A stretch of DNA of 45,508 nt from Clostridiales bacterium (GCA_018335855.1 JAGXRM010000020.1:1-45508), one strand, 5' to 3'; numbered from the stretch's first letter, positions 1 to 45,508 are shown. Numbers and translations: made by a program. The notes: generated by a model from the sequence alone, not told the origin.

Positions 1-706
1 AACGTGTGCTCAGATTCCCCTTGCCGTCGCGCACACTCAGATCCACTTTGTGTGACCTGCTCGGTAAAACAGCATCATAGTATACGGTTCCCGTCACAGG
101 GTCAACGCTGTGTGCCACTTTGCTGCTGTTGAGTTTCAGGTCCACTGTTGTCCAGTCCACCGTATCATTGTCCGTTACTGTTGCGGATACACGGTTCACA
201 CTTACCTGCTGGCTGTTGTGGGCCGGGCTGATGTCTGTAATTTTCGGCGCCTCGGCCACCGTAAAGGACCAGGATTCAGCAAACGTGTTTCCCGCTGAGT
301 CACGGATGGATACTTCCACGTCGTTTGCACCGTCTTTTAGTACCCCTGCGTTCACTGTAATTGTTCCTTCTTTGTAGCTGTCAATAACATAGAATGTGTC
401 TCCGTCATAATCCGTCTCCCAACGCCCGAGAAATTCGAAAGTGGCTCCCATGTCAGTACCGTTTAGCCTGGCTTTCACTGAGCCCTGAGAAAGGTTATGT
501 TCACTGCTTTTTACATAAACAGAAACCGCAGGGTTTGAGACATTAACCGTTTTGCTTTTGCCCGGTGTATGGCTGGAAAATGTAGCTGTGCCGGCAAGTG
601 CGACTAAATAAGTCGCAAGGAGCAATAATGATATCAGAAAAGGAACAAGCCCCGCCCGTACCGCTTTTGTCAGCGAAGAATACTCATTTTTCACCTTTAC
701 TCTCAT
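1..706 (-). CDS. Secreted or anchored Ig-like surface protein (partial, N-terminal 235 residues)
   Basis: The frame is open from ATG at 706 to the window edge, so the C-terminus is missing. The start is supported by AGGAGGG about 8 bases upstream. A charged N-terminus (MRVKVKNEYSS) is followed by a hydrophobic stretch at about residues 18-40, read as a signal-anchor or signal peptide. The rest is rich in Thr, Ser, Val and Asp and shows two beta-sandwich-like units, at about 50-160 and 165-235. The second opens with APKITDISPAHNSQQVSVN, typical of bacterial Ig-like (Big) repeats. No haem motif is visible in this part. It is the last visible gene downstream of the cytochrome cluster but is separated from it by two hairpins, so it is probably its own transcript. 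A cell-wall structural or adhesive role is an inference; the missing C-terminus could carry sorting or S-layer domains. Confidence 0.7.
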   Translation of the reverse strand, partial: MRVKVKNEYSSLTKAVRAGLVPFLISLLLLATYLVALAGTATFSSHTPGKSKTVNVSNPAVSVYVKSSEHNLSQGSVKARLNGTDMGATFEFLGRWETDYDGDTFYVIDSYKEGTITVNAGVLKDGANDVEVSIRDSAGNTFAESWSFTVAEAPKITDISPAHNSQQVSVNRVSATVTDNDTVDWTTVDLKLNSSKVAHSVDPVTGTVYYDAVLPSRSHKVDLSVRDGKGNLSTR

Positions 707-849
707 TTTTCTTCCCTCCTTTTTTCGTGTCTGTTTGTTAAATCCCCTTTATACATCCCCCCGCATCTACAGAATATTGTTAATTACCCATTATTCGCCT
801 AATGTATATGTCACAAAATCCCACGTTATCACCGCAATCAATGTAACCA

Positions 850-879
850 GACAAAAACTTGCCGCGCTTTGCCCGGCAA
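850..879 (-). terminator. Terminator-like hairpin upstream of the Ig-like gene
   Basis: On the minus strand TTGCCG pairs with CGGCAA across a 9-base loop and is followed by GTTTTTG. The stem is only 6 bp, so function is uncertain. It could be a backup terminator or an attenuator in the leader of the gene starting at 706. Confidence 0.35.
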
Positions 880-895
880 CAACCCTGAAAAATAA

Positions 896-940
896 AAAAG
901 AGACATAAGAAAAGCCAGAGTTCATTAACAGAACCCTGGC
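896..940 (-). terminator. Rho-independent terminator after the small lipoprotein gene
   Basis: On the minus strand GCCAGGGTTC pairs with GAACTCTGGC (one G-T pair) across a 7-base loop, followed by TTTTCTTATGTCTCTTTTTT. It probably ends the transcript coming from the lipoprotein gene at 1458-1108. Confidence 0.65.
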
Positions 941-1107
941 CTTGTTTTCGCAGTAAACAAAACTGAATTGTGCGTTGACAATCCCGGTAATATAACGCAA
1001 ATAAGACAAAACACGTTCTGCTGGTGTGTTTTGTCTCATTCTATAAAAGTTTTTTATTTTTTAATTTTACTGAAGCTGAAATTGCCATTCCTTAGTAAAA
1101 GCTTTAT

Positions 1108-1458
1108 TTACTCGTGCGGTGTCAGTTCCACAGACACTTCATCAAAAACGTCATTACCCAGATATTTGACCACTACGGTAAAATCTAAGCCTACAGTCTC
1201 GTCATTGTCGCGGGTATGGACATACGCTTTCACTGTAAAGGTATTGCCGTCCCTTTCAATTGTAGCGTAATTATAGCGCGGGAAAACGGTATTGTTCGGC
1301 CGGGCCATCCTCTGCTTCACAACCGCCTGGACAAATTGCCAGGCCATAAATTCCGTGGGCTCATCCTTTACTTTTGCTGAACGAGTGGCACAGCCGGTCA
1401 ACACAGAAATCATCAATACCGATACCATTATTAAGGCAATCCATTTTTTGCAACGCAT
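1108..1458 (-). CDS. Small lipoprotein of unknown function (116 aa)
   Basis: The start is ATG at 1458, preceded by AGGAGG with 9-base spacing; an upstream in-frame start would add 12 residues without a ribosome site. The N-terminus MRCKKW plus a hydrophobic stretch ends in the lipobox VLTGC, so Cys23 should be lipid-modified and the protein held on the outer face of the membrane. The mature part of about 94 residues resembles a small beta-rich domain (RDGNTFTVKAYVHTRDNDET), but the family was not recognised. It lies about 140 bp downstream of the 6-haem cytochrome gene in the same direction and before a terminator, so it may be the last cistron of that unit. A second lipoprotein lies upstream of the same cytochrome at 3896-3375. 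Confidence 0.75.
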   Translation of the reverse strand: MRCKKWIALIMVSVLMISVLTGCATRSAKVKDEPTEFMAWQFVQAVVKQRMARPNNTVFPRYNYATIERDGNTFTVKAYVHTRDNDETVGLDFTVVVKYLGNDVFDEVSVELTPHE

Positions 1459-1595
1459 GAAGTTGTGCCTCCTGTTTGTGTAAATTAAGTACAAACGCCT
1501 CTATATTATTCTTCATTATTCTTCGAAAACTGTAAAATTCCTGCCGCTTCGCCGCATTTTTCCACTGAATCCCAGCTAACCACTTCGTTTCCGTC

Positions 1596-3296
1596 TCATT
1601 CTACACTGAAGCCGAAACTGTGACCCTGATGGTCATCTACTTCCACGGCCCTGTGGCTGATTATCGCCCGTATACCGGCAGTCAGCCGGACAATATATTC
1701 CCTGCCGGCCTGCAGCCAGCCCGCGGGAACGGCGAGGTGCACCGAGCGGGTTTCGGCCGAGTAAACAGGCGTGCCCGAAACCTCATTTCCGTAAACACTG
1801 TCGGTCACCGTCATGGTTGTGGCTAGCACCGAAGGCTCATAAAGCCCGATATTAAAGTAGACCGCCACCATATCCAGCTCTTCCCCAACGATTCCGTTAT
1901 CGTCAGGCATACTGCCGGTTACGGCCGGTTCGTAAAGGAACTCTCCGTGACAGAGATAACAGGCTTCAAAACGCCCCCCAAACCCGTCGTCGTTTTCCGG
2001 ATCGAAATAGCGCAAATGTACAGTATTTTCGGGTGCGGCCCCGGTGTAAAGGGATAAGTCCCTTAAGCCACCGTCAATGGACCAGCTCCAGTCCCGGCGC
2101 TGCATCATTTCCGTATCGGTGCCGTGGGCAAAATGACAGGTAAGACAGGTCAGCCGGTATTCGCCACTGCCGTCGACCTCCAGCCGCATCGCCGACTTCG
2201 CGCTTTCCTCGTAAAGAATCTTGCCGCGAATATCCGTCCCGATGGCATGATAAAACCGCTTATGCGCGGTGTAGCGCCCACTCTCCGTCTCTTCACCGTA
2301 TTGTATATGGCAGGACAGGCAAAATTCCACGGTATTTTTTTGATAAATCACAAATTCATCCTGTTCTAGCGGGTTCACCACCGAAACCTCTATCTGTTTC
2401 ACCCGGTAAAAAGAGACACTCACAGGCTCCACCGGTTCATCCGGGTCCAGCTTTTTTACGCTGCCCTCGGCATGATTCACCGCAAAAAGGTTTGTCACAT
2501 CCTCAGGCTGCCCGTTGACGATGCCGTTTACAACCACCCCATATGCCGTGTCTTCGGAGTAATACCACGGCGTTAGCGTCTTATCCTCTATCGCATACTT
2601 GCCCGGCTCCCCGGGCACAGCCACAAGATCCGCCGTCAGCCGTTCCTGCTGAGCTACCCAGCCGTTTGGGTCATAATGCAGGTGACGGCCGCTATAAGAG
2701 CCGTGCGGTGCATGGCACGAGCCGCAGGTAAAAGACTGCAGCCAGGGGCTGTCGGGCTGATCCAAACGGAGCGCATCCGCTTCTTCCGCCGTAATACCGC
2801 TCCCCGGCGCCTGCCAGTGCTCCAGCCTGCCTGTAGCCTCATGGTATGAAACCCCTTCCCGCCCGCTGACAATAAAATCATCGTCGAAAAAACGCCCGCC
2901 GCCGGCAGCGCCGCCGCCGGGCATCAGGCCTTCCAGTACGTTGTAGGCATTCATGGTATTGTCAAAATGGCATGTCGTACATGTGTTGTAAATAGAGCGC
3001 TGGAAAAGAAGTTTTCCTGCGGGTGACACGTGGGTCAGGTGGCAGGAAGCGCAGGAGTTGCTGTTTAAGGTAAACTCCCGGTGGACGCTCTGCCCCTGCA
3101 CGCTGCGCAGATAACCGTCAAAACGGCCGGTATCATAAATCCCGGTCCTGTTCGCGTTGATAAAGCCTTCCGCTTCCAGATCCACACGTGCCGGTTTCTC
3201 CCAAATCCCGCCAGCCAGCACAAAGCCCACATTCAATACAAAAGCAAAACCCAGCACCAACCCCGCCAGCTTACGGAAACCGTCCGGTCTGCCCAT
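1596..3296 (-). CDS. Secreted six-haem c-type cytochrome (566 aa)
   Basis: ATG at 3296 is chosen because AGGAGG lies 8 bases before it; a GTG three codons upstream overlaps that site. A signal or anchor sequence covers about residues 8-30. Six CXXCH motifs are visible: CASCH, CTTCH, CGSCH, CLSCH, CLTCH and CYLCH. They are spread over a long chain, with sheet-like inserts and a C-terminal stretch of about 100 residues that has no haem. It is a paralogue of the 690-residue cytochrome at 6228-4156: both have an LN-N-SCASCH-TH block, then a TC--CH block with KLLF between them, then a CGSCH/CASCH block followed by PHGSYS. The spacing suggests haem pairs and an extracellular electron carrier, possibly a terminal reductase. 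The electron acceptor cannot be told from sequence. Confidence 0.85.
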   Translation of the reverse strand: MGRPDGFRKLAGLVLGFAFVLNVGFVLAGGIWEKPARVDLEAEGFINANRTGIYDTGRFDGYLRSVQGQSVHREFTLNSNSCASCHLTHVSPAGKLLFQRSIYNTCTTCHFDNTMNAYNVLEGLMPGGGAAGGGRFFDDDFIVSGREGVSYHEATGRLEHWQAPGSGITAEEADALRLDQPDSPWLQSFTCGSCHAPHGSYSGRHLHYDPNGWVAQQERLTADLVAVPGEPGKYAIEDKTLTPWYYSEDTAYGVVVNGIVNGQPEDVTNLFAVNHAEGSVKKLDPDEPVEPVSVSFYRVKQIEVSVVNPLEQDEFVIYQKNTVEFCLSCHIQYGEETESGRYTAHKRFYHAIGTDIRGKILYEESAKSAMRLEVDGSGEYRLTCLTCHFAHGTDTEMMQRRDWSWSIDGGLRDLSLYTGAAPENTVHLRYFDPENDDGFGGRFEACYLCHGEFLYEPAVTGSMPDDNGIVGEELDMVAVYFNIGLYEPSVLATTMTVTDSVYGNEVSGTPVYSAETRSVHLAVPAGWLQAGREYIVRLTAGIRAIISHRAVEVDDHQGHSFGFSVE

Positions 3297-3325
3297 CTCC
3301 CGCACCTCCTTTCATCCATGCTCAA

Positions 3326-3349
3326 GTACGGCGGAAATTCCCGCCGTAC
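3326..3349. other. 9-bp GC-rich hairpin between lipoprotein and cytochrome genes
   Basis: GTACGGCGG pairs perfectly with CCGCCGTAC across AAATTC. It lies between the lipoprotein stop (3375) and the ribosome site of the 6-haem cytochrome. On the minus strand it has no T-run, so it looks more like an mRNA processing or stabilising hairpin than a terminator. Confidence 0.5.
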
Positions 3350-3374
3350 GTATTTTCTATATCACACTGTCACA

Positions 3375-3896
3375 TTACTGGTTGCTTACCAGTAACCCGC
3401 GTTCATTCACGGAGATTTTCCACTGGCCGTCTTCCTTGCGGAAGGCCATACTTTCCTGTATTTTTGCCCGGCTGGCTTCCGTGCCGCCTTTCTTCATAAC
3501 CACATCGTAGGCGGCGATAATAAACGCCGTTTCCACAAAGTTGGTGTCTTCGTTATTCACATACTTTACTATGGTGTAATTGAGATTCTCCGCCGCAAAC
3601 TCGTCAAAACGGTTTTTCGCCTCCGCATTAAAGAGAAAGGAATTATCGCTCCAGGAATTACGGTGGTCTTTGGTCAGCATTTCCAGCACCGTATTGCGGT
3701 CGTCTTTCACCAGGGCACTGACAAATGTCTCCACATTTCTGTAAATCTGGCCGTCATTTTCATTGGGCTTTACCGTCTCAATCTGCCGCCGCTGCGAATT
3801 AGCGCCGTTCTCTGCCGCCTGTTTCGTGCAGCCGGCTCCAACCGCCAGCAGTGCCAGAACCAAACCGAAAACAAGAATCCGTCTTATTGTTTTCAC
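3375..3896 (-). CDS. Lipoprotein with an NTF2-like fold pattern (173 aa)
   Basis: GTG at 3896 is preferred: GGAGGG lies 7 bases upstream and the protein then begins directly with a lipoprotein signal (VKTIRRILVFGLVLALLAVGAGC, split here as charged start, hydrophobic core and lipobox AVGAGC). Cys23 is the lipidation site. The mature domain starts with a helix containing FVSALVKDDRNTVLEMLTKD and ends with FRKEDGQWKISVNERGL. That end is typical of NTF2/SnoaL-like lipoproteins in Gram-positive bacteria, which often act as envelope sensors or chaperones. No catalytic residues can be named. It is followed by the 6-haem cytochrome in the same direction, 78 bp away, so an accessory role is plausible but unproven. 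Confidence 0.75.
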   Translation of the reverse strand: MKTIRRILVFGLVLALLAVGAGCTKQAAENGANSQRRQIETVKPNENDGQIYRNVETFVSALVKDDRNTVLEMLTKDHRNSWSDNSFLFNAEAKNRFDEFAAENLNYTIVKYVNNEDTNFVETAFIIAAYDVVMKKGGTEASRAKIQESMAFRKEDGQWKISVNERGLLVSNQ

Positions 3897-4108
3897 CCTG
3901 TTGCCCTCCCGTTTGTCTTCAATATATACCATATACTTCGCGTTATGTGACAAAATTCCTGCCTGCCAGGGAACAGCTTCGTGCTTTTCTGCACAAGCGC
4001 TGTCAGTTTTATTATACTATAACCAATACTTACCGGCAATAATTATTAGTATTATTTATACCTGATTATTCCACAATCCATAATCCATGCCGGTAGTGTT
4101 CAACTGTT

Positions 4109-4146
4109 TTTTGGAAAAAAGAAGGCGTCCGGAGACGCCTTCTTTT
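4109..4146 (-). terminator. Strong terminator after the 690-aa cytochrome
   Basis: GAAGGCGTC pairs with GACGCCTTC around a CGGA loop (4121-4142), and the stem is extended by A/T pairs on both sides. It lies 10 bp beyond the stop at 4156. The flanking A and T runs would let it work in both directions. Between it and the lipoprotein start (3896) about 210 bp hold no gene. Confidence 0.8.
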
Positions 4147-4155
4147 GTGTTAGTT

Positions 4156-6228
4156 TTACCAGCTGCCGCGACCGTCAGCTTCGTAGCCGTCCCAGTACCA
4201 CTTGGTGTTCTTCAGCGTTGCAGCGGAAGAGTTGGCGTGGCAGGACCAGCAGACCGCCATGTTGATGTAGCGCTTCAGGGCGGAGCTGTGGTTCACGTCG
4301 TTGGCGCCTTCGAATGCAGCGACATCGTCAACAATTGCAGCGTCGGCCAATTGCTGGAAGGAGCTGTCTGTGCCGTGAACATAGTGGCAGGATACGCAGA
4401 GCAGTGAATTGCCGGTACCCTTAACTTGCATGGTACCGCCGACGGTGGCACCACGGTTGATGGTGTGGCGGTGCGCCTTGGAGTAGATACCGCTGCCGTC
4501 AGCAGGGTTCGCACTGGCAGAACCGAGCAGGTAGTCGGTATGGCAGGCTGCGCAGTAGAGGTTGTAGGCATACCGGTTCTGGTCGGTAATAGTAGAGCCA
4601 GTGATGTTTCTGCCGCTGGCGGTAGCATATTTACCGGTATAAGTGTCGGTCTTGATGTAGTTGGCACTGTACTGCGGTAGCGCAGGGGTTTCGGGATTCG
4701 GGAGAGCAGCGAGTTCTTCGGCGGTGCGGCCGGTGGCCTGGACATAAACCACGCCGCCCACGTCAATGCGCAGTTTGGACGCATCAAAGGTGCCAAGCGG
4801 AATCTTGGTAAAGGCGGTAGGCCAGTCAGTATAATCAACGCCGTCCGCATCTTTACCGGCGAGGAAGTTTTCGAGTACAGCCTGCTCTTCAACAGAGAGT
4901 GCTGCATAACCTTTGCCGTACTTCATGGAGAAGAAGCGGTTCAGCAAACCGGCGCCGTGGACTGCAGCCATGGGGCCGCCGACGGAGTTGGGGTTGTAGA
5001 ACCCTTCATACCAGATACGGGAGGCGAAGCGAGGCTGACGACGGCCGTCCCAGGTGGTGGCGCCGCCTGCATAGCTGTAGAGCCAGGGGGATTCGTTTTC
5101 GGGAATATAGGTGGTTAGCTTTCTGTTCGTTGTGGTTGCGGGTGCACCTGATCCTAATGTTACGGCTTCATCCATCTGGGCCCTGGTCAGGGTGACGGTG
5201 CCGTTTGTGAAGCTTTCATACGTATTTACAATGTTGGGCGTTGTACCTGTTCTCGCCGGGACCATGGAGTAGTTGCCGGTTTTAACTATAGTTAGGTCGG
5301 CAAGAGTTACATCACGGCGGATATTGTAGAATTCGTATTCGGCCTTAAATTTGCCGGCATCCAGTTTCAGCTTCTGGCCTTCAAACCACAGGCCGCCGGT
5401 GTTGGCGATGGTGGCGCCGATGGGAGAAGCGGTACGCATGCTGATGCCAGCCGGGTTGTAGTGCAGGAGACGGATGCTGTAGGAACCGTGCGGTCCGTGA
5501 CAGGAAGCGCAGTTGAAGTCGGCGCCCCAGGGGTTGGTGCTTGCTGTAAAGCCGCCGGACTCAACCACGTTGGCGCGGTTACCGCCGGGGGCGGCAGCCA
5601 GCTTCATGGTGTCGCTCGCCAGGTGCACGGAAGCGTTCCGGGCTTTATTGGCGGCAAAGGTACCGGCTGTCTGAGAACCACCGAAGGGGTTGGTGCCGCC
5701 TGGGATGGCGAATACGTTCAGGAAGCCCAGTGTGCCGTCGTGGCAGGCTGCGCAGGTGCTGTAAACGCCGTTTCTGAACAGCAATTTACGGGACTGCGCG
5801 GTGTGGGTCATGTGGCAAGAAGCGCAGGAGTTGGTGTTCAGCTGGAAGTCGGTGTGGACCAGTTGCCCAAAGACGTTCCGCTGGAAGGTGCTGTGGAATG
5901 CAGGCTCATAAACAGCATCTGCAACGTTGCTGCTCTTGAAGTAGGGAACGTTCAGTTCGCCGGTATAGTTGGCGTTGAAGATAAGCCAGGAGCCGTTGGT
6001 CCAGCGGGGGTCAGTTCCGCTTTTGAAGTGGGGGTCCAGGAAGTACACACTTCCGGCGACATAAGAGTGTGTATTGCCAAGGCTGTCTGTGTAAGAGGTG
6101 GTCAATTGTGCCTCATAGCTAGCGCTGGTCGAATGGGGCTGATAGTCCCCGGGGGCCGCCATGGCAAAGCCGGCGAACACCAGCATTGCGACTATGGCAA
6201 TAACCGCAATCAAGGTAAACTTTCTCAT
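4156..6228 (-). CDS. Secreted six-haem c-type cytochrome (690 aa)
   Basis: ATG at 6228 follows AAAGGAGGAAGATTT and gives a textbook signal peptide (MRKFTLIAVIAIVAMLVFAG, cut near AMA-APG). Six CXXCH motifs occur: CASCH and CAACH near residues 130-165, CASCH with PHGSYS near 235, then after a haem-free stretch of over 250 residues CAACH, CVSCH and CWSCH near the C-terminus. It has an in-frame upstream start with its own ribosome site (ATG 6279), discussed separately. It is paralogous to the 566-residue cytochrome at 3296-1596, sharing the first three haem blocks. The long haem-free centre could be a substrate-binding or cell-wall-spanning domain. As the most distal gene of module two it is a candidate for the outermost electron carrier. 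Confidence 0.88.
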   Translation of the reverse strand: MRKFTLIAVIAIVAMLVFAGFAMAAPGDYQPHSTSASYEAQLTTSYTDSLGNTHSYVAGSVYFLDPHFKSGTDPRWTNGSWLIFNANYTGELNVPYFKSSNVADAVYEPAFHSTFQRNVFGQLVHTDFQLNTNSCASCHMTHTAQSRKLLFRNGVYSTCAACHDGTLGFLNVFAIPGGTNPFGGSQTAGTFAANKARNASVHLASDTMKLAAAPGGNRANVVESGGFTASTNPWGADFNCASCHGPHGSYSIRLLHYNPAGISMRTASPIGATIANTGGLWFEGQKLKLDAGKFKAEYEFYNIRRDVTLADLTIVKTGNYSMVPARTGTTPNIVNTYESFTNGTVTLTRAQMDEAVTLGSGAPATTTNRKLTTYIPENESPWLYSYAGGATTWDGRRQPRFASRIWYEGFYNPNSVGGPMAAVHGAGLLNRFFSMKYGKGYAALSVEEQAVLENFLAGKDADGVDYTDWPTAFTKIPLGTFDASKLRIDVGGVVYVQATGRTAEELAALPNPETPALPQYSANYIKTDTYTGKYATASGRNITGSTITDQNRYAYNLYCAACHTDYLLGSASANPADGSGIYSKAHRHTINRGATVGGTMQVKGTGNSLLCVSCHYVHGTDSSFQQLADAAIVDDVAAFEGANDVNHSSALKRYINMAVCWSCHANSSAATLKNTKWYWDGYEADGRGSW

Positions 6229-6295
6229 AAATCTTCCTCCTTTAATGGGGGTTGTCTTTTTGATCTCGCATGTACGCATACGCATACACCTCCTT
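6226..6295 (-). promoter_or_regulatory. Two in-frame starts, each with a strong ribosome-binding site
   Basis: Upstream of the chosen start at 6228 lies a second AAAGGAGG with ATG at 6279 (9-base spacing) and ATG at 6285 (3-base spacing), in the same frame and with no stop between. The upstream start would add a hydrophilic stretch (MRTCEIKKTTPIKGGRF) before the signal peptide. The downstream start is preferred because it gives a normal signal peptide. Confidence 0.55.
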
Positions 6296-6322
6296 TCTTG
6301 CGCTATTTACGGAGATATAGCA

Positions 6323-6351
6323 GCGGAATATCCGCGTTGCTACCGTGTCAA
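6323..6351 (-). promoter_or_regulatory. Possible promoter with overlapping dyad before the 690-aa cytochrome
   Basis: A perfect TTGACA (6351-6346, minus strand) is followed 15 bases later by TATTCC as a weak -10. The palindrome GCGGA-TAT-TCCGC (6335-6323) overlaps the -10 and could be an operator. The short spacer makes this a tentative call. Confidence 0.3.
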
Positions 6352-6402
6352 ATAACATGTTTTTTCTCTGTTTCCGGTGTTCCTTATTCAAAGTGCCTGC
6401 AG

Positions 6403-7410
6403 TTAGCGGGCGATACGGTAGACCGCCACGCGGTTAAGGGTGGTGTCGGTGATAAGAATACGCCCGGCGGGGTCCACATGCAGGCCGTTGGGGAACATAA
6501 ACTCAGTGTTGCCGTCACCCTGGCCGCCGAACTGGTGGGTAACCTGACCTTCACGGTTAAAGACGTAGATGGTGTGGGAAAGGTTGCTGACGACGTAAAC
6601 GTTGCCGGCGCGATCCACGCCAATGCCACGGGGGTTAATGAGGACTGAGGACATTCCGTGACCGGTGGGTGTGCCGTTAATCAACCGGACCGGGTTGCCG
6701 TCGGGGTTGTAGACCACCACACGCTGGCGGCCGGTATCCACCACGTACATATAACCGGCTTCGTCTACGGCAATGCCGTTGGGCGCCAGAAGGTCGCCCT
6801 TCATACCCACCAATTTCGTAATTTTCTCTGTCTCAAGATTAAAGATCATTATATAGTTTTTAGTAATTTCCGTCAGGTAAAGAGTATTGCCCTCGATAGC
6901 GATGTCCCCGGGGGAGGCAATCTGTTGGGCCAGGCGCGCTTCCTGCGCGAATTCGCGCAGGAACTCGCCGTCGGCGTCAAAGACATAGACGCGGCCCAGG
7001 CGGAGTTCCGAAACGTAGATGTTGCCGTCACGGTCAGCGGCGATGCCGTAGGGGTATTGCATCTGGCCTGCATCTCTGCCGCGTTCGCCGAATGCAAACA
7101 GGAAATTCCCGGCATTGTCAAAAACCTGGATACGGGCGTTGTCGGAGTCGGAAACGTAAATGCGGCCGTTGGCGGTGGTGACTGCCAGAGGTTTGTTGAG
7201 CTGCATCTCACCGAAGCCGCCGTAAATCATAAAATCAAAGGTTGGAACTCCGGCGCGGCCGGGGATAATGGCGGCTGTCTGGGCCAACGGGCGCCGGGAA
7301 GTGAAAAGGTAGCCGTATAGTCCAAAGAGAATCATAAACGAGATGATAAATAAAAGACGGGTTGTTTTCTGACTAACCGGTTTATTTAACACACCTGTGA
7401 CTGCTTGCAT
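6403..7410 (-). CDS. Membrane-anchored NHL-repeat beta-propeller protein (335 aa)
   Basis: An N-terminal membrane segment at about residues 18-37 (LLFIISFMILFGLYGYLF) is followed by six NHL-type units of about 42-46 residues. Each has the pattern P-G-A-D--GN-YV-D-----V-VF: for example IYVSDSDNARIQVFDNAGNF, then YPYGIAADRDGNIYVSELRL, and later FPNGLHVDPAGRILITDT. The fold should be a six-bladed propeller outside the membrane; such propellers usually act as binding scaffolds, and none of the known enzyme NHL active sites was recognised. ATG at 7410 lacks a clear ribosome site, and GTG six codons on is an alternative. It lies between a TPR protein and a 6-haem cytochrome on the same strand, which suggests a role in arranging the cytochromes at the cell surface. 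Confidence 0.85.
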   Translation of the reverse strand: MQAVTGVLNKPVSQKTTRLLFIISFMILFGLYGYLFTSRRPLAQTAAIIPGRAGVPTFDFMIYGGFGEMQLNKPLAVTTANGRIYVSDSDNARIQVFDNAGNFLFAFGERGRDAGQMQYPYGIAADRDGNIYVSELRLGRVYVFDADGEFLREFAQEARLAQQIASPGDIAIEGNTLYLTEITKNYIMIFNLETEKITKLVGMKGDLLAPNGIAVDEAGYMYVVDTGRQRVVVYNPDGNPVRLINGTPTGHGMSSVLINPRGIGVDRAGNVYVVSNLSHTIYVFNREGQVTHQFGGQGDGNTEFMFPNGLHVDPAGRILITDTTLNRVAVYRIAR

Positions 7411-7466
7411 ATATAGTTGCGGCTAATTGCCGCGCACCACCTTTCTGCTTGACTGTGAACCGGATG

Positions 7467-8120
7467 CTAATTTTTCTCCTTCACCAGACGGTTGAGCGCC
7501 GCCTGAGCTTCCATGAATTTCGGATTAAAGGAGAGTGCTTCTTCGTATTCATCAATAGCCGCATCGTATTCACCCATACGCTCCAAGGTCATTCCCGCGT
7601 AGTAAGCCACGTCGCTGGCACCGGGACGCAGAGCCTTGGCACTATAGTACATATTGAGTGCGTGTTCATACATGCCGAGATACATGTAGCAGACACCCAT
7701 GTTCTGGTAGCCGCGGTGGTCGTCAGGCGCCAGTTCGGTTACTTTCTGGAAGTTTTCCAGCGCTTCGTCCCAGAGCTCCATGGCCTGGTAGACATAGCCT
7801 CTGTTCAGGTAGGCCGGCATGTATGTCTCGTCCATTTCCAGAGCGGCACCAAGCTGTATGAGGGCGCGGTCATAATCGCCGCGGCGAAGGTAGGTGTACC
7901 CCAGGCTGACGCGGTGTTCCGGCTCCATGGGTTCGGTTTCGATAAGTTGCTGGTAGTAAGCAATTTCTTTGTCAATACGGCGCAAATCCATGTCCGTCCA
8001 GAAAAAACGTGTGCCGACAAAATTTCCGATAATACTGAAAATGGCTACAGACAGGATAAGGCTCGTGGTTACTTTCCACAACGGATATGTTTTTTGCGGT
8101 TGCACAGATGCGGTTGTCAT
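7467..8120 (-). CDS. Membrane-anchored TPR protein of cytochrome module two (217 aa)
   Basis: ATG at 8120 is preceded by AAAGGAGAGCAGC. One membrane helix lies at about residues 17-36, followed by a linker and at least four tetratricopeptide repeats from about residue 65 on (examples: VSLGYTYLRRGDYDRALIQL, YLNRGYVYQAMELWDEALEN and YYAGMTLERMGEYDAAIDEY). TPR units form a protein-binding superhelix, so it is probably an assembly or docking factor on the outer side of the membrane. It follows the 12-haem cytochrome by 26 bp and precedes the NHL gene by 56 bp. The TPR gene at 11884-11222 sits in the same place in the other module. Confidence 0.88.
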   Translation of the reverse strand: MTTASVQPQKTYPLWKVTTSLILSVAIFSIIGNFVGTRFFWTDMDLRRIDKEIAYYQQLIETEPMEPEHRVSLGYTYLRRGDYDRALIQLGAALEMDETYMPAYLNRGYVYQAMELWDEALENFQKVTELAPDDHRGYQNMGVCYMYLGMYEHALNMYYSAKALRPGASDVAYYAGMTLERMGEYDAAIDEYEEALSFNPKFMEAQAALNRLVKEKN

Positions 8121-8146
8121 GCTGCTCTCCTTTCAGGTATTACAAT

Positions 8147-9316
8147 TTAAAATCCAAACTGTCCGGGCAGGTTGCTGAAATCGTCAAGGACCGGGGCGTT
8201 GCTTCGCCCGTCGTCATAGCCCGGAAAATAGTGGCAGTTAAGGCAAGTGTTGGCCGAGTGGCACATAAAACAGGTCTGGTCAATTGTCTGGCCCGGCACT
8301 ACCCGGGGCATGTGGCCCTCGTGCCAGTCTTTGCGGTGCTTGGCTGGATGGCAGGAGCCACAGGAAACATCGGTAGTCTGAGGCAGGTCGGTTATATTGT
8401 TGTCATGGCAAACCAGGCAGCCATCTCTGTCCCGTTCACCTATCCGGATGCTGTAGCCATGCGTTTGCTTGAAAATACCGTCTCCGTGGCTTTCCGGGCG
8501 AACGCGGTGGCAGGAGATACAAAAGCGGTTACTACGGGAATAATCGACAAGCCGTGTCCGTTCGTTGACCACCATTTTCTTCGGGCCGGTCCAGCCGTGG
8601 CAGAAATTGCAGTCATCCAATAGCTCCCGAGCTTCGTTGCCGTGCCGGACCGTAAAACCGGCCGGTTCGTGATAACCAGGCAGTCGGATCTCGCCGTGGC
8701 AGGAGATACATTCGGTGGTGACTTTACGCCGGAAGTGGCATGACATACAGTCGGCCTTGTTCGTCTGGACGAGGCTGCGGGCCATTTCCTGCAGACCCAA
8801 GTCTTTGTCCCAATCGGCGAAATCGACTTTGCGGGTGATGGTACGGCGGGCTATATCCCCATGGGCAACGGCACTGTGGCAGGAGGCGCAGCGAACCCGT
8901 TTATCGGTGTGCTGTTCGTGGGGAATGATCAGGTTGCCGGGAACGGATGCCTGGCGGTTGTAACTGTGGCAGCGGAAGCAGGTGTCGTCATCCACGCCGC
9001 GGAAAAGACGGATTGGCAATACGTATGATTTTGTTATTTCGGAATATGTGCGGCGGGTCATGTCCTTTACGAAGTTATAGACGCCCTCTATCCCTTCTTC
9101 CGTGTGGCATTCGATACAGCCCACTTGGCTATGGGATGACACCTTCCAGGTGTAGTACTCAGGCTTCATAGTATGACATTTTACGCAAAACTCGGGCGAG
9201 TTTTGCGTGACATCAGCAGAGAAAGAAAAGATTGTGAGAAATGTCACCAGCAGAAGCGTAAAATAGACATATTTGATTTTATTTCCCGTGGGATGGTGCT
9301 TTTCATTTGTAGACAT
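8147..9316 (-). CDS. Twelve-haem NapC/NirT-type membrane cytochrome (389 aa), module two
   Basis: The start ATG 9316 follows AGGGGAG. A single membrane helix lies at about residues 14-34, directly followed by a NapC/NirT-like tetrahaem domain (FCVKCHTMKPEYYTWKVSSH, then GCIECHTEEG). Twelve CXXCH motifs were counted: CVKCH, CIECH, CFRCH, CASCH, CMSCH, CISCH, CNFCH, CISCH, CLVCH, CGSCH, CFMCH, CLNCH. NapC/NirT proteins take electrons from menaquinol, so the likely role is quinol oxidation with transfer into the other cytochromes. The extra eight haems make it much longer in haem content than a plain NapC. It is a clear paralogue of the 367-residue protein at 13011-11908, with the same haem count and several shared haem blocks (GCLVCHD in both). 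Confidence 0.9.
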   Translation of the reverse strand: MSTNEKHHPTGNKIKYVYFTLLLVTFLTIFSFSADVTQNSPEFCVKCHTMKPEYYTWKVSSHSQVGCIECHTEEGIEGVYNFVKDMTRRTYSEITKSYVLPIRLFRGVDDDTCFRCHSYNRQASVPGNLIIPHEQHTDKRVRCASCHSAVAHGDIARRTITRKVDFADWDKDLGLQEMARSLVQTNKADCMSCHFRRKVTTECISCHGEIRLPGYHEPAGFTVRHGNEARELLDDCNFCHGWTGPKKMVVNERTRLVDYSRSNRFCISCHRVRPESHGDGIFKQTHGYSIRIGERDRDGCLVCHDNNITDLPQTTDVSCGSCHPAKHRKDWHEGHMPRVVPGQTIDQTCFMCHSANTCLNCHYFPGYDDGRSNAPVLDDFSNLPGQFGF

Positions 9317-9726
9317 CTGTCATTCTCCCCTGCGGGCCCTATGTAACTATTTCGCCGCCGTGTCGAATATTCCTGCTGCAATTAACCAACTTTACAATAA
9401 TTTTTCACATGTGAGAACGATAGGATTAACAGTTCATTTAAGGTCTGGGATACAAATTTTTGTTAACGGCATCTATTGCTAATTATGAAGCTGGGTCCCT
9501 ACGATGTCAAGTAGTATTTTTGTCAGAAGTGTGACCGTTAGAAATATTAGAACGCCTTATTTCAGGACATTTCTCATCCTGAATATGGGTACTTAGTACT
9601 ATTCGACCAATGATAAATTACTCCTTCCTGCTTAGGAAACTTTTTCACATAATTATTACAACAAGATTACATTGGGGACAATTGACACCGAACAAATGTT
9701 GCAGTTTTATTACAGTATTTAGAATG
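9317..9726. other. A+T-rich gap of 410 bp between the two cytochrome modules
   Basis: No gene is supported. It presumably holds the end of the module-one transcript and the promoter of module two, but neither could be pinned down. Visible structures are a 10-bp palindrome TCACATGTGA (9405-9414), about 90 bp before the start at 9316 and a possible operator, and a weak hairpin TTCAGGA/TCCTGAA (9561-9567 with 9577-9583). Confidence 0.5.
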
Positions 9727-11025
9727 TTATTGTATCGTGTCATGGCAGGGCATACAAAGATCATTGCCCCGACGGAGCTTCATCTTGGTAAATTGGGTGC
9801 CGTGGGGCCCGTGGCAGGAGGTGCAGACCATGGTGCGGTCCCTGAGGATGTCCCAGTGGGGCTCTCCCACCGGATGGTTGGTAGTACGGTGCTTGAGGCC
9901 GGGGTGACACCGGTTGCACAGATCCAGCTCATAAGCATCCAGCAGGTGGGGAAAGACGGAGCCGTGAATCTGGTGGCACTGGCCGCAGCGGAGGAAGGCG
10001 TGGGCGCTGAGGAAATAGTTATCGCCGATTTTATCGTGGCAGAACAGACAGAGGTTTCCCCTGCCGTCCAAGGGGAAGCGGCTGAGGAATTTATAGTCGG
10101 AAGAGTGGTGCTCATGACAGGCCAGGCAGACCTTGCCGTCATCAAAAAGGTTATTGTGAGGCGAATCTCCCCAGCCCAGATTATGGATGTTTTCGTGGCA
10201 GAGGAAACAGAAGTCCTGCTCCCTTTCTTCAGGTAAAAGCTTGGGGCCAACAGAACTATGGGGTTCATGACAATCGGTGCAGTATCCTTCACCGTAGGGA
10301 CCATGTTTAATGGGACGACTTAATTCGCTTTTCCTGTCGTAGTGGCATGAATAACAAAGGATGGTTTGGTTCTGCGTGGTGAGACCGCGCCAGGCGGAGG
10401 CATGGGGCTGGTGGCAATCGATGCAGTGGCCCCGTTCAAAGGGCATGTGCTGCATGGGACGCCCCCATTCTTCCTCCTGCCGGTGGCAGGATTGACAAAG
10501 CATGGTCAGCGGTGTGCGCAGGAGGGCTTTTTCCGGAGCCATATGTGCTTCATGGCAGGACAGGCATTGTCTTTTTTCATAAGGCATATGGCCTACAGGG
10601 TTGTCGTAAAGGCCCATCTCATCAATGTGGCAGGAATTGCAAAGCATTCGCTCTTCCACAACCAGGGTGGATTTCTCAAAGAGTTTGTGGCGTGTGTGGC
10701 AGCTTTCGCATTGTTTTTCGCGGACAGGCTTATGTATGGAGTAGCCGGGTTTGGCTTGATACTCAAAGTGGCAGATGAGGCAGGAGTCGATGCTGGGCAG
10801 GTAGGGTTCCCCGAAATGGGTGTGGGGGTTATGGCAACGGAGGCATGTCTGGTCGGTGAAGTCGATGTCCTGATGGGCAGGGATGTCCTTCTTATCCCAG
10901 TGACAGGTTGTACAAAGGCCACGGGCGCTGGCCGGAGGCAGTTTGGGCAGAAGCCAGAACGGGATAAGAAAGGAAAGCAGTATGATGACAATGAGCATTG
11001 AAGCGAATCCGAGGTACTGCTTCAT
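9727..11025 (-). CDS. Seventeen-haem c-type cytochrome with doubled CXXCH repeats (432 aa)
   Basis: ATG at 11025 (MKQYLGFAS) is chosen because it opens a normal membrane segment (about residues 7-26) and has AAGGGGATG upstream; the frame extends further up into a palindromic element, which is unlikely to be coding. Seventeen CXXCH motifs cover almost the whole chain at about 23-residue intervals: CTTCH, CLRCH, CLICH, CESCH, CNSCH, CLSCH, CQSCH, CIDCH, CYSCH, CTDCH, CFLCH, CLACH, CLFCH, CGQCH, CNRCH, CTSCH, CMPCH. Many are followed by -PH or -RH, as in doubled-CXXCH cytochromes, where these His residues act as axial ligands. One haem per 25 residues fits an electron wire running out from the membrane. 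It is the last gene of module one. Confidence 0.9.
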   Translation of the reverse strand: MKQYLGFASMLIVIILLSFLIPFWLLPKLPPASARGLCTTCHWDKKDIPAHQDIDFTDQTCLRCHNPHTHFGEPYLPSIDSCLICHFEYQAKPGYSIHKPVREKQCESCHTRHKLFEKSTLVVEERMLCNSCHIDEMGLYDNPVGHMPYEKRQCLSCHEAHMAPEKALLRTPLTMLCQSCHRQEEEWGRPMQHMPFERGHCIDCHQPHASAWRGLTTQNQTILCYSCHYDRKSELSRPIKHGPYGEGYCTDCHEPHSSVGPKLLPEEREQDFCFLCHENIHNLGWGDSPHNNLFDDGKVCLACHEHHSSDYKFLSRFPLDGRGNLCLFCHDKIGDNYFLSAHAFLRCGQCHQIHGSVFPHLLDAYELDLCNRCHPGLKHRTTNHPVGEPHWDILRDRTMVCTSCHGPHGTQFTKMKLRRGNDLCMPCHDTIQ

Positions 11026-11047
11026 TCCACAAACATCCCCTTCCCTG

Positions 11048-11171
11048 GAGGCTGTTGAAAAAGTCACATCTGACTTTGTTGCTGGCTGCAGCTTTTCGCT
11101 TCGACGTACAGAAGTACGCCTCAGCAAAAAGCTTTGCCGCGCCGCGCATCTGTAACTTTTTGAACAGCCTC
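11048..11171. repeat. 124-bp imperfect palindrome (MITE- or REP-like element)
   Basis: The ends GAGGCTGTTG-AAAAAGT and ACTTTTT-GAACAGCCTC are inverted copies with single mismatches. Nested pairs continue inwards (AGCTTTT with AAAAGCT, then CGTAC with GTACG around AGAA at 11105-11118), so the whole element folds on itself with the centre near 11110. It lies between the TPR stop (11222) and the 17-haem cytochrome start (11025) and contains no gene. In RNA it would form a long hairpin that could shield or split the transcript. No second copy is visible in this window. Confidence 0.7.
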
Positions 11172-11221
11172 GAACGAATGTTAAAAAGCTTACTTCTGCG
11201 GCGTTTTTGGAAAAACCGTAA

Positions 11222-11884
11222 TTAACGTGTTTTTGCGAGTTGGTCGATGGCTTCCTGGTTGGTGAAATCTAGGCGGAGGATTTTTTCCCATTGGGCTCGG
11301 GCTTGTTGGGTTTCGTCCTGGGCGAGATAGGCTTTAGCCAGCATGTGGCGGGCTTTGATTTCAAAGGAACGGTCCAGGTTCCGGGCGGTGAGCAGTTTTT
11401 TGAGGACAGTTACGGCATCTTCGTATTTTTCCTGTTCGTGAAGGATGCCGCCCAGCATAAGGCTGGCGCCGAGGAAGCCGGGCTGAATGAGGATGGCGCG
11501 GCGGAGTTCTGTTTCGGCCGCCGGGTAGTCTTTGCGGCGGTTGTAGATGACGGCTAAGTTGTAGTGGGGTGCGGAGAGGCGGGCATCCAATTCAATGGTT
11601 TTTCGGTAGTGTTCGATGGCGTCGTCTTCCCGGCCCATGGCTTCATAGCTTTGGGCTTGCATATAGTGGATGGAAGCGTCATTGGGCGCTTTTTGTGAGG
11701 CGTCCTGAAAGTGGGCCAATGCTTGGTCAATGGCACCGGTGCGGTATGCACGGATGCCGTGCTGAAGCAGGCTTTGTAAAGTTGCTCTCGGAAAGAAGAG
11801 CCTGGAACCGATGTTCCAGGCGCTTCCTAAGAGCAAAACTATGATGGTTATAATAATGAGAGTTTTTGATGGCGGTTTGCCCAT
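11222..11884 (-). CDS. Membrane-anchored TPR protein of cytochrome module one (220 aa)
   Basis: ATG at 11884 is preferred over a GTG nine bases upstream because AAGGAG lies 8 bases before it. One membrane helix lies at about residues 8-25, then TPR units from about residue 40 (ALAHFQDASQKAPNDASIHY, EDDAIEHYRKTIELDARLSA and AETELRRAILIQPG are the recognisable helix pairs), ending near the C-terminus. It lies 23 bp behind the 12-haem cytochrome gene and before the 17-haem gene. The role is probably the same as for the TPR protein at 8120-7467: holding cytochromes or other partners together outside the membrane. Confidence 0.87.
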   Translation of the reverse strand: MGKPPSKTLIIITIIVLLLGSAWNIGSRLFFPRATLQSLLQHGIRAYRTGAIDQALAHFQDASQKAPNDASIHYMQAQSYEAMGREDDAIEHYRKTIELDARLSAPHYNLAVIYNRRKDYPAAETELRRAILIQPGFLGASLMLGGILHEQEKYEDAVTVLKKLLTARNLDRSFEIKARHMLAKAYLAQDETQQARAQWEKILRLDFTNQEAIDQLAKTR

Positions 11885-11907
11885 GTCAGGCACTCCTTCG
11901 CCTTAAG

Positions 11908-13011
11908 TTACTGTCCGAAACCTACGTTCTCTTTGGTGTGACAGACAAAGCATGATGTGGCGCCGTGGCAGTCGAAGCAACCAAACGATCCTTTATCTTT
12001 GACGGTGGCTTTGTGATCCCAGTACCAGCGGGGATCATCGTGACCGTCAGCATATTGTTCGTGGCAAGAGGCGCAAGAGATGACGTTGGCAGCGGGCATG
12101 GGAGCCTGCGGCACAGACCAGTCGTGGCAGACCAGGCAGCCGGTTTGATCCGCTTTGCCGGGGATTTTGTGGCCCACTGACCAGAAGGCGGTGTGGGTAA
12201 CGGGGCGCACGCCCTCGTGGCAGTCGCGGCAGAATTTAGCGTTTCTTGTGATTTCAGGAATGGATGTACCGGATACGGTCCGGTCTTTACCAAAGCCGGT
12301 ATGGCAGCGCATGCAGTCGGCAATATCTTCGCGGACATAAGGTCCGTGGCGGTAGCCGAAATCTGCAAAGTCGTGGTTTTGCGGAATCCGGATTTCCTGG
12401 TGACAGGCATTGCAGTTGTAGGTAACACGTTTGCCGTCATGGCATTCCAGGCAACCTGTTTTTCTCAGGGAAAAGTCATCATAGCTGACTGTTTTGAATT
12501 TGGCCATCATATCGTCTGTGGGCTGAAACGCCGCCATGGAAGTGAGACCGGCGTGGGCCACATCGGCGTGGCAGTCGGCACAGCTTGTGCCGTACCCCAA
12601 ATGAGGGGTATGGAAGTCGGACTGAAGATCCAGGGACGGGGTAATTCTCCGGTTTGTTGAATGACACTGCAAACAAGCTTCACTGCTAATTTCCCGTTTC
12701 CCCTGAATGGGAAGAGAAACATCTTTCGTACGGTAGGTAATCCACTCTTTGACACCGCGCATTTTAACGGTAAGAAAACCGGTGCCGGGCTCGACGTGGC
12801 ATTCGAGACAACCGACGTTGCTGTGCGGTGAGTTTTGCCAGGTGTAGTAGTAAGGCTCTATAACATGGCAATTGGCGCAAGACTCAGGGCTGGACATGTC
12901 AGAAACAGCAACCAGACCAAAAAAGAAAATAAGGGCTACTGCAAGGCCGACAATGGCAAATAATTTTTTATTGCCATGTGAATCGCCTTTCAAGAAACGA
13001 AATTTGGACAA
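11908..13011 (-). CDS. Twelve-haem NapC/NirT-type membrane cytochrome (367 aa), module one
   Basis: The start is TTG at 13011, supported by GGGAGGT 7 bases upstream; the next in-frame ATG lies inside the chain well past the membrane helix. A helix at about residues 17-37 is followed by a NapC/NirT block (SCANCHVIEPYYYTWQNSPH, then GCLECHVEPG). Twelve CXXCH motifs are present: CANCH, CLECH, CLQCH, CADCH, CLECH, CNACH, CMRCH, CRDCH, CLVCH, CASCH, CFDCH, CFVCH. It should oxidise menaquinol and feed the 17-haem cytochrome encoded two genes downstream. It heads module one and is separated from the 9-haem gene upstream by a terminator, so a promoter must lie in 13020-13240. Confidence 0.9.
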   Translation of the reverse strand: MSKFRFLKGDSHGNKKLFAIVGLAVALIFFFGLVAVSDMSSPESCANCHVIEPYYYTWQNSPHSNVGCLECHVEPGTGFLTVKMRGVKEWITYRTKDVSLPIQGKREISSEACLQCHSTNRRITPSLDLQSDFHTPHLGYGTSCADCHADVAHAGLTSMAAFQPTDDMMAKFKTVSYDDFSLRKTGCLECHDGKRVTYNCNACHQEIRIPQNHDFADFGYRHGPYVREDIADCMRCHTGFGKDRTVSGTSIPEITRNAKFCRDCHEGVRPVTHTAFWSVGHKIPGKADQTGCLVCHDWSVPQAPMPAANVISCASCHEQYADGHDDPRWYWDHKATVKDKGSFGCFDCHGATSCFVCHTKENVGFGQ

Positions 13012-13353
13012 ACTAATGACCTCCCCCGGATGTGAATAATGGCACTTTACTAAGAGAAAAAAATATGATTCCTTTTCTTACTGTGCCTTTTTACGTACCT
13101 TGTGACGTTTTACCCTAATCATATTCGCTTCTGTCAGGGAAATTCCTTCTGCTTCGTAATAAAATATTCACATTTTCGAAAAAATCCCGACATTTCTTTG
13201 ACATATTAGAAGCTATTCCGCGGTTAGACTATTAAAAAAACAGACAAAACACAAGACCCTGGCGCTCAGGCGTATTACCATACGCCAGCATGCCAGGGTC
13301 TTGTAGAAAAATGTGAAGTTTTTAAACGACCTGGGTAGGACGGCAAAGCTGCC
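13012..13353. other. Gap of 342 bp before module one: terminator plus leader
   Basis: The distal half (13236-13303) is the terminator of the 9-haem cytochrome gene. The remaining part is A+T-rich, with no open frame worth calling, and must contain the promoter and leader of the 13011 gene. No -35/-10 pair was clear enough to name. Confidence 0.5.
13236..13303 (-). terminator. Terminator of the nine-haem cytochrome gene
   Basis: CAAGACCCTGGC (13252-13263) pairs with GCCAGGGTCTTG (13292-13303), and an inner stem CGTAT/ATACG lies in the loop. On the minus strand it is followed by TGTTTTGTCTGTTTTTTTAA. It separates the 9-haem gene from module one. Confidence 0.8.
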
Positions 13354-14439
13354 CTACTCAGGGTTATAGTTATTTTTGATATCTTCCAGGGTGTCACGGA
13401 GCAATTGTAAAACAAACGGTGAATTGTGAACACCCAGGGATTTGTCGCGGTCGAATAACTTGTAATTTTCGTAAGCATTCTCCAGAATCAGATCGGGGTC
13501 GTTGTCAAAGGGCAACGTTCCGCCGCGGTGACACTGGTTGCAGGTGCCGGGCTCGTTGCCGGGCAGGCTGCCGTTATTCCTCTCTTCCAGTGCACCTTGC
13601 AGTTCAGTGAGGAGGCTTTGCGCTTCCTGCTGCCTGCCGGCGATATCATAATTGTCGGTTTCACCGTGACAGGATACACAGGCGGCGGTGTTCAATGCAC
13701 TTCCATCAGGAGCGCGCATAGAGAATGTATGACCGCCCAGATTGGGTACGCCTGGCGTTTGGTCCATATGGCAGGTAACGCAGCGGTCGCCGCTGTTGTG
13801 CGGGTGATTGGTAAGTGCTGAGTAATCATTGTAATGGTAGCCGCCGGTACCGGTCATGACTAGGTTCTGCCACTTGCCGCCGTGGCACTGGGAGCAGAGT
13901 TCACCTTTAGGTAAACGGAGCAGTTGGGACTGGGCAGACTGGTGCGGGCTGTGGCAGGCGGTGCAGGTCACAGCTTCCGGCTCGGATGTGGGCGGTGGTG
14001 CCCAGGCTTGTTTAAAGTTATCGCCGCTGTTGAGAACAGCGGCAAAGCCGCTGGCCTGATGGCATTTCATGCATTCCATGATGCGGGGGTCCTTGGGAAA
14101 CAGGTCTAAGGGAATCTGAGCATGGGGTGACATAGTCCACTGGGCATGCTGGTCTTGGTGGCAGGCAGCGCAGGTGTCGGCCCGGTAGTCCACAGAAGGT
14201 AAGTTTGAGACGTTTTTTATATGGGCGTCTATGCCGGAGTGGCAGTCGCTACAGGTTAGGCCGCTTGTTCCGTGGGCAGTTGCTTCGTATCGTGCTATTA
14301 GGTCGTTGTGGCAGGAGGCGCAGTTGGCATCGCCTTTGGCGATGTTGTTGTTGACATTTGGTGCAGGCTGATTTTGGGTGGCGCAGCCGGCTATTGGCAG
14401 TATAAGCAGGATCAGTATCGCTAAGATTGTCCTTGGCAT
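13354..14439 (-). CDS. Nine-haem c-type cytochrome lipoprotein (361 aa)
   Basis: A short signal ends in the lipobox LPIAGC, so Cys19 should be lipidated and the protein tethered to the outer membrane face. Nine CXXCH motifs follow: CASCH, CSDCH, CAACH, CMKCH, CTACH, CSQCH, CVTCH, CVSCH, CNQCH. The spacing and blocks such as HGTSGLTCSDCHSG and EAVTCTACHSPHQS resemble pentahaem/octahaem nitrite-reductase-like or cytochrome c554-like proteins. No CXXCK catalytic haem site is present, so nitrite reduction is not claimed. The last 70 residues have no haem and look helical. It is monocistronic: a CRP/FNR-like box lies upstream and a strong terminator follows. It probably shuttles electrons at the cell surface under a redox- or energy-dependent regulator. 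Confidence 0.86.
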   Translation of the reverse strand: MPRTILAILILLILPIAGCATQNQPAPNVNNNIAKGDANCASCHNDLIARYEATAHGTSGLTCSDCHSGIDAHIKNVSNLPSVDYRADTCAACHQDQHAQWTMSPHAQIPLDLFPKDPRIMECMKCHQASGFAAVLNSGDNFKQAWAPPPTSEPEAVTCTACHSPHQSAQSQLLRLPKGELCSQCHGGKWQNLVMTGTGGYHYNDYSALTNHPHNSGDRCVTCHMDQTPGVPNLGGHTFSMRAPDGSALNTAACVSCHGETDNYDIAGRQQEAQSLLTELQGALEERNNGSLPGNEPGTCNQCHRGGTLPFDNDPDLILENAYENYKLFDRDKSLGVHNSPFVLQLLRDTLEDIKNNYNPE

Positions 14440-14468
14440 GGTGTCACTCCTGTCTTGTTCCTGCTTTA

Positions 14469-14511
14469 AGTTTATTCGAATAATTTTTGTTGGGCTGTGA
14501 TGCAGGTCACA
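14469..14511 (-). promoter_or_regulatory. CRP/FNR-family operator with promoter before the nine-haem cytochrome
   Basis: TGTGATGCAGGTCACA (14496-14511) is a perfect TGTGA-N6-TCACA palindrome. A -10 candidate TAAACT (14474-14469, minus strand) would put the transcription start near 14462, so the box centre lies about 41 bases upstream, the class II activator position. The gene start is 14439. Which regulator binds is unknown. Confidence 0.55.
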
Positions 14512-14536
14512 GTTGGATGTTGGATGTCGGAGGTCG

Positions 14537-14567
14537 GCCTGGAAAAAATCGGCGAATTGCCGATTTT
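14537..14567 (-). terminator. Terminator of hemL
   Basis: AAAATCGGC pairs perfectly with GCCGATTTT (14545-14553 and 14559-14567) around a 5-base loop. On the minus strand it continues into TTTTTTCC. It lies about 75 bp beyond the hemL stop. The flanks contain loose inverted copies of GTCGGAG (14527 and about 14606), perhaps an old repeat. Confidence 0.75.
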
Positions 14568-14642
14568 AACTTCACGGAAAACCAAGCTGACTTCTGACTT
14601 CCAATCTCCGACTTCCAGATTGGACCAGACCTCAAGCCTTGG

Positions 14643-15935
14643 TTAGCTGATTTGGGAGGCGGCGGCGAAGGCTTTGTCGGCGGCGGAGAGGGTTTTGTCC
14701 AGGTCGGCGATGGTGTGGGCCAGGGAGACAAAGCCTGCTTCGTATTGGGAGGGGGCGATGTAGACGCCGTTTTCCAGGAGGGTTTTGAAATATGTGCGGA
14801 AACGGGGGAGGTTGGATGTGGTGGCGGTGGGAAAGTCGTAGACGTCTTCGGCGGTGAAGTAGATGCAGCTCATGGAGCCTACCCGTTTGAAGGTGGTTTC
14901 CACGCTGTGCTTATCTGCTAGTTTCTTCAGATCCTGAGCTAGTTCGGCCGACATATTTTCCAGCTTCTCGTACACATTCCGCACTTGTAAGGCCAGGAGC
15001 ATTTCGCGGCCAGCGGCCATGGCCAGCGGGTTTCCGGAAAGGGTGCCTGCTTGGTAGATGGGACCGGCTGGCGCTATGTGCTCCATGATGTCTTTGCGGC
15101 CGCCGTAGGCACCTACGGGGAGGCCGCCGCCGATGATTTTACCCAGGGTGGTCAGGTCAGGCATGATGTTGTAGCGCTCCTGGGCGCCGCCGTAGGCGAC
15201 GCGGAAACCGGTCATGACTTCATCGAAGATTAAAAGTGCGCCGTATTTTGTGGTAACGTCGCGCAGTCCTTCCAGGAAGCCCTCTTTGGGAATAGCCAGT
15301 CCCATGTTGCCGGCAATGGGTTCCACGATGACGGCAGCGATTTCTTCGCCCATTTTCTCAAAGAGTTCTTTTACCGCTTCCAGGTCGTTGTAGTTTACTG
15401 TCAGGGTATCCTGAGCAGTTCCTTTGGTCACTCCGGGGCTGTCTGGCAGGCCTAGGGTGGTGACGCCGGAACCGGCTTTAATTAATAGGCTGTCGCCATG
15501 ACCATGGTAGCAACCGATGAATTTGACAATTTTGTCCCGACCGGTGAAGCCGCGGGCTAAGCGGAGGGCGCCCATGACTGCTTCGGTGCCGGAGTTGACC
15601 ATGCGAACCATCTCTATTGAGGGGACGGCATCGATGACCAGTTTGGCCATCTCTGTTTCTATTTCAGTTGGGGCGCCGAAGCTTGTCCCCTTCTCTGCCG
15701 CTTTCTGTATGGCAGCCACAATTTTGGGGTGGGCATGGCCGAGGATCATGGGACCCCAGGATGCCACATAGTCTATGTATTCTTTTCCGTCTACGTCAAT
15801 AATCCTGGAGCCTTTGGCTTTGGCTACAAATATGGGATCCATACCTACTGATTTAAAGGCCCGTACCGGGCTGTTGACGCCACCGGGCATCACTTCTTTG
15901 GCTTCGGCAAATAGTTTTTTTGAGCGTTCAAACAT
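14643..15935 (-). CDS. hemL: Glutamate-1-semialdehyde 2,1-aminomutase
   Basis: This PLP enzyme converts glutamate-1-semialdehyde to 5-aminolevulinate, the second step of the C5 haem pathway in the cytoplasm. The 430-residue length is normal. The N-terminal signature [15 protein letters not shown], the PLP region [16 protein letters not shown], the FDEVMTGFR block and the PLP lysine Lys266 in [19 protein letters not shown] are all present. ATG at 15935 follows AAGGAGG. It is cut off from the rest of the haem genes by the plus-strand toxin-antitoxin cassette at 16087-17260 and ends in its own terminator, so it is probably transcribed alone. The same direction and pathway suggest it was once the last gene of the big haem operon. 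Confidence 0.96.
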
Positions 15936-16031
15936 AAAATCGCCTCCTTGAACTGATTCATATGTACCAAATCTAATTTATGACACTATTCTATACCCGA
16001 CAAGTTAAGAATGCAATGAAACAGTGTTTTC

Positions 16032-16061
16032 TTGCATAAGAAGAGTAAATCATATTATAAT
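16032..16061 (+). promoter_or_regulatory. Promoter of the AbrB-like antitoxin gene (copy 1)
   Basis: TTGCAT (16032-16037), an 18-base spacer, and a perfect TATAAT (16056-16061). About 42 bp around it recur upstream of mntA. Confidence 0.6.
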
Positions 16062-16086
16062 TTATGTAAGTAATGGGGGGGATGAA

Positions 16087-16323
16087 ATGGGTACTGTAAA
16101 ACTCTCTCGTATGAGGCAGATTACAATTCCGGCTAACGTTTGCAGGCAACTATCTATGAAAGACGTTGACTATCTCCTGTTAGACGTGCACGAGGGAAAA
16201 ATCGTATTAACCCGAGCACCTGAAAACTTTGCAAAACATTTTAAGGGAATCTCCAAGGGACTGTTTGGCAAAACAGCAGAAGAAATCGATGCCTACGTTA
16301 CTGAAGAGCGCAAATCATGGTAG
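16087..16323 (+). CDS. AbrB/MazE-fold (VapB-like) antitoxin or regulator (78 aa)
   Basis: ATG at 16087 follows a G-rich ribosome site (GGGGGGGATGAA). The N-terminal 45 residues fit the swapped-hairpin AbrB/SpoVT domain (MGTVKLSRMRQITIPANVCR, then LLLDVHEGKIVLTRAP), which binds DNA as a dimer. The C-terminal tail GLFGKTAEEIDAYVTEERKSW is the kind seen in VapB antitoxins, where it wraps the PIN-domain toxin. No PIN gene follows; instead an MntA/HepT pair starts 78 bp downstream behind a second promoter. It may be an orphan antitoxin that now represses both promoters, or the third part of the cassette. That is inference. Confidence 0.8.
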   Translation: MGTVKLSRMRQITIPANVCRQLSMKDVDYLLLDVHEGKIVLTRAPENFAKHFKGISKGLFGKTAEEIDAYVTEERKSW

Positions 16324-16330
16324 TCGTTAC

Positions 16331-16360
16331 TTGCATGAGAAATGTTAAGCATAGTATAAT
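16331..16360 (+). promoter_or_regulatory. Promoter of mntA-hepT (copy 2)
   Basis: TTGCAT (16331-16336), an 18-base spacer, and TATAAT (16355-16360): the same architecture as copy 1 and nearly the same sequence from 16330 to 16374. Confidence 0.6.
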
Positions 16361-16401
16361 TATGTAAGGAATTTTTACCACAAATTGCTGAGGTGTTTTA
16401 A

Positions 16402-16830
16402 ATGTATAACCAGGGATGTCATAATCAGGTTTATGAAAAGCTAAGGGAGTTTTTCTTACTCGATGAAAACGTCTTGCTCGCTTTAATTTTTGGTTCATTC
16501 GGCACTCCTGAGGAAAGCACCTTTAGCGATATTGACATTGCAGTGCTTTTACGGGATAAAATTAGTTTAAAAGAAGAACTGCGAATGTCAGCGGAATTGA
16601 CTCAGGTTTTATCCCGCGAAGATATTGATTTGGTAATCTTGCGACAGGCTTCGATTAATATCACGTACAGGGCGCTTTCGACAGGAAGGATAGTCTTTGA
16701 GCGTGAACCACTGCTTGTCTCTGATTTTATTGAGTATACCATTAATAATTACCTTGATTTTGGTATTCGACTGATGCAGATGGACCGTGAATTTGATGAA
16801 AGTCTTCGGGAGAAGTATATTTATGGTTAA
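16402..16830 (+). CDS. mntA: MntA-type minimal nucleotidyltransferase antitoxin (142 aa)
   Basis: ATG at 16402 follows GAGGTG with 6-base spacing. The polymerase-beta-like nucleotidyltransferase motif is complete: Gly31-Ser32 in LIFGSFG, then the metal-binding pair Asp43 and Asp45 in FSDIDIAVL, and a further Asp in REDIDLVIL. In known MNT/HEPN pairs this enzyme adds AMP units to its HEPN partner and so blocks the RNase. The last 8 bp overlap hepT, a sign of translational coupling. The C-terminal 40 residues look helical. It is inserted with its partner into a haem-biosynthesis region of opposite orientation. Confidence 0.88.
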   Translation: MYNQGCHNQVYEKLREFFLLDENVLLALIFGSFGTPEESTFSDIDIAVLLRDKISLKEELRMSAELTQVLSREDIDLVILRQASINITYRALSTGRIVFEREPLLVSDFIEYTINNYLDFGIRLMQMDREFDESLREKYIYG

Positions 16831-17260
16831 TCACGAGAAAATCAGGAACAAACTGAAAACAATACAAATTAGTTTGGAGAAACTTCATCAGCTGAAAGCG
16901 AAATCAGAGGATGTCTTTATTAGCGATTTTACAAACACCGATACGGCGAGGCACAATTTACAGATTGCTATTCAGGCAATGCTGGACATATCCAGCCATA
17001 TCATTTCGAGACTCAGGCTTGAGTTCCCAAAATCAAACGTAGACGCATTTTCCATACTGAGCGAACACAGTATTGTCAGTAAGGATAAATTGCCCGAGTA
17101 TCAGGAGATGGCCAGATTTAGGAATCGACTTGTCCACATGTATGACGATGTGGATAACCGGGTTATCTATGAGGTTCTACAGAAGCATCTGGGTGATTAT
17201 GAATCGTTCATAAAGGATATTGTGCAATACCTGGAGACAAAACGTAATTGTGACAAATAG
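16823..17260 (+). CDS. hepT: HepT-type HEPN ribonuclease toxin (145 aa)
   Basis: ATG at 16823 is chosen: GGGAGAAG precedes it and it overlaps mntA by 8 bp. The all-helical HEPN (DUF86) pattern is seen, with the active-site motif Arg100-Asn-Arg-Leu-Val-His105-Met-Tyr107 (RX4H followed by Y) and the preceding helix AIQAMLDISSHIISR. In this family the RX4H pair cleaves RNA and the Tyr is AMPylated by MntA. Both sites are intact, so the pair looks functional. The gene ends 13 bp before a strong plus-strand terminator. Confidence 0.88.
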   Translation: MVNHEKIRNKLKTIQISLEKLHQLKAKSEDVFISDFTNTDTARHNLQIAIQAMLDISSHIISRLRLEFPKSNVDAFSILSEHSIVSKDKLPEYQEMARFRNRLVHMYDDVDNRVIYEVLQKHLGDYESFIKDIVQYLETKRNCDK

Positions 17261-17273
17261 TAATAGTTACGGT

Positions 17274-17305
17274 AAAGGCCAGACACGGTGTCTGGCCTTT
17301 TTCTA
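17274..17305 (+). terminator. Terminator of the MntA/HepT cassette
   Basis: AAAGGCCAGACA pairs with TGTCTGGCCTTT around a CGG loop and is followed by TTCTATT. It also faces the 3' end of ahbB (17306) and may stop that transcript less efficiently, since the minus side has only three T. Confidence 0.8.
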
Positions 17306-17773
17306 TTAGAAATACTTCATGCTGGTTTTTTTGAATTCCCGCGTGCTGTAGAGAAGTTTATAGTCGGTAATGCCAATGCGGTCGGAGATGGCTTTGGCGA
17401 CCTGCTCCAGGTCTTCGGGTGATTTGCCGTGGAGCATGGTAAAGAGATTATAGGGCCAGTCGGGGTAGGTGGGGCGCTGGTAGACGTGGGATGCTTCCTT
17501 GAAGGAAGACATGATGTCGCCTACCTCCTCTACCCGCTCCATGGGGACATTCCAGCCGCACATGGCGTTGGCGTTGAAGCCTGCTTTGTGGTGGCGGAGA
17601 ATGGTGCCCAGACGGCGCATGACGCCGGATGTTTTGTATGCTTCTACTTTTTGCAGTAGTTCCTCTACAGAGATGCCGATTTCTGCGGCCATGGTGTTGA
17701 AGGGTTCCGGGGAAAGGGGCAGATCACCCTGTAGGCGGGAGATAATTTTTTTATCTAGATTGGTTAGTTGCAT
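17306..17773 (-). CDS. ahbB: Siroheme decarboxylase subunit AhbB (Lrp/AsnC-like)
   Basis: With AhbA it removes two acetate side-chain carboxyls from siroheme (C12 and C18), giving didecarboxysiroheme in the siroheme-dependent haem route. The 155-residue chain has an Lrp-type winged helix (residues 1-60, LDKKIISRLQGDLPLSPEPF) and a C-terminal RAM-like domain with the family signature SHVYQRPTYPDWPYNLFTML, around conserved His and Tyr. It looks like a regulator but belongs to the enzyme family. ATG at 17773 follows AGAGGAG and lies 4 bp from the ahbA stop. It is the last gene of the long haem run. Confidence 0.9.
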   Translation of the reverse strand: MQLTNLDKKIISRLQGDLPLSPEPFNTMAAEIGISVEELLQKVEAYKTSGVMRRLGTILRHHKAGFNANAMCGWNVPMERVEEVGDIMSSFKEASHVYQRPTYPDWPYNLFTMLHGKSPEDLEQVAKAISDRIGITDYKLLYSTREFKKTSMKYF

Positions 17774-17777
17774 CGCG

Positions 17778-18260
17778 TTACTCCTCTGTCATATCGAAGT
17801 TGACGCCGATTTTAAAGAGCTTAAGCGCCGGTAAGTTACGCAGTTTGTCCACGCCGGGCAGGTTCATGATGGTGTTCAGCGTTTTTTGCAGTTCTTGCCC
17901 CGATGCGGTGACTAAGGTGAACCAGACGTTGAATTCATGCTGACGCTGGTAATTGTGGGTGACGCCGGGATAGGCGCTGACAGCATTGGCCACGTCGTCA
18001 ATGGAGTCGTTTTGCACTTTAAGAGCGACAAGGGTGGATGAGAAACCCATCTTCTGTGAATCGAAGATGCCGCCGATGCGGCGGACAATGCCGCTTTCTT
18101 TGAGAGCGTTGATACGGGAGAGCACATCTTCCTCGGAGATGCCCAGTTGTTCGGCGATGTGGGCGTAGGGTCTGGGTACCAGGGGGAATTGGGTCTGAAT
18201 AATGTTTAGAAGCTCCCTGTCCACAGATGAGAGATTATGAGCAGCAGTGGGGTGCGTCAT
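17778..18260 (-). CDS. ahbA: Siroheme decarboxylase subunit AhbA (Lrp/AsnC-like)
   Basis: This is the partner of AhbB in siroheme decarboxylation. ATG at 18260 is chosen, with GAGAGGG upstream; the open frame extends 121 codons further, but that part is the shadow of ahbD. The protein has 160 residues: a winged helix (SSVDRELLNIIQTQFPLVPR) and then the catalytic-domain signature PGVTHNYQRQHEFNVWFTLV, matching the His-Tyr/Arg block of AhbB. The start overlaps the end of ahbD by 26 bp, so translation is probably coupled. Confidence 0.9.
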   Translation of the reverse strand: MTHPTAAHNLSSVDRELLNIIQTQFPLVPRPYAHIAEQLGISEEDVLSRINALKESGIVRRIGGIFDSQKMGFSSTLVALKVQNDSIDDVANAVSAYPGVTHNYQRQHEFNVWFTLVTASGQELQKTLNTIMNLPGVDKLRNLPALKLFKIGVNFDMTEE

Positions 18261-19251
18261 GGGAAATCCCTCTCCGGTAGAGGCACCACGGGTCCTCTGC
18301 CATGTAGTCGCCTTCGGTGTAGTAGTACGCGCGGGCGCGGCAACCGCTGCAGACATCTTTATGGTTGCAGGTACCGCACTTGCCGCCGAACTCGTCGCTG
18401 CGGAATTCTTTAAACATCTCGGCATTCTTCCAGATTTCAGAGAACGGTGTTTCCCGGACATTACCCACTTTAACGGGGAGGTATGGGCAGGGATGGACGT
18501 CGCCGCTGGGGATAATGCAACAGTAGGCAGTGCCGGCCAGGCAGCCTCGGGAGAAGCGCATATCCATTTCCATCTGGCGGGCGATGCGCATAAACTGCGG
18601 TGCACAGGTGGGTTTAAGTTCAATGTCCACTGTTTTTTGCTTTTTGAGAATACGGTGAAGCAATTGCTCGTATTGTTTTTCCCGCAGAGCTTCTACTTCA
18701 ATATCTTTGCCGCGGCCGGTGGGTACCAGGAAAAATACATGGTGGGCGATGGCGCCTTTTTCCACGGCCAGGTCGGTAATTGCTTCGAATTCGTTATAGT
18801 TTTGTTCTACCACGGTGGTGTGGATCTGAAAAGGCAGGCCCACGTCGCGGCAGTTCTTCATACCGTCAATGGCACCTTGCCAGGAGCCGGGCACTTGGCG
18901 GAACTCATCATGGATTTCGGGACCGGCGCTGTCTAAGGAAATACCGATGCAGGCGGCGCCGGAGTCTTTAAGCTTCTTGGCCACTTCCGGGGTGATGGTG
19001 GTGCCGGTGGTGCCGAAAACTGGACGCATCCCTACGGATTTAGCATGGGCGCACAGTTCGTAAATATCTTCCCGGAGGAGGGGTTCTCCGCCGGAGAGGA
19101 TGAGGATTTTAAAGCCGGCTTTAGCAATTTCATCGATGAGTTTCTTGCCTTCCTCGGTGGACAGTTCAGTGGAGTCTTTGGCGCCAGCGTCCCGGTAGCA
19201 GTGTTTACATTTTAAGTGACATTCCCGGGTGGTGTTCCAGGAGATAATCAT
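18235..19251 (-). CDS. ahbD: Radical SAM haem b synthase-type protein (AhbD, NirJ2 family)
   Basis: It probably performs the last step, oxidative decarboxylation of two propionates of Fe-coproporphyrin III to the vinyls of haem b. The 338 residues show the radical-SAM CX3CX2C motif (CHLKCKHC, residues 11-18), the GGEPLLR loop, and a C-terminal SPASM-like cysteine set (CGTCNHKDVCSGCRARAY) for auxiliary Fe-S clusters. The chain ends in His-Cys-Cys-Ser, a tail also found on AhbC. The assignment to AhbD rather than AhbC is based on the start MIISWNTTRECHLKCKHC and the lack of the N-terminal extension typical of AhbC. The start ATG directly abuts the hemB stop. Confidence 0.87.
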   Translation of the reverse strand: MIISWNTTRECHLKCKHCYRDAGAKDSTELSTEEGKKLIDEIAKAGFKILILSGGEPLLREDIYELCAHAKSVGMRPVFGTTGTTITPEVAKKLKDSGAACIGISLDSAGPEIHDEFRQVPGSWQGAIDGMKNCRDVGLPFQIHTTVVEQNYNEFEAITDLAVEKGAIAHHVFFLVPTGRGKDIEVEALREKQYEQLLHRILKKQKTVDIELKPTCAPQFMRIARQMEMDMRFSRGCLAGTAYCCIIPSGDVHPCPYLPVKVGNVRETPFSEIWKNAEMFKEFRSDEFGGKCGTCNHKDVCSGCRARAYYYTEGDYMAEDPWCLYRRGISHDAPHCCS

Positions 19252-20232
19252 TTATTGTTCCTCCTTCAGCCAGGCGGCTGCGTCTTTGGCAAAGTAGGTG
19301 AGGATGATGTCGGCACCGGCACGTTTCATACTGGTCAGCATCTCTAAAACAATCTTTTTCTCATCAACCCAGCCGTTTTGCGCTGCTGCTTTCACCATGG
19401 AGTATTCTCCGGAAACGTTGTAGGCGGCCACAGGCACGTTGGTGTATTCTTTAACCGCCCGGATCACATCCAGATAGGAAAGGGCCGGTTTAACCATGAC
19501 CATATCGGCGCCTTCTGCCAGGTCCTGTTCAATTTCTTTGTACGCTTCGCGGATGTTGGCCGGGTCCATCTGGTACGAACGGCGGTCGCCAAACTGGGGC
19601 GCGGAGCCGGCGGCATCCCGGAAGGGGCCGTAAAACGCAGACGAGTATTTAACGGCGTAGGACATAATGGGAATGTGGGAAAAGCCGTGTTCGTCCAGTG
19701 TTTCGCGGATAGCGCGGACACGGCCGTCCATCATGTCAGACGGAGCAACGATGTCTGCCCCGGCCCGGGCGTGAGAGAGCGCCGTCCGGGCCAGTAAATT
19801 AAGCGTGGAGTCATTTTGTACGTCCCCGTCGACGATTAAGCCGCAGTGGCCGTGACTGGTATACTCGCACAGACAGACATCGGTAATCACAAGGAGTTCG
19901 GGGTGGGCTTTTTTCAAAGCCGCCACGGCACGCTGGACAGCCTCGTCGGGATCATAGGCCGATGAGCCTTTTTCGTCCTTGTAGGCGGGGATGCCAAAGA
20001 GGATGACTGCGGGGATGCCCAGCTTCAGGCACTCCCCTCCCTCTTTTACAATTTCGTCCACCGACATCTGGAAGACGCCGGGCATGGAAGGAATGGGGAT
20101 TTTCACATTTTCCCCCTGGGTGGCAAAAAGCGGATACACCAGGTTACGGACCGACAGGTCCGTTTCCCGAACCATCCGCCGTAACATGGCTGAGCCGCGC
20201 AAACGGCGCGGACGAACAATCGGAAATTCCAT
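19252..20232 (-). CDS. hemB: Delta-aminolevulinic acid dehydratase (porphobilinogen synthase)
   Basis: It condenses two 5-aminolevulinates to porphobilinogen. ATG at 20232 ([10 protein letters not shown]) is chosen with GAGAGG upstream; a GTG three codons earlier is possible. The chain has 326 residues, as usual. Both Schiff-base lysines are present, in [20 protein letters not shown] and [13 protein letters not shown]. The metal loop [14 protein letters not shown] has the three cysteines of the zinc-dependent type. Upstream a 29-bp inverted repeat separates it from ahbC, so part of its mRNA supply may come from processing or read-through. Confidence 0.97.
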
Positions 20233-20261
20233 AAAAGACACCTCTCTTAAATTCTAGGAGC

Positions 20262-20349
20262 AGTGCGACAGGGGACGGTTCTCTGTCGCAAAGAAGACGG
20301 CCCGGCTGCGCTCCCAATATTGCGACAGAGAACCGTCCCCTGTCGCACT
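20262..20349. repeat. Palindromic repeat, GGGGACGGTTCTC family (copy A)
   Basis: A 29-bp perfect inverted repeat (20262-20290 with 20321-20349) around a 30-base loop. The core GGGGACGGTTCTC is flanked on both sides by TGCGACA/TGTCGCA. It begins 10 bp after the ahbC stop and ends 30 bp before the hemB start. No T-run is present. It shares its core with copy B at 34697-34759. Confidence 0.8.
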
Positions 20350-20358
20350 GTCGCAGGT

Positions 20359-21573
20359 TTAGGAGCAGCAGCCGCCGGCGGCACAATTGCCGGAGCAGTC
20401 GGTGATGCCGATTTCGTCATCGGTGAGGTAGCAGGCGGGATCGGATTCCCAGAAGTCGCCGGTGGCGGCTTCTGCCCGGGCCCGGAAGTTGCCGTTGCAC
20501 ATTTTCAGCCATTTGCAACTGGCACAGCGGCCTTGTAAGAGGGGCTTGCGGTCTTTTAAGCCAGCCAGGATGGGGTTACTCATATCGGTCCAGATATCGC
20601 CAAACTTACGCTCGCGGATATTGCCGAAGGTGTGGTTCTGGGTGAACTGGTCGGCGTGGACATTGCCCAGGTTATCTACCTGGCCGATGGCGATGCCGGT
20701 CCGGTTGCCGCCGTTGTTTTGCAGCAGTTCCCAGACTTTTTCTGCCCGCTTGGGATCTTCTTTCAGCATGCGCAGGTACGTGTACACGCCGTCGGCGTGG
20801 TTATCTACGGTAAGAATTTCTTTATCTAAGCCTTTTTCGTGGAAGTAGAGTGTCTTGTCAATGATTAAGTCCATGGCGCGACGGCTTTCTTCCCGGGTCA
20901 CGTCCTCTTTCATCATTTCAGAACCGCGGCCGGAGTACACCAGGTGGTAGAAACAGATCCGGGGGATACCTTCCTCTTCAATCAGTTGGAAGATGCTCTC
21001 CATCTCGGTGTAGTTGTGGCGGTTGATGGTGAAGCGTAAGCCCACACGCTGGTCAATTTCCAGGCAGTTGCGGATACCGGCCAAGGCGGCGTCAAACGCG
21101 CCGGGCATTTTACGGAATTCGTCGTTTTTGGCACCCATGCCGTCTAAGCTGATGCCGACATAGCCGACACCCAGGTCTTTAATTTTGCGGGCCATTTTTT
21201 TGTCAATCAGTGTGCCGTTGGTAGAGATGGTAACGCGGATACCACGGTCGGTGGCGTGTTTCGCCAGGTCAAAGAAGTCCGGGCGGATGAGCGGCTCTCC
21301 GCCGGAGAAAAGGATGACAGGCACCTTAAATTCAGCCAGATCATCGATAAACTGTTTCGCCTCTTTGGTGGAGAGTTCGTTCTCATACTTAACGGAGTCT
21401 GATTCCATATAGCAATGGATACATTTTAAGTTACAAGTCCTGGTGGAGTTCCATACAACCACAGGGCCGCTGTCATGGGTAACGCCGTGCATGGCGCCAC
21501 GGGAACAGTTGGTATAACGCAGTGCATCCCCATAATGGTCTGCCCCGCAAAGCAATTTTGTCACGCTGATCAT
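20359..21573 (-). CDS. ahbC: Radical SAM didecarboxysiroheme deacetylase-type protein (AhbC, NirJ1 family)
   Basis: It probably removes the two acetate groups of 12,18-didecarboxysiroheme to give Fe-coproporphyrin III. The 404-residue chain begins with the extension MISVTKLLCGADHYGDALRY, typical of this family, then the radical-SAM motif CNLKCIHC near residue 48 and the FSGGEPLIRP loop. A SPASM-like C-terminal set follows (GRCASCKWLKMCNGNFRARA), and the end is the Cys-rich tail CSGNCAAGGCCS. ATG at 21573 follows AAGGGGG. The gene lies between cobA-hemD and hemB. The AhbC-versus-AhbD split is by sequence start and length, not by direct test. Confidence 0.87.
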   Translation of the reverse strand: MISVTKLLCGADHYGDALRYTNCSRGAMHGVTHDSGPVVVWNSTRTCNLKCIHCYMESDSVKYENELSTKEAKQFIDDLAEFKVPVILFSGGEPLIRPDFFDLAKHATDRGIRVTISTNGTLIDKKMARKIKDLGVGYVGISLDGMGAKNDEFRKMPGAFDAALAGIRNCLEIDQRVGLRFTINRHNYTEMESIFQLIEEEGIPRICFYHLVYSGRGSEMMKEDVTREESRRAMDLIIDKTLYFHEKGLDKEILTVDNHADGVYTYLRMLKEDPKRAEKVWELLQNNGGNRTGIAIGQVDNLGNVHADQFTQNHTFGNIRERKFGDIWTDMSNPILAGLKDRKPLLQGRCASCKWLKMCNGNFRARAEAATGDFWESDPACYLTDDEIGITDCSGNCAAGGCCS

Positions 21574-21594
21574 TGTTGTTTCCCCCTTAGTACC

Positions 21595-21615
21595 GGGCTG
21601 TCTGTAGAACAGCCT
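21595..21615. other. Small hairpin between cobA-hemD and ahbC
   Basis: GGCTGT (21596-21601) pairs with ACAGCC (21609-21614) around a 7-base loop in the 94-bp gap upstream of ahbC. It is a 6-bp stem without a T-run and may be an mRNA processing site. Low weight. Confidence 0.3.
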
Positions 21616-21667
21616 GGAGTTAAAGACTGTGAACCCAAAGCTCTTTTTAATGTTGTTTTATATCTTT

Positions 21668-23188
21668 TCACTTGCTTGCTAATGCTTCGACTAAGCCGTC
21701 GATGGTGTAACTTGGTGCCTCGATGTCGATGGTCAGGCCCAGGTCCCGGGCTGACTGGGAGGTGACGGGTCCGATGCTGACCAGCTTGACACCTTTGAGC
21801 AGTTCATGGATGTTATCGGCGCCCAGCATTTCCACAAAGTTTTTTACGGTGGATGAACTGGTAAAGGTGACGTAGTGGATCATTTTTTCGTCCAGCATTT
21901 CGCGGAGGATGCTGGCTTCGCCGCTACCGCGTACGGTGCGATAGGCGACTACATCGTCTACTTGGGCGCCCATTTGGGTCAGTGTCTCCGGCAGAATTTT
22001 CCGGGCGATGTCGGCCCGGGGCATGAGTACGCGCTGGCCGGATTGGAGTTTGCCTTTGAGGCCTTCCAGCACTGCCTCGGCACGATATTCACTGGGCACG
22101 TATTCCACATGCAGGCACATTTCTTCCAGCCGTTCCTTTGTTTTAGGGCCGATGGCGCAAAGCTTGGCACCTTTTAAGTCGCGGATATCCCTGTTGTGAT
22201 GGCGGAGCCGCTTAAAGAAAGAATCCACGCCGTTAACGCTGGTAAAGATGAGCCAGTGGTAGCTGTCTATTTTAGCGATGGCTTCATCCATGGCTGTGTA
22301 GTCTTCCGGTTCGGTGATTTCAATGGCGGGGAACTCCCACGCTTCGCCGCCCAGATCTTCAATGCGGCGGGAAAGGTCGCTGGCCTGTTCCCGGGAGCGG
22401 GTAACGACCACCCGTTTACCGAAGAACGGCTTTTTCTCAAACCAGGATAATGTATCGCGAAGCTTGACTACTTCACCAACGATGATAATGGCGGGAGACT
22501 GGAAGTTGGCATCCTGAACTTTTTTCACGATATCCTGGAGTGTGCCGGTGAGCACTTTTTGTTCCGGCCGTGTTCCCCAGCGGATCAGGGCTACCGGGGT
22601 GGTGGCATCACGGCCGTTTTCCACTAGTTTCTGTACGATAAAGGGCAGGTTGCCTACGCCCATCAGGAAGACAAGGGTACCGATTCCTGTTGATATTTTG
22701 TCCCAGGCAATGGAAGACTCGTCTTTGTTGGGGTCTTCATGCCCGGTGATGACGGCGAAGCTGGAAGTAAAGTCACGGTGGGTAACAGGTATGCCGGCAT
22801 AGGCAGGTACGGAGATGGCAGATGTAATGCCGGGGACGACTTCAAAGGGGACGTTGTTTTCAAAGAGCAGTTCGCCTTCTTCCCCGCCGCGTCCGTAGAC
22901 AAAGGGGTCGCCGCCTTTAAGGCGGGTGACGACTTTGCCTTCCAGGCCTTTATCGACGAGCAACTGGTTAATTTCTTCCTGGCGCAGCGTATGCCGGTCA
23001 GGAAGCTTACCCACGTAAATCATTTCACAACCTTTGGGAGCATAACTTAACAGTCTTTTGCTGGCAAGGCGGTCATAGACGAGAACTTCGGCTCTGCGGA
23101 TACATTCCAGCCCTTTGACGGTAATCAGCCCGGGGTCTCCGGGACCGGCGCCAACCAGATAGACAATTCCCTGTTTAGCCATTGGCAT
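21668..23188 (-). CDS. cobA-hemD: Fused uroporphyrinogen-III C-methyltransferase / uroporphyrinogen-III synthase
   Basis: The N-terminal half (about residues 5-245) is the SAM-dependent methylase that makes precorrin-2: VYLVGAGPGDPGLITVKGL, VTRLKGGDPFVYGRGGEE and the VVPGITSAISVPAYAG loop are diagnostic. The C-terminal half (about 255-505) is HemD, which closes hydroxymethylbilane to uroporphyrinogen III: GKRVVVTRSREQASDLSRRI, HWLIFTSVNGVDSFFKRL and VTFTSSSTVKNFVEML. The fusion channels the product from one active site to the next and is common in Clostridia. The start overlaps the hemC end by 14 bp; ATG 23188 (4 bases from AGGAG) and ATG 23182 (10 bases) are both possible. The substrate flow is towards siroheme, as the next genes require. 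Confidence 0.95.
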   Translation of the reverse strand: MPMAKQGIVYLVGAGPGDPGLITVKGLECIRRAEVLVYDRLASKRLLSYAPKGCEMIYVGKLPDRHTLRQEEINQLLVDKGLEGKVVTRLKGGDPFVYGRGGEEGELLFENNVPFEVVPGITSAISVPAYAGIPVTHRDFTSSFAVITGHEDPNKDESSIAWDKISTGIGTLVFLMGVGNLPFIVQKLVENGRDATTPVALIRWGTRPEQKVLTGTLQDIVKKVQDANFQSPAIIIVGEVVKLRDTLSWFEKKPFFGKRVVVTRSREQASDLSRRIEDLGGEAWEFPAIEITEPEDYTAMDEAIAKIDSYHWLIFTSVNGVDSFFKRLRHHNRDIRDLKGAKLCAIGPKTKERLEEMCLHVEYVPSEYRAEAVLEGLKGKLQSGQRVLMPRADIARKILPETLTQMGAQVDDVVAYRTVRGSGEASILREMLDEKMIHYVTFTSSSTVKNFVEMLGADNIHELLKGVKLVSIGPVTSQSARDLGLTIDIEAPSYTIDGLVEALASK

Positions 23189-24116
23189 CAAACTCCTGTC
23201 TCACTTGGATTAATATTTCGGCGGCGCCCCTGGAGACCAGCTTGCTGGCCAGACTTTCTCCCAGAAATGCTGCGTCGTTCATATTGCCGCGGATGGTTTC
23301 GCGAATTTGCTCTTTGCCGTCCAGGCCTGCCACTACGCCCTCCAGTACCAGTTCCTGCCCTTCCATGCGCCCGTAGGCACCGATGGGAACCTGGCAGCCG
23401 CCTTCAAGCTTACGTAACATCGCTCTTTCGGCGGTAACGGCGGCGTTGGTTTCTTTGTCGTTGAGTACCGAGACCATGCGGGTTATGTTTTCATCACCAA
23501 GCCGGGACTCAATCCCTAAGGCTCCCTGCCCCACAGCAGGCAGGCATTTCTGGCAGTCAATCAGGTGGGTGATTCTGTCTTTCCAGCCCATGCGGTATAC
23601 GCCGGCGTACGCCAGAATCATGCCGTCCAGTTCCATTTCCCCCAGCTTGCGGAAACGGGTATTTAAGTTCCCCCGGATAGGCACAATGTTTAAGTCGGGA
23701 CGATGATGCAGAATCTGTGCTGAGCGACGGAGGCTGGAAGTACCGATGACTGCTCCTTCTCTGCTCTCAAAAAGGCCTGTCTTACCGTCTTTGGCGATAT
23801 AACAGTCACGGGGGTCTTCCCGTTTGGTGATGGCAGAGATGACAAGCCCTTCGGGAAGGCGGGTAGGCACATCTTTCATAGAATGGACGGCCAGATCGAT
23901 CTCATTGGCCAACAGGGCATTTTCAATTTCCTTGACAAAAAGCCCTTTGTCGCCTATTTTAGCCAGGGCCACATCGAGAATCTTGTCACCCTGCGTTTTA
24001 ATCTTTTTAACTGTGTAATTGAACTCAGGGAATTTACTTTTTAATTCACCGATGATGTAATACGTCTGCGTCAGCGCCAGTTCTGAATCCCGGCTACCGA
24101 TAATAATTTCCTGCAT
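23175..24116 (-). CDS. hemC: Hydroxymethylbilane synthase (porphobilinogen deaminase)
   Basis: It links four porphobilinogen units to hydroxymethylbilane. The 313-residue length is normal. Key blocks are IGSRDSELALTQT at the start, the catalytic Asp region DLAVHSMKDVPTRLPEG, the substrate-binding arginines in TSSLRRSAQILHHRPDL and IRGNLNTRFRKL, and Cys241 in LEGGCQVPIGAYG, which holds the dipyrromethane cofactor. ATG at 24116 follows AGGAGG with 5-base spacing. It overlaps the precorrin-2 dehydrogenase gene upstream by 23 bp and cobA-hemD downstream by 14 bp, indicating a tightly coupled operon. Confidence 0.97.
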   Translation of the reverse strand: MQEIIIGSRDSELALTQTYYIIGELKSKFPEFNYTVKKIKTQGDKILDVALAKIGDKGLFVKEIENALLANEIDLAVHSMKDVPTRLPEGLVISAITKREDPRDCYIAKDGKTGLFESREGAVIGTSSLRRSAQILHHRPDLNIVPIRGNLNTRFRKLGEMELDGMILAYAGVYRMGWKDRITHLIDCQKCLPAVGQGALGIESRLGDENITRMVSVLNDKETNAAVTAERAMLRKLEGGCQVPIGAYGRMEGQELVLEGVVAGLDGKEQIRETIRGNMNDAAFLGESLASKLVSRGAAEILIQVRQEFDANG

Positions 24117-24750
24117 CGCTACCTCCTATAAGTTCGTTGATTCGGTCTTCCAGAGCCGACCTGCCTTTTTCACGGAGCAGGGTGAGCAGATCATCCCTGG
24201 CCAGGGTGGTAAAAATATGTTTTCGACGGTCTGCGTCTGCGATATCACTTAAAACGCGGATCCGCGTTTTTCCTAAAACAGTAAGCAGTTCACCATAGGC
24301 GTCATCGAACTTCTCTTCCAGTTCCCGGCGAATCTGCCGGGCTACGGCGGGCGCCGTACCTCCGGTGGAGACGGCCAGCGTCAGGGGGCCGCGGCGAATA
24401 GTGGCGGGGAGAATGAAGTCGCAGAGTTCCGGAGCGTCAACCACATTGACCGGTATCCGAAGTTCGCGGCAGTGGGCGGCAGCGGTGCGGTTGACGGCTG
24501 GGTTGTCCGTGGCGGCCACGGCCAGGAATGCACCATCCAGTGTTTCCCTGGTGTAAGGGGCCGTCAAGTATTCGACCCGTTTCAGGGCAGCCAATTCCCG
24601 TAGGGGCTGTACCGCTTCGGGAGCGACGACGCGGACAGACGCGTGACATTCAAGGAGAGCGTCCACTTTTCTGAACGCCACCTCTCCTCCGCCGATGACG
24701 ACGCAGAGCCTATTTTTTAATTGCAGAAATACCGGATAATAGTTTTCCAT
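24094..24750 (-). CDS. Precorrin-2 dehydrogenase / possible sirohydrochlorin ferrochelatase
   Basis: It is related to Met8/SirC and the N-terminal part of CysG. It oxidises precorrin-2 to sirohydrochlorin with NAD+, and may also insert iron as Met8 does. ATG at 24750 gives 218 residues starting MENYYPVFLQLKNRLCVVIG. The dinucleotide loop GGGEVAFRKVDALL, the VNVVDAPELCDFILPATIRR block and the STGGTAPAVARQIRRELE helix are clear. The C-terminal helical domain (about 150-218) is present. No separate ferrochelatase (SirB/CbiX type) is in the window, so this protein is the best candidate for iron insertion here; that is inference. Confidence 0.92.
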   Translation of the reverse strand: MENYYPVFLQLKNRLCVVIGGGEVAFRKVDALLECHASVRVVAPEAVQPLRELAALKRVEYLTAPYTRETLDGAFLAVAATDNPAVNRTAAAHCRELRIPVNVVDAPELCDFILPATIRRGPLTLAVSTGGTAPAVARQIRRELEEKFDDAYGELLTVLGKTRIRVLSDIADADRRKHIFTTLARDDLLTLLREKGRSALEDRINELIGGSDAGNYYR

Positions 24751-24814
24751 AAGCCCTCTAATCAATAGCGGTTACTGATATTATCTTATAGAGCGTGGTA
24801 ACCGTCAATTGTTT

Positions 24815-25642
24815 TTAATAGAATTGATGCAAGCCGCCGGTTAAGAAAAAGCGGACGATGACATAGTTAAAAAGTACCGTGGCAAAACCCAGAGTGTTGA
24901 GCATGGCCACTTTACGGCCCTGCCAGCCGGACATCAACCGGGTATGAAGATAGGCGGCATAGATAATCCAGGTGATACCGGACCAGATTTCTTTATGCTC
25001 CCAGCGCCAAAGCGCTCCCCATACATGCTGGGCCCACATGGCGCCAAGGAAGATGCTGATAGTCAACAGGAAGAAGCCCACGGAGACTAACTTGTAATTG
25101 TAATAATCCAGGATGTCCAGGCTGGGAAGCTTGGATATCAGGGATGAAAAATTTTTCTTTTTTAAGTGATTGTCGACCAGCAAATACATGCCGGAAACAA
25201 CGAAGGCCACGGCAAATGTCCCGTAAGCAACGATAACGGTAAGGATGTGGGCGAAAAGCCAGATACTGCGTAGTTCCGGCCAAAGATCCACGCTGGCCGG
25301 TGTAAAAAAGAAGGCGAAGAAAAGGAAACCAAATAAGAGCGGTGTGGCAAAATAGTAGATTGCCCGAAAATGGTACGCCCGTTCCAGTACCAGCAATACG
25401 ATGGTGGCCACCCAGGCAAAAAACAATAGCGTTTCATGGAAGGTGTACAGGGGGATGTAGCGGTAGACGACGCTGCGGCCAATCATCAGCAGTGTCAGCG
25501 TGATAAAGCCGATGATCAGTAAAATCCGGGCGATGGGTAAAAGTTGTTTCTCCGACGCTGTCAGGTCAATCAGAAATATAACGGCCGCAGAGAAATAGAA
25601 GCAGAGGGAAAGGATATAAAATGCCAAACCGACATTATTCAT
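24815..25642 (-). CDS. HemX/CcsA-like membrane protein (275 aa)
   Basis: About eight membrane helices and a WWD-like loop (WAQHVWGALWRWEHKEIW, residues 203-220) flanked by helices with His (His132, His233) place it in the CcmC/CcsA/HemX haem-handling family. In Bacillus the similar HemX sits next to hemA and lowers glutamyl-tRNA reductase levels. Here it also directly follows hemA (overlap of 4 bp), which favours the HemX role. A part in haem delivery to cytochromes is the alternative, since resB/ccsA and the ccm genes are in the same run. ATG at 25642 follows GGAGGGAGG. Confidence 0.85.
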   Translation of the reverse strand: MNNVGLAFYILSLCFYFSAAVIFLIDLTASEKQLLPIARILLIIGFITLTLLMIGRSVVYRYIPLYTFHETLLFFAWVATIVLLVLERAYHFRAIYYFATPLLFGFLFFAFFFTPASVDLWPELRSIWLFAHILTVIVAYGTFAVAFVVSGMYLLVDNHLKKKNFSSLISKLPSLDILDYYNYKLVSVGFFLLTISIFLGAMWAQHVWGALWRWEHKEIWSGITWIIYAAYLHTRLMSGWQGRKVAMLNTLGFATVLFNYVIVRFFLTGGLHQFY

Positions 25643-26982
25643 ACTCGGCCTCCCTCCACATTGGCTTCTGTCTTTTCTTCTTCCTGCCAGTTGGGTTGGC
25701 CATTGCCGTTAAGCCCTTCATCGAGGTCAAATAACTGACAAAGTGAAGCCACGTAGATATCACTTTTGTCTTCTAAGGCAAACTCTTTGATGCGCAGGAC
25801 CGGTTCCCGTAATATCCGGTTGACGATGGCCCGGGTCAGGTTGTCGACATGCTTCTTTTCCTTGTCACTGAGATTGCCCAGCCTCTTTAAGGATTGCTCC
25901 AACTCCGTTGTACGGATGGATTCCGCTTTACGACGCAGTGCAGTGATCAGCGGCACAACTTCCTGAGTTTTAAACCACATTTGAAACTCGGTGATCTCCT
26001 GGGAAATAATCAGCTTGGCTTTGACCGCCTCCTGCTCCCTGTCTTTCATGTTGGAGGCGACTGCGGCCTGCAAATCATCAATATCATAGAGATAGACGTT
26101 CTCCAGGTCATTGACGAGGGGATCGATATCCCGGGGCACGGCAATATCGATTAGGAAAATAGGCTTGCCACGGCGGGCACGCATGACGGAGGCCATTTCG
26201 TCTTTTTCCAGGACGAAATGGGGTGCACCCGTGGACGAGATAACAATATCGGACTGGATAAGACAGTCGCGGCGTTTTTCGTAGTACTCAGATACGCCAC
26301 CGAAACAGGCCGCTAACTGGTCTGCTCTTGCTTTGGTGCGGTTAACCACAATGACCTTTTTTACACCCTGGTCATAGAGATGGCGCAGTGTTAATTCGCT
26401 CATTTTGCCGGCACCGAGAATCAGGGCCGTCCTGTCGGTAAGGCGGCCGAAAATCTTTTTGGCCAGTTCCACGGCGGCATAGGAAACAGAGGCGGCATTT
26501 TGGTTGATGGCCGTCTCTGTTTGTACACGTTTGGCTGCGGTGACCGCCTGGCGGAACAGGGAATGAAAGATGGTGCCGACGGCGTTAGCTTCATTTGCTT
26601 TGGCATAGGCGTCTTTTACCTGGCCCAAAATCTGTGTTTCTCCGAGAATCATGGAATCCAGGCCGGCGGTGACCGAAAAGAGATGATCCACCGCTTTCTC
26701 CTGGGTAAGTAGATAGAGATTGGGCTTAACAGCTTTGATATCAATTTGTTTAATCTCAGCCAGCATCTCCATCACCAAATCCTGACAGACACTGACATCA
26801 AAACCGGCAACATATATTTCTGTCCGGTTGCATGTAGTTAAAATTACAGCCTCGTTAATCCCGGTACTCTGTTTACAGTACTCCAGGGAACGGGTAAGCT
26901 GGCTCTCTGTAAACGAGAGCTTTTCACGGAGTTCAACCGGAGCTGTTTTATGGTTAATCCCGACAATCATGATTTCTGTCAC
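25639..26982 (-). CDS. hemA: Glutamyl-tRNA reductase
   Basis: First committed step of the C5 route: NADPH-dependent reduction of Glu-tRNA(Glu) to glutamate-1-semialdehyde. The chain of 447 residues begins with IVGINHKTAPVELREKLSF; the catalytic Cys51 lies in LTTCNRTEIYVAG; the NADPH fold follows at about 185 (TALILGAGKMSELTLRHL); the C-terminal helical dimerisation domain contains MASVMRARRGKPIFLIDIAV. GTG at 26982 has GAGGTG 6 bases upstream; ATG 26970 is also served by AGGTGA, so the true start is uncertain by four residues. Confidence 0.96.
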   Translation of the reverse strand: MTEIMIVGINHKTAPVELREKLSFTESQLTRSLEYCKQSTGINEAVILTTCNRTEIYVAGFDVSVCQDLVMEMLAEIKQIDIKAVKPNLYLLTQEKAVDHLFSVTAGLDSMILGETQILGQVKDAYAKANEANAVGTIFHSLFRQAVTAAKRVQTETAINQNAASVSYAAVELAKKIFGRLTDRTALILGAGKMSELTLRHLYDQGVKKVIVVNRTKARADQLAACFGGVSEYYEKRRDCLIQSDIVISSTGAPHFVLEKDEMASVMRARRGKPIFLIDIAVPRDIDPLVNDLENVYLYDIDDLQAAVASNMKDREQEAVKAKLIISQEITEFQMWFKTQEVVPLITALRRKAESIRTTELEQSLKRLGNLSDKEKKHVDNLTRAIVNRILREPVLRIKEFALEDKSDIYVASLCQLFDLDEGLNGNGQPNWQEEEKTEANVEGGRV

Positions 26983-27146
26983 CTAGTACACCTCGTATCC
27001 CGGTTTTCGCCAGGCGGCATGTAGTTACTCCAGTAACTATGGATGCTGTAAATACCTGATACGCTAACAATATCAAACCAGAGGAGAATCAGGCAGTAGC
27101 AGGATGCCCTGCCACCGCCGTCTCCCGGTTCTTATGCTTCTTCGAT
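26983..27146. other. 164-bp gap before hemA with a possible internal promoter
   Basis: This is the largest gap in the ccmA-to-ahbB run. On the minus strand TTGATA, a 16-base spacer and TATTTA form a weak promoter candidate. A short dyad TAGTTACT-CC-AGTAACTA (27022-27039) lies just downstream of it and could be an operator. No gene is present. Confidence 0.3.
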
Positions 27147-28034
27147 TTAACCGAATGAATGAATGCCGGAAAGCAACCAGGCCACACCCATCCAGGTGAA
27201 CATCATGGCAACCCAGCCGACCAAAACCAGGGCGACTGTTTTTTTGCCGGTCCAGCCCCGGGTAAAGCGGGCATGGAGGTAAACGGCAAAGACAAACCAG
27301 GTAATCAAAGACCACATTTCCTTGGGATCCCAACCCCAGTAACGGCCCCATGATTGGTCGGCCCAGATGGCACCGGTGATAATCATCACCGTCTGAAAAA
27401 GGAAGCCGAATACAGAAGCGCGGTACATATACTCTTCCAGCACTCTGGGCTGAGGCAGTGCCTGTGTCAGTGTTTTCAGAAAGGGGGAACCTTTCACCGC
27501 ATCCTTTTTGTTTTCCATCACGTACTTGAGTACCCACATCAGCGCGGCGGCAAAAGCCAGGGAGAACCCGGCGTAGCCTAGCACCGAAGCGCTAACATGG
27601 AATTTCAGCCAGTTGGACTGGAGTACAGGAGGCAGGGGATTGTGAGCACGGCTGATTTTGGGAAAAAGAGTGATATAGCTGATATAGAGCATGACCACAG
27701 GCATTAAGAACGCGCCAACGGCGTGATACTTATCTTTCAGCCGCCATTCTGTCCAGGCATAGACGAGAACTGTGGACCAGATAAACATGTTGCCAAACTC
27801 AAAGTGGCCGACAAAGGGGACGCGCATTACATTCACTGTCCGTGTTAAGATAAATGCGGTATGAATCAGGAAGGCAACACGGAGGGTGTTGGCGGCAAAA
27901 CCGCCCCACTCCTTTTTGCCAAACAGATTTATTACATAACCGACCGTCGCCAGCAGATACACCACAACGGCGATGACAAACAATGTGTTCTCCACAAGCA
28001 AGCCGGTAGGAGATACGTTAATCAAACCACCCAT
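27147..28034 (-). CDS. ccsA: CcsA/ResC-type cytochrome c synthetase subunit (295 aa)
   Basis: System II cytochrome c synthetase component: it presents haem outside the membrane through the tryptophan-rich WWD loop (IWADQSWGRYWGWDPKEM, residues 223-240). About eight helices are seen, with the flanking His residues (His146 in WLKFHVSAS and His254 in YLHARF). It forms one complex with ResB, encoded immediately upstream with a 2-bp gap. ATG at 28034 follows GAGGGAG. In ResBC-type organisms this complex is enough to attach haem to CXXCH motifs, of which this locus encodes at least 62. Confidence 0.93.
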   Translation of the reverse strand: MGGLINVSPTGLLVENTLFVIAVVVYLLATVGYVINLFGKKEWGGFAANTLRVAFLIHTAFILTRTVNVMRVPFVGHFEFGNMFIWSTVLVYAWTEWRLKDKYHAVGAFLMPVVMLYISYITLFPKISRAHNPLPPVLQSNWLKFHVSASVLGYAGFSLAFAAALMWVLKYVMENKKDAVKGSPFLKTLTQALPQPRVLEEYMYRASVFGFLFQTVMIITGAIWADQSWGRYWGWDPKEMWSLITWFVFAVYLHARFTRGWTGKKTVALVLVGWVAMMFTWMGVAWLLSGIHSFG

Positions 28035-28036
28035 GA

Positions 28037-29356
28037 TTATTCTCCCTCTCTGTTTCTAATTTCAGATTCTATCCGTTCCATAATCTGCTCCACGCCTAAA
28101 CGGTTGCGGTAACCTCGGCCGCCGACGACAAGAGAAGATGTCTTTGCATCAAACGTAGCCCAGAAACGACGCGGGAAGAGGAAAAAGCTCATATAAAGGC
28201 CGATGACCATGAGCACAGCTCCGATAAAGAGAATCGGGCGGCCCAGGTTTTTGGCGATAGAATATACAGCAGCGTTCTCAAACCCGGTCAGTGTAATTTC
28301 CACCGGACCGTTTGGTGTCTCCAGCGTCGCAGGCTCGTTCAATTCCAGCAAGTCCCAGGGCTCTTGTTGACCATTGATAGTGATGCGGTACGCTAACACC
28401 GGCCGGTTGGGGTTATAACTCTTGGACGTGGGGCGACCGCCTGCCGCCATGGTAAAGTCGGGGAAAAACGCCAGCGATTCAAACTGTACCCCCTTGTCTT
28501 GCAGAAAATATCTGTCACCTTCGAAGAATTTTAACTCTTCAACAGTTCCTGTCGCCGGATCCGTGATATTTACCTGGGAAATCCAGAGGAAGGTGGAATG
28601 GTAGATAGAAGTTCCTTCGAACCGGAGAGGGTCGTTAATGGAGACGGTTCCCTCTTTAATGACCTTACCATTCCGGGTTATGGTTACATCACTGTAGACC
28701 CGGGGGCGTACTGTGGGGTCTTTTTCAAAAACCATCCGAACTTCACCGATATCCGCCCGCCAGTTCCCTTGGGTCACAAAAAAGTTGTCGCCACTCATCC
28801 CGCCGTTTCGCGTCTCATACCCTGTCAGGGCACCGTACATGGCACCGAGGAGAATAAGCAGCAGGCTGAGGTGAGTAACAATAGAACCAAAGTAACCGAA
28901 CTTACCCCTTTCCCCAAAGAGAGTGATGCCTTCAGAGGTTTCCTGGACAGTAGTCTGCAGGCCATTGGATTTAAAAATCTGTTGTACACTGGCAAGAGGT
29001 TCGTCTCCCGGCGACTTGACTTTAATCACCCGGTTAATCTGCATTTTTTTGATGCCATCCGCTGTCATCTCCCGTTTGGGCTGGAACGCCTGACGGGTCA
29101 GGGGGCCGATTCGCTCAATGGTACAGAGAAGCAGATTGAGCGCGGTAAAAGCCATAATGCCCACAAACCACCAGGAAGTGTAGATAGAGGAGATAGCTGT
29201 ATTCATTTCTTGCGTGGTCGCGAACACAGATATAACAGCAAGGAGCAGCAAAAGAATAATACCCAGTTGCATGGAGCTTAAAAAGTTCAGAATCTGTTTT
29301 ATCGGGCTAGCCTGTGTTGATTGTTGTTCAGGCAGCCCCGGTGTTTCCTGTGCCAA
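28037..29356 (-). CDS. resB: ResB/Ccs1-like cytochrome c biogenesis protein (439 aa)
   Basis: This is the partner of CcsA/ResC in System II. The start is TTG at 29356, with GGAGGG 6 bases upstream. Three N-terminal helices (FLSSMQLGIILLLLLAVISV; SWWFVGIMAFTALNLLLCTI; a third near residue 155 in GSIVTHLSLLLILLGAMYGA, which holds a conserved His) are followed by a large extracytoplasmic beta-rich domain. The C-terminal helix is near residue 390 (GRPILFIGAVLMVIGLYMSF). The extra domain is thought to bind apocytochrome. The gene is coupled to ccsA and lies downstream of ccmE in the same run, so both maturation systems are expressed together. Confidence 0.92.
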   Translation of the reverse strand: MAQETPGLPEQQSTQASPIKQILNFLSSMQLGIILLLLLAVISVFATTQEMNTAISSIYTSWWFVGIMAFTALNLLLCTIERIGPLTRQAFQPKREMTADGIKKMQINRVIKVKSPGDEPLASVQQIFKSNGLQTTVQETSEGITLFGERGKFGYFGSIVTHLSLLLILLGAMYGALTGYETRNGGMSGDNFFVTQGNWRADIGEVRMVFEKDPTVRPRVYSDVTITRNGKVIKEGTVSINDPLRFEGTSIYHSTFLWISQVNITDPATGTVEELKFFEGDRYFLQDKGVQFESLAFFPDFTMAAGGRPTSKSYNPNRPVLAYRITINGQQEPWDLLELNEPATLETPNGPVEITLTGFENAAVYSIAKNLGRPILFIGAVLMVIGLYMSFFLFPRRFWATFDAKTSSLVVGGRGYRNRLGVEQIMERIESEIRNREGE

Positions 29357-29394
29357 CGTTATCCCTCCAAAATGTTAGTTGATCACATCCTTAT

Positions 29395-29754
29395 TTACTG
29401 CGCTTCGTATTTGGAAGGGCACTTAACAAGAATGCGTTGAGCGGTAAATCCTCCATCCGCGTATTTACCGACGACGACGATATTGTCTGCTTCCATCAGG
29501 TTTTGCGGAATTGGGCCTTTATGGAAAACCCGGACAACTTTACCATCCATGTCTTCCATCTCAAAAGAAAAGCTGTTTTCATCAATCTGAATCGTACCAT
29601 CAATGCCGTAACCTTTAACCTGTACTGAACGGGACGATTCCTCCGCGTACGCAAATGTTACGTATGGAGTGAGTGCGCTGGAAATAGAGCGATACCCACC
29701 TACACCAAACACCACTAATAGTAGCAGTAAAACCAGTTTATCATATCTCTTCAC
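29395..29754 (-). CDS. ccmE: Haem chaperone CcmE, CX3Y type (119 aa)
   Basis: CcmE is a membrane-anchored OB-fold protein that covalently carries haem between CcmC and the ligation step. GTG at 29754 has AAGGAGG about 9 bases upstream. One N-terminal helix (residues 6-24) is followed by a beta-rich domain (VQVKGYGIDGTIQID and VVRVFHKGPIPQNLM). The haem site at the C-terminus is Cys112-Pro-Ser-Lys-Tyr116, the CX3Y variant known from Desulfovibrio and archaea, rather than the HX3Y of most proteobacteria. The chain is short and stops four residues after the motif. It overlaps ccmD by 14 bp. Confidence 0.92.
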   Translation of the reverse strand: MKRYDKLVLLLLLVVFGVGGYRSISSALTPYVTFAYAEESSRSVQVKGYGIDGTIQIDENSFSFEMEDMDGKVVRVFHKGPIPQNLMEADNIVVVGKYADGGFTAQRILVKCPSKYEAQ

Positions 29755-29857
29755 GTCGTTCCGCCTCCTTGACTTTGATATCTACCCGCAGAACATACAG
29801 AAACAGTCCAACCCATGTAATTAATGTAACGGCGAGGACAAATCCCAACTCACCCAT
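29741..29857 (-). CDS. ccmD: CcmD-like small membrane protein (38 aa)
   Basis: ATG at 29857 follows GAGGGAGGG, only 3 bp after the ccmC stop. The peptide is one membrane helix (LGFVLAVTLITWVGLFLYVL) followed by a charged tail (RVDIKVKEAERREEI), the layout of CcmD, which holds CcmE to CcmC and the CcmAB transporter. The position between ccmC and ccmE is the canonical one. The stop TGA overlaps the ccmE start region. Confidence 0.85.
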   Translation of the reverse strand: MGELGFVLAVTLITWVGLFLYVLRVDIKVKEAERREEI

Positions 29858-29860
29858 GGC

Positions 29861-30517
29861 TTAACCCTCCCTCTTCATGGCTTGTTTATATAGCAGATTT
29901 TCAAGACGCATCTGTACTTTATACATCCAGACATAGAGTCCTGTAAAGCCCGCCAGTGAAGATAAAAACACATGCAACATTTTACGGTCCATGTCTAAGC
30001 TGCGCTGAGGAATATTAATCAGATCCGGATGTAGCGATGAATAAACCCGTGGTATGACAAAGACCAAAAAAGGTACGGTGATAAATGCCAGAATTGCATA
30101 GACTGCTGAGAGCCGGGCGCGCGTGTCCGAGTCAGTTATGGAACTGCGCAGAACGAAGTAGGCACCGTAAATTAAGAGTAACACAAAGATGGATGTCTGA
30201 CGGGGATCCCAGTTCCAATACCAGCCCCAGGCCCCTTTGGACCAGATGGCGCCGGTTACCGTGGCAAGGATGCAGAAAATTGTCCCAAGTTCCGCATTTA
30301 TCTGCGCCTGCCGGTCAAGTCTGATATCTTTTTTCCGTAAGTAGCCAATAGCGTTAACCATGGCCATCAGATAAGCCAGTACCGCAATCCAGGCGGCAGG
30401 GACATGATAGACGATAATACGTCCTGTCTCCCCCAGCCCTTGTGTAGCCGGCATGTAGAGGAATGATGCCACGATAACCACAGTCATCCAGATTCCAAGT
30501 ATTATTTGCCAGATCAC
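29861..30517 (-). CDS. ccmC: Haem lyase CcmC (218 aa)
   Basis: CcmC loads haem onto CcmE at the outer face of the membrane. The start is GTG at 30517 with GAGGGG 6 bases upstream. Six helices flank the WWD loop (WGWYWNWDPRQTS, residues 97-109). The two axial haem His residues of the family are recognisable as His38 (VYHVPAAW) and His163 (SSLHPDL). The length of 218 is slightly short of the E. coli protein but complete. It lies between ccmB and ccmD. Confidence 0.93.
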   Translation of the reverse strand: MIWQIILGIWMTVVIVASFLYMPATQGLGETGRIIVYHVPAAWIAVLAYLMAMVNAIGYLRKKDIRLDRQAQINAELGTIFCILATVTGAIWSKGAWGWYWNWDPRQTSIFVLLLIYGAYFVLRSSITDSDTRARLSAVYAILAFITVPFLVFVIPRVYSSLHPDLINIPQRSLDMDRKMLHVFLSSLAGFTGLYVWMYKVQMRLENLLYKQAMKREG

Positions 30518-30562
30518 TCTTTTCCCCTCACTTCCATAGGTATAAATTTGTATAATGGCGAA

Positions 30563-31246
30563 TTAATCGTTCCAAACATACTCAAAAAGCAGTAAAGATG
30601 CAACAACGGCAATACCATTGTAGAAAAACAATAGTCCTAAGTCCGGCGTGACCAGTTCCATGGAAACCCCACTCATCGTAGAACGGGTACCGCTGATGGC
30701 GCCAATTAACAGGGGAAGAAGAATGGGAAACGCCAGAACGGTCAGTAGGGATCCTTTAGCTCCCGCCTTGGCGACGATGGCCGCCAGGATAGTACTGGCT
30801 CCAGCCAGGCCGAGACTGCCAAGGAAGACAATCGCTACAAAGGCAACCGGCATGGCAATATCCAGATTGAGCATCACGAGAAACATTGGTACGACCAGAA
30901 TCGATAAACTAAAGAGAAGAGCCACATTGAAGAAGTATTTTCCCAGATAAACTGGCTCCGGTTCAGCTGCCAGCTTGAGCGCAATAACCGTACCTGTTTC
31001 TTCCTCGTGAACAAAGGTACGAGACAGGCCAGCCATAGCCGAAAAGAATAAAATGATCCAAAGCAGAGCCGCGGCGATATCTGTATCGGGGGCAAACCCG
31101 CCCACGGAGAAACTGACAGTGACCAGTGTGGTAACGGCGAACATCACAAGCGCACTGTACGCGTAACGGGTCCTAAACTCAATGCGAAGATCCTTACGCA
31201 GCACGGCCATCCCCTGATTAAGCCAGGGAAAGAGTCTTGTCAGCAT
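30563..31246 (-). CDS. ccmB: ABC transporter permease CcmB (227 aa)
   Basis: CcmB is the membrane part of the CcmAB transporter, which uses ATP to release holo-CcmE from CcmC. ATG at 31246 follows GGGAGG; the start overlaps ccmA by 29 bp. Six helices are seen, with family blocks such as AVLRKDLRIEFRTRYAYSAL, ILFFSAMAGLSRTFVHEEET and AFPILLPLLIGAISG. The EE(T) motif in the first cytoplasmic loop is typical of the contact with CcmA. Confidence 0.93.
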   Translation of the reverse strand: MLTRLFPWLNQGMAVLRKDLRIEFRTRYAYSALVMFAVTTLVTVSFSVGGFAPDTDIAAALLWIILFFSAMAGLSRTFVHEEETGTVIALKLAAEPEPVYLGKYFFNVALLFSLSILVVPMFLVMLNLDIAMPVAFVAIVFLGSLGLAGASTILAAIVAKAGAKGSLLTVLAFPILLPLLIGAISGTRSTMSGVSMELVTPDLGLLFFYNGIAVVASLLLFEYVWND

Positions 31247-31835
31247 AAGACACCTCCCGGGGCTCATTGGTAGCCATAATCACGATACCTTTTTCCCGTT
31301 GACGGCGTATCACACTATCGACCAGCGCTACACCTTTTTCGTCCAGATTCGTCGTCGGCTCGTCCAGAACCAGAATATATGGGTCGTGGAGTAAAGCGTA
31401 GGCATACTTCATCCGCTGCTTCATTCCTGACGAATACGTACCGACATAATCGTTTCCCCGCCCTTTTAAACCTACCATCTCCAGAATCTCCCGTGCTCTG
31501 TCCAGCGTAAAAGGCAGGCCTCTTACCCCTGAAAAAAACTCCAGGTTCTCCACGGCTGTCAGTTCGCCGTACAGCTCAAGATCGGGGGAAACTAAGCCAA
31601 TCTGTGCCCGTTTCTCACGGGGAGAAAGGGATTTTCCATCCAGCGTAAACAACACTTCACCGGAAGTGGCGGGAATCAGACCGCAAAGGATACGTAAGAA
31701 TGTCGTTTTACCCGCACCGTTGTGGCCAAGCACCACAAAGACGGAGCGGTCGGGAACGATGACATTTATATCTGTAAATAGCTTACGGTAGGAGTAAGCT
31801 TTGCTAAGATGCTTTACTTCAACTTGGTTTAGCAA
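31218..31835 (-). CDS. ccmA: ABC transporter ATPase CcmA (205 aa)
   Basis: ATPase of the CcmABCD complex. Walker A is GHNGAGKT (residues 37-44), the signature is TYSSGMKQR, Walker B is ILVLDEPTTNLD, and the H-loop His is replaced (VIMATNEP), which is common in CcmA. The start is TTG at 31835, with GAGGGG 8 bases upstream. It is the first gene of the co-directed run to ahbB; an extended -10 promoter lies 48 bp upstream. Confidence 0.92.
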   Translation of the reverse strand: MLNQVEVKHLSKAYSYRKLFTDINVIVPDRSVFVVLGHNGAGKTTFLRILCGLIPATSGEVLFTLDGKSLSPREKRAQIGLVSPDLELYGELTAVENLEFFSGVRGLPFTLDRAREILEMVGLKGRGNDYVGTYSSGMKQRMKYAYALLHDPYILVLDEPTTNLDEKGVALVDSVIRRQREKGIVIMATNEPREVSYADKTLSLA

Positions 31836-31882
31836 GCTTTCCGCCCCTCTCAGGGAAAGATTGGCACTTTTATCTACTATAA

Positions 31883-31891
31883 ATTATACCA
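31883..31891 (-). promoter_or_regulatory. Extended -10 promoter for the ccm-res-hem-ahb run
   Basis: On the minus strand TGGTATAAT is a perfect extended -10 (TG-N-TATAAT); a -35 is weak (TTTCAC at an odd distance). It is the only promoter-like sequence between asnB and ccmA, about 48 bp before the TTG start at 31835. Confidence 0.55.
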
Positions 31892-32004
31892 CTGTGCCGT
31901 ATGTGAAACGTGAAAGTTCTGTGACTAAAGAACGAATTTTTTCTGACGCTTGTCTGCACGCACTCCCCCTGCAGCGTTTCTGCGCACCTCAGGGGACGGT
32001 ATAC

Positions 32005-32037
32005 ACACACAAGAAAAGCGCCTGTAAAAAGCGCTTT
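32005..32037 (-). terminator. Terminator of asnB
   Basis: AAAGCGC (32015-32021) pairs with GCGCTTT (32031-32037); on the minus strand GCGCTTTTCTTG follows. The stem is 7 bp with a 9-base loop. It lies about 50 bp beyond the asnB stop. Confidence 0.55.
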
Positions 32038-32085
32038 GAAGAAGTTCGCTATTTTTTTGTAATTTCCTTTTTTATACCTATAGTT

Positions 32086-33924
32086 TTAATTTACCATTCC
32101 CCCTGCAAATTGGCGGAGCCAAAGGGCAAAAATAACCACTGTCCAGATTTTTCTGCTGTTATCTGCCTTCCCTTCCCGATGATCATGAAGGAGCGCCTTC
32201 AAATAAGTCCGTGAGAAAAATTTTCCCAGAGCCGGGTCAGAAAGCACTTCTTCCATCTGCCGCCCCATACGCCCGCGCAACCAAACCCGGGTAGGCACAG
32301 GGAAGCCCCGTTTCGGCCTGGAAACAGCAGCCGGCGGTACCATACCGGCAAACGCCTGACGCAATACATATTTGGTGAGGCCGCCGCGAATCTTATACTT
32401 TGTCGGAATGGTAGCTGCAAACTCAAACACATGATGGTCAAGATAGGGCACCCGTAATTCCAGGGAGTTTGCCATCGTCATTTTATCCGCTTTCACCAGA
32501 ATATCCCCCACCATCCAGGTGTGCAGATCAATATACTGCATCTTTTGCACATCATCATAAGCGGTTGCCTGCTTATAGTACGGAGCCGTAATAGCACTTG
32601 CCGGCGGATACATTTTATTTTTTAACAACTTCCGTTTCTCTTCTTCGTTAAAAATAAAAGCGTTGCCAAAGTAGCGCTGGTCAATGGGAGTAGACGCCCT
32701 GCGAATATAGTTTTTCCCTGGCACAAATCCGGGCAGTATACCCGCTGCGGCACCCATTGTTTTTAAAGCAGGCCGGGGGAGCCACGACAATGCCCGCAGA
32801 GAATGGGGTTCCCTGTAGATACCATAGCCGCCGAAGACTTCATCAGCCCCTTCCCCCGACAGTGTCACAGTAATCTTTTTGCGGGCCATTTTTGCCACAA
32901 AGTAGAGGGAAATGGCCGCCGGATCGGCTACCGGATCGTCAAAATGCCAGACCAATTTGGGCAGGTGCTGCCAAAATTCTTCGGGCTCAATAATATACTC
33001 CTCATGGTCCGTCTCCAGATAACGAGCCGTCTCTGCCGCTTCCTTCAGTTCGCTGTACGCTTCATCTTCATAGCCCACACTAAACGTGGACACCGGTCCC
33101 ATTTCCCGCAGCAAGCCCACAATAATCGTGGAATCAATCCCGCCGGAGAGGAAGGCGCCCCAGGGAACATCCGCCTGGGTATGTAGCTTTACCGCTTCAC
33201 GCATGACGCTGCGGGTACCATCCACAAACTCCTCAAAAGGCCTGTTCTGCGGCGCAAACTCTGCCTGCCAGTAACGTTTAAGTGTCAGCCTTTGATTTTG
33301 CCAGGTGAATAAATGGGCGGGCGGTATTTTGTAAACACCGGCGAACATGGTTGCCGGTTCCGGCACATATTGAAATGTTAAGTAGTGGGGAATCGCGTCT
33401 TCGTTTACCTGCGCGGTATAATCAGGCAATGTAAGAAATGCTTTTGCTTCAGAAGCCACGGCAAATGAACCGGCCGTCTCCAGATAATATAACGGTTTGA
33501 TGCCAAACCGGTCCCGCGCTCCGAAAAGCCGGTCTGCTTTTTTATCATACATTAAAAATGCGAACATGCCGCGAAGCCGCGTAACACATTCTTCCCCTTC
33601 TTCTTCGTAAAGGTGCAGAATCACCTCACTGTCACTTTCACTGGAAAACCGGTGTCCTTTCTGCTGTAATTCCTCCCGCAGCAACTTGTAATTATAAATT
33701 TCTCCGTTAAAGACCAGACAAAGCGATCCATCCTCATTAAACATCGGCTGCCGCCCGCCTGTTAAATCAATAATTTTCAGACGGCGAAAACCAAAAGACA
33801 CATGTCCCAACTCCGCTACAGAACCGTCATCCGGACCACGGTGCGAAAACGTTTCCGTTATATCCGTCATACTAACACGGGGCTTGCGGCCCGCTTTATC
33901 CCAGATGCCAAAAAAACCGCACAT
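32086..33924 (-). CDS. asnB: Asparagine synthase, glutamine-hydrolysing
   Basis: It converts aspartate and ATP to asparagine using ammonia from glutamine. ATG at 33924 is chosen so that Cys2 becomes the N-terminal nucleophile after Met removal (MCGFFGIWD); AAAGGAG lies 7 bases upstream. The class II glutaminase domain spans about residues 1-210 (SHRGPDDGS, NGEIYNYKLLREEL). The synthetase domain follows with the pyrophosphate loop FLSGGIDSTIIVGLL and the LSGEGADEVFGGY block. The chain of 612 residues is typical of the long AsnB type often used in cell-wall or polysaccharide modification as well as in asparagine supply. It appears monocistronic. Confidence 0.95.
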   Translation of the reverse strand: MCGFFGIWDKAGRKPRVSMTDITETFSHRGPDDGSVAELGHVSFGFRRLKIIDLTGGRQPMFNEDGSLCLVFNGEIYNYKLLREELQQKGHRFSSESDSEVILHLYEEEGEECVTRLRGMFAFLMYDKKADRLFGARDRFGIKPLYYLETAGSFAVASEAKAFLTLPDYTAQVNEDAIPHYLTFQYVPEPATMFAGVYKIPPAHLFTWQNQRLTLKRYWQAEFAPQNRPFEEFVDGTRSVMREAVKLHTQADVPWGAFLSGGIDSTIIVGLLREMGPVSTFSVGYEDEAYSELKEAAETARYLETDHEEYIIEPEEFWQHLPKLVWHFDDPVADPAAISLYFVAKMARKKITVTLSGEGADEVFGGYGIYREPHSLRALSWLPRPALKTMGAAAGILPGFVPGKNYIRRASTPIDQRYFGNAFIFNEEEKRKLLKNKMYPPASAITAPYYKQATAYDDVQKMQYIDLHTWMVGDILVKADKMTMANSLELRVPYLDHHVFEFAATIPTKYKIRGGLTKYVLRQAFAGMVPPAAVSRPKRGFPVPTRVWLRGRMGRQMEEVLSDPALGKFFSRTYLKALLHDHREGKADNSRKIWTVVIFALWLRQFAGGMVN

Positions 33925-34024
33925 CAATATACTCCTTTCTACAACTCAGCTTTAAAAAATTCGTCTCTCCCTATGTTATGAAGATGTCCCGCAGGACGGG
34001 AACATATCAGAGATTTTTTTTCGG

Positions 34025-34030
34025 TATAAT
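34025..34030 (+). promoter_or_regulatory. -10 box for the small plus-strand gene
   Basis: A perfect TATAAT about 58 bp before the TTG start at 34088; no good -35 was seen. Confidence 0.4.
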
Positions 34031-34087
34031 ACATCCATTTTGCTAAAAGATATAACAGAGCAGTCAACCGCAAAAGGAGGTCTTTTT

Positions 34088-34240
34088 TTGGAAGAAATTA
34101 AGAATGTTAAATTTGCCGAACTGTCCGAGCTGGGACTGAACAAACTCCGTGAAACAGAACAATTCCTTAACAGTCGGCCGGATGCCAACAGTGGAGAAGA
34201 AGTTATACTCCTCGCCTTCAAAAAGAAAGAAACCCACTAA
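34088..34240 (+). CDS. Small protein of unknown function (50 aa)
   Basis: The start is TTG at 34088, chosen because the near-perfect ribosome site AAAAGGAGG ends 7 bases before it; the open frame upstream lacks one. The peptide (starts MEEIKNVKFAELSELGLNKL, ends LLAFKKKETH) is soluble, acidic in the middle and helical by pattern, with no membrane segment, Cys or recognised domain. It lies alone on the plus strand between asnB and the CGGC gene. The strong ribosome site and a TATAAT upstream support expression. No function is proposed. Confidence 0.65.
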   Translation: MEEIKNVKFAELSELGLNKLRETEQFLNSRPDANSGEEVILLAFKKKETH

Positions 34241-34268
34241 AAAAGCTGCCGGCAAACGCCGGCAGCTT
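34239..34268 (-). terminator. Strong hairpin terminator between converging genes
   Basis: AAGCTGCCGGC pairs perfectly with GCCGGCAGCTT around AAAC (11 bp, 34243-34268). The T-run is on the minus side (CAGCTTTTTTAG), so it mainly ends the CGGC-protein transcript, but it also lies 2 bp after the stop of the 50-residue gene. Confidence 0.75.
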
Positions 34269-34305
34269 CCCTAACGGGGTCAGGTTAACAATTGATATTA
34301 CTTTT

Positions 34306-34632
34306 TTAATGGTGGGTACCGTCAACAATTTCCACACCGCTCTTTTCGAGCGTTTTTTTAATTTCATCAATATGCGGGCATTTCGGATAATCCCCGTCCA
34401 TCAACATACAAGAACTAAGATGAACTGTCGTCAACCCGTGCTTAAGCAATGACTTAACCAGCCGGGACACCCGGCGCCCGGAACAGCCGCCGCAGGTGAA
34501 AAAGCCGACAAGCATTGCATCCTCTTCCGTCCCTTTAAAATGAACACGCCGTTCATGAAACGCTTTCAGGCACCCCACTCCAGGACAAACTTCCGAAACT
34601 GTTTCACAACGCAAAACAGCAATTTTTTTCAT
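34306..34632 (-). CDS. CGGC-domain protein (108 aa)
   Basis: ATG at 34632 (MKKIAVLRC) follows GGAGGGGTGGAGG. The small cysteine-rich domain has the hallmark FFTCGGCSGRRVSRLVKSL, plus Cys in LRCETVSEVCPGVGCL and HLSSCMLM-----KCPH. The CGGC family is found in anaerobes and is thought to bind metal or an Fe-S cluster; its function is not known. It is followed by a terminator and preceded by the palindromic repeat at 34697-34759, so it may be its own unit or the distal gene of the sel operon. Confidence 0.85.
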   Translation of the reverse strand: MKKIAVLRCETVSEVCPGVGCLKAFHERRVHFKGTEEDAMLVGFFTCGGCSGRRVSRLVKSLLKHGLTTVHLSSCMLMDGDYPKCPHIDEIKKTLEKSGVEIVDGTHH

Positions 34633-34696
34633 CCTCCACCCCTCCCACACCTATTGTACCCGCTATCCGGGAAAAAAGGTGTGATATCCGTCACTT

Positions 34697-34759
34697 TGCA
34701 ACCCGGGGACGGTTCTCAAGTTGCAACTTTGCAACTTGAGAACCGTCCCCGGAGTTGCA
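34697..34759. repeat. Palindromic repeat, GGGGACGGTTCTC family (copy B)
   Basis: A 24-bp perfect inverted repeat (34703-34726 with 34729-34752) with a 2-base loop, core CCGGGGACGGTTCTC followed by AAGTTGCAA; TGCAAC/GTTGCA pairs extend it outwards. It starts directly after the stop of the EIIC-like gene (34760). It has the same core as copy A, but the flanking heptamer is GTTGCAA instead of TGTCGCA. Confidence 0.8.
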
Positions 34760-35842
34760 TTAGAGGTCGAGTTTGTAGTCGCCTTCTTTAATGAGGAGTT
34801 TTTTGCGGAGGTAGATACTGAAGAGGAGTGCCAGGATAGCGGGGAAGATGTAGTGGAGCAGGATGATTCGTATCAGTACATCACCGGTAAAACCCATGGC
34901 TGTGGCTGTGCCGATTTGGCCGACAAAGCCGCTGGTACCCATGCCTGCCCCAATGGGGATGTTGTCCATCCGGAAGGCCACCGTGGCTACCGGACCGAGA
35001 ATAGCCGCGGCCAGTGTAGGCGGCACAAGAATCCAGGGGTTTTTTACGATGTTGGGGATTTGCAACATGGATGTGCCCACACCCTGGGAGACTAATCCAC
35101 CCCAGCCGTTTTCTTTGTAACTGGCTACGGCAAAGCCAATCATCTGAGCCGCACAACCAGCAGTGGCCGCGCCTGCAGCAGGACCACTCAGGCTAAGCAT
35201 AATGGCCAAAGCGGCGCTTGATATGGGCGCCGTTAACGCTAACCCCATTAACACTGCCACTGCCACTCCCATGGGGAAAGGGTGTAACTCAGTAGTTCTC
35301 ATGATCAACTGTCCGAAACCAGTCATGAAAAACGCCACACTGGGTCCAATCAGGATTGCAGCTCCTACGCCTGCGGCAATGGTAACAGCAGGAGTTATAA
35401 TGATATCAATTTTTGTCTCCCGGGAGACAATTTTACCGAATTCCGCACCAATCACAGCAGCAACAAACGCCCCTGCAGGGCCACCCAGTTGTCCGATTGC
35501 CACCCCGCCCTGTGCACCGGCCATCCCTGTAATTACACTCGCGAAGAGAACCAGTGGCGGTGCCTTTAAGCCATAGGCAACAGCCACACCAATAGCCGGG
35601 CCCATCATACTCATCGCCATGGCACCGATATTTATTAAAAATGTAAATAATGCCTGTGCCCCGAATACGTTTGTTAATTGCTCGCCGGCCGTTTTTAATA
35701 TTAAACCTACAATCAGTGAGGCAAATAACCCGAGCGCCATGGCGCCCAGGGCGTCAATAAAGTAGCGCTCTAAAGAAAAAACGATATTCTTCCTGGCCAG
35801 GAACCCTTTTTCTTTCACCTTGCCTTCCGCACTTTCCGTCAA
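34760..35842 (-). CDS. PTS EIIC-like (PTS_EIIC_2 family) membrane protein (360 aa)
   Basis: The start is TTG at 35842, with GGAGGG 6 bases upstream and a 13-bp gap from selD; the longer frame overlaps selD. About ten hydrophobic helices rich in Gly and Ala are seen, with family blocks like FINIGAMAMSMMGPAIGVAV (near-match), GGVAIGQLGGPAGAFVAAVI and GAGMGTSGFVGQIGTATAMG. The family is annotated as a PTS IIC-like transporter, yet no EIIA, EIIB, HPr or EI gene is present and no phosphorylation site is expected in this domain. Placed directly behind selA-selB-selD, it could import a selenium compound or another small solute; that is only a context guess. Confidence 0.8.
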   Translation of the reverse strand: MTESAEGKVKEKGFLARKNIVFSLERYFIDALGAMALGLFASLIVGLILKTAGEQLTNVFGAQALFTFLINIGAMAMSMMGPAIGVAVAYGLKAPPLVLFASVITGMAGAQGGVAIGQLGGPAGAFVAAVIGAEFGKIVSRETKIDIIITPAVTIAAGVGAAILIGPSVAFFMTGFGQLIMRTTELHPFPMGVAVAVLMGLALTAPISSAALAIMLSLSGPAAGAATAGCAAQMIGFAVASYKENGWGGLVSQGVGTSMLQIPNIVKNPWILVPPTLAAAILGPVATVAFRMDNIPIGAGMGTSGFVGQIGTATAMGFTGDVLIRIILLHYIFPAILALLFSIYLRKKLLIKEGDYKLDL

Positions 35843-35855
35843 TCGAAACCCTCCA

Positions 35856-36908
35856 TTACGGTGTGATAAGTAAATCTCCAGGCTCTCCGGCCTGTACGTT
35901 GCCGATAACGGCAGCGGTAACATTACGGCGAACCAGTTCGGCCATCAGCGTAGCTACCCGGTCTGGTGCCACGCTGATTAACAGGCCGCCTGATGTCTGC
36001 GGGTCGCAGAGAATATCCATTTCCCGCTCGCCCAGCGTTTTTTCATTAGCAATTTTCAGCCCCGATGCTACGTACTCCCTGTTGGCATATGCGCCAGCGG
36101 GGACTAGGCCCATGGATGCTGCTTGCAGTGCTCCCCGGAAAAGGGGGACAGCACCAAAAGAAATCTCCAACGCTACGCCGCTGGCCAAAGCCAGCTCCCG
36201 TGCGTGGCCCAAAAGGCCAAAGCCGGAGATATCGGTGGCGGCATGGACTCCCACCGTTGACATCGCTTCAGCCGCATCCCGGTTTAGCGTTTTCATGGAG
36301 TTAACCACATGATTTAACTCGCCGGCACCGGCCATTTCCGCTTTGGCTGCAGTAACTACCAGTCCTGAACCTATCGGTTTTGTCAGTACCAGGCTGTCCC
36401 CAATTTGGGCGCCGGCATTGGTGACCAGTTTGTCCGGATGAACGATGCCGGTCACCGACAAGCCATATTTTGGTTCATTATCTTCAACGCTGTGGCCGCC
36501 AATAATCAGTGCACCGGCTTCCAACACTTTTTCGGCACCACCCGCAAGAATCTCTCCCAGGACATCGGCAGCCAGTGTCTTTGATGGAAAACAAACAATA
36601 TTCATAGCGGTCAGAGGGGTTGCCCCCATGGCATACACATCAGACAGGGAGTTGGCGGCAGCTATTTCGCCGAACACATAAGGATCATCGACAACGGGTG
36701 TAAAAAAGTCCAGTGTCTGAACAATGGCTAAGTCATCTCTTAGCTTATAAACACCGGCATCGGCAAAGGAATCGCAACCGACCAGTAAGTTTTCATGCTT
36801 CATTTGCGGTATTTTGCACAGAACCTGTGCCAGTACCCCGGGGGGCATTTTAGCCGCTCACCCGCCGCTGCATGTTAATTGTGTCAAACGTATATTTTTA
36901 TCTGTCAC
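35856..36908 (-). CDS. selD: Selenide, water dikinase containing selenocysteine (350 aa)
   Basis: SelD makes selenophosphate from selenide and ATP. GTG at 36908 has GGAGG 7 bases upstream and shares one base with the selB stop. Reading from it gives MTDKNIRLTQLTCSGG, then TGA (36860-36858), then AAKMPPGVLAQVL. Codon 17 is exactly the catalytic Cys/Sec position of SelD, and GGU/CAAK is the family context, so the TGA is read as selenocysteine. Without read-through the frame would start at ATG 36848 and lack the active site. The ATP-binding domain (VQTLDFFTPVVDDPYVFGEI) and the C-terminal domain (DPQTSGGLLISV) are complete, and the length of 350 is normal. selA and selB lie directly upstream. 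Confidence 0.93.
36816..36860 (-). promoter_or_regulatory. Sec codon and candidate bacterial SECIS hairpin in selD
   Basis: The TGA lies at 36860-36858. Starting 30 bases after its first base, GCACAG pairs with CTGTGC around GTT (36830-36816), giving a hairpin tip CAGGTTCTG that resembles the SelB-binding tip CAGGTCTG of the E. coli fdhF SECIS. Lower-stem pairing between the TGA region and the hairpin was not worked out. Confidence 0.6.
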
Positions 36909-38833
36909 TACTCCACCTCCCCGCAGTTATTAATATCGAGCCGCCAGGGAACCCGCTCATCACCGAGACGCCTTGTCCATTTCAGGCGGTCAAAGGTTTC
37001 CAAGAGCGGCAGAACAAATTTTCTGGTTGTTCCCAATTTGTCACGGAAAACGGCGGCAGTCAGAGTTTTTTCTTCCTGAAAGTGATCGCACAGTATTTGT
37101 TTTGCCCTTTGGAAATGTGCCGTATGAAGCGCCAACTGCTCATCTAGCCGGACGAGGATACCGCTCCAGGCAAGATATGCTGCCAATGTCTCTGCCTGCT
37201 CCGGGGAGATGTTGACTTTCTCTGCCACTTCACGGAGTGCCGGAGGGGTAAAGCCCCCTTCCAGGTAAAGCAAGGCAATTTTTTCAATCTGGGTGGCTTC
37301 TTCCGGTCCCGGTGCAGGGTGATGGTTTTTTAGTGCCACCAAGCCATCCCGCTCCGCAACTTCTTGCTGTTCCACCAGTGTCGTGAGTAAATAATCATAG
37401 ATTTTTTGTGGTACGTCTTTAGGTAATGCGCTTCTCAGTAATGCCCTGGACATACCAACAGCCAACGGGTACACAGCATGATAGTCATGAAGTGTTTCAA
37501 GGATACGGCTGCGCCACTGTGCCAAAGCAAAAGCATCAACGAGCAGGTTGCCCACTTTAACCACTTTATTTTCCTCGACCAATCGCTCCAGAAGCGCAAC
37601 CAGTGTCTCCGGCGCCAAGCCTGACTGCTTCTCTAACACGCCTGCGGCCACCGCCGATTCACGGCGGATCCGCTGTAGCAGCGGCGCCGCCGCATCACCT
37701 TTTTCCAACTCGGCCAGCCGCTCCAGTATTTCTTTTTTAAACCGTTTATGCTTTACGGAACTGGCATCCAGTACCATGCCGCCGCCAATGGTGGTCATGG
37801 GAGAGTACGAGCGGATAATAAAACGATCACCGCCCTGGGCGACCAGCGGTTTTTCCAGCCGGAACTGAACCAGCGCTTTATCGCCGGGCTGTAGTTCCTC
37901 ACTGTCCAACAGAAAAACCCTGCCCACGGAACGGCCGGTACTGAGGTAAATATGAATCCGTGTCATGTTCTTTATCGCCCGCGGGGCGCCCGGCAACAAC
38001 TGAAGGCGGGCGTCCATCATATATGTAGTTGTAAGAGAACCGGGTGCGGCAAGAACGCTGCCCCGGGGCAAAGAATCTTTGTCTACGCCGGGCAAATTCA
38101 CGGCGGCACGCTGTCCGGCCACCGCCTCGGGAGCAAGGGAGCCATGGACCTGAATCTGACGGACACGGACCCGTTCCCCCAGAGGCATTACTTCCACATT
38201 CATGCCGCTGTGTATGCTCCCGGCCAAAAGAGTTCCTGTTACTATTGTGCCAAAGCCTGTGATACTAAAAACCCGGTCCACCGGCAGCCGCAGTGGTGCA
38301 GCTACATCCCGGGCTGGCAACTCACCTGTCAGCCTGTCAATGCATACCAGCAGTTCATCCAGTCCCGCGCCGGTCATGGCAGAAACCCGATGGTAGGGGG
38401 CATCGGCCAGGAACGTACCTGCCAGCGCATCCCGCACTTCTTCTTCCACCAGATCCAGCCAATCCGCATCCTCAGCCATGTCTGCTTTGGTGAGGACCAC
38501 AATGCCCCGCTTTATCTGTAAAAGCTCCATTATGTCCACATGCTCCCTGGTTTGCGGCATCACCCCTTCGGTGACGTCCACAACGAGCAGGACAAGGTCA
38601 ATGCCGCCGATTCCGGCCAGCATATTATGGATAAAACGCTCATGTCCGGGGACATCGACGACCCCGGCAAGGCGGCCACTTGGCAGCTTAAACGGGGCAA
38701 ACCCCAATTCAATGGAGATCCCCCGGTCTTTCTCTTCCTGCAGACGATCGGTGTCCTCACCGGTCAGCGCTTTAATCAGCGCCGTCTTCCCGTGGTCCAC
38801 ATGACCGGCGGTGCCGATGATTACGTGAGACAC
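36908..38833 (-). CDS. selB: Selenocysteine-specific elongation factor
   Basis: SelB brings Sec-tRNA(Sec) to UGA codons marked by a SECIS. The GTP-binding domain opens with GTAGHVDHGKTALIKALTG (P-loop), DVPGHERFIHNML (switch II) and VLTKADM. Domains II and III follow to about residue 370, and the C-terminal 260 residues contain the winged-helix repeats that bind the SECIS hairpin (for example PPALREVAEKVNISPEQAET). GTG at 38833 has AGAGGTGA upstream and overlaps the selA end by 13 bp. The length of 641 is normal. The local target of the system is the adjacent selD. Confidence 0.95.
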   Translation of the reverse strand: MSHVIIGTAGHVDHGKTALIKALTGEDTDRLQEEKDRGISIELGFAPFKLPSGRLAGVVDVPGHERFIHNMLAGIGGIDLVLLVVDVTEGVMPQTREHVDIMELLQIKRGIVVLTKADMAEDADWLDLVEEEVRDALAGTFLADAPYHRVSAMTGAGLDELLVCIDRLTGELPARDVAAPLRLPVDRVFSITGFGTIVTGTLLAGSIHSGMNVEVMPLGERVRVRQIQVHGSLAPEAVAGQRAAVNLPGVDKDSLPRGSVLAAPGSLTTTYMMDARLQLLPGAPRAIKNMTRIHIYLSTGRSVGRVFLLDSEELQPGDKALVQFRLEKPLVAQGGDRFIIRSYSPMTTIGGGMVLDASSVKHKRFKKEILERLAELEKGDAAAPLLQRIRRESAVAAGVLEKQSGLAPETLVALLERLVEENKVVKVGNLLVDAFALAQWRSRILETLHDYHAVYPLAVGMSRALLRSALPKDVPQKIYDYLLTTLVEQQEVAERDGLVALKNHHPAPGPEEATQIEKIALLYLEGGFTPPALREVAEKVNISPEQAETLAAYLAWSGILVRLDEQLALHTAHFQRAKQILCDHFQEEKTLTAAVFRDKLGTTRKFVLPLLETFDRLKWTRRLGDERVPWRLDINNCGEVE

Positions 38834-40221
38834 CGGATCACCTCTTCCTCTTCCTCTTCCGCCACGGTACGCACATCAAGGAGCAGTTGATTCTCCTGCA
38901 CCCTGCCAACCAGCGCAGGTTCTGCCAGACGCAGGCCGCGGACCCATTCAGAAAAAGAACCTCCTCTGTGACGTACCGCCACTACACTGGTAGGAAGTGT
39001 AGTCAGCGGCATGGCGCCGCCGCCGACAAATGAGACATCGTCAAGGACACTGATGGAAAGCAACCCGCCGGAACGCTGGCGCAGTGCCTCGGCAAGGCGG
39101 TTGGCCCGGCGCTTTAATACTTCCGGTGACGCGCTCAGCATGGCTAGGACTGGAATTTCCCGTAGCGGGTCTCCGGTGAGGTAAGTTCGTAGCGTAGCTT
39201 CCAAAGCGGCCAGCACCATTTTGTCTGGTCTCAGCGCCCGCATCAGTTGGTTCTTCTTAACCTGCTCCACCAACCGGCGCCGTCCTATAATCAGTCCCGC
39301 CTGAGGCCCGCCGAGCAACTTGTCACCACTCAGTGTAAGAATATCTACTCCGGCGGCGATTCGCTCAGACACCAAGGGTTCTTTTTCCAGGCCAAAAGCA
39401 GTCATATCTATCAGTAATCCGCTGCCCAGGTCTTCCATTACAGGCACCCCATATTCCACACCTAAGGCAGCCAACTCTTCCACGGAAACAGCAGAAGTAA
39501 AGCCGACTACTTTGTAGTTGCTGGTATGAACCTTCAGTAGCAGGGCTGTTTCTTCATCAATAGCATTTTTATAGTCAGCCCGATGAGTCTTATTCGTAGT
39601 GCCCACTTCCACAAGCCGGGCACCGCTGGCACTCATTACATCGGGAATGCGGAAGCTGCCGCCGATTTCCACCAGTTCCCCCCGGGAAACAATTACTTTT
39701 TTACCGGCTGCCAGCGTGTTTAAGCAAAGCATCACCGCCGCCGCGCAATTATTAACGACACAGGCCGCCTCGGCACCTGTAAGACTCATCAGCAGTTTTT
39801 CCACGTGGTCATGGCGTGAGCCCCGCCGCCCTTCGGCAAGATCCACTTCCAGGCCGCAGAAACCGGTGTTTTCATCGACTGCCCGCTTAGCTGCTGCCGC
39901 CAAAGGCGCCCGGCCCATATTTGTATGGAGCACAGTGCCTGTGGCATTGATAACCCGACGAAGCGAAGGCTTGTCCAGCCGTTTCAGCCAAGCATCCACC
40001 CGAAGGGCCACTTCCTCCGGTGTCATGGCTACCCCTGCCAGTTCATCCTCCTGATCCGCCGCCAGAATCTGCTGCCGCAGGCCGTCAACGATTTCCTGGA
40101 CAGCTCTCACCATCAAAGGATGGGGATAGTGGGAAGCAGGATTCCCCCGTTTATAAATATTGACTGCCGCGTCCACCGCAGGCAGTGCTCTCAAATAATG
40201 CTGCCGCCAGTTTTCAGCCAT
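38821..40221 (-). CDS. selA: L-seryl-tRNA(Sec) selenium transferase
   Basis: This PLP enzyme converts Ser-tRNA(Sec) to Sec-tRNA(Sec) with selenophosphate. ATG at 40221 (MAENWRQHYL) with AGGTGA 5 bases upstream is preferred over a GTG three codons earlier. Key blocks are INATGTVLHTNMGRAPLA, GSRHDHVEKLLMSLTGAEAA and the PLP lysine (about Lys301) in LTLSGDKLLGGPQAG. The length of 466 is typical. It is the first gene of the selA-selB-selD operon. The tRNA(Sec) gene was looked for in the flanking gap and not found, so it must lie elsewhere. Confidence 0.95.
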   Translation of the reverse strand: MAENWRQHYLRALPAVDAAVNIYKRGNPASHYPHPLMVRAVQEIVDGLRQQILAADQEDELAGVAMTPEEVALRVDAWLKRLDKPSLRRVINATGTVLHTNMGRAPLAAAAKRAVDENTGFCGLEVDLAEGRRGSRHDHVEKLLMSLTGAEAACVVNNCAAAVMLCLNTLAAGKKVIVSRGELVEIGGSFRIPDVMSASGARLVEVGTTNKTHRADYKNAIDEETALLLKVHTSNYKVVGFTSAVSVEELAALGVEYGVPVMEDLGSGLLIDMTAFGLEKEPLVSERIAAGVDILTLSGDKLLGGPQAGLIIGRRRLVEQVKKNQLMRALRPDKMVLAALEATLRTYLTGDPLREIPVLAMLSASPEVLKRRANRLAEALRQRSGGLLSISVLDDVSFVGGGAMPLTTLPTSVVAVRHRGGSFSEWVRGLRLAEPALVGRVQENQLLLDVRTVAEEEEEEVIRCLT

Positions 40222-40259
40222 ATATTTCACCTACTACCTAAATTTTCTTACGTGTCAAC

Positions 40260-40265
40260 ATTATA
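40260..40265 (-). promoter_or_regulatory. -10 box upstream of selA
   Basis: TATAAT on the minus strand, with a weak TTGCGT 18 bases further up, about 39 bp before the selA start. Confidence 0.35.
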
Positions 40266-40420
40266 TATTATTTTCGCCGTTTAACGCAAGATTGCCCATA
40301 TAATGTCCGGGCATTTTATAAAATGGTTTATATATCATATTATGGGTAAAAAATAATTTTTAGTAAAAAGAAGGAAACTGTAAAAGCATGTAGAATAGCA
40401 CCTTTACATATCCATATTTT

Positions 40421-40507
40421 CCCGATAATGGCAAACCTGCCGAAAGGTGGGGACGCAAAGCCACGGGTCTAAAACGGGATTCCCGTTATGACAGCCGGGC
40501 TGCCGAA
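40421..40507 (+). ncRNA. Cyclic di-GMP-I (GEMM-I) riboswitch aptamer
   Basis: The conserved elements appear in order: GGCAAACC (40430-40437), a GAAA tetraloop in CCGAAAGG, the core GACGCAAAGCCACGGG with GTCTA, a P3 hairpin ACGGGA-TTCCCGT (40474-40486), and the closing ATGACAGCCGGGCTGCCGAA. GGCA and TGCC close the aptamer. It lies 85 bp upstream of the RHS gene on the same strand. It binds c-di-GMP in the transcript and sets expression of the downstream gene. Confidence 0.93.
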
Positions 40508-40527
40508 GGAGCAGTTTTTGTATTTCT

Positions 40528-40564
40528 GCACCTATCCGCAAGCCGGAAGGGTGCTTTTTGTTTT
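40528..40564 (+). terminator. Terminator of the c-di-GMP riboswitch (expression platform)
   Basis: GCACC (40528-40532) pairs with GGTGC (40550-40554), with an inner CCG/CGG, followed by TTTTTGTTTT. An alternative pairing, GGAGCAG (40508-40514) with CTGCACC (40526-40532), would break it. This makes a ligand-controlled switch likely; whether ligand turns the gene on or off cannot be decided by eye. Confidence 0.75.
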
Positions 40565-40591
40565 CCACAAAACCAAAGGGGGAGTTCATTG

Positions 40592-43500
40592 ATGAGAAAA
40601 AACAGAGCGTTTATGCGGCTTCTCAGTATATTCACCATAGTCACCTTTTTGTTTGGCAGCATGGCAACGGCCTGGGCGGCTGAGCCCATCGCCAAAAACA
40701 CCTATGCCGCACCGGGCTTTGAAAACCCGTTCGGTCCGCTGGATCCCGGCGGCCTGTGGGGAATGCGGTCTGATTCCGTCACAGATATCGCGGCACAGGC
40801 AGCGCTACTGACACCGGAAATCGCGCCGGTAGACATTAAGGCACTAAACGGAGCAGCCTTTAGCCCGGACCACGTCTCCGTGATTTCCGGCGACGTAAAC
40901 ATGCGCTTTACCGACGCCGCCCTGCCCGGCTCCGGCCTTACCCTTACCGTGGACAGGTCATACTCCGGCAACACGGATGAACCCGGCCCCATGGGCTATG
41001 GCTGGACGTTCGGCTACGACCGCTACCTGCAGATGTACGAGGACTTCACCATTGTCGAATACCGCGGAGCCGACGGCCCGCGCGTTTACCACTATACAAA
41101 AAACAACCCGGACAACATGGTGCCGTCCTTTGACGGCGACCCTCTAATCTACTACGACTTGGATGACGGTTACTACACCCCGGCCTCAGGCTCATCCACA
41201 CTGACCCGTTTTGGCCCGGACAGCTATACCCTCCGTGACAAAGACGGGACGGTTTACCACTACACCGGCTACAAAGCGGGCTGGAGAAGCCAGGACCCCC
41301 GCGCCGGCAAGCTGACCGCCATCGAGGATCGAAACGGTAACCGCGTCACCTTCACCTACAACAGCGACGGCACACTGGCAGAGGCCCGCGAACCCAACAA
41401 CCGCGCGCTGTCCTTCCAGTACACCGGCGGCCTGCTGACCAAAATCACCGACCCTGCCGGCAGGACGGTCACCTATGAATACGACAGCAGCAAAAACCTG
41501 GTACGGGTCGTCAACTCCGGCGGCACGGAGGAGAGCTACACCTACGACGGTTCACGCCGCATCACCGGCCGCACGGATGCCGCCGGCCGGACTGTAACCT
41601 ACACCTACGACAGCGAAAACCGCGTTTCACGTTCCGTCCAGTCCGCGGGAACCTTCGAGCGTAATTACTCATACGACCCATCCGCCAGCCGAACCGTCGT
41701 TACGGAAGCAGGCGGCAGCACAGTCTATGAATATGACAGCAATAAAAACATCACGCTTTTCCGGGATGCTTTAGACCATGTCACTGTATACGAGTGGGAC
41801 ACACTCGGCAACATGACCGCCCTCACCGACCCGGCGGGCCAACGTACCGAATACGAATATAACGGCACGAATCTCGTCGGTGTCCGCGCCCATGACGGCA
41901 CCGTTACCCGCTTTGAATATGACCCGGTTTACAATCTGATAACAAAAACGACAGATCCCACCGGTGCCCAAACCTCTGCCGCCTACGACAGCCGGGGCAA
42001 CCTGACCGCGTTTACCGACACCCTTGGCCGGGTCACCCGCTTCGAATATAACCCCAGCGGAAAGCTTGCCGCACTCACCGACCCGGCGGAGAACCGGACG
42101 CATTACGCCTACGACAGCTACGGCCATATCCGGGAAATCACCGACCCGCTCGGTCAAAAAACAGCCTACGCCTACGACGCCGCAGGCCGCCTCCTTTCCG
42201 TCACCGAACCGGGCGGCCGCGTCACAACCATGCAGTACTCCCATGGAAACGAACCGGTGAAAATCACCGACCCCCTGGGCCGCATTACCATATTTGAGTA
42301 TAACGGTGCCGGGCAGCCCGTCCTAATCCGCACACCCCTGAACACAACACTCAGTTTCCATTACGACACCCTCGGCCGGCTAACCAGAATCACAGACACC
42401 GGCGGCGGGAGCCATACCTATACCTATGACGCCTACAGCCGCGTAACCGAAGCCGTAGATCCGCTGGGCAACCGGACACAGTTCCGCTACAACGCCCTCG
42501 GACAGGTCACGGAAAAAACAGACAGCGCGGGCCGCAGGATTCTTTACGAATACGACGCCCTCGGGCGCCCGGTCAAACTGACCGACGCCTGGGGCGAGTC
42601 CATGACCGTGTCCTACGACAGTTTCGACCGGGTCACTGCACTGACCAATCCCCTGGGCGATCTCATTCAGTTCGCCTACGACGGTGCTGGCCGGGTCACC
42701 CGGATCACCGACCCCCTGGGTCGCCAGACCGTCTACGCCTACGACGCTGCCGGGAACCTGCTGAGCCTGACCGACCCCACAGGCGCAGAAATCTCCTACG
42801 AATACAACGTTCTTGGCAACCGGATCCGGGAATCCTATCCGCTCGGTAGTTTTGTTGCGTATGAATATGACGCATCCGGCCGCCTGACGGCCATCACCAA
42901 CGCCAAAGGTCATACCACCACATACGATTACAACGAATCCGGAAACGTCAGCCAAATTACCGATGCCGCGGGTAATACCTTCTCTTACCAGTACGATACC
43001 GCCGGCAACGTCTCCCGTTATATCGACGCCGCCGGGGCGGAATACGCCTTTGATTATGACGCCCTCGACCGGCTTGCCGCCATGACTGACCCCCTCGGCC
43101 GCCACACCGCCTACAACTATGATGCCCTTGGCAACCTGACCCGCATTACCGACCCCCTGGGCCAGTCCACAACGTTCGAATACAACGCGCTGGGCTGGCT
43201 CACCAGCGTAACGGACGCACTGGGACGCGCCACCGTTTATACCTATGACTACACCCGCCGGACCGTGGAAAAAACCGACCCCACCGGCGGGATCACCCGC
43301 TTCGCCTACGACCTCCTGGACCGATTGAATACCGTCACCGATCCGGCGGGCAATGAAACGACATTCCAATACGATGCCATCGATAACCTGACCCATATTT
43401 TCGACGCGCTGGGGAATGTCACCCGCTTCGAATACGATGCCCGCGGCCAGTTGATCCGTCAAACGGAACCGGCAGGCGGAATCACCGCGTTTGAATATGA

Positions 43501-45508
43501 CGAGCGCGGCAATGTGGTGAAAACCACCGACCCCCTGGGACATACCACGCTCTACGAATATGACCCGGCCAACCGCCTGCAGCGCTTCACTGACAGCAAC
43601 GGCGGCGCCTACAGCTTTATGTACAATATCCTGGGCGAACTGGTTGAAGTAAAAGACCCCCTGGGACAGTCGGCAACCATGGAATACGACGCCCTCGGCC
43701 GCCAGGTTCGCAGTACAGACCGTAACGGCAATACCCAATCCTACCGCTATGACCCGCTCGGCCGCCTCACCGGCACATCCGATGCTCTCGGCCATGAAAG
43801 CGTCTTTGAGTATGACGCCGCGGGCAACCTGACACGCTTCACCGATGCCCTCGACCAGGCGGAACAATATCTCTACGATGAACTGGACCGCCTTACAGCC
43901 GTTATTCTCCCAAACAACGCCCGGACAAGCTTTGCGTACGACCCGGTTGGGAATATCCTGGAAGCGGCAGACCCCCTGGGCAACCGCACCGCTTTCGCCT
44001 ACGACCCCGCCGACCGGCTCATCCGCGTCACCGACGCCCTCGGCTACAGCACAGAATACGACTACGATCCCGTGGGCAATCTCATCCGTATCACCAACGC
44101 CTTGGGCAACAGTACACACTTTAATTACAACGCGCTCAACCTCCTTGCGGAGGAAATTAACCCACTCGGCGCCGCGACCCGCTACGAATACGATCCAAAC
44201 GGCAATCTCGCGCGGCGAACCGACCCCACCGACCGGAGCGCACGCTTCACCTACGACCTGAAAAACCAACTGACCGGCATCGACTACGGTTACGGGCATA
44301 CCTCCGGTTTTAGCTACGACCCCGTTGGCAACCTCCAGAGTATGTCAAGCCCCGCCTCCCGTGAAAGCTACGGCTACGATATACTCAACCGCCTGATCAG
44401 CGTGGAGAACCTCACACTGGAGAAAGCGGTCACTTTCGCCTACGACCCCGAGGGAAACCGTACCGTGCTTACCGACCCGGAAGGCCGTACACAGCACTTT
44501 GCCTACGACGCGCAAAACCGCCTCACCTCCCACACCGACCCCGACGAACTCGTCACTACGTTCCAGTTCGACCCTCTGGGCCGTATCACCGCCATCAACC
44601 GGCCAAACGGCACCAAAACCCTGCAGGGCTATGACCCTGCAGGCAATATGAGCTTTATCCGCCACCAGGGCTCCTGGGGTGCCATGGAAAGCTTCGACTA
44701 CACCTACGACGCCGCTGGCAACCGCCTGACCCAGACGGAAGCGGACGGCGGCCTCACCACCTACGAATACGACCCACTGCACCGTCAGACAAACGTCACC
44801 TACCCGGTGGAGAAAATCCGTCAGATCCGGGACACCTTCCTCACCCCGCCCAACAGTACCAACCCCTCCTCCGGGAAACCCAACCCCGGCTCCTCTGACG
44901 GGGACAAAGACCAGCCGGGCAACAGCGGCAAGAAGAATGAGATTCAAAGCGGTTCGGGAACAAGCCCGGTGTTCGCCGTAATGAAAGGAGACAATGGCAA
45001 CCGGGGCAACTCCGGTAATGCCGGTGGAAACAGCGGCAACCAGGGTAACTCCGGCAGTTCCGGTAATACTGGCAATGACAACGACAAAGGAAATTCCGGC
45101 AACGCCGGCCAAAAAGAAAAACCCGACAACAGCAACAAGCGCGGTGTCGGTAACGGCAATGGCCTTGGCCTGGAACGCGGCAAACACAAAGGCTGGTACA
45201 AAGACCAAAACGGCCTGCCGATTCCCGGCGAATACGAACTGCCCGCCTATCTCATGGAGCCCCAGGCTCAAGTCTCTTACGAGTATGATGAAGCGGGGAA
45301 CCGTATCCGCATGATGTTGGATCACGAAACTGTGGAATACAGCTATGACGAGGCGGAACGCCTGGTCACGGCAGGCAGTGATTCCTACGAATACGACGAT
45401 GCCGGCAATCTCACCGCGGTCTACCGTCCCGACGGTGCCGCTCTCTACGACTACGATGAAGCGGGACGTTTGAGCGAAGTCTGGTTCGACGACGGGACCT
45501 GGCTCGGG
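40592..45508 (+). CDS. Giant secreted RHS/YD-repeat protein (partial, first 1639 residues)
   Basis: ATG at 40592 follows GGGGGAG with 7-base spacing; the frame stays open to the window edge. A signal peptide (MRKNRAFMRLLSIFTIVTFL, cut near AWA-AEP, residue 31) is followed by an RHS N-terminal domain at about 90-230 (LTLTVDRSYSGN; PMGYGWTFGYDRYLQM). From about residue 245 on come dozens of YD repeats of about 21 residues, pattern G-----T-Y-YD--GNL--ITDPLG. Such repeats fold into a hollow shell that often encloses a C-terminal toxin or adhesin; that end lies outside the window. Residues of about 1410-1530 are a Gly/Asn/Ser-rich insert. Codon use is more GC-rich than in the neighbours. The c-di-GMP riboswitch upstream suggests a role in surface attachment or biofilm versus motility. 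Confidence 0.92.
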   Translation, partial: MRKNRAFMRLLSIFTIVTFLFGSMATAWAAEPIAKNTYAAPGFENPFGPLDPGGLWGMRSDSVTDIAAQAALLTPEIAPVDIKALNGAAFSPDHVSVISGDVNMRFTDAALPGSGLTLTVDRSYSGNTDEPGPMGYGWTFGYDRYLQMYEDFTIVEYRGADGPRVYHYTKNNPDNMVPSFDGDPLIYYDLDDGYYTPASGSSTLTRFGPDSYTLRDKDGTVYHYTGYKAGWRSQDPRAGKLTAIEDRNGNRVTFTYNSDGTLAEAREPNNRALSFQYTGGLLTKITDPAGRTVTYEYDSSKNLVRVVNSGGTEESYTYDGSRRITGRTDAAGRTVTYTYDSENRVSRSVQSAGTFERNYSYDPSASRTVVTEAGGSTVYEYDSNKNITLFRDALDHVTVYEWDTLGNMTALTDPAGQRTEYEYNGTNLVGVRAHDGTVTRFEYDPVYNLITKTTDPTGAQTSAAYDSRGNLTAFTDTLGRVTRFEYNPSGKLAALTDPAENRTHYAYDSYGHIREITDPLGQKTAYAYDAAGRLLSVTEPGGRVTTMQYSHGNEPVKITDPLGRITIFEYNGAGQPVLIRTPLNTTLSFHYDTLGRLTRITDTGGGSHTYTYDAYSRVTEAVDPLGNRTQFRYNALGQVTEKTDSAGRRILYEYDALGRPVKLTDAWGESMTVSYDSFDRVTALTNPLGDLIQFAYDGAGRVTRITDPLGRQTVYAYDAAGNLLSLTDPTGAEISYEYNVLGNRIRESYPLGSFVAYEYDASGRLTAITNAKGHTTTYDYNESGNVSQITDAAGNTFSYQYDTAGNVSRYIDAAGAEYAFDYDALDRLAAMTDPLGRHTAYNYDALGNLTRITDPLGQSTTFEYNALGWLTSVTDALGRATVYTYDYTRRTVEKTDPTGGITRFAYDLLDRLNTVTDPAGNETTFQYDAIDNLTHIFDALGNVTRFEYDARGQLIRQTEPAGGITAFEYDERGNVVKTTDPLGHTTLYEYDPANRLQRFTDSNGGAYSFMYNILGELVEVKDPLGQSATMEYDALGRQVRSTDRNGNTQSYRYDPLGRLTGTSDALGHESVFEYDAAGNLTRFTDALDQAEQYLYDELDRLTAVILPNNARTSFAYDPVGNILEAADPLGNRTAFAYDPADRLIRVTDALGYSTEYDYDPVGNLIRITNALGNSTHFNYNALNLLAEEINPLGAATRYEYDPNGNLARRTDPTDRSARFTYDLKNQLTGIDYGYGHTSGFSYDPVGNLQSMSSPASRESYGYDILNRLISVENLTLEKAVTFAYDPEGNRTVLTDPEGRTQHFAYDAQNRLTSHTDPDELVTTFQFDPLGRITAINRPNGTKTLQGYDPAGNMSFIRHQGSWGAMESFDYTYDAAGNRLTQTEADGGLTTYEYDPLHRQTNVTYPVEKIRQIRDTFLTPPNSTNPSSGKPNPGSSDGDKDQPGNSGKKNEIQSGSGTSPVFAVMKGDNGNRGNSGNAGGNSGNQGNSGSSGNTGNDNDKGNSGNAGQKEKPDNSNKRGVGNGNGLGLERGKHKGWYKDQNGLPIPGEYELPAYLMEPQAQVSYEYDEAGNRIRMMLDHETVEYSYDEAERLVTAGSDSYEYDDAGNLTAVYRPDGAALYDYDEAGRLSEVWFDDGTWLG
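41320..44810 (+). repeat. YD-repeat array at DNA level
   Basis: Units of about 63 bp code for the 21-residue YD motif. Short DNA words recur (for example GACCCCCTGGG near 42270, 42712, 43149, 43531 and 43972), so parts of the array are still similar enough to recombine. The long open frames on the opposite strand here are a by-product of this regular codon pattern. Confidence 0.8.
44860..45180 (+). other. Coding stretch for a Gly/Asn/Ser-rich low-complexity insert
   Basis: Inside the RHS frame this part encodes repeats like GNSGNAGGNSGNQGNSGS followed by a Lys/Asp-rich segment, interrupting the YD array, which resumes at about 45275 (VSYEYDEAGNRIRMM). It looks like a flexible linker or a wall-spanning spacer. 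Confidence 0.75.

Follow-up and report, generated by a model that had tools for sequence, protein, structure and literature searches.

Our analysis reveals that genes for secreted six-haem cytochromes of the OmcS type are coupled to genes for a TPR protein and an NHL beta-propeller protein, in a cassette with the fixed order 12-haem cytochrome (a putative quinol dehydrogenase), TPR protein, NHL beta-propeller and OmcS-type hexahaem. This coupling is our main new result. The window, by which we mean the whole 45.5-kb stretch of DNA analysed, is the entire contig C20 of a 2.96-Mb, 99.5% complete genome, and its host is a Bacillota bacterium of the family Dethiobacteraceae. We consider it probable that the locus is a porin-free line for extracellular electron export in this monoderm host, in which the secreted OmcS-type hexahaems form a filament that crosses the cell wall. 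There is no settled account of how electrons pass through the thick wall of Gram-positive cells; models usually invoke flavin shuttles or single cell-wall cytochromes, and the cluster suggests how thick-walled cells that lack an outer membrane may export electrons through it. The genes of the cluster, in window coordinates, are as follows.

2-706, minus strand: secreted cytochrome with Ig repeats (Big_13-like), of which the contig holds the 5' part; about 1,150 aa when continued into C24 (relative at L035:300-3425; overlap with contig C24)
1108-1494, minus strand: small lipoprotein accompanying the cassette (lipobox; similar short ORFs follow the hexahaems in L023, L035, L041 and L046)
1596-3305, minus strand: second OmcS-type hexahaem, with signal peptide and C-terminal Ig-like extension (6 CXXCH; A4 profile, 544 bits)
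3375-3953, minus strand: probable lipoprotein with an NTF2-like domain, between the two hexahaems (weak DUF4440/MecA_N match; counterpart at the same position in L023, L035 and L037)
4156-6285, minus strand: first OmcS-type hexahaem, with signal peptide, candidate filament subunit (6 CXXCH; OmcS homology)
6403-7410, minus strand: NHL beta-propeller protein, anchored in the membrane at its N terminus (Pfam NHL, E 6e-23; one TM segment; conserved)
7467-8120, minus strand: TPR protein with one N-terminal membrane anchor (Pfam TPR; TM segment; conserved)
8147-9316, minus strand: membrane-anchored cytochrome of the NapC/NrfH type with 12 haems, probably the menaquinol dehydrogenase of the cassette (12 CXXCH; Pfam NNT; NrfH match)
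9727-11127, minus strand: 17-haem MtrA-like wire with N-terminal membrane anchor (17 CXXCH; 6r2q chain A match)
11222-11893, minus strand: second TPR protein, with membrane anchor (Pfam TPR; TM segment)
11908-13011, minus strand: second 12-haem NapC/NrfH-type anchored cytochrome (12 CXXCH; Pfam NNT, E 2e-13)
13354-14439, minus strand: 9-haem DmsE-like lipoprotein, probable relay on the outer membrane leaflet (9 CXXCH; lipobox)

Translation of the six cytochrome genes, all of which lie on the minus strand, yields 9, 12, 17, 12, 6 and 6 CXXCH motifs, in agreement with the 62 haem sites that a first-pass annotation of this DNA had counted and had proposed to check in this way. The plus strand of the window contains a single CXXCH, by chance. 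Genome-wide, there are 528 occurrences of the corresponding DNA pattern and 195 of a reversed control pattern, an excess of ~330, so the locus accounts for roughly a fifth of that excess. Several parts had been read correctly before: signal peptides are present on both of the "two large 6-haem secreted proteins", the "lipid-anchored 9-haem protein" has a lipobox, the "densely packed 17-haem wire" has one haem per 27 residues, and the NapC/NirT-type anchors find support in their Pfam NNT and NrfH (2j7a) matches, with quinol oxidation a prediction. The six cytochromes indeed fall within the proposed limits of 1596-14439, but the cluster itself continues past the contig end, and the OmcS type of the six-haem proteins, the MtrA-like character of the 17-haem protein and the fixed NHL and TPR genes had gone unrecognised. 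Family searches found no porin or molybdenum enzyme among the window genes, and translation found no CXXCK in any of the six cytochromes, so that we reject their reading as CXXCK reductases; the earlier statement that none of the three is nearby thus holds within the window. Among the genes checked, only one, for a radical-SAM protein (20359-21573), has a CXXCK.

OmcS is the hexahaem subunit of Geobacter nanowires. When the whole PDB was searched with a profile of the hexahaem family built from 14 relatives, OmcS (6ef8, 6nef) was the only convincing chain (E 6.6e-6; next 0.04), and profile alignment of the family with OmcS gave a probability of 99.3% over the full OmcS length. The profile was needed to detect OmcS; single-sequence phmmer with the hexahaem returned weak cytochrome c3 matches only. 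Since CXXCH motifs alone can inflate such scores, the shuffled controls retained the CXXCH cysteines and histidines of OmcS, the test sequence being identical to the PDB copy at 407 of 407 letters. OmcS scored 28.5 bits against the profile, compared with a mean of -8.9 and a maximum of 16.0 for 300 shuffles, and its hhalign score was 105 against a maximum of 41 among 60 shuffles. Six unrelated multihaem proteins from these genomes had profile scores of -0.3 to 25.

Exactly 12 histidines are invariant across the 14 hexahaem sequences, six within CXXCH motifs and six distal. Sequence alignments place ten of them on OmcS histidines, and a global profile alignment supplies the remaining pairs (His144 with OmcS His2, His607 with OmcS His257). 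The extended motif CXXCHXXH occurs at haems 1, 3 and 5 and never at 2, 4 or 6 in all 41 six-haem relatives, a pattern identical to that of OmcS. The histidine following haem 1, invariant in every relative, aligns with OmcS His16, which presumably ligates the haem of the neighbouring subunit. Such an inter-subunit haem ligand exists in OmcS (PMC7911101, PMC12307469). By alignment, then, both six-haem proteins belong to the OmcS family, with twelve predicted axial ligands that correspond, like the motif pattern, to those of Geobacter sulfurreducens OmcS (6ef8/6nef). The subunit is longer, with 709 residues against 407, and the spacings between haems differ. The first hexahaem may start at 6285 or 6228: window positions 6228-6300 contain two in-frame pairs of Shine-Dalgarno sequence and ATG, 57 bases apart, and the relatives are similar in the extra N-terminal stretch. 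In the second hexahaem, the C-terminal extension has a weak Big_5 match, which reaches E 5e-6 in the relative L041. An AlphaFold2 model of the first hexahaem from 14 sequences was unusable (pLDDT 38) and was discarded, and a search of a plasmid collection returned generic NHL proteins but no hexahaem.

The other cytochromes resemble known membrane-associated electron carriers. Both 12-haem proteins have a Pfam NNT match and an NrfH-like beginning, consisting of the N-terminal anchor and first haems, and over this first part their family profile matches the NrfH chain 2j7a (E 7.6e-11); they are probably NapC/NrfH-type proteins and putative quinol dehydrogenases. The 17-haem protein has relatives with the same number of haems in L035 and L037, and the family profile matches 6r2q chain A over 234 positions (E 1.3e-22), a chain that we take to be MtrA of the Shewanella Mtr complex, although the PDB file names the molecule otherwise. 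This homology marks the 17-haem protein as an extended serial haem wire of the MtrA-like kind, anchored by a single N-terminal membrane segment; relatives suggest that it starts at 11025. Compared with Shewanella MtrA, it has 17 haems rather than 10 and an N-terminal anchor, and neither the porin MtrB nor MtrC accompanies it. The 9-haem protein has a below-cutoff match to the DmsE family (E 3e-18) and a counterpart at the same position in L036.

The cassette is not confined to the window. The same genome has a second copy on contig C7 and variant forms on C27 and C29, and the gene order recurs in Dethiobacter MAGs, one Bacillales MAG, Neobacillus sp. DY30 and other genomes of the phylum, where 26 of 299 sampled genomes have a hexahaem-profile match. 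By script count, the exact order 12-haem, TPR, NHL stands directly upstream of 26 of the 51 OmcS-type genes, NHL and TPR genes are found upstream of 38, and an NHL gene is among the two nearest recognised upstream genes of 41. Many of the remaining OmcS-type genes come second after another hexahaem gene or are close to the end of a contig. For other multihaem genes in the same loci, an NHL gene is directly upstream of one in 34, a comparison that is biased because the loci were chosen by their hexahaem. The genome-wide count in the host is unbiased: it has five NHL proteins of this type, every one encoded at one of the four OmcS-type loci, and none of these loci lacks such a gene. A quinol dehydrogenase, an OmcS-type subunit and two fixed partners make a small, testable gene set, which marks candidate nanowire-making Bacillota in genomes. 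We regard as tentative, and on balance doubt, the further-reaching proposal of a self-contained nanowire cassette across Bacillota, Neobacillus included, with the TPR and NHL proteins as a minimal machinery for polymerising the hexahaem at the membrane in cells that lack an outer one.

Among individual loci, L047 (the complete Bacilli genome of Neobacillus sp. DY30) encodes, in order, a 10-haem anchor, a 12-haem anchor, a TPR protein, an NHL protein and an OmcS-type hexahaem, making this strain a possible culturable test organism for the cassette. At L113, from 1346 onward, an NHL/hexahaem pair is followed by an ORF of 2,461 residues with 35 CXXCH sites.

The host had earlier been called "probably Gram-positive", on which an electron route across a wall with no outer membrane was proposed. 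No Omp85 (PF01103) was found in the 99.5% complete genome, by a search that was positive in seven control genomes. Spo0A is present, which among the control genomes holds for Bacillus subtilis alone. Furthermore, the gene content of the same-family relative G005 matches DYEY01000074.1, a Dethiobacter sp. MAG, and NCBI places Dethiobacter in Bacillota, Dethiobacteria. Together, these three observations support a monoderm host, and with Omp85 absent and Spo0A present the proposed route stands as the best reading. The first-pass annotation had set against it a Gram-negative host with its own porin-cytochrome conduit; as there is no porin among the window genes and no Omp85 in the genome, we reject an Mtr/Pcc-type conduit.

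In the reading that we favour, the membrane-anchored 12-haem NrfH-type cytochromes would take electrons from menaquinol and pass them to the membrane-tethered 17-haem MtrA-like wire and the 9-haem lipoprotein on the outer face of the membrane. Secreted OmcS-type hexahaems would stack end to end, each subunit providing one axial histidine as ligand to a haem of its neighbour, and the resulting filament would traverse the wall and perhaps extend past it. The 10-haem Ig-repeat protein and the second hexahaem, which ends in an Ig-like extension, could form the surface end of the filament or its contact with the acceptor. The anchored TPR and NHL proteins may be devoted to the hexahaem, folding, holding or assembling it at the membrane. 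Both the strict coupling and an analogy with the Geobacter osc operon suggest such an assembly or tethering role. OscD of Geobacter is reportedly beta-propeller-like. The account of Shen et al. 2025 given in PMC13194489 lists proposed roles in OmcS folding for OscH, in secretion for OscE-G and in morphology for OscD. The analogy is limited to a general NHL propeller resemblance between a diderm, G. sulfurreducens, and a monoderm host, and, judged by family names, the genes of the locus include neither a prolyl isomerase nor a channel-like protein; the cassette may nevertheless offer a monoderm counterpart of the Geobacter nanowire-assembly operon.

By combining NapC/NrfH-type anchors, putatively quinol-oxidising, with secreted multihaem proteins, the locus resembles porin-free loci for extracellular electron transfer (EET) in Gram-positive bacteria, and we count it among an already known kind because similar loci have been described in Dethiobacter (PMC10376724) and Thermincola (PMC7911101). 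The EET pathway of Thermincola potens/ferriacetica runs through ImdcA, PdcA, CwcA and OcwA, and CwcA was modelled on OmcS at 18% identity (PMC7911101). Both systems are monoderm and porin-free, and in both an anchored multihaem quinol oxidiser, here a putative one, is followed after a few genes by a six-haem cytochrome, which in Thermincola is assigned to the cell wall. In the Thermincola description (PMC7911101), however, ImdcA is a 10-haem protein, the genes for PdcA and OcwA lie elsewhere and no 17-haem MtrA-like wire is mentioned, whereas here two hexahaems and the TPR and NHL genes form one unit. The N-terminal GIRD reported for Thermincola ImdcA is absent from L112 (genome G142). In Dethiobacter alkaliphilus, of the same family as the host, the EET clusters 1-Fe-T to 3-Fe-T combine MtrA-like and CymA-like cytochromes with neighbouring NHL and TPR genes, and a role in assembling complexes was proposed; the text of that paper has no occurrence of OmcS and does not describe the four-gene order (PMC10376724). 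Within the literature covered, a scope outside which the key osc paper falls, we found neither the OmcS assignment with shuffle controls nor the fixed cassette across Bacillota.

The hexahaems could instead be monomeric or short cell-wall relays, similar in function to CwcA, which carry electrons across the peptidoglycan, form no long filaments and are tethered by the TPR and NHL proteins into a membrane complex. We think this unlikely. Homology to OmcS does not prove polymerisation, as the Geobacter proteins OmcT and GSU2501 are OmcS relatives that are not known as wire formers (PMC12977616), and Thermincola CwcA was obtained in recombinant form as insoluble protein only, its filaments having been modelled but never seen (PMC7911101). 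TPR and NHL proteins are, moreover, typical protein-interaction scaffolds. Against the relay stand the invariance of all axial histidines in every relative, including the one aligned with OmcS His16, and the fact that the hexahaems are secreted, not anchored.

The direction of flow and the acceptor bear on two less probable readings. The electron source might be Fe(II), a mineral or another cell acting as partner, with flow inwards through the MtrA/MtoA-like and OmcS-type proteins to reduce menaquinone, which we consider improbable. One family comprises both MtrA and MtoA, and Dethiobacter alkaliphilus strain Z-1002 is an Fe(II) oxidiser with MtoA homologues in such clusters (PMC10376724); the 12-haem NrfH-type proteins, on the other hand, look like quinol dehydrogenases, though sequence does not fix the direction. 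It is more improbable still that the acceptor, met at the cell surface, is a soluble or sulfur compound (polysulfide, thiosulfate or tetrathionate), with filaments secondary. Dethiobacter respires sulfur compounds, and most of its cytochromes over-expressed with ferrihydrite or thiosulfate come from large clusters (PMC10376724). In two Dethiobacter MAGs (L043:6322-10668 and L044:3-4171), an OmcS-type gene directly follows an ORF resembling a molybdopterin oxidoreductase, whereas the window has neither a molybdenum enzyme nor a CXXCK reductase. These ORFs encode 850-901 residues and lie away from the usual cassette.

At its left end, which is the contig end, the window cuts the gene at 2-706, whose product is 41% identical to that of L035:300-3425, a protein with 10 CXXCH. 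The terminal 155 bases of C20 recur without a mismatch at the end of contig C24; across the join the frame stays open and comprises 1,161 codons with 10 CXXCH. The join is probable but not proven, as it rests on a 234-base terminal repeat of C24. A direct overlap between the window and C29 was considered and not found. C29 starts inside another Ig-repeat cytochrome and carries a third, each with 10 CXXCH, as well as two further NHL/OmcS-type pairs; the split reading frames suggest that it comes after C24, with no overlap between the two shown. Apparently at least three Ig-repeat cytochromes, each with 10 CXXCH, thus lie past the left end (1-706, C24 and C29), where near-identical repeats have broken the assembly.

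Beside the cytochromes, the block at 14643-31835 encodes hemL, sirohaem-decarboxylase-like pairs, two radical SAM proteins, hemB, hemC, hemD and hemA, which points to the sirohaem route of haem biosynthesis (AhbA/B-like, radical SAM). The part from hemL to the radical SAM genes also adjoins cytochromes in L036 and L037. The block includes cytochrome c maturation genes of both kinds, for system II (ResB and a CcsA-type protein) and of the system I type (CcmA, CcmB, CcmC and CcmE). Further along, SelA and SelB are encoded at 36908-40230, and some host proteins may therefore read UGA as selenocysteine.
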